Shown here: positions 1 through 40,359 of the stretch, one piece after another
Layout: each line of letters opens with the position of its first letter
Position numbering within the stretch: the stretch's first letter is position 1
NCBI GenBank assembly: GCA_027030425.1
Contig: JALVEW010000053.1
Coordinates: 1-40,359 of the forward strand
From: Sedimenticola sp.
Lineage (GTDB): Bacteria > Pseudomonadota > Gammaproteobacteria > Chromatiales > Chromatiaceae
DNA length: 40,359 nucleotides
Reading direction: 5' to 3'
Notes under the pieces: generated by a model
Told to the model about the DNA's origin: nothing
Databases searched by the model: none
Seen by the model: the letters and a program-made list of their open reading frames with translations, nothing else
Program-made: the position numbers and the translations under genes

Positions 1-1
1 C

Positions 2-385
2 GCGGCGGGCGCCACCAAGGTCATCGATCCCTACCGTATCAGCGGTTACAAGATCTACGAGCTCATGCACCGCTCGGTGATTGCCGAGACCATGGAGCGC
101 ACGGTGTTCGGCAAGGTGGACCTGGATATTGCCGAAGTCCATGTGGAAGAGGGCAGTTTTCTGCATGGCAAATACCTGGACGAGCTGTCCCTGGATGAAC
201 ACTACAACCTCATCGTGCTGGGCGTGGTGGACAGGCATTTCGGCGATCACCTCATTTTCGCCACGGATCCACGCCGGCACCGCATGGACAGCGGCGATGT
301 GCTGGTGGTCATAGGGCCGGAAGAGGCTTTTGCCCGTTTTCACCGGGACCTGGGGGAGGAAGAAAGGGATGAGCCCTCGGCCTGA
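2..385 (+). CDS. C-terminal part of a potassium channel / TrkA-type RCK protein (5' end outside window)
   Basis: The reading frame is open from base 2 to a TGA at 383-385, so only the last 127 residues are present. The visible part looks like the end of an RCK N domain (a VIDPYRISG stretch) followed by an RCK_C (TrkA_C) domain: a beta strand near IAEVHVEEGSFLHGKYLDEL, then LIVLGVV, then the usual closing MDSGDVLVVIGPEEAFARF. RCK domains gate potassium channels or Trk transporters in response to nucleotides or ions. Whether the missing N-terminus carries a two-helix ion channel or is a soluble TrkA cannot be seen. The start of the next gene (369) overlaps its last 17 bases, so the two are probably co-transcribed. 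A TrkH transporter subunit lies 2.5 kb downstream but not in the same operon. Confidence 0.8.
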   Translation, partial: AAGATKVIDPYRISGYKIYELMHRSVIAETMERTVFGKVDLDIAEVHVEEGSFLHGKYLDELSLDEHYNLIVLGVVDRHFGDHLIFATDPRRHRMDSGDVLVVIGPEEAFARFHRDLGEEERDEPSA

Positions 386-1205
386 GAGGCTGCTGCTGAT
401 TCTGATGTTCCTCGGTGCTATTCCGGGGATGGCCCTGGCGGAAACCCTGTTTTTTGAGGCCACTTACCAAGGATTTTTCACTGCGGGGCAGCCCCTGAGG
501 ATTGCAGCGATTTCCCTGGAAACAGGGTCGCTGGAGCAGGCGGAGTCCGGCGGCCTCGTCCAGTCCGTAATGCGCGTGACCTCCCGGCCTTATGCCTTTG
601 TCGAAAAACACTACCCCTTTCGGGTGCGTTATCGAAGCATCTGGTCAAGCCGCTCGTCTGGCGTTCAGGCCATGGAAATTTACGAGAAAACCCATCGCAT
701 CAAGCACGAAATCATCTGGGTGGACAGGGAAGCCGGGCGCATGCAGCGTTATCGCCCCAGGGGGAAACATGCCGGGCAGCACGCTTTCCCGGTTTCACTG
801 CGACGCTGGCTTGCCGCAGATGAGGAATTCCAGTTTCACAAGTACGGCCGTCACCCGGTTCCCAAAAGGATGTACGATTGGCTTTCCATGTTGCAGGCCG
901 TGCGCGGTGGGAGACTCGAAGCCGGGGCTGTGCGGCAGTATGCCGCCACTGATGGCAAGCATCTCTACCACTACCGGGTGCAAGTCGAGAGTCGGAAACT
1001 GCTGGAGGTGGACGGGCAAAAGCACTGGACCTGGAAGCTGCGCTTCGATGCGACGGAAGAGGGCAAACCAGGACCCGCGCATCGCCCCGTGTATGTCTGG
1101 TTGTCGGATGACGAAAAGCGGGAGCCGATCAAGTTCGAAAGCCGTCATCCCCTGGGACGTTTCACCATACGGCTATCCGCGGCAGCGGCTTCAGCCTTCC
1201 AGTGA
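369..1205 (+). CDS. Exported DUF3108 family protein
   Basis: This 278-residue protein has a Sec signal peptide (LLLILMFLGAIPGMALA, cleavage near residue 23). The mature part is dominated by beta structure and ends with the DUF3108 signature, a WLSDDEKREPIKFE stretch followed by PLGRFTIRL. The function of DUF3108 is unknown; members are periplasmic and often sit beside folding or envelope genes. I chose the ATG at 369 because it follows the purine-rich GGGAGGAAGAAAGGG and gives a clean signal peptide; an in-frame start at 330 would bury it. The start overlaps the end of the upstream RCK gene, and the stop overlaps by 15 bases the stop of the convergent gene at 1191-1895. Confidence 0.75.
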   Translation: MSPRPERLLLILMFLGAIPGMALAETLFFEATYQGFFTAGQPLRIAAISLETGSLEQAESGGLVQSVMRVTSRPYAFVEKHYPFRVRYRSIWSSRSSGVQAMEIYEKTHRIKHEIIWVDREAGRMQRYRPRGKHAGQHAFPVSLRRWLAADEEFQFHKYGRHPVPKRMYDWLSMLQAVRGGRLEAGAVRQYAATDGKHLYHYRVQVESRKLLEVDGQKHWTWKLRFDATEEGKPGPAHRPVYVWLSDDEKREPIKFESRHPLGRFTIRLSAAAASAFQ

Positions 1206-1895
1206 CAGCTTGTCGATGTCGGGAATGGGCACCGGCGCCTTTTGTTGGACGAATTCTTCGAGAGAGCCTGTGTTGGCCGGTTCCGCCTGCAGATGACTGA
1301 TGTCGGGCAGCTCTTCCGGTTCGGTCGGACGCTCCGGCTCGATGGGCTTGTCGTCTTTAGCGATATCCAGGGTGCTGATATCGGGTATGGGGGCCGGGGG
1401 CTTTTCTTCCACAAATTCTTCCAGTGAACCTGTTCTCGCCGGGCTGACATCCAGGCTGCCGGTGTCGATATCGGCAGATGGAGGCTCTGGTTGAGCCGGC
1501 ATGGGGCTGACTGGCGCCATGCTGAGATTATCGCCCGCATCAGCGGCTACGCGGATGTCCTTTTCGCTTTCTCGGGGCAGGGGGTTGAGATCTGCACCTG
1601 GAGGCATCAGCTTCCATGGTGATGAGGATTCTTCTTTGCGGGGCTTCTGCTGCCGGGGACGTTGCCCGGCGGGGACGATTTGAACCAGGGCGCCGGCTTT
1701 GCGGAAGACTTCCCGGAACTTGCCGGACTGCTCCACGTTGAGATCTTTCTTGATGCGGCGGGGTTTGCCGGCGAACAAGGCGTCCAGCTTGTCGCCGGAC
1801 AGCTTGAAAATCCTGCCTACGGCTTCCCGTACCTCAGCGGGATTCCTGCCTTCTAGGATGTCGCCAGAAAAATAGATGTCGAACCTGTTTTGCAC
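1191..1895 (-). CDS. Unrecognised cytoplasmic protein with an internal repeat (TGSLEEFV...PIPDI)
   Basis: The gene encodes 234 residues from a GTG start at 1895; no signal peptide or membrane segment is seen. Residues 1-80 look like a compact domain (FDIYFSGDIL..., FKLSGDKLDALFAGKPRRIKKDL, then an FRKAGALVQIVP strand). It resembles small domains that sense or process a partner, but I cannot name it. The rest is acidic, proline-rich and probably disordered. It contains two copies of a unit of about 25 residues beginning TGSLEEFV and ending PIPDI, plus a half copy, DTGSLDVS. The 3' end overlaps the convergent DUF3108 gene by 15 bases. Repeats of a short motif on a disordered tail suggest a multivalent binding tail, but this is inference. 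I am sure it is coding, not of its function. Confidence 0.65.
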   Translation of the reverse strand: MQNRFDIYFSGDILEGRNPAEVREAVGRIFKLSGDKLDALFAGKPRRIKKDLNVEQSGKFREVFRKAGALVQIVPAGQRPRQQKPRKEESSSPWKLMPPGADLNPLPRESEKDIRVAADAGDNLSMAPVSPMPAQPEPPSADIDTGSLDVSPARTGSLEEFVEEKPPAPIPDISTLDIAKDDKPIEPERPTEPEELPDISHLQAEPANTGSLEEFVQQKAPVPIPDIDKLSLEG

Positions 1896-2040
1896 CTCTT
1901 CTCACCCTGTCATTTGCCGGGCCTTGTCCGGAAGTGGGATTACACTTCAGGAAATCCTAGCATATTGCAGGGAGTTTTCCGGGGGAATTGACGGTAGTGC
2001 AACCTGTGTCAGGTTTTTGAGGCCGGGAGGCCTGTGTAAT

Positions 2041-2062
2041 GACCGTCCCTCCCTGGACGGTC
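2041..2062. other. Perfect hairpin between convergently spaced leftward genes
   Basis: GACCGTCC and GGACGGTC form an 8-bp perfect stem with loop CTCCCT, about 55 bases past the stop of the Tll0287-like gene (leftward). There is no T-run on either side, so it is not a classical intrinsic terminator. It may be an mRNA 3'-end stabiliser or a degenerate terminator. The rest of 1896-2115 shows no gene. Confidence 0.4.
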
Positions 2063-2115
2063 TGGCAGGCCCGCTGCGCTTATTGTCGGCGGACGAGGTT
2101 GAATGGAGAGGGTAC

Positions 2116-2685
2116 TCAGAAGGTTTTCTTGAGTACGAAAGCGCCGCGGATATCGCCTTCCTTGAAACCACGGGCGCGGTCTGAGGGGTAGAGGGACTTC
2201 AGACGCATCTCGGTTTCAGGCTTGACCTCGTCACCGCCATGGCAGTTCAGGCAGACCTTGGCCGTGGGAATGGCCTTCATGTAGCGGAATACCTTCTTGC
2301 CGTTTTCTTCCACGACGTCAGAGTAGTCCAGGGTCTTGGGGTCGGCGCCGGCAGCCTTTTTTGCTTCAAATTCTTCCATCACCTTGCGTTCCCAGGGCAG
2401 GGGGCTGTTGGCGGTGGCGCGGGGTTTCAGGCTGGTGCGGGCCACGGTCCAGCCGCTGCTGGCGCTGACTTCGTCAGTGATCTTGGGAGCCTTGTCATTG
2501 CAGACGCTGATAGCATTTACCGGGCCGCCTTCCTTCATGGCTTTCTTCAGCTCGCCTTTGAGCTGAGTGGCGAACTGCTTGATGACCTTGCGGGCTTCCA
2601 TGACCATCTCCTGGTTGTCCGCAGCCATGGTGGGGGCTGTGATACATGCTGCGAGAAGAGTGCTGATGACAAGTCTGGTTTTCAT
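2116..2685 (-). CDS. Periplasmic Tll0287-like (DUF3365) heme-binding protein
   Basis: This 189-residue protein has a Sec signal peptide (MKTRLVISTLLAACITAPTMAA). The mature part starts with a helix containing KQFATQLKGELKKAMKEGG and AISVCNDKAPKI, then RTSLKPRATANSPLPWE and VFRYMKAIPTAKVCLNCHGG. This order (VCN, RxSxKxRNPxNxP-like, KP-like, CxxCH) is that of the Tll0287-like / DUF3365 domain. The single CLNCH, at about residues 148-152, is a c-type heme attachment site. Such proteins are periplasmic monoheme cytochromes or redox/gas sensor modules; here there is no attached signalling domain. The start is supported by AGGAGG 7 bases upstream of the ATG. It is transcribed away from trkH across a 251-bp divergent spacer in which I see no gene. 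Confidence 0.85.
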   Translation of the reverse strand: MKTRLVISTLLAACITAPTMAADNQEMVMEARKVIKQFATQLKGELKKAMKEGGPVNAISVCNDKAPKITDEVSASSGWTVARTSLKPRATANSPLPWERKVMEEFEAKKAAGADPKTLDYSDVVEENGKKVFRYMKAIPTAKVCLNCHGGDEVKPETEMRLKSLYPSDRARGFKEGDIRGAFVLKKTF

Positions 2686-2936
2686 TGTGTTGCCTCCTGT
2701 TTGTCTTGATTCAAATCGGTATTCCTGAACGCGGCGCGGCCAGGGTCAAAAACCCGTGATGTTGCCTGTGCTTGCGGGGCTGTTCATTAACAATTGTCAG
2801 TCTACGGGAGATTTTTCTCCTTGCAAGTTTGTGGTTATTCCCGGAAATCTTGATTTGCGGCACTGGCGAAGCAAGGGGGATGGGGAGTATGCTTTGCTGC
2901 CATGTGCGTCCATGGTTATTGTGAAGGTGTCGGGCC

Positions 2937-4382
2937 ATGCAACTGCTGATTGTTTCCCGAACTTCCGGGGTGCTGGCATCCATGTTCAGTCTTTCCCTGG
3001 CCGTGCCCCTGCTGGTGGGCTTGTGGTACCACGAGCCGGTGCTGCAGGATTTCCTGCTGCCCCTGCTTGTCACCCTGGGGGCGGGGCTGTTGCTCTGGCT
3101 TCCTGGACGGGCCAGGCCGGCCCGTATCAGCCGCAAGGATGGTTTTCTCATCGTCGCCCTGTTTTGGCTGCTGCTCAGTTTCATGGGGGCCTGGCCCCTG
3201 TACCTGGGGCTGGATATGGATTTTCTGGATGCCCTGTTCGAGTCGGCCTCGGCATTCACCACCACGGGTGCGACGGTCATCACCGGACTGGACGATCTGC
3301 CGCGGTCCCTGCTGTTCTATCGCCAGCAGCTGCAGTGGATGGGCGGCATGGGATTGATCGTGCTGGGTATCGCCGTGCTGCCCATGCTGGGCATTGGCGG
3401 CATGCAGCTGTACCGGGCGGAAGCGCCCGGTCCCATGAAGGAAGAAAAGATGACGCCGCGTCTGGCCAGCACGGCGCGGGCCCTGTGGCTGATCTACCTG
3501 TCGCTCACCGCCGCCTGCGCTTTTGCCTACTGGGCCTTTGGTATGGAGCCTTTCGACGCTATTGCCCACAGTCTGTCCACGGTCTCCACGGGAGGCTTTT
3601 CCACCCATGATGCCAGCCTGTCCTGGTTTCACAGCAGCCAGATCGAGGCTGTGGCTATCGTGTTCATGCTGCTGGCTTCCATGAATTTCGGCGTGCATTA
3701 CCTGGCCATCTACCACAGGGCGCCGCGGCACTACTGGGAGGACGTGGAAGCCCGCAGTTTCCTTCTGCTGGTGCTGGCCCTGGTGGTACTCGTGGGGCTT
3801 ATGCTGCGCCTGGAGGGCAATTATCATGAGCTGCCTCCAAGCCTGCGGGATGCCACCTTTGAAGTGGTTTCGGTCATCACCAGCACCGGCTTTGCCACGG
3901 TGGACTTTACCCACTGGCCCGATTTTCTGCCTGTGTTGCTCATATTCATCAGCTTCATCGGCGGCTGCGGTGGATCCACGGCGGGCGGCATGAAAGTGAT
4001 ACGGGTATTGATGCTGTTCAAGCAGGGTCTGCGGGAGATTCGCAAGCTCATCCATCCCAATGCCATCCTGCCCGTGCGCCTGGGCCATCAGGTAGTGGAT
4101 CAGCGCATCATGAATGCGGTATGGGGTTTCTTCGCTGCCTACACGGTGGTGTTCGTGGTGCTCATGCTGCTCATGATTCACGCGGGTCTGGATCAGGTGT
4201 CCGCCTTTTCCGCCGTGGCCACCTGCCTGAACAATTTGGGTCCGGGGCTGGGAACCGTAGCAAGCAACTTCCAGGCGGTGAGCGATTTGGGCAAGTGGAT
4301 CTCCATCCTGGCCATGTTGCTTGGGCGGCTGGAGATCTTCACCATACTGATCCTGCTTACCCCGGCTTTTTGGAAGGATTAG
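2937..4382 (+). CDS. trkH: TrkH family potassium uptake protein
   Basis: This 481-residue polytopic inner-membrane protein has the length of E. coli TrkH. It shows the four pore-loop filters expected of the family: TTGATV (about residue 109), STGGFS (about 217), TSTGFA (about 315) and NNLGPG (about 432). The N-terminal helices and the conserved QWMGGMG and GGCGGSTAGGMK segments also fit. It moves potassium into the cell and normally works with a cytoplasmic TrkA (RCK) subunit. No complete trkA is in the window, although an RCK C-terminus ends at 385. The ATG at 2937 is preceded by GAAGG at a workable distance. The following 124 bp (4383-4506) up to the convergent hydrolase contains no recognisable gene. 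Confidence 0.93.
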   Translation: MQLLIVSRTSGVLASMFSLSLAVPLLVGLWYHEPVLQDFLLPLLVTLGAGLLLWLPGRARPARISRKDGFLIVALFWLLLSFMGAWPLYLGLDMDFLDALFESASAFTTTGATVITGLDDLPRSLLFYRQQLQWMGGMGLIVLGIAVLPMLGIGGMQLYRAEAPGPMKEEKMTPRLASTARALWLIYLSLTAACAFAYWAFGMEPFDAIAHSLSTVSTGGFSTHDASLSWFHSSQIEAVAIVFMLLASMNFGVHYLAIYHRAPRHYWEDVEARSFLLLVLALVVLVGLMLRLEGNYHELPPSLRDATFEVVSVITSTGFATVDFTHWPDFLPVLLIFISFIGGCGGSTAGGMKVIRVLMLFKQGLREIRKLIHPNAILPVRLGHQVVDQRIMNAVWGFFAAYTVVFVVLMLLMIHAGLDQVSAFSAVATCLNNLGPGLGTVASNFQAVSDLGKWISILAMLLGRLEIFTILILLTPAFWKD

Positions 4383-4506
4383 CCCTTCAGGGGGCGGAGT
4401 CAGATCGTCGCCGCGCCATGGCAGGGAACCATATCGGACATTCCCAAACCATGGAATCCATCCAACAGTGCTCCACTGACCCCGACCCCGTTCTTTTCGT
4501 ATCCCG

Positions 4507-5334
4507 TCAGAGTATATCGGCGAGCAGCTTGCCGTCTGCGGGCGTCAGTTCATGCCCCTGCACAGTGATGTACACTTTGGATTTGCCGCGCAAGGCAGGA
4601 ACCTGGTTCATGTCCTGACTGAAGGGCGGCACCACCAGGTCACCGGCAATGACGTAGCCGCCGCTGCGGATGATGGAAATGTATTCGATGTCCGGATGGG
4701 GCTGGACGTTGAGCCAGAACAACAGAGTGCCCGGCGCCGGTGGCACCAGGTTGAACAGGATGCCCCGGGAAACCCGCAGCGTGTTGTACATGCGGTCACC
4801 GATCTCCTCGCGCACGACCCACTCCTTTATCATGCCGAACATGCCGCCGTCATCCACGGCATCCAGGGCGCGGATGGCCTTGTCCGTGCCCAGATGGGGA
4901 GCAGCGATGGTGATCAGCCGGTTCACCCTGCCGGCGCCGTACTGTACCAGGGCCAGGCGCGCCACCACGCCACCAGCGGAATGACCAACGATGGTTATCT
5001 CCTCCTCGGGGTGTTTTTCGGATACGCGCTCAAGAGTGGCCTTCAGCCAGCCGGCCTGGACGGGAGCCGGCGCAAGAGAGGGCAGGTTGACTGTGTAGAA
5101 CAGCTTGTCTCCCTGTTTGTGGGGCAGGGGTTGATCGACGAAGCCCGTGGGTGATATGCCCAGGTGCCCTGCCTGCTGCCATCCTGCCTGACGCAGCATG
5201 GGGTTGACGCCGCTGTATTCCCAGGTGCCGGCATCGCTCAGGTACCCATGAACCAGAATTGCCACCTTGGCCTGGGCGGTAAGGGGGGCGGTAAGAAAGA
5301 TAATGAATAACAACAGGATACGGCAGATTTTCAT
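4507..5334 (-). CDS. Exported alpha/beta hydrolase (lipase/esterase-like, PGAP1-type)
   Basis: This 275-residue protein has a Sec signal peptide (ILLLFIIFLTAPLTAQA). Just after it comes AILVHGYLSDAGTWEY, the HG oxyanion-hole strand of alpha/beta hydrolases. The nucleophile elbow GHSAGG follows at about residue 118, with the next helix VVARLALVQYG. ITIAAPHLGTDKA matches the PGAP1/LipA-type lipase pattern (TIxxPHxGT). The acid and histidine are less certain; GHELTPADG near the C-terminus probably holds the histidine. The predicted role is hydrolysis of a lipid or ester in the periplasm; the substrate is unknown. The ATG at 5334 is preceded by AAGGAG. It has its own promoter (5368-5395), with palindrome arms over the -35 and the start site. 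Confidence 0.85.
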   Translation of the reverse strand: MKICRILLLFIIFLTAPLTAQAKVAILVHGYLSDAGTWEYSGVNPMLRQAGWQQAGHLGISPTGFVDQPLPHKQGDKLFYTVNLPSLAPAPVQAGWLKATLERVSEKHPEEEITIVGHSAGGVVARLALVQYGAGRVNRLITIAAPHLGTDKAIRALDAVDDGGMFGMIKEWVVREEIGDRMYNTLRVSRGILFNLVPPAPGTLLFWLNVQPHPDIEYISIIRSGGYVIAGDLVVPPFSQDMNQVPALRGKSKVYITVQGHELTPADGKLLADIL

Positions 5335-5355
5335 GGCGGCGGTCTCCTTCCATTT

Positions 5356-5395
5356 TTGATGTTTAACAGTATATTAGAATAAACTGAAACATCAA
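5356..5395 (-). promoter_or_regulatory. Promoter with flanking inverted repeat upstream of the hydrolase gene
   Basis: On the minus strand TTGATG (complement of 5390-5395), a 16-bp spacer and TATACT (complement of 5368-5373) make a good sigma-70 promoter for the hydrolase. The arms TTGATGTTT and AAACATCAA (5356-5364 and 5387-5395) form a perfect 9-bp inverted repeat, 31 bp centre to centre. One arm covers the -35 and the other falls at about +1, as expected for a dimeric repressor site. Confidence 0.6.
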
Positions 5396-5438
5396 GCTAT
5401 GCCGTATGCTTGTTGTTTCGGTAAAGCTCCCTGGCAAG

Positions 5439-5918
5439 TCAGCGTAGCGTAGGGCGGGGCCTCAAAACCGGGGTGCTGACCGGCGGGCGTGGCCTGTAGG
5501 CGGGATGATCAGGCTTGCCTGGTTCCGTTCCCGGGGGATTAGGGGTAATCAGAGGAGGATTGCGGTAATAGGCGGGATACCCGCCTTCTTCCTTGATGAT
5601 GATTTCCGGCGTGGCGGCCTTTTTTTCCTTTGCTGCCTTGCGCGCTGCCTCTCGTTCGTCTTCCAGGGCCTGGCGCTCGGCGGCGGCTTTGTCGGCCTGT
5701 TCGCTGATTCTTTTGGCCTGCTCCCTGGCCGCCTTGACCTGTTCTTCATCGGGGCCAGGCTGAATGGGAACCACTGTCGCCGATACGGCGCCCTGCACCG
5801 GCTTGTCCGAGTAGGTGACCTGGCCCTTTTCATCCATGGACTTGATGGGTGACTGTGCCTGGGCGCTTGGGAAACATGCCAGGGTGGCTACCATTGCCAG
5901 GACTTCGAAGTTTTTCAT
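5439..5918 (-). CDS. Exported DUF4124-containing protein
   Basis: This 159-residue protein starts at the ATG at 5918, which gives a signal peptide (MKNFEVLAMVATLACFPSAQAQS); an upstream in-frame ATG at 5969 would add 17 residues without such logic. After cleavage, IKSMDEKGQVTYSDKPVQGA matches the DUF4124 pattern (a short beta domain with a V-T/R-Y-SD-P core). A lysine/arginine/glutamate-rich helix of about 60 residues follows, probably a coiled coil (EQVKAAREQAKRISEQADKAAAE). The tail is proline-rich (PPLITPNPPG, PVLRPRPTLR). DUF4124 proteins are secreted and of unknown function. It is flanked by short spacers from the hydrolase and the ATPase genes and transcribed in the same direction. Confidence 0.75.
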   Translation of the reverse strand: MKNFEVLAMVATLACFPSAQAQSPIKSMDEKGQVTYSDKPVQGAVSATVVPIQPGPDEEQVKAAREQAKRISEQADKAAAERQALEDEREAARKAAKEKKAATPEIIIKEEGGYPAYYRNPPLITPNPPGTEPGKPDHPAYRPRPPVSTPVLRPRPTLR

Positions 5919-6015
5919 TGTCGAACTCGCATGGGGGTCATGAGCTGGCTTCAAGTCAAGTATAGACATGGATCAGCACAAGTGAAAGCGAACGCGTGGT
6001 CGCCAAGCCTGCCTT

Positions 6016-8400
6016 TCACTGCCGGAAGCGCAACAGGCGCAGGGCATTGAGCACCACCAGGATAGTGCTGCCTTCGTGAAAGATCACCGTGCTGCTCAGG
6101 GTGATGCCCTGGCCCAGGGAGGCGGTGATGAGAAGAAAGATTACACCCAGGGAGATGGCCAGGTTCTGGACGATGATACGCCGGCTGGCGCGACTCAGGC
6201 CCACGGCAAAGGGTAGCTTGCCGAGGTCGTCGGCCATCAGGGCCACATCCGCGGTTTCCAGGGCCACGGCGGTTCCGGCGCCGCCCATGGCGATGCCCAC
6301 GGTCGCCGTGGCCAGGGCCGGTGCGTCGTTCACGCCATCGCCGGTCATGGCAACCCTGCCGTGGGCTTCTTTCAGGCGCTCGATGGCAAGCAGCTTGTCT
6401 TCCGGCATGAGTTCTGCCTGGACATGGGTAATGCCGGTGAGCCTGGCGATTTGTTCGGCTACCTGGCGGTTGTCCCCGGTAAGCATGATGAGTTGCTCTA
6501 TACCCAGTTCGCGCAGCTTTTCCAGGGATTCAAGGATGTCCGGGCGGAGGCTGTCGGCCACCGCCAGAATGCCCAGAATGCGTTCGCCATGGCTCACGGC
6601 CATGGTGGTCTTGCCTTCGGCTTCCAGTGCCCGCATACGTTTTTCCAGCTCGTCGTCCGGTTCGTACCAGCCGGTTTCCCTGAACAGTCGAATGGTGCCG
6701 ATGAGCACCGGCTGCCCGTTCACCATGCTCATGATGCCTCGGCCAGGAAGATTCTCCATGCCGGATGAAGCAGGGAGGGACAGGTTATGATTCCGGGATT
6801 CTTCCACCACGGCCCGGGCAATGGGATGGCTGGACTGCTGTTCCACGGCGGCGGTGATGGCCAGCAGTTCCTCACGGCTGCTGCCGTTCATGGGAACCAT
6901 ATCCGTGACCCGGAACTTGCCCTCGGTGAGGGTGCCGGTCTTGTCGAAGGCCATGACCCGGATCACCCCAAGGTTCTCCAGGTGGACGCCGCCCTTGATG
7001 AGCACCCCGTTGCGCGCCGCTTGTCCGATGCCCGCCAGCACGGCCGCTGGCGTACCTATGGCCAGCGCGCAGGGAGAAGCGGCCACAAGCAGCAACATGC
7101 CGGTGTAGAAGCTTTGCTCCAGCGGCATCCAGCCTGCCAGCGGCGGCAGAATGATAACCATGGCCACCAGGATGAGTATGGCGGGCACGAACCAGGCTGT
7201 GAACCGCCGGGTGAACTGCTGGGTGGGGCTCTGCTGGCTCTGGGCATTGGCCACCATTTCCATGACCCGGTTCAGGGTGTTGTCCTGGGCTGAACGGGTC
7301 ACCTCTACATCCAGGGCGGCTTCGGTATTGATGGTGCCGGCGAAAACCTCGTCGCCGGGTTTCTTGTTCACCGGCACGCTCTCTCCGGTGATGGGGCTCT
7401 GGTCCACGGCGCTGTTGCCCTTTATCACTCGGCCGTCAACCGGCAGGCGCTCACCCGGGGGAACTATCACGATGTCCCCGATAAGCAGTTCCTCCACGGG
7501 AATCTCGACGATACGGCCATTGCGGCGGGTGCGCGCCCTGTCCGGCATCAGTTCCGCCAGCGAGTTGACGGCGTTGCGGGCGTGATCCAGGGCGTAGTGT
7601 TCGCCGGCATGGCCCAGGCTGAACAGGAACAGCAGAAAGGCGCCTTCCGCCCATTCGCCCAGCAGGGCTGCGCCCAGGGCGGCAGCAAGCATCAGGATGT
7701 CAGTATCGAATTTGCCGCGAAACAGGGCGGGGATGGCATGGGTGGCGATGTCGTAACCGCCGGTAAGGTAAGCGCTGACATAGAAAGCAAGGGCCAGGTC
7801 TTTATCCAGGGCGAAAAATGTCTCTCCAATCCAGCCGGCAAGGAAACAGAGCCCGGACAGGGCGACCAGGATGTAGGTCCAGTTTTCCTGTATGGCGTGA
7901 GGCAGGAATGCCGGCGCGCCTCCGTGGTCGTGGTCGCGCTTCCGCTCTTCTTTTCCGCTGGCAGGTTCGAAGCCCAGTTCCCGCATGGCGCTTTCGATTT
8001 GGCTACGGTCCTGTTTTTCTGCGTCATAGGCCACGAAAGCCAGGCCCGCTGCGGGGTTGACGCTGGCGTGCAGCATGCCCGGCAGTTTCTCCAGCGTCCT
8101 GGTCAGTATAGTGGCGGCATCGGCGGAGACATGGCTGTCGAAAGGAATGCGTTCATGGCGGTACTGGCGGGTGAAGTTACTACCGGCTTTTCTTGCCAGC
8201 CGCTCCACTTCCCCCAGTGATACCAGGTTGGGATCATAATGAATGCAGAGCTGGGCGGGTTGTCCCGGTTTGATGTGGGCCAGGTAGATGCCCTTGTGCA
8301 GCATCAGTTCTTTTTCAAGGGTCTCCAGGCATTGGTCCCGGGCATCGTCCACCTGCGGCAAAAGCAGGGGTATATCGAGCTTGATGGTCTTTTCTGTCAT
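6016..8400 (-). CDS. Heavy-metal-translocating P1B-type ATPase (SPC / HEGST motifs, P1B-4-like)
   Basis: This 794-residue inner-membrane pump contains the TGES actuator motif (ITGESVPVNKKPGDE), the phosphorylation site DKTGTLT (Asp about 486) and the hinge GDGVNDAP (about 686). The transmembrane metal site reads SPC (about 442) instead of CPC, and near the C-terminus is HEGST. SPC together with HEGGT-like residues is typical of P1B-4 ATPases (Co/Zn/Fe/Cd export), so cobalt- or zinc-type export is the best guess. The first 150 residues look like two HMA-type folds without CxxC, followed by a short HDHGG stretch. I chose the ATG at 8400 because AGGAGGG lies just upstream; a longer frame to 8529 would overlap plsC. 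It is the last gene of a leftward operon, 31 bp after the acyltransferase. Confidence 0.92.
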   Translation of the reverse strand: MTEKTIKLDIPLLLPQVDDARDQCLETLEKELMLHKGIYLAHIKPGQPAQLCIHYDPNLVSLGEVERLARKAGSNFTRQYRHERIPFDSHVSADAATILTRTLEKLPGMLHASVNPAAGLAFVAYDAEKQDRSQIESAMRELGFEPASGKEERKRDHDHGGAPAFLPHAIQENWTYILVALSGLCFLAGWIGETFFALDKDLALAFYVSAYLTGGYDIATHAIPALFRGKFDTDILMLAAALGAALLGEWAEGAFLLFLFSLGHAGEHYALDHARNAVNSLAELMPDRARTRRNGRIVEIPVEELLIGDIVIVPPGERLPVDGRVIKGNSAVDQSPITGESVPVNKKPGDEVFAGTINTEAALDVEVTRSAQDNTLNRVMEMVANAQSQQSPTQQFTRRFTAWFVPAILILVAMVIILPPLAGWMPLEQSFYTGMLLLVAASPCALAIGTPAAVLAGIGQAARNGVLIKGGVHLENLGVIRVMAFDKTGTLTEGKFRVTDMVPMNGSSREELLAITAAVEQQSSHPIARAVVEESRNHNLSLPASSGMENLPGRGIMSMVNGQPVLIGTIRLFRETGWYEPDDELEKRMRALEAEGKTTMAVSHGERILGILAVADSLRPDILESLEKLRELGIEQLIMLTGDNRQVAEQIARLTGITHVQAELMPEDKLLAIERLKEAHGRVAMTGDGVNDAPALATATVGIAMGGAGTAVALETADVALMADDLGKLPFAVGLSRASRRIIVQNLAISLGVIFLLITASLGQGITLSSTVIFHEGSTILVVLNALRLLRFRQ

Positions 8401-8431
8401 GAACCCTCCTGGCCCAGGTGAATCTTCCAAA

Positions 8432-9181
8432 TCAGTCGAGATATTTCTTCTGCCAGTCCAGAAAGCAGGCATGGGCATGGCTGCAGTAGCTCTCCTTGTC
8501 CTCGAACTGTTCCGGCTGGAAGGCATCATACAGGTGATAGTTCACCCGGTTGTTGCTGCTGAGCATGAATTCCAGGATCTTGCGTGGCAGGCTTTGAGAT
8601 GACCAGTGGAAGTCGTCCTGGGATTCATAGTGCAGGAAAACCGGCAGTACGGGGACACCGCTGCGCAGGGAGATGTCGAATGCACCATAGCGGAAATGAT
8701 CATGCAGGCGTTTGCCCTTGATGCCCCCTTCCGGGTAGAGGGCGATGTTGTACCCCGATTTGAGGGCTTCCAGCATGTCCTGACTGGCCTTCTGGCGTGA
8801 GTCCCTGGACTCCCGGTGAACATAGATTGTGCCAGCGGCAGCGCTGATGCGCCCCACTATCGGCCAGCTCCGGACTTCTATCTTGGCAAGGCTGAGTACG
8901 GGAAACAGGGAGGGGATGCCGATGTCCTCGAAGGCAGATGGATGATTGGCGATGAGAATGTACTGATCAGGAATGTCATGCCGGTTGTGCTGATGCAGCC
9001 GGAGGTTTACTCCCAGGGCGTCTGTCCAGGCCTTGCACCACAGCTTGAACAGTTTACGGTACCAGGGGCGTCCGTGCCTCTTTCGGGGAAGAAAGGCGAG
9101 AGGATAGAGCAGGGCGGTGAGAATCAGCAGCTCCAGCCAGCCGGCCAGCATCCACAGCCAGCGGAGGAGGGGACGGATCAC
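8432..9181 (-). CDS. PlsC-like 1-acyl-glycerol-3-phosphate acyltransferase family protein
   Basis: The 249-residue protein begins at a GTG (9181) overlapping the TGA of the thioredoxin-like gene in a GTGA arrangement; GGAGGG lies just upstream. A membrane helix spans about residues 11-31. Then comes ILIANHPSAFEDIG (block I), FPVLSLAKIEVRSWPIVG, a YVHRESRDSR segment and ALYPEGGIKGKRL (block III). The family moves an acyl group from acyl-ACP or CoA to lysophosphatidate or related acceptors at the inner membrane. Block I is unusual: four residues after His80 is Glu85, with Asp86 one place later, instead of the normal HX4D. Block III has EGG instead of EGT. It may be an ornithine-lipid or lysophospholipid-type branch rather than housekeeping PlsC. 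Confidence 0.82.
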   Translation of the reverse strand: MIRPLLRWLWMLAGWLELLILTALLYPLAFLPRKRHGRPWYRKLFKLWCKAWTDALGVNLRLHQHNRHDIPDQYILIANHPSAFEDIGIPSLFPVLSLAKIEVRSWPIVGRISAAAGTIYVHRESRDSRQKASQDMLEALKSGYNIALYPEGGIKGKRLHDHFRYGAFDISLRSGVPVLPVFLHYESQDDFHWSSQSLPRKILEFMLSSNNRVNYHLYDAFQPEQFEDKESYCSHAHACFLDWQKKYLD

Positions 9182-9573
9182 CGGTTTCCCTCCAGAAAGT
9201 CCTGCAGAAGCCTGGGCTTTTTCTGTCCCACCAGCACCTGGCTGATGCTGCCATCCTCGATGAGCAGGGTGGTGGGGGTGGCGCGTATGCCGATTTCTTT
9301 CGCCAGATCCAGGTGTTGACTGATATCCAGGGTGTAGACATGGGGATGGCTTTGGGCCAGGCCGGTGATCTGTGGAAGCATGGCTTTGCAAGGCGCGCAA
9401 CCCGGGCTGTGGCAGAAAACCAGGGCACGCTCTTCCGCGGGAAGATCGGGAAAGACGCGGTGCAGGGCGGATACAGACTGCCCTCTGGCCTGCATGGCCT
9501 TGTGCCGGATAAAGAGTTGTGCGCCAAACACCAGGGCGATGATGCCGAAAACGATGAAAGGGGTGGTATCCAT
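9178..9573 (-). CDS. Membrane-anchored thioredoxin-like protein
   Basis: The 131-residue protein has one N-terminal transmembrane helix (about residues 5-22) followed by a thioredoxin fold. The redox motif is CAPC at residues 59-62 inside FCHSPGCAPCKAMLPQI, and the cis-proline loop is RATPTTLLIEDG. The alternating strands (ALVFCHS, VYTLDIS, TTLLI) match the fold. By the usual topology the thioredoxin domain would face the periplasm, but the short N-terminus does not settle orientation. It probably reduces or oxidises a disulfide; the partner is unknown. It is sandwiched between gloA (7 bp upstream) and the acyltransferase (stop/start overlap), so the genes are translationally coupled. Confidence 0.8.
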   Translation of the reverse strand: MDTTPFIVFGIIALVFGAQLFIRHKAMQARGQSVSALHRVFPDLPAEERALVFCHSPGCAPCKAMLPQITGLAQSHPHVYTLDISQHLDLAKEIGIRATPTTLLIEDGSISQVLVGQKKPRLLQDFLEGNR

Positions 9574-9580
9574 GTCGGTG

Positions 9581-9976
9581 CTACGCTCCCGCCCATTTGT
9601 CGTTGAGCAGTTCGATGGGATAGCCGTCAGGGTCTTCCAGAAAGGCGATGATGGTGCTGCCCGCGTTCATGGGACCCGCGTCGCGTAGGATTTTCACACC
9701 TTTTTCCCTGGCGATACGAGTGGCTTCATACACATCGTCCACGGCAATGGCGATGTGGCCGAATGCCGTGCCAAGCTCATAACTGTCGACGCCCCAGTTG
9801 TAGGTCAGCTCCAGTACGGTGCTGTCCGCTTCTTCCCCGTAGCCGAGAAATGCCAGGGTGAATTTTCCTTCCGGGTATTCTTGCTGGCGAAGCAGCCGCA
9901 TTCCCAGGATTTGTGTATAGAAATCAATGGATTCTTGCAGGTTTCCCACGCGTAACATGGTGTGCAGCAGGCGCAT
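9581..9976 (-). CDS. gloA: Lactoylglutathione lyase (glyoxalase I)
   Basis: This 131-residue cytoplasmic enzyme converts the hemithioacetal of methylglyoxal and glutathione into S-lactoylglutathione. All four metal ligands of the bacterial Ni-type enzyme are present at the E. coli numbering: His5 (MRLLH), Glu56 (VLELTYNWG), His74 ([12 protein letters not shown]) and Glu122 (GYPIELL). The betaalphabeta-betabetabeta repeats are complete and the length is normal. It is the first gene of a leftward operon with the thioredoxin-like, acyltransferase and ATPase genes, and its promoter is described at 10014-10042. Confidence 0.96.
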
Positions 9977-10013
9977 TCTCCCGTGGCTCCAATAAAATTG
10001 TTCGTTGGCATTG

Positions 10014-10042
10014 AGGATAGCCGCTTCGCGCCCATGTCACAA
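10014..10042 (-). promoter_or_regulatory. Promoter for the gloA operon
   Basis: On the minus strand TTGTGA (complement of 10037-10042), 17 bp, then TATCCT (complement of 10014-10019) gives a sigma-70-like promoter. It would start transcription about 30 bases upstream of the gloA ATG. Confidence 0.45.
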
Positions 10043-10103
10043 ATGTGCGGAGGATATTGCGGCAATTGGTTTTGTGATGCAGTAGGGGGATAAATCAGCA
10101 GTT

Positions 10104-10136
10104 CTTAATCTTCATTTAATCTTGCTCTCCCATAAT
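10104..10136 (+). promoter_or_regulatory. Promoter with PmrA/QseB-type direct-repeat box upstream of the multiheme cytochrome
   Basis: CTTAAT (10104-10109), five bases, TTTAAT (10115-10120) is a direct repeat with an 11-bp period, the geometry used by OmpR-family dimers such as PmrA, QseB and BasR. A -10 candidate, CATAAT, lies at 10131-10136, so the box covers the -35 region as in activated promoters of this class. Transcription would start about 35 bases ahead of the ATG. Confidence 0.55.
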
Positions 10137-10176
10137 TGCCAGTACGAAATGACCAGCACCCAGGAGGAATATCCTC

Positions 10177-12708
10177 ATGAAAACCATCCCCCGATTGCAG
10201 ATTCGTCTGTTGCTGATACTGGCAGCGCTCTGCATTCCCGCCGTTGCCACGGCGGATTTCAATGATAGTGTCGGCCTGACCAATGTCAGCCTGGCGCAAA
10301 GCGAAGATGATGACGACAGCAAGGATGATGGCTTCAGCAGACAGACCCTGTCCATTAAAAGTGCCAAATGGGACAAGGAAAAGAAAAGACTGGAGGCCAA
10401 AGGCAAAGGGCCCAACAGGAAAAAGCTGTATCTGGAATCCGTGGCCTCCGGCCAGGTTCTGGGCACGACCAATATCCGGTCCAACAAGTGGAAGGTCAGG
10501 GTCGTCCTCAATGACAAGGTTCCTTGCCGCGTGCGTGCCCGCCTGGATGATGGCAGTTTTGTGGAAAAGGATGTCAAGGGCGCGCCCAAGGACTGTGATG
10601 ACGGTGGAACGCCCCCTCCACCTCCTCCCATGGCGGGAGACTATACCGTATTGGCGGCAAATGACCTGGGGATGCATTGTGCGGACCAGGACTTCCGCCT
10701 CTTCAGTATCCTGCCTCCCTACAACGTGCTGAACGCCCAGGTTTTGCGCAAGGGAGACGAACCTGAGTTGCTGGGTCGGGCTGACGGCATCGAGGTAACC
10801 TACAGAGCGGTTCGGGGCAACATCATCGATCCCTCGAATCCGAATCTTCCCCCCGTTGCCACCGACTCCATTACGGCAACCAACCAGAATGATCTGATCA
10901 GTGGCATTTTCAAGTCCAATTTCTGGGATATAGCCTCTGGTCCCACGGGCAAGGCCATCGGTTTTCTGGCGTATGAAAAGCTCTATCCCCCGGGCATTCT
11001 GGGGCTGTTCCCCTTTGAGCCCGACCTGGGGCTGCCAGCGCCCAACGTGGAAGAGTTCTATCTCATCAATCCGGGGCACCTGACCGCTGAGCAGGCGGAG
11101 ATGCCGGGCAAGGCTGATCCCTACAACATCAATGAAGCCAAGCCCTTCCATGCCTATTACAAGGACTTTCCGTTCTTCATCAACTTCCCGTTCGGGTACA
11201 CCGTAAGGGATTTCAACAGGTTCGCGGCGGAAGGCATTCCGACGGGATACATCGATGACCAGGGCCGCACCAATGCCTATCCCCTGATGCGGGTGCAGGC
11301 TTGGGATTCCAGTGGCAAGATGCTTGCTTCCGTGGATGCGGTGACCCCTGTGGCTTCCGAGGCCGACTGCGCCATCTGTCATGCCAGCCAGAATGTCTGC
11401 GATTACGACACCACCAATACCCTGGTGTGTGATGACATCGCCAACTTCAAGTATCCCGGTGTGAACTTCATTACCGATGCCAGCATGGTCATCGGTGCCA
11501 CGCCAGAGCAGCAGGTGATTAACGCGGCCAAGATCAATATCATGCGTCTGCATGATCACAAGAACGGCACGTCTATCGCACCGGTGAATGATGATGGTAC
11601 CAACGCGGATGGCAGCACGCCCAACGTGGTCTGTGCCAACTGCCACTATTCCCCGGCGCTGGACCTGGCGCACCTGGGACCCACCGACGACAATGGCAAG
11701 GAGCAGACTCGCCATGTGAGCATGTCCCGCGCCATGCATGCCACTCACGGCAACCTTCCCAGTGTCGATCCCAGCCTGTATGGCGACCTGTTCCCCATCA
11801 TGCCGCCTCCTGATCAGCGCGCTGGCCTGGATGTGGACGGTCTGCTGGCGGAGACCTGCTATAACTGTCACCCCGGCAAGCGGACCAAGTGTCTGCGGGG
11901 CGCCATGGGAGGCGCCGGTACCGTCTGCCAGGACTGCCATGGCCAGATGACCCAGGTGGGTGATGATTTCACCGAGAACTTTGCCGATGTGCCCTTCCCG
12001 GCTGGCGCCAACCTGAACAAGCGGGTTTCCTGGGCGTCTGAGCCCAAGTGTCAGTCCTGCCATGTGGGAGATGTGCTGCAGGTTGAGCAGCTGCGCAACA
12101 ACGGACAGCTCAATGATGTCATCGTGAATGCGATGGACAGCATGGGCAATCCTGATGGACTGCGTCTGCAGATGACCTACCGCAGGTCTGATCATGCCAT
12201 GAACGGTGGTGGTACGGATCTGGCCCTGCTGGATTTTCCTGACTCCCGTTTTGCCACCACTGAAGCCTTGTATCGGCTCAGCGGTGTGGGTGACAAGGGA
12301 CACGGCGACCTGAGTTGCGAGAATTGCCATGGCAGTACCCACGCCATCTGGCCCAACAACAATCCGTTCTCCAACGACAACAAGACCGCCATGGACCTGC
12401 AGGGGCACTCTGGAACCATCATCGAGTGTTCAACCTGTCATACCCAGGATCCCGGCATCACTCTGGAAGGCCCCCATGGTATGCATCCCGTGGGCAATAC
12501 CCGTTTCTCAGCAGGAGGGCATGAAAAACTGGCTGAGAAGAACAAGGATGCCTGTCGCGCCTGTCATGGCACTAACGGTGAGGGCAGCGTCCTCTCCCGT
12601 GTGGCAGTGGACCGTGTTCTGGACAAGGATGATGATGGCAAAAAGACCATCAGCCTTGCCAAGGGTGAACCCGTGACCTGTAGCCTTTGTCACGAGAATA
12701 AGCTCTAG
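10177..12708 (+). CDS. Exported multiheme (nine CxxCH) cytochrome c
   Basis: This 843-residue protein starts at an ATG preceded by AGGAGG and carries a Sec signal peptide (LLLILAALCIPAVATA). Residues 30-145 hold a lysine-rich beta domain (KSAKWDKEKKRLEAKGKG...) closed by a PPPPPP linker. Next is a region with NDLGMHC and FSILPPYNVLNAQV, a pattern I associate with large multiheme cytochromes. Nine c-heme motifs follow, all in the C-terminal half, at about residues 398, 486, 561, 584, 625, 714, 751, 793 and 835 (CAICH, CANCH, CYNCH, CQDCH, CQSCH, CENCH, CSTCH, CRACH, CSLCH). It is most likely a periplasmic or outer-surface electron carrier or reductase; the substrate is unknown. No cytochrome maturation or partner genes are adjacent. 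A two-component system follows 0.37 kb downstream. Confidence 0.92.
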   Translation: MKTIPRLQIRLLLILAALCIPAVATADFNDSVGLTNVSLAQSEDDDDSKDDGFSRQTLSIKSAKWDKEKKRLEAKGKGPNRKKLYLESVASGQVLGTTNIRSNKWKVRVVLNDKVPCRVRARLDDGSFVEKDVKGAPKDCDDGGTPPPPPPMAGDYTVLAANDLGMHCADQDFRLFSILPPYNVLNAQVLRKGDEPELLGRADGIEVTYRAVRGNIIDPSNPNLPPVATDSITATNQNDLISGIFKSNFWDIASGPTGKAIGFLAYEKLYPPGILGLFPFEPDLGLPAPNVEEFYLINPGHLTAEQAEMPGKADPYNINEAKPFHAYYKDFPFFINFPFGYTVRDFNRFAAEGIPTGYIDDQGRTNAYPLMRVQAWDSSGKMLASVDAVTPVASEADCAICHASQNVCDYDTTNTLVCDDIANFKYPGVNFITDASMVIGATPEQQVINAAKINIMRLHDHKNGTSIAPVNDDGTNADGSTPNVVCANCHYSPALDLAHLGPTDDNGKEQTRHVSMSRAMHATHGNLPSVDPSLYGDLFPIMPPPDQRAGLDVDGLLAETCYNCHPGKRTKCLRGAMGGAGTVCQDCHGQMTQVGDDFTENFADVPFPAGANLNKRVSWASEPKCQSCHVGDVLQVEQLRNNGQLNDVIVNAMDSMGNPDGLRLQMTYRRSDHAMNGGGTDLALLDFPDSRFATTEALYRLSGVGDKGHGDLSCENCHGSTHAIWPNNNPFSNDNKTAMDLQGHSGTIIECSTCHTQDPGITLEGPHGMHPVGNTRFSAGGHEKLAEKNKDACRACHGTNGEGSVLSRVAVDRVLDKDDDGKKTISLAKGEPVTCSLCHENKL

Positions 12709-12733
12709 TTTTTCAAGGAGTTATCCGCTAATT

Positions 12734-12767
12734 GCCTGCGCCGTATACACGGTGCGGGCTTTTTTTT
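12734..12767 (+). terminator. Intrinsic terminator after the cytochrome gene
   Basis: GCCTGCGCCG and CGGTGCGGGC form a 10-bp stem (two G-T pairs) with loop TATACA, followed by eight T residues. It lies 26 bases past the cytochrome stop and separates it from the regulator operon. Confidence 0.9.
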
Positions 12768-13074
12768 GAGGATATGGCGCCCCACCGGGTTAATAAGATT
12801 GAATTAAGAATCTTTTGCTAGATTTGTAGCCTGATTGGCTGCTGTCGTCTACAGTCATTGGTATATACCAACGACAATACACACAATAACTATGAGAGGA
12901 GTTGAACATGACGCTGAGGAACGATTCGGCGTTTTCCTTGTTAGTGATCAGCATTTTCTGTCTTGTCAGATAAGGTGAAGGGCCGGGCAGGCAGGGACCT
13001 CGTTCAATCTTCGGGGATAGCTTGTCCGTTTTCGTCAGAATCCGGGGCTGGTGGATTTCCGAGGAACCGTTGCC
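12768..13074 (+). promoter_or_regulatory. Regulatory spacer upstream of the two-component operon
   Basis: This stretch between the terminator and the response-regulator start has a direct-repeat box, AATAAG-N5-ATTAAG (12792-12808). On the minus strand it reads CTTAAT-N5-CTTATT, like the box before the cytochrome. It also contains a perfect 14-bp palindrome, TTGGTATATACCAA (12858-12871), and a possible small reading frame at 12908-12973. I see nothing else. The box suggests autoregulation by the response regulator; the palindrome may bind a second regulator. Confidence 0.45.
12908..12973 (+). CDS. Possible 21-residue hydrophobic leader peptide
   Basis: An ATG at 12908 preceded by GAGAGGAGTTGAAC opens a 21-codon frame ending in TAA. 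The peptide has a polar start (MTLRNDS) and a hydrophobic second half (FSLLVISIFCLV). The good ribosome-binding site is the main support. It could be a small membrane peptide or an upstream reading frame controlling the two-component operon 100 bp downstream. There is no homology evidence. Confidence 0.3.
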   Translation: MTLRNDSAFSLLVISIFCLVR

Positions 13075-13740
13075 ATGAAGATACTGTTGCTGGAAGACGA
13101 TACCTTACTGGGGGAATGTGCCAGGGTGGGCCTGGCGCAACGGGATTTCTTGGTGGATTGGGTGACGGAAATTCGCTCGGCGCGACGTATGATGCAGGGA
13201 AACGAATATGCCTCCATGCTGATGGATCTCAGTTTGCCTGATGGTGATGGTCTGGCTTTTCTAAGGGAGCTTCGTGACGCTGGCAACGCCATTCCCGTAA
13301 TCATTATCACCGCGCGCTATGAAGTCGAGGAACGGGTAAAAGGACTGGAATACGGTGCCGACGACTACCTGACCAAGCCCTATTCCCTGGATGAGCTGGC
13401 GGCCAGGCTGCGCGCGGTGCTACGGCGTCGTGAGGGCAGGGCCAGCAATATCCTGGAATGTGGCGGGATTCGAATGGACCCCCTTTCAATGTCCACCAGT
13501 ATCGACGGAAAGAAAATCGATTTGTCCCCCATGGAGTTCCGCCTGTTGCGCGCCTTTCTTCAGCAGGCAGGCAAGATCCAGACCAGGGACAACCTGTTGC
13601 AGGCCTTGTGTGGTGACGGAACGGAGGAAGTGGCGAGTAATCTTCTCGATGTGCATATCCATCACCTGCGCAAGAAGCTGGGCAGTGAACGCATCAAGAC
13701 CGTGCGTGGCCTGGGCTACATGTTCATGCGGGAAGATTGA
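13075..13740 (+). CDS. OmpR-family response regulator (QseB/PmrA-like)
   Basis: This 221-residue protein has a receiver domain (MKILLLEDDTLLG, acidic pair Glu7/Asp8-Asp9, phospho-acceptor Asp51 in LMDLSLPDG, Thr in IIITAR, Lys in YLTKPYSLDELAARL). A winged-helix DNA-binding domain follows (LSPMEFRLLRAFLQQAG, VASNLLDVHIHHLRKKLG, IKTVRGLGYMF). The sequence style matches the QseB/PmrA/TctD branch, whose members bind TTAA-type direct repeats 11 bp apart. Such boxes occur before this operon and before the cytochrome gene. I chose the ATG at 13075 because the receiver domain starts exactly there. Its last four bases overlap the TTG start of the sensor kinase. Confidence 0.93.
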   Translation: MKILLLEDDTLLGECARVGLAQRDFLVDWVTEIRSARRMMQGNEYASMLMDLSLPDGDGLAFLRELRDAGNAIPVIIITARYEVEERVKGLEYGADDYLTKPYSLDELAARLRAVLRRREGRASNILECGGIRMDPLSMSTSIDGKKIDLSPMEFRLLRAFLQQAGKIQTRDNLLQALCGDGTEEVASNLLDVHIHHLRKKLGSERIKTVRGLGYMFMRED

Positions 13741-15227
13741 CCTTGGGGTACACCGCATCACTGGGCCGGCGTCTGCTGCTTATCCTGGCTGCCGCCATGC
13801 TGGTGGCCCTGGTGGTTACTGCCTACAGTCTCCTGGAATACGTGGATAAAGAGGCTGAGGAAGTGCTGGATGCCAGACTGATGCTGACCGCCGAGAATCT
13901 CCTGCGGCAGTCCCGAAGGCATGTGCGGGAGGGCAACCTCAATGAGGTATGGCTGACCCTGGAAACGGTGCGCGGCCTGGAGAACGCCTGGCTGGGAAAA
14001 TTTGCCAATGCGGACAAGATGGTGTTTGGCAAGGATGATCATGCACCGGAGGAAGATGATGTGCGATCCTATATCTGGCTTACCAGTGGGGATGGCAAGG
14101 TGGTGGTGGGCCAGGTGCTCCCCGGCTATGATCCCAACCATCCCAAGGAGGAAGGGCTCAGGACCGTCCGCCATGACGGTGCGGAATGGCGTGTGGCAGA
14201 GGTCCGTCAGGAGGGCCTGCATCTTCATGTCGCCCAGCGGGATGACCTGAGAGCCTACCTGGTAAGGGAGATTGGCTGGAAACTGATGGAAAAGCAGCTT
14301 ATCGCCATTCCTGTGATTGTCTTTGTCCTCTGGCTGGGCATTCGGCGGGGATTGCGGCCCCTGTCCCGCCTGAGTGAGCAGATCGCCAGCCGCAAGCCGG
14401 ACAACCTGCAGCCGGTGGAGCTGGAGCAGGTGCCCGGTGAAATCGTCCCCCTGGTCAAGTCCATCAATGAATTGCTGGACCGCCTGCGTATCACCCTGGA
14501 GAGTGAACGCAGCTTCACTGCCGATGCCGCGCATGAACTGCGCAGTCCCCTGGCCGTGGTGCGTAACGTGGCGCGCATCATGTCCAAGTCCGGGAATCTT
14601 GCGGAAGTCCACCAGGCCAGTGAGCTGCTGGACAAGAGCGCCGTGCGCATGGCGGATCTGCTTTCCCAGCTGCTGCACCTGTCGCGGCTGGACAGCCTGG
14701 TGCAGGCAGATCCCTCGGGTCGTGTGTCACTGCGTGAGCTGATGAGGGATGTCGTTGGTGAACTGTTTCCCTTGGCATCAGATAAAGGCATGCATGTGGC
14801 CTATCTGGCGGATGATGAAGCCTGTATTGCTGGTGATGAGGAATTGCTCCGCCTGATGTTCCGCAACCTGATTGGTAATGCTGTGAAATATGGTCACCAG
14901 GAGGCTGAAATTCACACGCGGATTCATGAGGATACCCTGCTCATCGATATACTGGATGACGGCCCGGGCGTGGATGCGGGTGAGTTACCGCATCTGTTTG
15001 AACGTTTCTACCGAAGTCAGCTCGCCAAGCAGAAAGTGGAAGGCAGCGGCTTGGGGCTTTCCATTGTGCGGCGTGTGGCTGAGCTTCACGGTTTCCAGGT
15101 CAGTGCGGCGAACCGTACGGAAGGTGGTCTGGCCGTTACCGTGCGTGTTCCGTCAGGCACTTGGCGGCCAGCGTTGGATGAGGGCAGTGTAGAAGAAAAG
15201 CGGTTGTCTCGCACTTCGTCAAGCTAG
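13737..15227 (+). CDS. Sensor histidine kinase (QseC/PmrB-like)
   Basis: The 496-residue inner-membrane kinase begins at a TTG overlapping the regulator stop (TTGA). Its layout is TM1 at about residues 12-31, a periplasmic sensor of about 150 residues, TM2 at about 183-202, a short HAMP-like linker (RRGLRPLSRLSEQI), HisKA with His266 in FTADAAHELRSPLAV, then HATPase_c with NLIGNAVKYG, DDGPGV and GSGLGLSIV. It should autophosphorylate and pass phosphate to Asp51 of the co-encoded regulator. The periplasmic domain has no CxxCH or cysteine pair, so it is not itself a heme sensor. The signal is unknown; location beside a multiheme cytochrome suggests a redox or metal-related signal, but this is inference. 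Confidence 0.92.
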   Translation: MTLGYTASLGRRLLLILAAAMLVALVVTAYSLLEYVDKEAEEVLDARLMLTAENLLRQSRRHVREGNLNEVWLTLETVRGLENAWLGKFANADKMVFGKDDHAPEEDDVRSYIWLTSGDGKVVVGQVLPGYDPNHPKEEGLRTVRHDGAEWRVAEVRQEGLHLHVAQRDDLRAYLVREIGWKLMEKQLIAIPVIVFVLWLGIRRGLRPLSRLSEQIASRKPDNLQPVELEQVPGEIVPLVKSINELLDRLRITLESERSFTADAAHELRSPLAVVRNVARIMSKSGNLAEVHQASELLDKSAVRMADLLSQLLHLSRLDSLVQADPSGRVSLRELMRDVVGELFPLASDKGMHVAYLADDEACIAGDEELLRLMFRNLIGNAVKYGHQEAEIHTRIHEDTLLIDILDDGPGVDAGELPHLFERFYRSQLAKQKVEGSGLGLSIVRRVAELHGFQVSAANRTEGGLAVTVRVPSGTWRPALDEGSVEEKRLSRTSSS

Positions 15228-15258
15228 TATTCTGGCTGTCGGTAGAAGAACAGTTGCC

Positions 15259-16929
15259 GTGGGCTTTGTGTTCCGTACATGGAAGCGCTACCCTGCCATG
15301 ATGTTGACAGGCATTCGAAACCGGATACTGGTGTTCGCCATTCTGGCAACGCTGCTGCCTTCACTCGTGCTTGGGTGGATGTATTTTCAGCAGTCCCGGC
15401 AGGCTCTGCTGGACAACACGGCGCGTGAAATGAAAGCGGTTGCCTCCCAGGCTGAGAGAGAGATTCTGCTCTGGCTGAAGGAGCAACTGTTTGAGCTTCG
15501 TGTGTTTTCTGGTTCCTACCTGTTGTCGGAAGCCCTGGAAAGCTATCGTCAGCCCCGGGCGGCCGAAGACGTCAGGTCGGAGGAGGTGGTGAACAGCCTG
15601 GGCAGCTACCTGTCGCTGGTGCGTGACCAGTACAGCTATTATCGAAAGTTACTGGTGTTCGACAATGACGGGCAGCTCATCGTGCATGAACCCCTGGACG
15701 AGCCTGGGGCGCTTCTTCCCCCGGACTGGCTGGCCCAGCTGGGTGAGAAGCGTGCGGTCCTGGGTGACTTCCACCGTGAGGGAAGTGATGGACAGCCGGC
15801 GCTGATGCTGGGCGTGCCCGTCGCCTCGGCGAATGATGGCATGCTGGGAGTGCTGGCGGTGGAAGTGCAGCCTCTGGAGCTGGAGAAGACCTTGTATTCC
15901 CTGCTTTCCGAAAGTGAGAACAGGGGCTCGGGAACACGCCTGATGCTGGTTGATGCCAGGGGAATGGTGGTGCTGGATGCCGCAGGTGGCAGTGAAGACG
16001 AAACTGGTAGAAAGTGGCGTGTTCCTTTTCCGCGGAATGATGTCCGGGATCTGATTCGTTACCGAAACAGCCAGGGAAAGGATGTGGTAGGGCTGCTGCT
16101 GCCTGTAAGCGGCTCATCCTGGGCAGTACTTATGGAAAAGCCCCGGGATTATCTGTTTGCGCATATCGAGCGCACCCGGAACATGGCTGTTCTTGTGGTG
16201 GCGGGGATAGTTGCCATGATAGGGGGCATTGCCTGGCTGTTGGCCAGGGAGATTATTGCTCCTCTCGGAGAATTGACCGCTGCGGCTCGTGAAGTGGCCA
16301 AGGGAAACCTGGATGTGTCCATCAGGGTGCGGCGTAAGGATGAGTTGGGGTTTGCTTCCACTGTATTCAATGACATGGTTGGCCAACTTCGCTACAGCCG
16401 GGAGCGCCTGGAGAAACTGTCCACCACGGATTTCCTGACCGGCCTTCCCAACCGGGCTGCCATCCTGGACGCACTGTCCGGAATGCTTAAGCGCTATCAG
16501 CGCTATTCACGGGTGTTTTCCCTGCTGATGATCGATGTCGACCATTTCAAGTCCATCAATGACAAATACGGCCATGTGGCGGGGGATGAGGTACTGCGCC
16601 ACCTGGCTTCCATGCTCCGGGAGCAGATGCGCGAGGTGGATGTTATCGGACGCTATGGTGGCGAGGAATTCATCGCCCTTCTGGATGAAACGGATGGGGA
16701 ATCCGCCCTGGTGGTAGCCGAGCGGCTTCGTACGGAGATTGCTGCCTTGGGAATCGATATCCAGGGAAACCCGACACATATAACAGTGAGCATTGGAATT
16801 GCCGAAGCAGAACAGGAAGACAAAAGTGCGGATGGCCTTATCGACCGGGCAGACAAAGCCATGTATCTTGCCAAGCAGAATGGCCGGAACAGGGCTGAGC
16901 TGGCCGGGGTCTCCAGGCGTGATTCATGA
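15259..16929 (+). CDS. Membrane diguanylate cyclase (Cache-like sensor, HAMP, GGDEF)
   Basis: This protein of up to 556 residues makes the second messenger c-di-GMP from two GTP. It has TM1 (about residues 23-41), a long extracytoplasmic sensor of the double-Cache type to about residue 300, TM2 (IAMIGGIAWLL region), a HAMP domain, and a C-terminal GGDEF domain. The active site is GGEEF at about 467-471, and an inhibitory RxxD site (REVD) lies five residues before it, so product inhibition is likely. The GTG at 15259 gives the longest frame; ATGs at 15280, 15298 or 15301 are also possible, and the start is not settled. It follows the kinase by 31 bp and is probably co-transcribed, linking the two-component system to c-di-GMP. 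It ends tail-to-tail, overlapping the SH3 gene by 6 bp. Confidence 0.9.
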   Translation: MGFVFRTWKRYPAMMLTGIRNRILVFAILATLLPSLVLGWMYFQQSRQALLDNTAREMKAVASQAEREILLWLKEQLFELRVFSGSYLLSEALESYRQPRAAEDVRSEEVVNSLGSYLSLVRDQYSYYRKLLVFDNDGQLIVHEPLDEPGALLPPDWLAQLGEKRAVLGDFHREGSDGQPALMLGVPVASANDGMLGVLAVEVQPLELEKTLYSLLSESENRGSGTRLMLVDARGMVVLDAAGGSEDETGRKWRVPFPRNDVRDLIRYRNSQGKDVVGLLLPVSGSSWAVLMEKPRDYLFAHIERTRNMAVLVVAGIVAMIGGIAWLLAREIIAPLGELTAAAREVAKGNLDVSIRVRRKDELGFASTVFNDMVGQLRYSRERLEKLSTTDFLTGLPNRAAILDALSGMLKRYQRYSRVFSLLMIDVDHFKSINDKYGHVAGDEVLRHLASMLREQMREVDVIGRYGGEEFIALLDETDGESALVVAERLRTEIAALGIDIQGNPTHITVSIGIAEAEQEDKSADGLIDRADKAMYLAKQNGRNRAELAGVSRRDS

Positions 16930-17823
16930 ATCGGTATGATTCTGCGGCCCGCGTGGGGGGATTTCCTCGACAGGAAGAACCTTCAGCAGGCTGAAATGCA
17001 CCCAACCAGGCTTTCCGTCCAATCCCCTGATTTTCACCCATAGGCCCTGCCGGTCGGTGACGGATACCCTGGTTCCTGCCGGAAGAGTGGACAGGATTTC
17101 TGCCTTCAGTCCGGGGCTTCTGCGCACGTTGCCCATGATGCGCGTTTCCATAACCACCGGAACCGGGAAGGCAGAGTGATGGCTGCCATCGCCGGACCGC
17201 AGGGATTTGAGCTGCCCCAGGGCGAGCCTGGCCCGGTTTGCCAGGTAACGGGCGCCCTCGTAGTTGCCTGTGGCCAGTGCCTGGTCCGCCATGTCCAGAT
17301 AGTGCCGGGCGCGTAGAAGCCTTTCCTGGTACATGGGTTCCAGGTCGTGTTCCTCTGCCGATTCCAGCTCCACCTTTAGCTCGGCCAGGTCGGTCACTGT
17401 ACCCGCCTTGCTGTAGTGATTGCGAACCCGGGCCTTGGTGCGCACCACCTCCTGGATGGCTTGCTCCAGTGACTGTTGCAACTGATGGTTTTTCGAATCC
17501 TTTTCCGCCAGTTGCAATCGGAGTTCGAGAAGCTGCTTTCTTTGAACCTTGTTTCTGACCCGTGACTGGCGCAGCTGCTCCTGCAGTTCGCGGTTCCGGG
17601 CTTCGATGGCTTCCTGCTGTTGACTGCTGTCCGGTGGTGCAGGTGTGTGAGTGATTTCCGGACTGCTTTCCCTTGCAGGACTACAACATCCTCCCAGCAG
17701 CAGGAGAAGGGCCGCCCATGCCGCCGAAGTAGCAGCTGTTGGATGGATTACGGCGGAATCGGCAGCCCGGAAAAAGATTCGCCCGGCAATCCCGCGGGGG
17801 GACTTGGTGCAGGGGGTATTCAT
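16924..17823 (-). CDS. SH3-domain lipoprotein with coiled coil
   Basis: The 299-residue protein starts at the ATG at 17823. An N-terminal stretch of about 34 residues precedes the hydrophobic AALLLLLGGCC, which fits a lipobox (LGGC), although the n-region is long and a later start is possible. Residues 60-130 form a glutamine/arginine/glutamate-rich coiled coil. The segment ERLLRARHYLDMADQALATGNYEGARYLANRA resembles a TPR-like helix pair. The C-terminal 75 residues are a bacterial SH3 (SH3b) domain: NVRRSPGLKAEILSTLPAGTRVSVTDRQGLWVKI..GKPGWVHFSLL. SH3b domains commonly bind peptidoglycan or peptides, so it is likely an envelope-anchored protein. It is the last gene of a three-gene leftward operon, 14 bp after the membrane protein. 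Confidence 0.8.
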   Translation of the reverse strand: MNTPCTKSPRGIAGRIFFRAADSAVIHPTAATSAAWAALLLLLGGCCSPARESSPEITHTPAPPDSSQQQEAIEARNRELQEQLRQSRVRNKVQRKQLLELRLQLAEKDSKNHQLQQSLEQAIQEVVRTKARVRNHYSKAGTVTDLAELKVELESAEEHDLEPMYQERLLRARHYLDMADQALATGNYEGARYLANRARLALGQLKSLRSGDGSHHSAFPVPVVMETRIMGNVRRSPGLKAEILSTLPAGTRVSVTDRQGLWVKIRGLDGKPGWVHFSLLKVLPVEEIPPRGPQNHTDS

Positions 17824-17837
17824 GGTGGAACCACGAT

Positions 17838-18605
17838 TCAATTGATGTGTTCCTCCAGCCGGATGCCCAGTATTTCCAGCATGGCACCACCGAATGCGCC
17901 GCCAATAACTCCCCCAAGCAACCCCAGGGGAGCTGCGTCCAGGACGCCCTGGTAGCGGCTGATCTGGCCCAGTTCGGGTATGGTGAGATAGCTTTCTCCT
18001 ATGATCCAGAATACCGATGCCACGGCCACGGCAATGAGTCCACAGACCAGAGGGCCGCCCATTTTCAGTGCCAGCGCGCTGCCCAGCAGCGCCAGCCGAT
18101 GCTTGATCAGGAACACATAGCACAATCCCACGAGGGACACGGCAATGGCAGCGACCGCCCAGTGGTTACCCATGAGCGAGGTGCTGCTGACCACAAGGTA
18201 GAGCACGGGGCCGGACGCCAGTCCTGCCATCAATCCCGTGCCGGTCTGGGCCAGGGGTTGTGAATCGCGAATCTCCCGCTTGGTGAAAAAGCCTCCGGCG
18301 ATGAAGCCCAGTACCAGGGCGATGCCGAGCAGCAGAAGGGGTTGGTGGTAGCTGGCAAAGAGTATCTGGTAGGAAATGGCCGTCAGTATCCCTGTAAGCG
18401 TGCCTCCCAGGGCAACGAGCATGCTGCCGAAGAAGGCGGATATCACCATTCCCGAGAGGCCGCAGGCGAGAATCAGCGCCAGCCAGGGAGAAACGCCCTC
18501 GATGAGAAGAAAGTTGAGCATGCCGGCAAAGAAGCCGCCAAACAGAGCGCCGGAGAACGCCCAGATGATGGCTTTGCCCAGGATTTTTGAAAGCTTGTCC
18601 AGCAT
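17838..18605 (-). CDS. Polytopic membrane protein of unknown function
   Basis: This 255-residue protein has about seven to eight predicted membrane helices with glycine-rich small-residue motifs (SGALFGGFFAGM, LGGVIGGAFGGAM). A cytoplasmic-looking loop FFTKREIRDS lies near residue 110. I do not recognise the family. The strong glycine zippers resemble membrane-channel or glycine-zipper proteins. It sits between a 17 kDa-antigen-like exported protein (start 18978) and an SH3 lipoprotein, with gaps of 10 and 14 bp, so the three are probably co-expressed and envelope-related. Confidence 0.7.
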   Translation of the reverse strand: MLDKLSKILGKAIIWAFSGALFGGFFAGMLNFLLIEGVSPWLALILACGLSGMVISAFFGSMLVALGGTLTGILTAISYQILFASYHQPLLLLGIALVLGFIAGGFFTKREIRDSQPLAQTGTGLMAGLASGPVLYLVVSSTSLMGNHWAVAAIAVSLVGLCYVFLIKHRLALLGSALALKMGGPLVCGLIAVAVASVFWIIGESYLTIPELGQISRYQGVLDAAPLGLLGGVIGGAFGGAMLEILGIRLEEHIN

Positions 18606-18615
18606 GGCATTTAAT

Positions 18616-18978
18616 TTATTGGCTGCGAACCCGCCAGCCTTTGCCGGGCTCCTTGCAGAAGGTCAGGGGCCTGCCGTCCCTGCCGGCATTCCCGTCCGGG
18701 GAGAAGCGCACCTGCCGGCAGGGTATTTCCGAGTCATGGAGGGTGTTCAGGATAACCACGTCGCCCTGGCGGCCTGATTCCTGGTTGCGCCAGTGGCGGG
18801 TTTCTCCGTCTGCCGCCGTATCGAGAGCGTCCTTCAGGGTCTGTGACATTGCCGCCCAGTCGGCTTCATCGAGGTCGCCCAGGCTTGAGTTGTGCAACCA
18901 TTGCCAGTTGCTGGCCTGGCTGTCCAGGGACGCCAGGATGAGCGCCAGGAACAGAATTCTGTGTAATCTGAAGTTCAT
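18616..18978 (-). CDS. Exported surface-antigen-like (17 kDa antigen type) small protein
   Basis: This 120-residue protein has a signal peptide (ILFLALILASLDSQAS). The mature part follows the order of the RT0821/Lpp0805-like surface-antigen domain: LGDLDEADWAAMSQTLKDALD, then RHWRNQESGRQGDVVILN, then IPCRQVRF and LTFCKEPGKGWRV. The two cysteines (CRQ and FCK) may pair in the periplasm. The function of the family is unknown. It opens the leftward operon and is divergent from ilvI across a 194-bp spacer. Confidence 0.65.
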   Translation of the reverse strand: MNFRLHRILFLALILASLDSQASNWQWLHNSSLGDLDEADWAAMSQTLKDALDTAADGETRHWRNQESGRQGDVVILNTLHDSEIPCRQVRFSPDGNAGRDGRPLTFCKEPGKGWRVRSQ

Positions 18979-19081
18979 CTGTGTCGGTGCCGGTCGTGGG
19001 GATATGCAGCCAATTCTACACGCTTCTTCCCTGCTGCATCATGGCAGGGCATGTCAATGGAGTGAACAGGGTAGTTTTTCA

Positions 19082-19110
19082 TTGACCTGCAAGGTGAATA
19101 TCAGTATTTT
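19082..19110 (+). promoter_or_regulatory. Promoter of the ilvIHC genes
   Basis: TTGACC (19082-19087), 17 bp, TATTTT (19105-19110) is a reasonable sigma-70 promoter about 55 bases ahead of the GTG start of ilvI. No leader peptide or attenuator is evident in the short leader. Confidence 0.5.
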
Positions 19111-19172
19111 ACAATGTTTGGATTTTGTCGCTTCAGACAAGACCGGATTGGGTAATTTTGGAGGTTATCGCG

Positions 19173-20906
19173 GTGGAATTGACTGGCGCTGAAATTGTCG
19201 TCCAGGCACTGAAAGAAGAAGGGGTTGAGTACGTCTGGGGCTACCCGGGCGGCGCTGTGCTGCATATCTACGATGCACTGTTCCAGGAAAAGGCCGTGCA
19301 GCATATCCTGGTACGCCACGAACAGGCGGCCACTCATGCCGCCGACGGCTATGCCCGGGCTACCGGCAACGTCGGCGTGGCCCTGGTGACGTCCGGGCCC
19401 GGCGCCACCAATGCGGTGACCGGCATCGCCACGGCGTACATGGATTCCATTCCCATGGTGGTGCTCACCGGCCAGGTGCCCACGCCCTTCATCGGCAGTG
19501 ATGCTTTCCAGGAAGTGGACATCACCGGCATTACCCGCCCCTGCGTCAAGCACAATTTTCTCATCAAGCGGGTCGAGGACATTGCCGAAACCATGGCCAA
19601 GGCGTTCTACATCGCCCGCACCGGCCGCCCCGGCCCCGTGCTGGTGGATATTCCCAAGGACGTCACCGACCCCAATATCAGGATTCCCTTCGAGTACCCG
19701 AAGAAGGTGAGCATGCGCTCCTACAAGCCCGTGGAGAAGGGTAACGCCCGGCAGGTGCGCAAGGCCGTGGAACTGATGGTCAAGGCGCGCCGGCCGGTCA
19801 TCTATACCGGTGGCGGCGTGGTGCTTGGCGAGGCATCCGACGAGTTGCGCAAGCTCGTGGCGCACACGGATTTTCCCGTGACCAACACCCTCATGGGGCT
19901 GGGCTCCGTTGCCGCTTCCGACTCTCATTTCCTTGGCATGCTGGGCATGCACGGTACCTACGAAGCCAACATGGCCATGCATGAGGCGGACCTGATCATT
20001 GCCATTGGCGCGCGTTTCGATGACCGGGTCACCGGCAAGTTGGCCCAGTTCTGCCCCAATGCCAGAATCATTCACGTGGACGTGGATCCCGCATCCATTT
20101 CCAAGAACGTGCGCGTGGACGTGCCCATCGTGGGGCAGGTCAAGCCCGTGCTCAGGGACATGCTGAAGTTCCTCAAGGAGCGCAAGAGCGGCCCGGACAA
20201 GGCGGCGCTCAAGGAGTGGTGGGCGAGAATCGAGACCTGGCGTGATGTGAACTGTTTGAAATACGTCAATTCGGACAAGGTCATCAAGCCCCAGTTCGCC
20301 ATCGAAACCCTGCACAAAGTAACCAAGCGGCGTAATTTCTACCTGACCTCCGACGTGGGTCAGCACCAGATGTTTGCCGCCCAGTTCTATCCTTTTGAAA
20401 AGCCGCGCCGCTGGATCAATTCCGGCGGCCTGGGCACCATGGGCTTCGGCCTGCCGGCGGCCATGGGGGTGCAGCAGGCTTTTCCCAAGGCTACCGTGGC
20501 CTGCGTCACCGGCGAGGCCAGCATCCAGATGTGCATCCAGGAGCTGGCTACCTGTTCCCAGTATGACCTTCCGCTGAAGATCATTCTGCTGAACAACGGT
20601 TACATGGGCATGGTGCGCCAGTGGCAGGAATTCTTCTACGACAAGCGCTATTCCCATTCCTACGTGGACGCACTGCCGGACTTTGCCAAGCTGGCGGAGA
20701 CATATGGCCACGTGGGCATGACCATCGAGAACCCCGGTGATCTGGAAGCGGCCTACAAGGAAGCCTTTGGCATGAAGAACCGGCTGGTGTTCATGAACGT
20801 CATTATCGACCCGGAAGAAAATGTTTATCCCATGATCGAGGCAGGCAAGGGACATCACGAGATGCACATGTCGCCCCACCTGTCCGCAGAACGGGAGCTG
20901 GCCTGA
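19173..20906 (+). CDS. ilvI: Acetolactate synthase large (catalytic) subunit
   Basis: This 577-residue thiamine-diphosphate enzyme condenses pyruvate with pyruvate or 2-oxobutyrate, the first common step of valine, leucine and isoleucine synthesis. The start is a GTG preceded by GGAGG eight bases upstream. The N-terminal YVWGYPGGAVLHIYD and RHEQAATHAADGYARATG (with the catalytic glutamate), the FAD-binding middle domain and the C-terminal thiamine-diphosphate domain (GGLGTMGFGLPAAMG) are intact. The metal motif reads GEASIQMCIQEL...LLNN rather than the usual GDGSxxxN, so the Asp is Glu and the second Gly is Ala. Its stop overlaps the ATG of ilvH by one base. Related genes are also called ilvB. 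Confidence 0.97.
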   Translation: MELTGAEIVVQALKEEGVEYVWGYPGGAVLHIYDALFQEKAVQHILVRHEQAATHAADGYARATGNVGVALVTSGPGATNAVTGIATAYMDSIPMVVLTGQVPTPFIGSDAFQEVDITGITRPCVKHNFLIKRVEDIAETMAKAFYIARTGRPGPVLVDIPKDVTDPNIRIPFEYPKKVSMRSYKPVEKGNARQVRKAVELMVKARRPVIYTGGGVVLGEASDELRKLVAHTDFPVTNTLMGLGSVAASDSHFLGMLGMHGTYEANMAMHEADLIIAIGARFDDRVTGKLAQFCPNARIIHVDVDPASISKNVRVDVPIVGQVKPVLRDMLKFLKERKSGPDKAALKEWWARIETWRDVNCLKYVNSDKVIKPQFAIETLHKVTKRRNFYLTSDVGQHQMFAAQFYPFEKPRRWINSGGLGTMGFGLPAAMGVQQAFPKATVACVTGEASIQMCIQELATCSQYDLPLKIILLNNGYMGMVRQWQEFFYDKRYSHSYVDALPDFAKLAETYGHVGMTIENPGDLEAAYKEAFGMKNRLVFMNVIIDPEENVYPMIEAGKGHHEMHMSPHLSAERELA

Positions 20907-21397
20907 TGAGACATATCATTTCCGTACTGATTGAAAACGAAGCGGGCGCCCTGGCACGGGTTTCCGGACTGTTTGCCGCCCGGGGTTACAATATTGAGTC
21001 CCTTACCGTGGCGCCCACCCAGGATGAAACTCTGTCACGCATGACGCTGGTCACCTATGGTGACGAGATGATCATCGAACAGATCATCAAGCAGCTGAAC
21101 AAACTGGTGGACGTGGTGAAACTGCTGGATCTGTCCGACGGCCCCCATATCGAGCGCGAACTGATGATGGTGAAGGTCAAGGCGGAAAAGGGTGCGCGCG
21201 AGGAAATGAAGCGCATGGCCGATATCTTCCGTGCCAACATCATCGACGTTACTGACAGCAGCTACACCATCGAGCTGACGGGCGCCGGTGAAAAGCTGGA
21301 TGCTTTCCTCACCGCGGTGAATGATGACCTGATCATGGAAGTCGTGCGTTCCGGTCCTCTGGGCATCTCCCGTGGCGCCAAGGGATTGGGGCTGTAA
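20906..21397 (+). CDS. ilvH: Acetolactate synthase small (regulatory) subunit
   Basis: The 163-residue protein starts at an ATG overlapping the ilvI stop (TGATG). The ACT domain is seen at MRHIISVLIENEAGALARVSGLFAARGYNIESLTV, and the C-terminal small-subunit domain at RELMMVKV through GPLGISRGAKGLGL. It activates the large subunit and confers valine feedback inhibition. Length and motifs are normal. Confidence 0.97.
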   Translation: MRHIISVLIENEAGALARVSGLFAARGYNIESLTVAPTQDETLSRMTLVTYGDEMIIEQIIKQLNKLVDVVKLLDLSDGPHIERELMMVKVKAEKGAREEMKRMADIFRANIIDVTDSSYTIELTGAGEKLDAFLTAVNDDLIMEVVRSGPLGISRGAKGLGL

Positions 21398-21449
21398 GGG
21401 AAACTGACAGGTATATGCGTCAGTATCCTGAGCCGAGGGGAGATGGCAG

Positions 21450-22611
<1,162 letters not shown>

Positions 22612-22630
22612 TCTGTTGTTCCACAAGTAC

Positions 22631-22659
22631 AAAAAGCCGGCGTCATGCCGGCTTTTTTT
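22631..22659 (+). terminator. Intrinsic terminator after ilvC
   Basis: AAAAAGCCGGC and GCCGGCTTTTT form an 11-bp stem with loop GTCAT, followed by further T residues. It lies 19 bases past the ilvC stop. The complementary A-run makes it potentially bidirectional, so it may also serve the leftward gene at 22681-23472. Confidence 0.92.
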
Positions 22660-22680
22660 GTGTTTGGACTCAGGCGGTGG

Positions 22681-23472
22681 TTATTCCGGGGCGGGGCCGA
22701 ATCTTGGGTAGTCGCTCCCGGGAGGCAGGAAGAATTTTTCGTCCTTGCCGCACCGGGTGAGAGGAAGAATCAGAAGGGAAGGCCGGGCTCCGCGTCCCAC
22801 GGGAACAAGGCGCAGTACGGCATCCTGGCAGTCGTCGCCATTCACGTCGGCAAAATCGACGGACAGGATGCGGTATCCGGGAGCCTTGGGGTCACGTATG
22901 CAGCGCAGGCCCATACCCGTGTGATAGATGTAACCGCGGAACAGGCCGTTCTCGAAGCGGCAGTCCCTGAGATCTTCTTCCCTTGACTGCTGCATGGGCA
23001 TGCTGCTCATGAACATGGAAAAATTGGGCATGCCTGGCATGGGGGGCGGGCAGGCTGCGGGATTGCGCAGCAACAGGTCGAGATCACAGCCGGGCCGCAA
23101 CGGCAGGTCGCTGATACTGGCGTTGTAGAAGTCGTAGTTGCTGACAAAATCACGGGAGGCTTTCCTGGAGTATTTCTTCAGGAAATTCAAGTAGCGGCAG
23201 TCGTCGTCTGCTTTCATCCACAGACGCCTCTCGACCCGGTTTCCCCAGTGGCCGCTGCCTTCCAGGAGCCGGCTGTTCAGCTTGCCACAGTCGGCGGGTA
23301 TCCTGAAGCGCTCCTTTTCATAGCGGGACACAGGCAGCTCGATCTCGTATTCCTGGACTTTTTCCCCCGTATAGGGGGCGCTGAAATAAGGCGCTTTCCC
23401 GTCGGCGGTGAAACCGGACAGTGGGATGAGCAACAGTATGCAAAGGGTAACGAAAGGAATGATTCTGCTCAT
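22681..23472 (-). CDS. Secreted protein of unknown function, partner of the RND exporter
   Basis: The 263-residue protein has a signal peptide (FVTLCILLLIPLSGFTA). The mature part contains about eight cysteines in an ordered layout (ADCGKL, DDCRY, PGCDL, AACPPPM, RDCRF, LRCI, DDCQD, TRCG), which suggests several disulfide bonds. A calcium-binding-like VDFADVNGDDCQDAVLRLVP occurs near residue 211. I do not recognise the family. Its ATG overlaps the stop of the RND gene (ATGA), so the two are translationally coupled and probably work together as exporter and periplasmic accessory or cargo. Confidence 0.7.
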   Translation of the reverse strand: MSRIIPFVTLCILLLIPLSGFTADGKAPYFSAPYTGEKVQEYEIELPVSRYEKERFRIPADCGKLNSRLLEGSGHWGNRVERRLWMKADDDCRYLNFLKKYSRKASRDFVSNYDFYNASISDLPLRPGCDLDLLLRNPAACPPPMPGMPNFSMFMSSMPMQQSREEDLRDCRFENGLFRGYIYHTGMGLRCIRDPKAPGYRILSVDFADVNGDDCQDAVLRLVPVGRGARPSLLILPLTRCGKDEKFFLPPGSDYPRFGPAPE

Positions 23473-26231
23473 GGTTTCCCTCCTCCTTTTTTGTTCTGGT
23501 TTCTGGCTTTCATTTCCTGCTTGCTGATCAGCTTGATCATGCGACGGCTGAGGTCCGCTGTCAGATTGGCGAATATCCTGGCGGAAATCAGCGGCCGGTG
23601 ACGCATGGTGCGCTCTATGCCTTCTCGCGTCAGCACCAGCACAGTGCTGTGTTCCCTGACGATGGCATCGGTTTTTCTTGGGATGTTGGCGAACAGGGCG
23701 ACATCACCGAATACATCACCGGGGGTGAAACGCTCCAGCATGTTGCAGTTTTGATCTCCCACGCCGGGAAGACAGACCTCCACCTGACCAGTGAGCAGCA
23801 CATAGAGCTCGGTGCTCACCTGTCCACGACGGAAGACAAAGTCGCCCTTGTTGTATTCCACCATGCGCCCGGAAAGAATGAACTGGCGTATTTGCCAGGG
23901 CTTGAGATTCTTGAACAGGGGGCTTTTTTCCAGCACTTTCTTGCGTAGACGCAGGGAGAGTACGTCCCAGATGGTAACCAGGCGCAAGGAGGAAACCGCC
24001 AGGGGGGTGATGATGAAATCGGCTATCAGGGCCGTGGCGATGACCAGGGCGCCCAGAGCGCCAAACTGCATGATGGGCTCGAAGCTGGCCTGGGTAAAGA
24101 CCAGGAAGCCGGTGATCAAGGCGATGGATGTTGACACCACGGGCAGGGCCTCGCCATAGATGGTGTGTTCCATGGCGCTGTTGTGACTCTTCCTGGCTTT
24201 CAGTTCGCGGTTGTAGCGCAGCATGAAATGCAGGGTGTCGTCCACGGCGATACCGATGGCGATGGCGGCGGCCATGGTGGTGCCGATGTTGAGGGGTATC
24301 CCCATGTAGCCCATGAAGCCGAACATGACGATGACCGGGAAGAAGTTGGGCAGGGCGGCGAGCAGGCCGACCTTCAGTTCGGTGAAAAGCAGGCCGATGA
24401 TGAGCACGATGATTACCAGCAGGATGGCGATGGACTGCAGCTGGCCGGAGATCATGGCGTTGGTGGCGGACAGGGTAAGTACGGAGTCGCCGGTGATATG
24501 GGCGCGCAGGCCGGCGTCCAGGTTGTGGTCGATGAAAGTCTGCAGGTCTTTCAGAGTGGCCTGCAGTTGTTCACTGGACTCGATGCTGTGACGCACCAGG
24601 ATACGGGCCCGGCTATAGTCATCGGAAATGTAGGCCGCCACATCCTTGTGATTGAGGAAGATCATCAGCTCGGTGATGATATCGTCCGATTCCGGCATCA
24701 GGGGATCATCCAGCTCCTGAAAGGCGCCGTTAAGCAGGGAAAGGTAATCTGCGAAGGATGTGGTGGAGTCGGACCACCCTTTTTCCCGTATGTATTTCTG
24801 TATTTCTTCCAGTTCTTCCAGGTAGCGGACCTTCAGGAAAGTATCCTCGATTCCGGATTCCACGATGATGGAGAGGGATTCCAGTCCCGCCAGGTTCTGG
24901 TTGACCAGCTCGATTTTCTGCCTTACCTCGGAATCCCTGCCCAGGCTGTCGATGGCATTGTGGTTGATGTGGATGCGCGGGATGCCGATGATGGCCACCA
25001 AGGTCCAGCCGAGAAAGAAGAAGATGACCGCACGGCGGTGACGCCAAAGCCACTCCCAGTAACGCTTGGCCAGCAGGCGGGTCTTGCCGCTGTAGATACG
25101 CGCCTTGCCGTCCAGCTGCCACTTTCCTGCCAGGGCGAGCACGGAGGGAATGAGGATGATGGTGGCGATGAAGTTCAGGGCCAGGCCCGTGGAAGCCACC
25201 AGGCCGAACTGCCACAGGGCCTCGATACGGCTGAGTCCCACGGACAGGAAGCCCAGGTAAGTGGTAATGAAAGTCAGCAGCACGATACCGCCCATGCGTC
25301 GAGACATGTGTTTCAGGGCAGCGGTGGTGTCAAGGCCCGCTTTCTGGCCGTGACGGAACTCGGCGAGGAGGTGGATGTCCTCGGTGGAACCCACGATGAT
25401 GAGCAGGATGGGAATGATGGACGTGACCACGTTGATGGGAATGTCCGCCGCGCCCATGAAACCCAGGGTCCACAGTATGCTGAAACCCGCGGTCAGGATG
25501 GGCAATAGGATATCGATCACCTGGCGCAGCAGCAGGAAAAGGGCGATGAGCAGGGCTGCTACGGCGAGAGGGAACAGACTGGTCTGCTCCAGGCGAATAC
25601 GCTCGGCGATTTCCGTCCGCACTTGGGGAAAGCCGATGGAAAAACTGGTCTGGTACCAGGGCCGCAGTTCCCGGGCTATGGTGTCCAGTTCATGGGTAAT
25701 GTCTTCATCGTTCCAGCGAGGCGCTGCTGTGTCCGGTTTTTTCATCAGGATGGCGACGGCCATCACATTCCGGTCCGGGGAAAGCAGAACATTGCGCAGG
25801 AAGGGGTTCTTGCGCGCCTCTTCCAGGATGTGTCTGGATTCTTCCGGGGTAGCGGGAAGTTTCTGCAAGTAGGGCTTCTTGTCCAGGTAGCCGTCAACCG
25901 TCTTCACCCAGGGAACAGTAAACAGGCTTTCCACCTTACTCACAAAAGGCAGTTTCCCGATACGGTCCAATGCTTTTTGCAGGGCTTCGAGTTTGTCTCT
26001 GGCAAGGAGGTCTTCGGACTCCAGGTACAGCAGGCTGACCTGTTCTTCGCCAAAGACGGCCCGCACTTCGCGGTAGAATTCCTGTGCCTCGTTGTTCTGC
26101 ACCAGCATTTCATCCGCTGAAATGCGCACCTCCACCTTGTTCACCTGGGAAGCGGCGATGATGGACAGCAGCAGAATGATGCCCAGACCAACAACAGGGT
26201 GCCCCGAAAAGTAGCAGAGAATCCGATTCAT
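23469..26231 (-). CDS. RND/MMPL family exporter fused to a C-terminal cyclic-nucleotide-binding-like domain
   Basis: This 920-residue protein has two MMPL/RND halves, each with a large periplasmic loop (HINHNAIDSLGRDSEV begins the second). Each half has six helices; TM segments such as LLIIVGSTEDIHLLAEF and ATMAAAIAIGIAVDDTLHFML carry the Asp of the proton relay. The last 150 residues (about 770-890) form a cNMP-binding (CRP-type) beta barrel: FVFRRGQVSTELYVLLTGQVEVCLPG, then a phosphate-binding cassette near 838 reading FGDVALFANIPRKTDAIV. The cassette has GD for GE and RKT for R-T/S-A, so binding of cAMP or cGMP is uncertain. A typical MMPL exporter (sterol, lipid or hopanoid) ends without such a domain. 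The stop overlaps the start of the secreted protein gene. Confidence 0.88.
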   Translation of the reverse strand: MNRILCYFSGHPVVGLGIILLLSIIAASQVNKVEVRISADEMLVQNNEAQEFYREVRAVFGEEQVSLLYLESEDLLARDKLEALQKALDRIGKLPFVSKVESLFTVPWVKTVDGYLDKKPYLQKLPATPEESRHILEEARKNPFLRNVLLSPDRNVMAVAILMKKPDTAAPRWNDEDITHELDTIARELRPWYQTSFSIGFPQVRTEIAERIRLEQTSLFPLAVAALLIALFLLLRQVIDILLPILTAGFSILWTLGFMGAADIPINVVTSIIPILLIIVGSTEDIHLLAEFRHGQKAGLDTTAALKHMSRRMGGIVLLTFITTYLGFLSVGLSRIEALWQFGLVASTGLALNFIATIILIPSVLALAGKWQLDGKARIYSGKTRLLAKRYWEWLWRHRRAVIFFFLGWTLVAIIGIPRIHINHNAIDSLGRDSEVRQKIELVNQNLAGLESLSIIVESGIEDTFLKVRYLEELEEIQKYIREKGWSDSTTSFADYLSLLNGAFQELDDPLMPESDDIITELMIFLNHKDVAAYISDDYSRARILVRHSIESSEQLQATLKDLQTFIDHNLDAGLRAHITGDSVLTLSATNAMISGQLQSIAILLVIIVLIIGLLFTELKVGLLAALPNFFPVIVMFGFMGYMGIPLNIGTTMAAAIAIGIAVDDTLHFMLRYNRELKARKSHNSAMEHTIYGEALPVVSTSIALITGFLVFTQASFEPIMQFGALGALVIATALIADFIITPLAVSSLRLVTIWDVLSLRLRKKVLEKSPLFKNLKPWQIRQFILSGRMVEYNKGDFVFRRGQVSTELYVLLTGQVEVCLPGVGDQNCNMLERFTPGDVFGDVALFANIPRKTDAIVREHSTVLVLTREGIERTMRHRPLISARIFANLTADLSRRMIKLISKQEMKARNQNKKGGGKP

Positions 26232-26481
26232 AAAGAGTAGGCCAGATTGTCCGCCGGTGTTCCGGCTTCATGGTTGCAGCACGTGAAGCTGATGTGGGTG
26301 AACGAAAAGTTCATCATTAAATCAAAGGGTTAGGTGGAGAAATCCAAGGCTGCTTATTGGTAGTGTTGTATGCCGTAAAAGCATAACACATGGAAATGAT
26401 CCTGTGGCGTTGCTGGGTTGGCTTCCCATGTCCGGTGTTGGCTCCCATGCTGGTGGCGGGAACTGTGGATTCCGAATCATA

Positions 26482-26510
26482 TTGGGGTTCTGTAATCCAG
26501 AGGCTATACT
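26482..26510 (+). promoter_or_regulatory. Promoter placed so that pssA may be leaderless
   Basis: TTGGGG (26482-26487), 17 bp, TATACT (26505-26510). The start site would fall about seven bases downstream, at the pssA ATG (26517). The remaining 26232-26481 spacer holds no recognisable gene. Confidence 0.5.
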
Positions 26511-26516
26511 TGCGCC

Positions 26517-27275
26517 ATGGACGCACATAAAGAAGATGTCGTGGACTTGGAAGCACATGCCCAGAAGCGGGGAAGGGGTATCTATCTGCTGCCCAACCTG
26601 TTCACCACCGCTGCGCTGTTTTCCGGTTTCTATGCCGTGCTGGCCGCCATGAACTCGCAATTCGAAAAGGCGGCCATTGCCATATTCATCGCCATGATTC
26701 TCGATGGACTGGATGGGCGGGTTGCCCGCCTGACCAATACCCAGACGGCGTTCGGAGCAGAATATGACAGTCTTTCCGATATGGTGGCCTTTGGTCTGGC
26801 TCCGGCGCTGGTCATGTATGAATGGGCGCTGCATTCCCTGGGGAAGCCCGGCTGGCTGGCTGCCTTCATTTATACAGCGGGTGCGGCCCTGCGCCTGGCC
26901 CGGTTCAATTCCAAGCTGGATGTTGCGGACAGCAACTATTTTCAGGGATTGCCCAGCCCTTCCGCAGCCGCCATCGTCGCTGCCAGTGTTTGGGTGGCCG
27001 TGGACAACGGCATGACGGCGCCGCACATGGCCATCATCGGAGGGATAATCACGGGAGTATGTGGCCTGTTGATGGTGAGCAATATCAAGTACAACAGTTT
27101 CAAACACATCGATCTCAAGGGGAAAGTGCCATTTGTTGCCCTGGTGGGGATCGCATTGGTGTTCGCCATCATTCTCATGGAGCCCCCGCTGATTCTGTTC
27201 CTGGTGTTCGCCATCTACGCGCTGTCCGGCCCGGTTGGTATGGCGCGGACCATTGTACAAAAACAGGAAAAGTGA
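26517..27275 (+). CDS. pssA: CDP-diacylglycerol-serine O-phosphatidyltransferase
   Basis: This 252-residue inner-membrane enzyme makes phosphatidylserine from CDP-diacylglycerol and serine, the precursor of phosphatidylethanolamine. The CDP-alcohol phosphotransferase signature is exact: Asp66-Gly67-x2-Ala70-Arg71-x8-Gly80-x3-Asp84-x3-Asp88. About eight helices follow, beginning with YLLPNLFTTAALFSGFYAVLAA. It belongs to the membrane type, not the phospholipase-D-like E. coli type. The ilvC/pssA/leuA neighbourhood is common in related bacteria, although here a leftward exporter pair and a c-di-GMP protein intervene. The ATG at 26517 has no Shine-Dalgarno at the right distance; a GTG at residue 8 or 9 is an alternative start. 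Confidence 0.95.
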   Translation: MDAHKEDVVDLEAHAQKRGRGIYLLPNLFTTAALFSGFYAVLAAMNSQFEKAAIAIFIAMILDGLDGRVARLTNTQTAFGAEYDSLSDMVAFGLAPALVMYEWALHSLGKPGWLAAFIYTAGAALRLARFNSKLDVADSNYFQGLPSPSAAAIVAASVWVAVDNGMTAPHMAIIGGIITGVCGLLMVSNIKYNSFKHIDLKGKVPFVALVGIALVFAIILMEPPLILFLVFAIYALSGPVGMARTIVQKQEK

Positions 27276-27404
27276 TATTTCCACTGCCTGGATCTGGAAA
27301 CAGGGTAGGCCGGCGCGTATTGCGGGGGCTGATACGGCGGCCATGATGCGTTGCAGTCCTGTATCGGGAGTTGGGCAGCAGAACAGGGAAGAGGTTGAAG
27401 CCTG

Positions 27405-29915
27405 ATGAACATCAGTCTGGCTGCTGATTCTGTTCTCGTCGTGGTGGCAGTTGTGTGCACCGCGTTGCTGATCAGAAAACGCGGGGATATTTCCAGGGAA
27501 TTCCAGAGAAGCTGGCGCAGCGTGATTGCCGGCATGTATTGTGCAAATGCCGGCCTGCTGCTGAATCTCAGCCGCGATTTCGATGGCCTGTCTTATTTTT
27601 TGGTTACCGGCCCCACGGAAACCAACCTTATCGTCAAGACCCTGTTCTACGTGTTGTGCATGCTGTTCGTGTTCAACGGTGTGAGGCAGTGGTACCCGCT
27701 CATTCTCTCCGTACAGCGCAGTGGTGTGCAGAAAGCCCGGCTCTATCGGAAGCTGGTGGAAGAGGCCAACAGCATTTTTCTTCGCTGGGACAGGCAGGGG
27801 CGGATTGTTTCCATCAACAGGTTCGGTGAGGAACTGTTTGGCTACAGCAAGCATGAACTTGTGGGCAAGCCGGTGTTGGGCACCATCGTGGCCGAAAAGG
27901 ATGCGGAAGGCGTTGACCTGGCCGCCATGATTGATGACATCCAGCGCAATCCGGATGAATTCAAGAACAACGAGAACGAGAACATCACCAGGGATGGGCG
28001 CCGGGTGTGGATAGCCTGGCGAAATGCATACATCTCCGAGGGGCAGAACGGCGAACCGGAGCTGCTGTCCATCGGCGTGGATATGACTGGCAGAAAGCGG
28101 GTGGAAGAAGCCATCTATGCCCTGGCTTCATCCATCAGCTACGGCAGGGGCAAGGAAGACATGCTCGGAGATACCATGCGCCACCTTGCCCAGGCCTACG
28201 GCGTAAAGTATGCCTTTTACGCCGTGTATGCAGACGACAGCCGTGAATCCATGCGGGTCCTGGCTCTGTGGGATGGCCGGGAAGTGAGTGCGGGCGGCAT
28301 TTACGAACTGAAGGGGACGCCCTGCAAGGACGTGTTGCAGGGATCGCTGGATATCGTCGAAGAGAACCTGCTGGATCGCTACCCTGACGATGCCACCCTG
28401 AGGGACTGGGGAGTGGAAAGTTATTTTGGCACGGTGCTGAAGAATGCCGCCGATGAGGTCATCGGCATCATTTCCGTCATGGATACCAGGCCGATGCGTT
28501 TCCCTGAGTGGAGCCGCTCGGTGTTGTACGTGTTTGCCGACCGCATCAGTGGCGAACTGGAACGCAGGAATGCCGAGGAGAACATTTATCGCTTGGCGCA
28601 CTACGATACCTTGACCGGACTGCCCAACCGTCTGTTGTTTCATGACCGCCTGGAGCAGGCCATCGCTCATGCTGCGCGCAACAACCAGTATGTCGCGCTC
28701 CTGTTCCTGGACCTGGATCGTTTCAAGCATGTGAATGACAGTATCGGGCATGCCGGCGGCGACGTGCTGCTCAAGGAGGTTGCTCAGCGTCTGCAAGATT
28801 GCGTGCGTGCTTCGGACACTGTAGCCCGTACCGGCGGAGATGAGTTTATCGTTCTGCTTTCCGATTTTTCCACCGAGGAAGAGCTTCTGCAGACCGCCAG
28901 CCTCATGGCCGAAAAGTTCGTGAAGGTCATATCCCGCCCTTTCCATATCGAAAGCATGGAATTCTATGTCTCGGTGAGTATTGGCATAACTGCTTTTCCC
29001 CAGGACGGCAGCAATATTGATTACCTCATCAGGAATGCGGATATCGCCATGTACCATGCCAAGGATAAGGGGCGCAATCGCTTTGAGTACTACCATGCCC
29101 GCATGAACGAAATCGCGGAAAAGCGCAGCCGTATGGAAAGCGAACTGCGGGTGGCCATTGAAAGAGGGCAGATGTGCCTGCGCTATCAGCCTGTTGTGGA
29201 TGTGGAGGATGGCAAGATTCTCTGGTTTGAGGCCCTGTTGCGCTGGCAGCACCCTGAATATGGCTTGGTGATGCCGGAGGATTTCATCGGCCTGGCGGAG
29301 GAATCCGGCCTGATCCTGTCCATCGGGGAATGGGTCACTGAAGAGGTGTGCCGGCAGTTGCAGGCCTGGAAGCGGTCGGGACTGCCGGTGCATACCCTGG
29401 CGATGAACCTGTCCATGCGCCAGTTGGAAAGGCCGGGACTGATCTCCATCCTGGATCGGCTCATGGATGAGTACGGTATCGAGCCCGTGAACCTGATTCT
29501 GGAAATCACGGAAAGTATGTTGATGGAGGATCCGGAGCGCACCCTGCCGGTCGTACACGCGCTTTCGCAGAGGGGATACGCCCTGGCCATGGATGATTTC
29601 GGTACCGGCTACTCCTCTTTTGGGCAGTTGCGCCACCTGAACGTGGATTCCCTGAAGATCGACCGCAGTTTTGTGGCTCAACTTGGGCAGGATGGCAGCG
29701 CGGAGAGCATCGTGTCTGCCATAATTGGCATGGCTGGAGAGCTGGGCATGCGGGTTGTGGCCGAAGGCGTTGAAAACCGGGAGCAGATGGATTTCCTGCG
29801 GGAACAGGGTTGTCGCCTCATGCAGGGCTTCCACATTGGCTATCCCATGGAAAAAGAGGAATGTGAACGGTATGTCCGGCAGAGCAAACACCCTTGGCAC
29901 GGGGTGAACACATAG
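27405..29915 (+). CDS. Membrane PAS/GAF-like/GGDEF/EAL c-di-GMP signalling protein
   Basis: This 836-residue protein has two or three N-terminal membrane helices (residues 5-24, about 40-55 and 80-95), then a PAS domain (residues 115-230: ANSIFLRWDRQGRIVSINRFGEELFGYSKHELVGK...). A GAF-like sensor follows (230-390), then GGDEF (400-560) and EAL (570-830). The GGDEF site is intact (GGDEF 477-481) and carries an inhibitory RxxD (RASD) five residues earlier. The EAL site is Glu609-Ala-Leu with DDFGTGYSS near 730, so both synthesis and hydrolysis of c-di-GMP are possible. GAAGAGG precedes the ATG. A promoter for leuA lies inside its last codons. Confidence 0.93.
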   Translation: MNISLAADSVLVVVAVVCTALLIRKRGDISREFQRSWRSVIAGMYCANAGLLLNLSRDFDGLSYFLVTGPTETNLIVKTLFYVLCMLFVFNGVRQWYPLILSVQRSGVQKARLYRKLVEEANSIFLRWDRQGRIVSINRFGEELFGYSKHELVGKPVLGTIVAEKDAEGVDLAAMIDDIQRNPDEFKNNENENITRDGRRVWIAWRNAYISEGQNGEPELLSIGVDMTGRKRVEEAIYALASSISYGRGKEDMLGDTMRHLAQAYGVKYAFYAVYADDSRESMRVLALWDGREVSAGGIYELKGTPCKDVLQGSLDIVEENLLDRYPDDATLRDWGVESYFGTVLKNAADEVIGIISVMDTRPMRFPEWSRSVLYVFADRISGELERRNAEENIYRLAHYDTLTGLPNRLLFHDRLEQAIAHAARNNQYVALLFLDLDRFKHVNDSIGHAGGDVLLKEVAQRLQDCVRASDTVARTGGDEFIVLLSDFSTEEELLQTASLMAEKFVKVISRPFHIESMEFYVSVSIGITAFPQDGSNIDYLIRNADIAMYHAKDKGRNRFEYYHARMNEIAEKRSRMESELRVAIERGQMCLRYQPVVDVEDGKILWFEALLRWQHPEYGLVMPEDFIGLAEESGLILSIGEWVTEEVCRQLQAWKRSGLPVHTLAMNLSMRQLERPGLISILDRLMDEYGIEPVNLILEITESMLMEDPERTLPVVHALSQRGYALAMDDFGTGYSSFGQLRHLNVDSLKIDRSFVAQLGQDGSAESIVSAIIGMAGELGMRVVAEGVENREQMDFLREQGCRLMQGFHIGYPMEKEECERYVRQSKHPWHGVNT

Positions 29916-29923
29916 GTTATAGT
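29894..29923 (+). promoter_or_regulatory. Promoter of leuA within the end of the GGDEF/EAL gene
   Basis: TTGGCA (29894-29899), 18 bp, TATAGT (29918-29923): each hexamer differs from consensus by one base. The transcript would begin about 25 bases upstream of the candidate leader peptide at 29956. Confidence 0.6.
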
Positions 29924-29955
29924 CAACACATACCCGTGTTTGGAAAAAACAGACC

Positions 29956-30048
29956 ATGATTCGGCAAGCCCAGTTTCATCGCAACCTGCGTGAACCGGTA
30001 TTTTCATACCGGGGCCTGCTCCTGCCCGTTGGTCCGCTGCTGCCCTGA
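29956..30048 (+). CDS. Candidate leucine-rich leader peptide upstream of leuA
   Basis: A 30-codon frame with ATG at 29956 and TGA at 30046-30048. Five of its last ten residues are leucine (GLLLPVGPLLP), plus one earlier. Leader peptides of leucine operons have this kind of clustering so that ribosome stalling at low leucyl-tRNA changes downstream RNA folding. After it come small hairpins (GCCCT/AGGGC and ATCCC/GGGAT at 30122-30139), the last abutting the leuA Shine-Dalgarno GGAG (30140-30143). No U-tract terminator is visible, so control would have to be translational or Rho-dependent. Confidence 0.45.
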   Translation: MIRQAQFHRNLREPVFSYRGLLLPVGPLLP

Positions 30049-30150
30049 TGGGCATAGACGACACACCCGCCCTGGCGAGGGCCGAAGCAACGCAAGACAA
30101 CCCGAAGAAATCCAGAATACAATCCCTGACCAACGGGATGGAGTTGCCTG

Positions 30151-31698
30151 ATGAGCAGTGACAAACTGATTATATTCGATACCACCTTGCGCGACGGTGA
30201 GCAGAGTCCCGGCGCGTCCATGACCCGTGAAGAAAAAATCCGCATCGCCAAGAAGCTGGAGCTGATGCGGGTGGATGTCATCGAGGCGGGATTCCCCATT
30301 GCCAGCGAAGGCGATTTCGATGCCGTCAAAGCGGTGGCCGAAACCGTGAAGGAATCCACCATCTGCGGCCTGGCCCGCGCCCTGGAAAAAGACATCGACC
30401 GCGCCGGCGAAGCCCTCAAGCCCGCCAACTCCGCGCGCATCCACACCTTCATCGCCACCTCGCCCATCCATATGCAGCAGAAGCTGCGCATGGAGCCCGA
30501 CCAGGTGGTGGAGCAGGCAGTGTGGGCGGTGAAACGCGCGCGCAATTACACCGACAACGTGGAATTTTCCGCCGAGGACGCGGGGCGCTCGGAAATGGAC
30601 TTCTTGTGCCGCATCGTCGAAGCTGCCATCGATGCCGGCGCCAGCACCATCAACATTCCAGATACGGTGGGCTACAACCTGCCGCACCAGTTCGGCGAGA
30701 CGATTCGTGAACTCATGGAGCGGGTGCCAAACTCCGACAAGGCCGTGTTCTCCGTGCACTGCCACAACGACCTGGGCCTGGCGGTGGCCAACTCCCTGTC
30801 TGCAGTACTCAACGGCGCCCGCCAGGTGGAATGCACCATCAATGGCTTGGGTGAGCGGGCTGGCAATGCTTCCCTGGAAGAAGTGGTCATGGCCGTGCGC
30901 ACCCGCCAGGATGTGTTTCCCTGCAATACCACCCTGGATACCACCCAGATTGTGTCCTGCTCCAAGCTGGTGTCCAGCATCACCGGTTTTCCGGTGCAGC
31001 CCAACAAGGCCATCGTGGGCGCCAATGCCTTTGCCCACGAGTCCGGCATCCACCAGGACGGGGTACTCAAGAATCGCGAGACCTATGAAATCATGCGCGC
31101 CGAGGATGTGGGCTGGAGCCACAACCGCATGGTCCTGGGCAAACATTCCGGGCGCAACGCCTTCCGCACCCGTCTCAAGGAACTGGGTATAGAGTTCAGC
31201 TCCGAGGAAAAGCTCAATGCCGCCTTCCAGCGATTCAAGGCCCTGGCGGACAAGAAGCACGAAATCTACGATGAGGACCTGCAGGCCGTGGTGTCCGAGT
31301 CCGTACACGAACTGCGTGATCCGCGCATCAAGCTGGTTTCTCTGAAAGTGTGCAGCGAGACTGGCGAAACTCCCACGGCAGATGTGGTGATTTCCGTGGA
31401 TGGCGAAGAAAAAGCCGTGTCTTCCGCGGGCGCCGGCCCCGTGGACGCTGCCTTCCAGGCCATTGAATCCCTGTTGCAGACAGGGGCCAGGCTGACCCTG
31501 TATTCGGTGAACAACATCACCAGCGGGACCGACTCCCAGGGCGAGGTCACCGTGCGCCTGGAAAAGGACGACAAGCTGGTCAACGGCCAGGGAGCCGACA
31601 CCGATATCGTCATCGCCTCGGCCAAGGCCTATATCAATGCCGCCAACCGCCTGATGACCCCGGTGGAGAGGGAGCATCCCCAGGTGGGAGACGTCTGA
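30151..31698 (+). CDS. leuA: 2-Isopropylmalate synthase
   Basis: This 515-residue cytoplasmic enzyme condenses acetyl-CoA with 2-oxoisovalerate, the committed step of leucine synthesis. The N-terminal HMGL-type TIM barrel is recognised by [16 protein letters not shown], with the metal histidine pair in [16 protein letters not shown] and the [15 protein letters not shown] and HESGIHQDG segments. The C-terminal 130 residues are the leucine-binding allosteric LeuA dimer domain. The length is that of the E. coli enzyme. GGAG lies eight bases before the ATG. A type-4 uracil-DNA glycosylase gene starts four bases after the stop. Confidence 0.97.
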
Positions 31699-31702
31699 AT
31701 CC

Positions 31703-32437
31703 ATGGATGCCGGCTGTCGTCAGCAGTATCTCGACGCCCTGGGCATCACTTCCTGGGTGCGTCGAGAGGGCACGGGGGTTAGTGCAGATGATGCCGGAGT
31801 AGAAGAAGCGTCGGCGAAAAACCCGCCGCCTGCTCCCGCCCTCGCGCCGGCTTTGAAAGAGTCTCTGCCCGTGGAAGCGGCATCCACCTGGGATGCCCTG
31901 GAGGCCGCCGTAGCAGGCTGCCAGGCTTGTGAGCTGCACCGCAGCCGCACCCATACGGTGTTCGGTGTAGGTGACCGCAGCGCCCGGCTGATGATCATCG
32001 GCGAAGCGCCGGGCGCCGAGGAGGATCGTCAGGGAGAGCCTTTCGTGGGCCGCGCCGGCCAGCTTCTCAATGCCATGCTGCGCGCCATTGGCCTGGAGCG
32101 GGGGCAGGTATTCATTGCCAATATCCTCAAGTGCCGTCCACCCGGCAACCGTAATCCCGCGCCGGACGAAGTGGCGGCCTGCGCCCATTTCCTCCATCAG
32201 CAGGTGGCCCTGGTGCGTCCGCAGGTGATTCTTGCCGTGGGAGGGGTGGCGGCCCACAACCTGCTGCAGACGGACGATGCCGTGGGGCGGCTGCGCCGGC
32301 GGGTGCATGCCTATGGTGAAAACCGCATTCCCCTGCTGGTTACCTATCATCCGGCCTACCTGCTGCGCCGCCCCGAGGAAAAGGCCAAGGCATGGCAGGA
32401 TTTGCAAAAGCTCCACGGACTGCTGCATACGGACTGA
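31703..32437 (+). CDS. Uracil-DNA glycosylase family 4 (Fe-S)
   Basis: This 244-residue DNA-repair enzyme removes uracil from DNA. The iron-sulfur cysteines Cys73, Cys76, Cys144 and Cys160 have the spacing 3/68/16 known for type 4. The uracil pocket motif GEAPGAEEDRQGEPFVGRAGQ is at about residues 100-120, and the second motif HPAYLLRR is near 222. The first 65 residues are a proline/alanine-rich linker with a short N-terminal helix, longer than in minimal family members. It starts four bases after leuA and is followed two bases later by rimI, so the genes may be co-transcribed. Confidence 0.93.
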   Translation: MDAGCRQQYLDALGITSWVRREGTGVSADDAGVEEASAKNPPPAPALAPALKESLPVEAASTWDALEAAVAGCQACELHRSRTHTVFGVGDRSARLMIIGEAPGAEEDRQGEPFVGRAGQLLNAMLRAIGLERGQVFIANILKCRPPGNRNPAPDEVAACAHFLHQQVALVRPQVILAVGGVAAHNLLQTDDAVGRLRRRVHAYGENRIPLLVTYHPAYLLRRPEEKAKAWQDLQKLHGLLHTD

Positions 32438-32439
32438 AG

Positions 32440-32886
32440 ATGCTGGAAGCCCGCGCCATGCAGGTGGATGACCTGCCCGCCGTTCTGGCCATCGAGTGCA
32501 TGGCCTATTCTCATCCCTGGAGCCGGGGGATTTTCGAAGATTGCCTGGCCATCGGTGGCTACGAGTGCCGGGTCTATGAAGAGCGGGGAGACTTGTGTGC
32601 CTACAGCGTCATGTCCTGGGGCGCCGGAGAAGCGCATTTACTCAACATCTGCGTACATCCCGAGCGCCAGGGCCGGGGCCTGGGACGGGAGGTGCTGCGG
32701 CAGGTCATACGGCGGGCCAGGGAAAAGGCCGCGGATACGCTGTTTCTCGAGGTCAGGGTGTCCAACACCGGCGCCCGCCGGCTATATGAATCAGCGGGAT
32801 TCAACGAGATCGGTCAGCGTTTCGACTATTATCCCGCGGCCCAGGGCAGGGAAGATGCACTGGTATTCGCCCTGCCTTTGTTGTAG
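32440..32886 (+). CDS. rimI: Ribosomal protein S18 alanine N-acetyltransferase
   Basis: The 148-residue GNAT enzyme acetylates the N-terminal alanine of ribosomal protein S18. It shows the acetyl-CoA loop ICVHPERQGRGLGREVLRQVIRRA, the FLEVRVSNTGARRLYESAGFNEIGQRFDYY segment typical of RimI, and the N-terminal YSHPWSRGIFEDCLA. I chose the ATG at 32440, two bases after the UDG stop; a longer frame upstream lies inside that gene. The UDG-rimI pairing is common. Confidence 0.92.
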   Translation: MLEARAMQVDDLPAVLAIECMAYSHPWSRGIFEDCLAIGGYECRVYEERGDLCAYSVMSWGAGEAHLLNICVHPERQGRGLGREVLRQVIRRAREKAADTLFLEVRVSNTGARRLYESAGFNEIGQRFDYYPAAQGREDALVFALPLL

Positions 32887-32928
32887 CGTACTCGGTGATA
32901 TTCCCCAGCTTGCATGAAGGTACCCGTC

Positions 32929-33570
32929 ATGGCAGATGAAGACAAGGACAAGACAGCCTCCAAGGAAACCAAGAAGAAGGTAGCGAAGAAAAAGACGGCA
33001 ACGGCGAAGAAGGTTACGAAGAAAAAGGTGGCGAAGAAAAAGGCGACTACAAAGAAAGCTGCCGTAAAAAAGAAGGTGGCAAAGAAAACCGCGTCAGGGC
33101 CGGTATCGGATCAGGGTAAGACAGAGCAGGCGGAAACTGCAGTGAAACCGGCAGCCATGTCTTCCGAAAATGCGCAAGTATCGGCCGACGAGGCCATGCC
33201 TGCAACCCAGCCCATGACAGATTCCCGCCCTTCCCAGGCATCCGAAGATGAAAGCGCCACTTGGTGGCTCAACCTGGCGCTTGCCCTGGTGCTGGCGGCC
33301 ATCGCCGCCCTCATGTACGTGATGATGCAGTTCGGTGAACTCAAGGGCATGGACATGGAACGTATCTGGTCCTATTTTTCACCATCCTCAACTCCGGCTC
33401 CGGTTGTTGAGCAGCAGGCGGTTCCCGAAGCAGCACCGGCGGCGGAAGTCATTGTCGTGGAAGAGGAGGTCATTGTTACTACCGGGCCTGGCGTGGATTT
33501 GCAGCCCTTGCCCGAAGACCAGGTGAAGCTCCTGTGGGAAGCGCTGATGGTTTCCCCGGACCGGCCATAA
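32929..33570 (+). CDS. Lysine-repeat (histone-H1-like) membrane-anchored protein
   Basis: This 213-residue protein has three parts. Residues 1-60 are an alternating lysine/alanine/threonine tract with repeats of KKVAKKK and KKKATTKK, similar to histone-H1-like or AlgP-type tails. Residues 60-105 are an acidic, glutamine/serine-rich linker, and a single membrane helix (WWLNLALALVLAAIAALMYVMMQF) follows at about 110-133. The C-terminal 80 residues are proline/glutamate-rich and probably extracytoplasmic. The basic tail would lie in the cytoplasm, where it could bind nucleic acid or acidic lipids. GAAGG precedes the ATG at 32929; an ATG at 32914 is also possible. I do not know its function. Confidence 0.75.
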   Translation: MADEDKDKTASKETKKKVAKKKTATAKKVTKKKVAKKKATTKKAAVKKKVAKKTASGPVSDQGKTEQAETAVKPAAMSSENAQVSADEAMPATQPMTDSRPSQASEDESATWWLNLALALVLAAIAALMYVMMQFGELKGMDMERIWSYFSPSSTPAPVVEQQAVPEAAPAAEVIVVEEEVIVTTGPGVDLQPLPEDQVKLLWEALMVSPDRP

Positions 33571-33583
33571 ATTATTCTGCATC

Positions 33584-34039
33584 ATGAAGAACAAGTTGCT
33601 GCCCGTACTGGCGAGCCTGCTGCTGATGACCCTGGGCGTGCTGCTCTATTACTCGTCCACGCCCTACATGAATCTCTACGTGGCTCCCATGATCAAATCC
33701 ATGGGATTCGAACCAACGAAACTGGTCCTGGCCGCCATGCTGGCACTGATTGCTTTCATCGGCGCCCTTATCGCAGGTTTTTTCAGCGTGTTTCTGTTCG
33801 AGATGGTCAGCGGCGGCTATCGGCCCATGGCCATGGGACTGATCTATGCCACGCCCATTGTGGTCATTCACCTGGCCATGGTAGTCATGGGATATCTGAA
33901 TGGAAGCGGCATACCTCTGGAAGTGCTGTGGATCTACCTGGGGGAAGTGTTGGCTATCTATATTGGATTCCTGCTCACGGCCCGGGCGGGGAAGGGCGTG
34001 GCCCGGCGCTTCTTCACTCCGGAAGCGCCGGTTTCCTGA
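33584..34039 (+). CDS. Small polytopic membrane protein of unknown function
   Basis: This 151-residue protein has about four predicted helices: LLPVLASLLLMTLGVLLYY, KLVLAAMLALIAFIGALIAGFFSVFLF, AMGLIYATPIVVIHLAMVVMGYL and VLWIYLGEVLAIYIGFLLTA. The family is not recognised. It follows the lysine-repeat gene by 13 bp in the same direction, so the pair is probably co-expressed. Its stop directly abuts the stop of the convergent PEBP gene. Confidence 0.65.
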   Translation: MKNKLLPVLASLLLMTLGVLLYYSSTPYMNLYVAPMIKSMGFEPTKLVLAAMLALIAFIGALIAGFFSVFLFEMVSGGYRPMAMGLIYATPIVVIHLAMVVMGYLNGSGIPLEVLWIYLGEVLAIYIGFLLTARAGKGVARRFFTPEAPVS

Positions 34040-34594
34040 TTACTTGCGCGAATACAGCCCGGTAATGGTGCTTTCCGCCAGCTTGTGCTGGTTGATGTAG
34101 AAACCCACCTGAGCCGCCGGTGAATCTTTGGTTAGAGGCAGTTTTTCCACGTCCAGCGCATACAGGGTGATGTGGTAGTGATGGATGCCGTGCCCTTTCG
34201 GGGGACAAGGGCCGCCGTAGCCGCTACTGCCGAAGTCCGTGCGCGACTGAATGGCCTGTTCCGGCATGAGGCCGGAAGAGAGGTCGCCCGAGTTGGCGGG
34301 CAGCTCTCGGGTATCCCGGGGGATGTTGAATACTACCCAGTGCCACCACCCGCTGCCAGTGGGGGCGTCCGGGTCGTGGATGGTGAGGGCGAAGCTCTTG
34401 GTGCCGGATGGAACATCTTTCCATTTCAGGGCGGGAGAGATATTTTCGCCGTCACAGCCGAAGCCTTTGTATTCCTGCTGCTTCTTCATGCGCACCTGGT
34501 TGCTCACGTCCGGGCTCTTGAGTTCCAGGGCCAGGCTCGCTTGGGTGGTCAGGCTCAGCAGGCAGCCGAAAAGAAGTTTTCCCGCATGTTTCAT
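34040..34594 (-). CDS. Exported YbhB/YbcL-type phosphatidylethanolamine-binding protein (PEBP)
   Basis: The 184-residue protein has a signal peptide (LLFGCLLSLTTQASLA) and a PEBP fold. The diagnostic ligand-pocket signatures are present: CDGENISPALKWKDVPSGTKSFALTIHDPDAPTGSGWWHWVVFNIP and GGPCPPKGHGIHHYHITLYAL. Bacterial members (YbhB, YbcL) are named Raf-kinase-inhibitor-like, but their bacterial role is unclear. The length, about 160 after cleavage, is normal. It is convergent with the membrane protein gene, stop to stop. Confidence 0.9.
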   Translation of the reverse strand: MKHAGKLLFGCLLSLTTQASLALELKSPDVSNQVRMKKQQEYKGFGCDGENISPALKWKDVPSGTKSFALTIHDPDAPTGSGWWHWVVFNIPRDTRELPANSGDLSSGLMPEQAIQSRTDFGSSGYGGPCPPKGHGIHHYHITLYALDVEKLPLTKDSPAAQVGFYINQHKLAESTITGLYSRK

Positions 34595-34670
34595 GTGATT
34601 GTCCCCTCATGGAAGGATGGTTTGTCGTCATCAGAGTATAGCTTCATTTCCCGGCCTTTCGGGGACATAA

Positions 34671-34829
34671 CAGGCTGTTGAAAAACACCGTTTTTCGACA
34701 GCCTGTGTGTGGCACAAGGATGTGCCACCCATCAATGGCTGTAAGCCATTGAAAATGAAGAAAGCGGGAAACCATGTTTTCCGCTTCCGTAGTTGAAAAA
34801 GTCCATGGAAGGAGTTTTTCAACATCCTG
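34671..34829. mobile_element. MITE-like non-autonomous element with TIRs, nested hairpins and ATAA target duplication
   Basis: The 159-bp element is bounded by CAGGCTGTTGAAAAAC (34671-34686) and the inverse of CAGGATGTTGAAAAAC (34814-34829), 15 of 16 matching. It is flanked on both sides by ATAA (34667-34670 and 34830-34833), consistent with a 4-bp target-site duplication. Inside are a second inverted copy of the terminal sequence (34690-34705, making the left end a 16-bp hairpin) and perfect hairpins at 34709-34728 and 34732-34752. A near-perfect hairpin lies at 34762-34786, and the right end folds as GTTGAAAAA/TTTTTCAAC. It has no coding capacity, so it would need a transposase in trans; the family is not identified. 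Confidence 0.8.
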
Positions 34830-34866
34830 ATAAGGGCACCGCGCGAAAGTTTGCCTTCACATAAGG

Positions 34867-34872
34867 TATAAT
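34867..34872 (+). promoter_or_regulatory. -10 element of the glycolipid operon
   Basis: A perfect TATAAT lies 105 bases upstream of the GT2 gene, 38 bases past the MITE end. No good -35 is seen at 16-18 bp, so it may depend on an extended element or activator. Bases 34873-34976 show no gene. Confidence 0.45.
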
Positions 34873-34976
34873 GCGCGCTGTTCCTGATAGAGGATGCCGG
34901 GGTGTTTTTCCGGCCCTGTCACTGTTTCCTGGCCGAGCCTTGGGCCGGGTGATCATCAAAGAGATCGAATATTTCC

Positions 34977-35696
34977 ATGGATTTGTCAGTCGTCGTTCCG
35001 GTTTTCAACGAGCAGGAAAACCTCAAGCCATTGATCGATGAAATTCACGCGGCTCTGGATGACCAGCTGGACTTCGAAATCATCTACGTCAATGACGGCA
35101 GTACGGATGAAACCCTGGCAATCCTGAAAGCCCTGCGCGAGCAGGATGAACGCCTGCGGGTGCTCAGTCATGCCGTGAGCTGCGGGCAGAGTACCGCCGT
35201 GCGCACCGGGGTGAAAGCCGCACGGGCCCCCTGGATTGCCACCCTGGACGGTGACGGTCAGAACGACCCGGCGGATATCATGTCCCTCTTTACCTTGGTG
35301 CAGCAGGAGAACAGGGACTCGGATCTGTGCATGATTGCGGGCTGGCGCAAGAAGCGCCAAGACAGCCGGCTGAAGAAATTCTCGTCCCGCCTGGCCAATG
35401 GTGTGCGTGCCCGGGTGCTCAAGGATGATACGCCGGACACAGGCTGCGGCCTCAAACTGTTTTCCCGGGAAATCTTTCTCGAACTTCCTTATTTCGATCA
35501 TATGCATCGGTTTCTGCCGGCCCTGGTGCTGCGCACCGGAAAGAAAGTGCAGTCCGTGGAAGTAAATCATCGCCCTCGCAACAAAGGCGTCAGCAAGTAC
35601 GGCGTGCACAACCGTTTGTGGACTGGCATCGTGGACATGCTGGGTGTGCTCTGGCTGCAGCGTCGTGGCAAGCGCCCTGAGATCACGGAGCTCTGA
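34977..35696 (+). CDS. GT2 family glycosyltransferase, dolichol/undecaprenyl-phosphate-sugar synthase-like
   Basis: The 239-residue protein is a GT-A fold without clear membrane helices, like DPM1-type single-domain enzymes. Seen are VVVPVFNEQENLKPLIDEIH, IIYVNDGSTDETLAIL, ATLDGDGQNDPADI with the Asp-x-Asp metal site, and VNHRPRNKGVSKYG near the acceptor end. It should transfer a sugar from a nucleotide donor to a polyprenyl phosphate at the inner membrane. It is followed by VTT and ArnT-like genes, which would translocate and use the product. The ATG at 34977 is preceded by AAAGAGAT. Confidence 0.88.
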   Translation: MDLSVVVPVFNEQENLKPLIDEIHAALDDQLDFEIIYVNDGSTDETLAILKALREQDERLRVLSHAVSCGQSTAVRTGVKAARAPWIATLDGDGQNDPADIMSLFTLVQQENRDSDLCMIAGWRKKRQDSRLKKFSSRLANGVRARVLKDDTPDTGCGLKLFSREIFLELPYFDHMHRFLPALVLRTGKKVQSVEVNHRPRNKGVSKYGVHNRLWTGIVDMLGVLWLQRRGKRPEITEL

Positions 35697-35761
35697 GGCG
35701 CTTTGGTGTCGTATCCGCTGGATGCTGCTGTACCTGTTTTTTCCCTGTTCGGGGTGCCTGC

Positions 35762-36433
35762 ATGAAACTGCATTTTCTTGTTCGCGGCCTGCTGCTCATT
35801 GCTGTGATTGCCGGGGTGGCATGGATGCTTGGGGACATGCTGGACAAGCGCTGGATCGATGTCCACATTCGTAACCATGGCATCAACGGGGAGCTCCTGT
35901 TCCTGGCCCTGGGCACCCTGTTCATAGCCGTGGGCCTGTCGCGCCAGTTCGTGGCCATCCTGGCGGGTTACGGCTTCGGCTTTTTTCACGGCCTGCTGCT
36001 GGTGGAAATTGCCAGTATCCTGGGCTGTATCATGGCCTTCTATTACGCGCGCTGGTTCAGCGCTGACATGATTGCCGCTCATTACCCGGACAAGATCCGC
36101 AGGATTGATGATTTCATCGAGCGCAATCCCTTTACCAAGACCCTGATGATCCGCCTGTTCCCGGTTGGCAGCAATCTGCTGGTAAACCTGGCTGCGGGCA
36201 TCTCGCGCATTCCCGTGATGCCATTTTTGCTGGGATCCGCCATTGGCTACCTGCCGCAGAATGTGGTATTTGCCCTGGTAGGCAGCGGCATCAGCGTGGA
36301 CCCGACGCTGCGTATGGGCCTGGGGGCTTTGCTGTTCATCATTTCCGGTTTGCTGGGCATGTATTTACTGCGCCGCCATCGCAATGAGAAGCTGGTGAGC
36401 AGCCTTGTGGAAGAGGAGAGCGTGGTATCGTGA
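35762..36433 (+). CDS. VTT/TVP38-TMEM64 family membrane protein
   Basis: This 223-residue protein has about six membrane helices and the VTT core: RQFVAILAGYGFGFFHGLLLVEIASILGCIMAFYYARW and RLFPVGSNLLVNLAAGISRIPVMPFLLGSAIGYLPQNVVFALVG. VTT/DedA relatives include polyprenyl-phosphate and phospholipid scramblases, which would suit a location between two polyprenyl-phosphate-sugar enzymes. The stop overlaps the GTG start of the next gene (GTGA). The direct substrate is not known. Confidence 0.85.
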   Translation: MKLHFLVRGLLLIAVIAGVAWMLGDMLDKRWIDVHIRNHGINGELLFLALGTLFIAVGLSRQFVAILAGYGFGFFHGLLLVEIASILGCIMAFYYARWFSADMIAAHYPDKIRRIDDFIERNPFTKTLMIRLFPVGSNLLVNLAAGISRIPVMPFLLGSAIGYLPQNVVFALVGSGISVDPTLRMGLGALLFIISGLLGMYLLRRHRNEKLVSSLVEEESVVS

Positions 36434-38046
36434 GTCCAAACGGGAATATGCCTGGCGATGTGGGCACCCGCTGGGGATTGCTGCTGTTCTACTGGCTGAT
36501 CCTGCTGGTTAGCGCCCTTTGGCTGCGCCCCCTGATTCCCGTGGATGAGACCCGTTACCTGAGCGTGGCCTGGGAGATGTGGCGCAACGGCGATTTTCTG
36601 GTGCCTCATCTCAATGGTGAGGCCTATGCCCACAAGCCGCCCCTGCTGTTTTGGCTCATGCATGCCGGTTGGTGGCTGTTCGGCGTCAATGAGACCTGGC
36701 CACGGCTTATCGCGCCCCTTCTGTCCCTGGCCTGCCTGTACCTGGTGCAGCTGCTGGCCAGGCGCCTGTGGCCAGGGGAGGGGCAGATTGCCTCCCGGGT
36801 GCCCTGGGTGCTTTTCGGCAGTTTCGTGTGGCTCATCTTCTCTACCCTGGTGCAGTTCGACATGCTGCTGGTGTTCTGCACCCTGCTGGGAATGCTGGGA
36901 CTGCTGGATGCCGGTGGGGGCAGGGTTTCAGGCTGGTGGTTGCTGACTCTGGCCATGGGCCTGGGGCTGTTGGCCAAGGGACCGGTAATCCTCTTGCACC
37001 TGCTCCCCGTTGCCCTGCTTGCTCCCCTCTGGGTTATCGAAAAGCGGGAAAGCTGGGGAAGGTGGTACGGCGCCCTGTTCCTTTGCGTGCTCGGTGGTGC
37101 CGTCATGGTGCTCGCCTGGGCGGTTCCGGCGGCCCTGGAGGGTGGAGAGGAATACAGGAATGCCATTTTCTGGGGGCAGACCGCCAACCGTGTGGTCAAC
37201 TCCTTTGCCCACCGGCAGCCCTGGTGGTGGTATCTGCCCATGTTGCCGGTGCTGCTGCTTCCCTGGTCCTTGTGGCCTGTGCTGTGGAAATCCGTCGGGC
37301 GCCTGCGCCTTTACCGGGAGGACATGGGGCTGCGTTTTCTTTTGTGCTGGATACTGTCTACGCTGATCCTGTTCAGCCTGGTGAGCGGCAAGCAGATCAA
37401 GTATTTGCTGCCCCTACTGCCAGCCCTGTCCCTGCTCATTGCCTGGCTGCTGCGGGAATTCCGGCAACAAGACGGGAAACGCCTCGACCTAGGTGTGTTG
37501 ATGTTGCTGCTAGCCGGGGGCATGCTGCTGGGGCTGCCCTTGCTTGCGCCAGAGGATGCTGCCTGGTGGATCCGGGAAATCTCCCCCTTGTGGGGTATCC
37601 TGTTGCTGGCCCTGGGGATGGTGGCTGTCCTGTTGCCGGCGCGGTACCTTCCCGGAGGCATTATCAAGATTGCCAGTGCAGCAGTGCTCATCCTGCTCTG
37701 TGTGCAGCCTGCCCTTATGAACGCAGCCGGGAATGCCTATGACCTGAGGCAGATCAGTCAGCAGGTCAGAAACTACCAGGAACAGGGGCACAAGCTGGCC
37801 TATGTCGGCAAGTATCATGGTCAGTTCAATTTCCTGGGCCGACTGCAGGAACCCGTGAAACGCCTCAATCCCCGAACAGCACGAGCCTGGGCGCGGGAAA
37901 ATCCCCGGGGCCTGGTGGTCATCTACGATATCGACAATGAACTGCCCCTGACAGACACGGTATATGCCCAGAATTATCGTGGCAGCCGCAAGGCCCTGAA
38001 GATCCTGGAAGCTGGCGCTTATCTGCGTGCCATCGGCGGCCCATGA
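36430..38046 (+). CDS. ArnT-like (GT83/PMT family) glycosyltransferase
   Basis: The 538-residue integral membrane enzyme starts at a GTG overlapping the VTT stop; a downstream ATG (MPGDVGTRW) is an alternative. The first periplasmic loop contains LRPLIPVDETRYLSVAWEMWRNGDFLVPHLNGEAYAHKPPLLFWLM, matching ArnT/PMT family enzymes that use polyprenyl-phosphate sugars. About 11-12 helices follow, with a C-terminal soluble domain from about residue 430. It probably transfers an aminoarabinose-like or other sugar to a lipid A-type or hopanoid acceptor on the periplasmic face. No arnA/arnB/arnD genes are in view, so the sugar is unknown. Confidence 0.87.
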   Translation: MSPNGNMPGDVGTRWGLLLFYWLILLVSALWLRPLIPVDETRYLSVAWEMWRNGDFLVPHLNGEAYAHKPPLLFWLMHAGWWLFGVNETWPRLIAPLLSLACLYLVQLLARRLWPGEGQIASRVPWVLFGSFVWLIFSTLVQFDMLLVFCTLLGMLGLLDAGGGRVSGWWLLTLAMGLGLLAKGPVILLHLLPVALLAPLWVIEKRESWGRWYGALFLCVLGGAVMVLAWAVPAALEGGEEYRNAIFWGQTANRVVNSFAHRQPWWWYLPMLPVLLLPWSLWPVLWKSVGRLRLYREDMGLRFLLCWILSTLILFSLVSGKQIKYLLPLLPALSLLIAWLLREFRQQDGKRLDLGVLMLLLAGGMLLGLPLLAPEDAAWWIREISPLWGILLLALGMVAVLLPARYLPGGIIKIASAAVLILLCVQPALMNAAGNAYDLRQISQQVRNYQEQGHKLAYVGKYHGQFNFLGRLQEPVKRLNPRTARAWARENPRGLVVIYDIDNELPLTDTVYAQNYRGSRKALKILEAGAYLRAIGGP

Positions 38047-38072
38047 GGGCCTGGAATTCCTGAAGCAGAAGC

Positions 38073-38108
38073 AAAGAAAAAGGGGCTGCGCTGTTGCGCA
38101 GCCCCTTT
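38073..38108 (-). terminator. Intrinsic terminator of tRNA-Leu
   Basis: On the minus strand AAAGGGGCTGCGC and GCGCAGCCCCTTT form a 13-bp perfect stem with a 4-base loop, followed by TTTTTCTTT. It lies just past the 3' end of the tRNA. On the plus strand it follows the ArnT-like gene by 32 bases but lacks a good T-run. Confidence 0.85.
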
Positions 38109-38114
38109 GGGGTA

Positions 38115-38201
38115 TGGTGCCGAGGAGAGGACTTGAACCTCCACGGGGTTGCCCCCACTAGCACCTGAAGCTAGCGTGTCTACCAATTTCACCACCTCGG
38201 C
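38115..38201 (-). tRNA. tRNA-Leu (anticodon CAG)
   Basis: The 87-base minus-strand gene includes the encoded CCA. It has a 7-bp acceptor stem (GCCGAGG/CCTCGGC), the D-loop GGTGAAATTGGTAGACAC, the anticodon arm CTAGC-TTCAGGT-GCTAG, a long class II variable arm (GGGG...CCCC) and the T-loop GGTTCAAGTCC. It closely follows bacterial tRNA-Leu with anticodon CAG. Codon use of the neighbourhood (frequent CTG) agrees. Confidence 0.97.
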
Positions 38202-38270
38202 AAGAAACTCGGCCACTGCCTTCGTTCTTGAGGCGCGCACTGTACAAGGTGGCGATGGTTCTGTCAACCA

Positions 38271-38756
38271 TCAATCTTCGTTGGCCTGTACGCCGGGGTG
38301 GAATACTTTGTAGACATATACGGGGATATCAAGGTCTCCGAGGTGCTTTTCAACGAGGGGTTCCACTTCTTCCCACTCCAGGCCGCCCACTCCGGTAGCC
38401 AGGCGGGGCAGGGCGATGGATGCAAGTCCTTCCTTCACGGCAATTTTGCGCAATGCCTTGAGAGCATGGTTCACGTTGGGCAGGGTGGCAGGCTCGGGTT
38501 TGGCGCCATGGCCGTAGCCACCGTTCTGGGTGATAAGGTTGATGATGCGCACGCCGTCTGCGCCGCCCCACATCCAGGCTTCTCCGGGCTTGGGGTGATG
38601 CTGGTGGCACCAGTGATGAAAGTCCTTGTGCATGGCGGGATATTTTTCATGCAATGCCTTGGCCAGCCCTTGGTTCATGGGATCATTGGCGGCAACGCCA
38701 TGGGCGATGGCCTGTGCCCTGGTCAAGAGAATGTCACCTTCCACATTCTTGATCAT
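38271..38756 (-). CDS. Macrodomain (Appr-1''-p / ADP-ribose binding) protein
   Basis: The 161-residue single-domain protein starts at the ATG at 38756, preceded by AAGGAG. It shows the macro fold: VEGDILLTRAQAIAHGVAANDPMNQGLAKAL at the start, ITQNGGYGHG in the middle and SIALPRLATGVGGLEWEEV, the ADP-ribose loop. It should bind or hydrolyse ADP-ribose on proteins, nucleic acids or metabolites. The usual partner toxin (DarT-like) or sirtuin is not adjacent; it stands alone between tRNA-Leu and rnr. The family is certain, the substrate is not. Confidence 0.85.
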   Translation of the reverse strand: MIKNVEGDILLTRAQAIAHGVAANDPMNQGLAKALHEKYPAMHKDFHHWCHQHHPKPGEAWMWGGADGVRIINLITQNGGYGHGAKPEPATLPNVNHALKALRKIAVKEGLASIALPRLATGVGGLEWEEVEPLVEKHLGDLDIPVYVYKVFHPGVQANED

Positions 38757-38884
38757 TGTTGTTACTCCTTGGTTGCTGTTCATTGAGTTTGATTACAGCT
38801 TAGAGCCATTCCAAGGAATAGGCATTGACCTGAGGCAATATCGCCGGCTGGAGCAAGTATTCTGCCGGAAACGGGACAAGGGCG

Positions 38885-38890
38885 TATAAT
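38885..38890 (+). promoter_or_regulatory. -10 element of rnr
   Basis: A perfect TATAAT inside GGCGTATAATACGGCG lies 40 bases upstream of the rnr GTG. No convincing -35 was found at 16-18 bp. Confidence 0.45.
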
Positions 38891-38930
38891 ACGGCGTTGA
38901 AATATTCATACAGTTAAGGTAATCAGGCCT

Positions 38931-40359
38931 GTGGCCAAATCTAGAAAGAAGCAGAAATCACCCAAAAGTGATCCCTACCGCGCCCGGGAAGAGCGCAAAT
39001 ACGACAATCCCATTCCCAGCCGGGAATTCATCCTGGAAACCCTGGAAAAGCACGGCGCTCCTGTAAAGCTGGAGGATCTCCCACCCCTGCTTGGCATCAA
39101 CGCTGAAAAGCAGATCGAAGCCCTGGGGTATCGCGTCAAGGCCATGATACGTGATGGCCAGCTGGTGCGTAACCGGCGCGGTGGTCTGTGCGTGGTGAAC
39201 AAGAAAGACCTCATCGCCGGGCGGGTGATTGCCCATCCCGATGGCTTTGGCTTCCTGCGTCCCGACGAGGGCGGGGACGACCTGTTCCTCTCGCCCCGGG
39301 AAATGCGGCCTCTGTGGCATGGCGACCGGGTGGTGGTGCAGGTCACGGGCATGGACAGGCGCGGCCGCCGCGAAGGTTCCGTGGTGGAAATCCTGGAGCG
39401 CGCCCACAGCCAGGTGGTGGGCCGTCTACACATCGACGCCGGCATGGGCTTCCTGGTGCCGGACAACAAGCACATGACCCACCGCATCGTCATTCCCGAC
39501 GAGCATTTCAACGGGGCGGAACAGGGCCAGATGGTGGTGGTGGAGATCCTGGAGCATCCCACCAAGTGGCGCCAGCCCATTGGCCGGGTGGTGGAGATCA
39601 TCGGCGATCATCTGGCGCCGGGCATGGAAACTGATGTTGCCATACGCACCCATGAGATTCCCGTGGACTGGCCCGAGGGGGTGGAGCGGGAAATCGCACG
39701 ACTGTCGGAGGAAGTGCCGGAAAAGGCCAAGGAAGGGCGCATGGACTTGCGTGATCTGCCCCTGGTGACCATCGACGGTGCAGATGCCCGGGATTTCGAT
39801 GACGCCGTGTACTGCAAGCGGACGCCCAAGGGCTGGAAGCTGCTGGTGTGCATCGCCGATGTCTCCGCTTATGTGAAGCCTGGCAGCGCCCTGGATGAGG
39901 AAGGCTACAAGCGGGGCAATTCCACCTATTTCCCGGACCGGGTAGTCCCCATGCTGCCGGAGATCCTTTCCAACGGCTTGTGTTCCCTCAATCCCCGGGT
40001 GGACCGCCTGTGCATGACCGCAGAGCTGTTCATCGACCGTCAGGGCAATATCATGCGCTCCCGTTTCTTCGAGGGGGTGATGTGTTCCCACGCACGTCTG
40101 ACTTATGACGAAGTGGCCGCCATGCTTTACGAGGGTGACAAAAAGTTGCGCAGGAAGCACGCCAAACTGGTGCCGCATCTGGAGGAACTGGACAATCTCT
40201 ACCAGGCCCTGCATGGCGCGCGCAAAAAACGCGGCGCCATTGATTTCGATACCGTGGAAACCCGCTTCGAGTTCAACGAGGAGGGGCGCTTGAGCGGCAT
40301 CGTGCCCACCACGCGTAACGATGCCCACCGCATCATCGAAGAATGCATGCTGGTGGCCA
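38931..40359 (+). CDS. rnr: Ribonuclease R (3' end outside window)
   Basis: The frame is open from a GTG at 38931 to the end of the window, 476 complete codons. The lysine/arginine-rich start VAKSRKKQKSPKSDPYRAREERKYDNPIPSREFILETLEK is the usual RNase R N-terminus and leads into the winged-helix domain. Two cold-shock OB-folds (GFGFLRPDEGGDDLFLSPREM and GMGFLVPDN) follow, then the RNB catalytic domain. The metal ligands are present as Asp282, Asp288, Asp290 and Asp291 in DGADARDFDDAVYC, offset by ten from E. coli. It degrades structured RNA 3'-5'. The S1 domain and C-terminus lie beyond the window. Confidence 0.95.
   Translation, partial: MAKSRKKQKSPKSDPYRAREERKYDNPIPSREFILETLEKHGAPVKLEDLPPLLGINAEKQIEALGYRVKAMIRDGQLVRNRRGGLCVVNKKDLIAGRVIAHPDGFGFLRPDEGGDDLFLSPREMRPLWHGDRVVVQVTGMDRRGRREGSVVEILERAHSQVVGRLHIDAGMGFLVPDNKHMTHRIVIPDEHFNGAEQGQMVVVEILEHPTKWRQPIGRVVEIIGDHLAPGMETDVAIRTHEIPVDWPEGVEREIARLSEEVPEKAKEGRMDLRDLPLVTIDGADARDFDDAVYCKRTPKGWKLLVCIADVSAYVKPGSALDEEGYKRGNSTYFPDRVVPMLPEILSNGLCSLNPRVDRLCMTAELFIDRQGNIMRSRFFEGVMCSHARLTYDEVAAMLYEGDKKLRRKHAKLVPHLEELDNLYQALHGARKKRGAIDFDTVETRFEFNEEGRLSGIVPTTRNDAHRIIEECMLVA

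Follow-up and report, generated by a model that had tools for sequence, protein, structure and literature searches.

We found that the gene for a nine-heme c-type cytochrome in a gammaproteobacterium is preceded by a PmrA-type operator that is conserved before homologous cytochrome genes, and that this sulfur oxidizer cytochrome is very probably switched on, through that DNA signal, by a two-component pair of the PmrA/QseB kind. The locus lies on a 40,359-nucleotide contig of Sedimenticola sp. (the window, i.e., the whole stretch of DNA that was analyzed), part of a genome of 2,837,954 bases (2.84 Mb) that we call G000. The host is most likely a sulfur oxidizer of the Sedimenticola/Thiolapillus group, because the relatives are labeled Sedimenticola sp., Thiolapillus brandeum, other gammaproteobacteria, and a few others; T. 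brandeum is described as oxidizing sulfur with O2 or nitrate (PMC4136832). From the sequence comparisons described below, we consider it likely that a system of the PmrAB/QseBC kind controls the cytochrome through a box at 10104 and, in this genome, also boosts its own operon. A periplasmic signal would cause the kinase to phosphorylate the regulator, a dimer of which would bind YTTAAK-N5-YTTAAK at 10104-10120, in place of a -35 element, and activate RNA polymerase from the -10 element at 10131-10136 (class II activation). In G000, the regulator would also bind a reversed box at 12792-12808, upstream of its own operon, which includes a diguanylate cyclase gene.

The cytochrome gene (10177-12708, forward strand) encodes a protein of 843 aa with a signal-like N terminus and a match to the Pfam family Cytochrome_C7. 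Its nine CXXCH motifs occupy residues 398 to 835, consistent with the preliminary description of this DNA, which had placed nine hemes toward the C terminus and had pointed out a beta domain and a PPPPPP linker. Both of the latter are present: AlphaFold2 predicted an N-terminal beta-sandwich domain at residues ~55 to 140 (10339-10596, forward strand), confidently so at residues ~61 to 140 (block pLDDT 85-95), and the linker is read in the sequence at 10612-10629. The prediction, made with 33 homologs, was poor outside the beta domain, the only usable part (mean pLDDT 51.9, pTM 0.36 for the protein), and structure was dropped as a way to identify the cytochrome. When compared with the PDB by Foldseek, the model had weak matches that included Ig-like folds and SoxZ, and no heme protein was recognized among the best 50 matches listed; no sequence relative was found in the PDB at E ≤ 1, and a search of a plasmid collection returned no match. 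Among 54 full-length ORFs chosen by similarity alone, 52 contained nine CXXCH motifs, L070 eight, and L058, the frame of which looks broken as read, none. The homolog alignment shows many invariant residues in the pre-heme part of the family, including NDLGMHC and SILPP. Going by the hemes and the signal-like segment alone, the protein probably serves in electron transfer, either in the periplasm or on the outer surface.

The predicted operator of the cytochrome gene, CTTAAT-CTTCA-TTTAAT (10104-10120, forward strand), matches YTTAAK-N5-YTTAAK with 0 mismatches, the PmrA operator class being given as (C/T)TTAA(G/T)-N5-(C/T)TTAA(G/T) (PMC10729948, PMC10927774). A second PmrA-type box, CTTAAT-TCAAT-CTTATT (12792-12808, reverse strand), lies upstream of the regulator and kinase genes with 1 mismatch, so that both boxes of the preliminary description were confirmed in position and strand. 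CTTAATN5YTTAWT, a pattern spanning both, has 2 matches genome-wide, namely these two, and its reversed control has 0; CTTAATN5CTTAAT at ≤1 mismatch likewise retrieved these two boxes only in the whole genome. At ≤2 mismatches, the latter pattern had 23 matches and its reversed control 35, and matches this weak are noise because the control outnumbers the pattern.

The central prediction drawn from these boxes survived a check of their conservation. The cytochrome box is kept in all eight same-genus genomes in which the cytochrome, regulator, and kinase genes stand together, one of which (G014) has these genes on two contigs overlapping by 344 bases at 98.8% identity. Its letters are the same across the four nearest loci, three other genus loci have a perfect CTTAAT-N5-CTTAAT, and three more have TTTAAT- or TTTAAG-N5-CTTAAT; every genus half-site except those of G010 matches the PmrA consensus YTTAAK. 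Beyond the genus, YTTAAK-N5-YTTAAK recurs before homologous nine-heme cytochromes in several genera. Among 52 deduplicated cytochrome upstream regions, from a set chosen for 8 or more hemes, it was perfect in 19 and present at ≤1 mismatch in 26, compared with 4 and 15, respectively, of the 468 regions that precede other ORFs of at least 150 aa, some of them not real genes, at the same loci (Fisher p = 2e-17 for perfect boxes). Those 4 perfect controls were two truncated cytochromes and two ORFs antisense over the cytochrome start, and shuffled cytochrome regions contained the box in 7 of 2,600 cases. Cytochromes below 75% identity still had a perfect box in 9 of 35 cases and one at ≤1 mismatch in 14 of 35, and two Rhodocyclaceae loci, L062 and L063, have perfect boxes. 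In the other 26 of the 52 homologs, which are mostly distant, a box is lacking even at ≤1 mismatch. Part of the information content of the box columns is built in, since the boxes were chosen by their letters.

The genes downstream of the cytochrome encode a regulator of the class expected to read such boxes. They look like a separate transcription unit, as an intrinsic terminator with an 11-bp stem and a T8 tail (12734-12759, forward strand) follows the cytochrome gene. The first encodes an OmpR-family response regulator of the PmrA/QseB type (13075-13740, forward strand); its start may be ATG 13075 rather than the possible GTG 13051, because in 13 of 25 matches with relatives the alignment starts only at residue 8 or 9. 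The receiver (PF00072) and Trans_reg_C (PF00486) domains scored above the Pfam cut-offs, and the NCBIfam equivalogs PmrA (211.5 bits; cut-off, 330) and QseB (207.1 bits; cut-off, 345) were both missed. The second encodes a QseC/PmrB-like sensor histidine kinase (13737-15227, forward strand) of HAMP-HisKA-HATPase architecture, with HAMP just under the Pfam cut-off. Its best equivalog is QseC (230.4 bits; cut-off, 475), followed by PmrB (188.3 bits; cut-off, 314), both again missed, and it matches PDB entry 3jz3. The H-box looks complete, and the periplasmic stretch contains an ExxE-like EAEE, a motif reminiscent of iron sensing by PmrB. With the GGDEF protein discussed below, the three gene products are thus, by Pfam and NCBIfam profiles, what the preliminary description took them to be.

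The residues predicted to contact DNA place the regulator in the box-reading class, as had been proposed. Klebsiella pneumoniae PmrA contacts bases through T187, N188, V192, H195, N196, and R210 (PMC4660055). At these six positions, the adjacent regulator has SNVHHR against TNVHNR in PmrA (4/6 identical; changes, T187S and N196H), with ~40% identity to the PmrA/BasR chain 8jo2 and the equivalog cut-offs missed as above. All 14 aligned PmrA/QseB-type regulators adjoining cytochromes, an alignment that leaves out G117 and G014, have SNVH(H/N)R, compared with at most 3 of 6 identical positions in the OmpR paralogs p3 to p7 of G000. The regulator gene of G014, considered as a possibly broken gene, is not one, its stop lying upstream of the start.

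The box also goes together with the adjacent pair. We tabulated every distinct cytochrome locus with 2.5 kb on both flanks and a testable start (38 rows; short-contig loci such as G011 and G014 fall outside the table, L186, the gene of which looks frame-broken, is counted twice, and the broken-looking frame of L058 has no heme motif). The box was present in 11 of the 13 rows with a pair detected no more than 2.5 kb from the cytochrome and in 7 of the 25 rows without one (Fisher p = 0.0016). Inspection showed a pair in two of these 7 boxed rows, L182 and L186; the table missed it because the L182 regulator is more than 2.5 kb from the match and that of L186 was matched over only a part of its length. 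Two linked rows lack a box, namely G219, where the best match has 2 mismatches, and G086. By inspection, a pair of the PmrA/QseB type adjoins the cytochrome in G000, G001, G004, G007, G008, G011, G013, G014, G024, G025 (one of two copies), G117, G118, G119, G167, G172, and G219, and the box is present at ≤1 mismatch in each of these loci except that of G219. The adjacent regulator is not the sole possible reader of the box, because seven boxed loci showed no pair in the vicinity (L046, L049, L050, L063, and L066, with adequate flanks, and L174 and L185, with short ones).

A second QseB-like regulator, RR2 (G000:C98:6675-7322), might be the main reader of the boxes, or both regulators might read them, the adjacent pair then being one of several inputs, a reading that we regard as rather unlikely. 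RR2 of G000 has SNVHKR and thereby equals the adjacent regulator, with 4/6 PmrA contacts. No copy of the adjacent-type regulator was found in G005, G006, G009, and G010 (G005 and G010 being 84% complete), all of which have RR2, the G006 copy lying below the main search cut-off and having been seen separately. In two of them, G006 and G009, the cytochrome box is nonetheless perfect and may there be read by a related paralog; the G005 cytochrome ends at a contig edge. Moreover, in G005, G006, and G009, RR2 has the contacts SNVHNR and is itself preceded by a box in reverse orientation, with a -10-like hexamer at offset 10. In contrast, where the adjacent regulator is present (G000, G001, G004, and G007), RR2 has a lysine at contact position 196, and the 300 nt upstream of it contain no box match better than 3 mismatches. 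In G010, where RR2 has SNVYNR and no adjacent-type regulator was found, the cytochrome repeat itself is altered, to CTTCAG-N5-CGTCAG. Taken together, this looks like a hand-over of control between paralogs, seen in a few genomes. We keep the adjacent pair as the preferred controller in G000. The earlier proposal that its kinase controls the electron carrier is upheld by the box conservation as far as the regulator class is concerned; this particular kinase would be the probable controller, against which stand the boxes kept in G006 and G009 without the regulator.

The promoter geometry suggests that the pair would act as an activator. A -10-like hexamer, CATAAT (10131-10136, forward strand), starts 10 nt past the second half-site and puts the box in the place of the -35 element, in agreement with the overlap reported in the preliminary description. 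The -35 position itself reads ATCTTC, with a 17-nt spacer to CATAAT, and falls within the box. A YAnnnT hexamer stands exactly 10 nt past the second half-site in 19 of 25 boxed cytochrome promoters, in the selection of which it had played no part, and at any other offset in at most 4 of 25. Among nonredundant cytochromes, it is at offset 10 in 12 of 17, compared with 4 of 48 control regions with a box at ≤2 mismatches. Because of this fixed offset, the box appears to replace the -35 element, an activator arrangement. A generic sigma-70 scan listed neither the cytochrome promoter nor that of the regulator operon, which fits an absent -35 element and also gives neither promoter independent support.

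Repression, in which a dimer on the -35 region would block RNA polymerase, is improbable in our estimation. It would accord with a box that covers the whole -35 region, but there is no TTGACA-like -35 element to block, and a fixed 10-nt distance from the box to the -10 element is what an activator replacing the -35 element would need. In addition, Salmonella PreA/QseB is described as activating the operon that encodes it as well as a cytochrome b561 gene (PMC2653508).

The composite of operator and hexamer, YTTAAK-N5-YTTAAK-N10-YANNNT, has a single match in G000, the cytochrome promoter. In 210 family genomes it has at least 150 matches, and 39 of the 150 listed lie within 1.8 kb upstream of a cytochrome match, 37 of these 39, among the matches listed, on the same strand as the cytochrome, compared with none of the 150 within 1.8 kb downstream. 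The window of 1.8 kb was kept wide because cytochrome matches often start inside the gene. The composite promoter covers at least 36 of 85 cytochrome matches (leaving out G014:C188, the second piece of a gene already counted) and at least 35 of 71 cytochrome genomes; by our estimate, ~0.03 upstream matches would be expected by chance (85 x 1.8 kb in roughly 800 Mb), and the reversed composite had about 27 matches in all 210 genomes. That the boxes are AT-rich chance matches in an incidental gene order, to which the lack of a genome excess over the reversed pattern at 2 mismatches and the totals of 39 versus 32 for the control at ≤1 mismatch in 15 genus genomes would lend themselves, is hardly credible against this upstream enrichment of one gene family, which together with the geometry refutes it for the cytochrome box, although not for the 12792 box taken alone.

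The case for an autoregulatory second box is weaker than that for the cytochrome box. A -10-like hexamer, TAGATT (12819-12824, forward strand), lies 10 nt past it, and a reverse-oriented box precedes the regulator in four of the eight close genomes, three at ≤1 mismatch and G001 at 2. It was not found in G008, G011, G013, and G014, where the gap between the cytochrome and regulator genes is shorter; the best match in G014, which has 2 mismatches and lies close to the start, lacks TTAA in the first half and was left out of the count. Read-through from the cytochrome promoter could replace the second box in these four genomes. A reverse box with an offset-10 hexamer also precedes RR2 in G005, G006, and G009, which speaks for autoregulation as a recurrent feature of this regulator class. 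Autoregulation as implied by the preliminary description may thus hold for half of the close relatives.

The last gene of the unit encodes a dCache-HAMP-GGDEF diguanylate cyclase (15259-16929, forward strand), the GGDEF domain of which (PF00990, 162.6 bits) has its GG(D/E)EF motif as GGEEF and REVD at the inhibitory-site position. Since the motifs are intact, it may raise the c-di-GMP level when the operon is on. However, the general link from the kinase to c-di-GMP that had been proposed through this cotranscribed cyclase did not hold up: the cyclase gene directly follows the kinase gene in only two of the six visible loci, G000 and G001 (in G011 and G014, the contig stops short of the stretch concerned). 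The cyclase thus looks like a local extra.

In a few genomes, the operator letters differ. In G086, a sensor-regulator pair of the SK1 type adjoins the cytochrome, the promoter of which has TTTCAG-N5-TTTCAG with TAGGGT at offset 10; in G066, such a pair lies about 3 kb from the cytochrome, and the promoter is cut by the contig end. The kinases of both pairs have RSRSLWD, and the regulators have the contacts SNVRRR. ATTCAG-N5-ATTCAG in G198 and the above-mentioned repeat of G010 each have a YAnnnT hexamer at offset 10, and no pair was seen beside the cytochrome in either genome. This TTCAG variant was present at ≤1 mismatch in 4 of 52 cytochrome regions and 8 of 475 controls (p = 0.02, to be read as for a variant noticed post hoc). 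These sequences suggest that operator letters and regulator type change together, with G086 as the one linked case, also noticed post hoc. Furthermore, the promoter class with the PmrA-type box recurs in genus g8 before the gene for another, distant nine-heme cytochrome, which has genes for a redoxin and a LolA-like protein beside it, and in G117 before a cytochrome c gene pair; these cases, from the 16 stretches inspected, hint that the regulon may extend further.

What is known of PmrAB and QseBC mostly concerns polymyxin resistance and virulence. That an operator of their kind has been conserved before a large multiheme cytochrome in several genera of sulfur oxidizers, and also occurs at two Rhodocyclaceae loci, suggests that this regulator class has a role related to respiration or metals. 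Speculatively, PmrA/QseB-type sensing in sulfur-oxidizing gammaproteobacteria might be chiefly a respiratory switch, in which the pair senses the periplasmic metal or redox state and turns on an undescribed nine-heme family (together, in g8, with the distant second nine-heme cytochrome and with further envelope and electron-transfer proteins) that would pass electrons to, or accept them from, a solid or extracellular partner. The promoter frame would be fixed, with half-sites 11 bp apart and the -10 element ten nt on, and its letters would be rewritten by the kind of regulator, TTAAK for the PmrA/QseB type and TTCAG for the SK1 type; we offer this combined reading tentatively, as one that is possible rather than probable. 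The defined promoter provides a handle for finding the signal that induces the cytochrome, and the natural variants (regulator absent, paralog with its own box, and SK1 pair with TTCAG) allow tests of regulator-operator coevolution.

A literature search, with most subscription journals outside it, found no paper pairing a PmrA box with a multiheme cytochrome, and neither this cytochrome family nor its operator was recognized in the portions of the papers it reached. No description was thus found of the nine-heme cytochromes as a family, of the PmrA-type operator conserved before them, or of operator letters that change with the type of regulator. The exact layout, for which the preliminary description had named no precedent, is in part foreshadowed by QseC-type pairs beside cytochromes, which were already known, as were SK1 pairs, from the SHP operons (PMC2909971). 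In Allochromatium vinosum, a diheme cytochrome cluster with a two-component regulator is reported to be induced on pyrite (PMC11267869). The outer-membrane cytochromes MtrC and OmcA are similarly multiheme, and the Pfam model of MtrC/MtrF domain II/IV matches our cytochrome weakly (23.5 bits, under the cut-off of 30); however, MtrC has ten hemes rather than nine. PmrAB (BasSR) of enterobacteria uses the same operator class as the cytochrome box, but PmrA targets LPS-modification genes, whereas the target here is a multiheme cytochrome, and its equivalog cut-offs were missed. QseBC (PreAB), the activator of a cytochrome b561 gene mentioned above, resembles our system in that the kinase is closest to QseC; in contrast, the operator is of the PmrA type and differs from the consensus published for E. 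coli QseB (PMC10729948), and the QseB and QseC cut-offs were missed. In the operons encoding SHP, DHC, and cytochrome b, alternative sensor pairs are described, SK2 being QseC-like and SK1 having variations of RSRSLWD, and no operator for them is mentioned in the part of that source available to us (PMC2909971). Our reading by eye of the ORFs around 7000-20000 recognized no gene for SHP, a diheme cytochrome c, or cytochrome b. The likeness is in the joining of a cytochrome to a sensor pair, pairs of both the SK1 and SK2 kinds adjoining the nine-heme cytochrome as well, and the difference is in the cytochrome itself, which here is the nine-heme one.

The composite promoter, in which a PmrA-type box (YTTAAK-N5-YTTAAK) is combined with a YANNNT hexamer at offset 10, was also found in genus group g8 upstream of a second nine-heme cytochrome, a distant relative of about 1150 aa encoded at locus L188 of genome G167 and L191 of G164. 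The L188 copy contains ELGMHC...LPPYN. A thioredoxin-like gene lies immediately 5′ of this cytochrome in both loci, and that of L188 was assigned by Pfam as a redoxin. In the same genus, the composite promoter precedes similar gene pairs at L187 (G167), L198 (G180), and L199 (G171), the first gene of which encodes a LolA-like protein (Pfam, L187 only). The second encodes a protein of approximately 740 aa that had no Pfam match in L187 and, judged by eye, resembles an outer-membrane protein. In G009 (L157) and G006 (L158), a PepSY_TM-like gene, assigned by a Pfam scan of L158 only, is likewise preceded by a box that has its −10-like hexamer at offset 10, and such a box occurs in a similar place in G010 (L159).

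The cytochrome promoters of G086 (L074/L179), G198 (L055), and G010 (L034) lack a PmrA-type box and were found to carry a TTCAG or near-TTCAG repeat. These repeats have the same 11-bp frame as the PmrA-type box, and a −10-like hexamer is located at offset 10 in all three. The L034 cytochrome of G010 has its N-terminal beta domain in two copies, and RR2, the second, QseB-like regulator paralog, has Y at contact position 195 in this genome.

A long leader precedes the regulator gene of the window, and a small ORF of 21 codons (MTLRNDSAFSLLVISIFCLVR; 12908-12973) with a good ribosome-binding site is placed inside it. In G007, a nearly complete genome, the kinase gene adjoining the cytochrome gene (L077, reverse strand) is broken by an in-frame TAG at the codon after residue 329 of its reading frame, with the phospho-acceptor domain before it and the ATPase domain after it.

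In genus group g65 (L180, L183, and L186), a gene for a very large protein, of 1916 aa and with a weak SdrD_B match in L180, lies 3′ of the boxed cytochrome gene, and the matching stretch of L186 is broken into several ORFs. Convergent to the cytochrome gene at L181 and L182 are genes for two periplasmic, phosphonate-binding-like proteins and one for a HAMP-PAS-GGDEF-EAL protein, a c-di-GMP neighbor of another sort; the families were assigned by a scan of L181.
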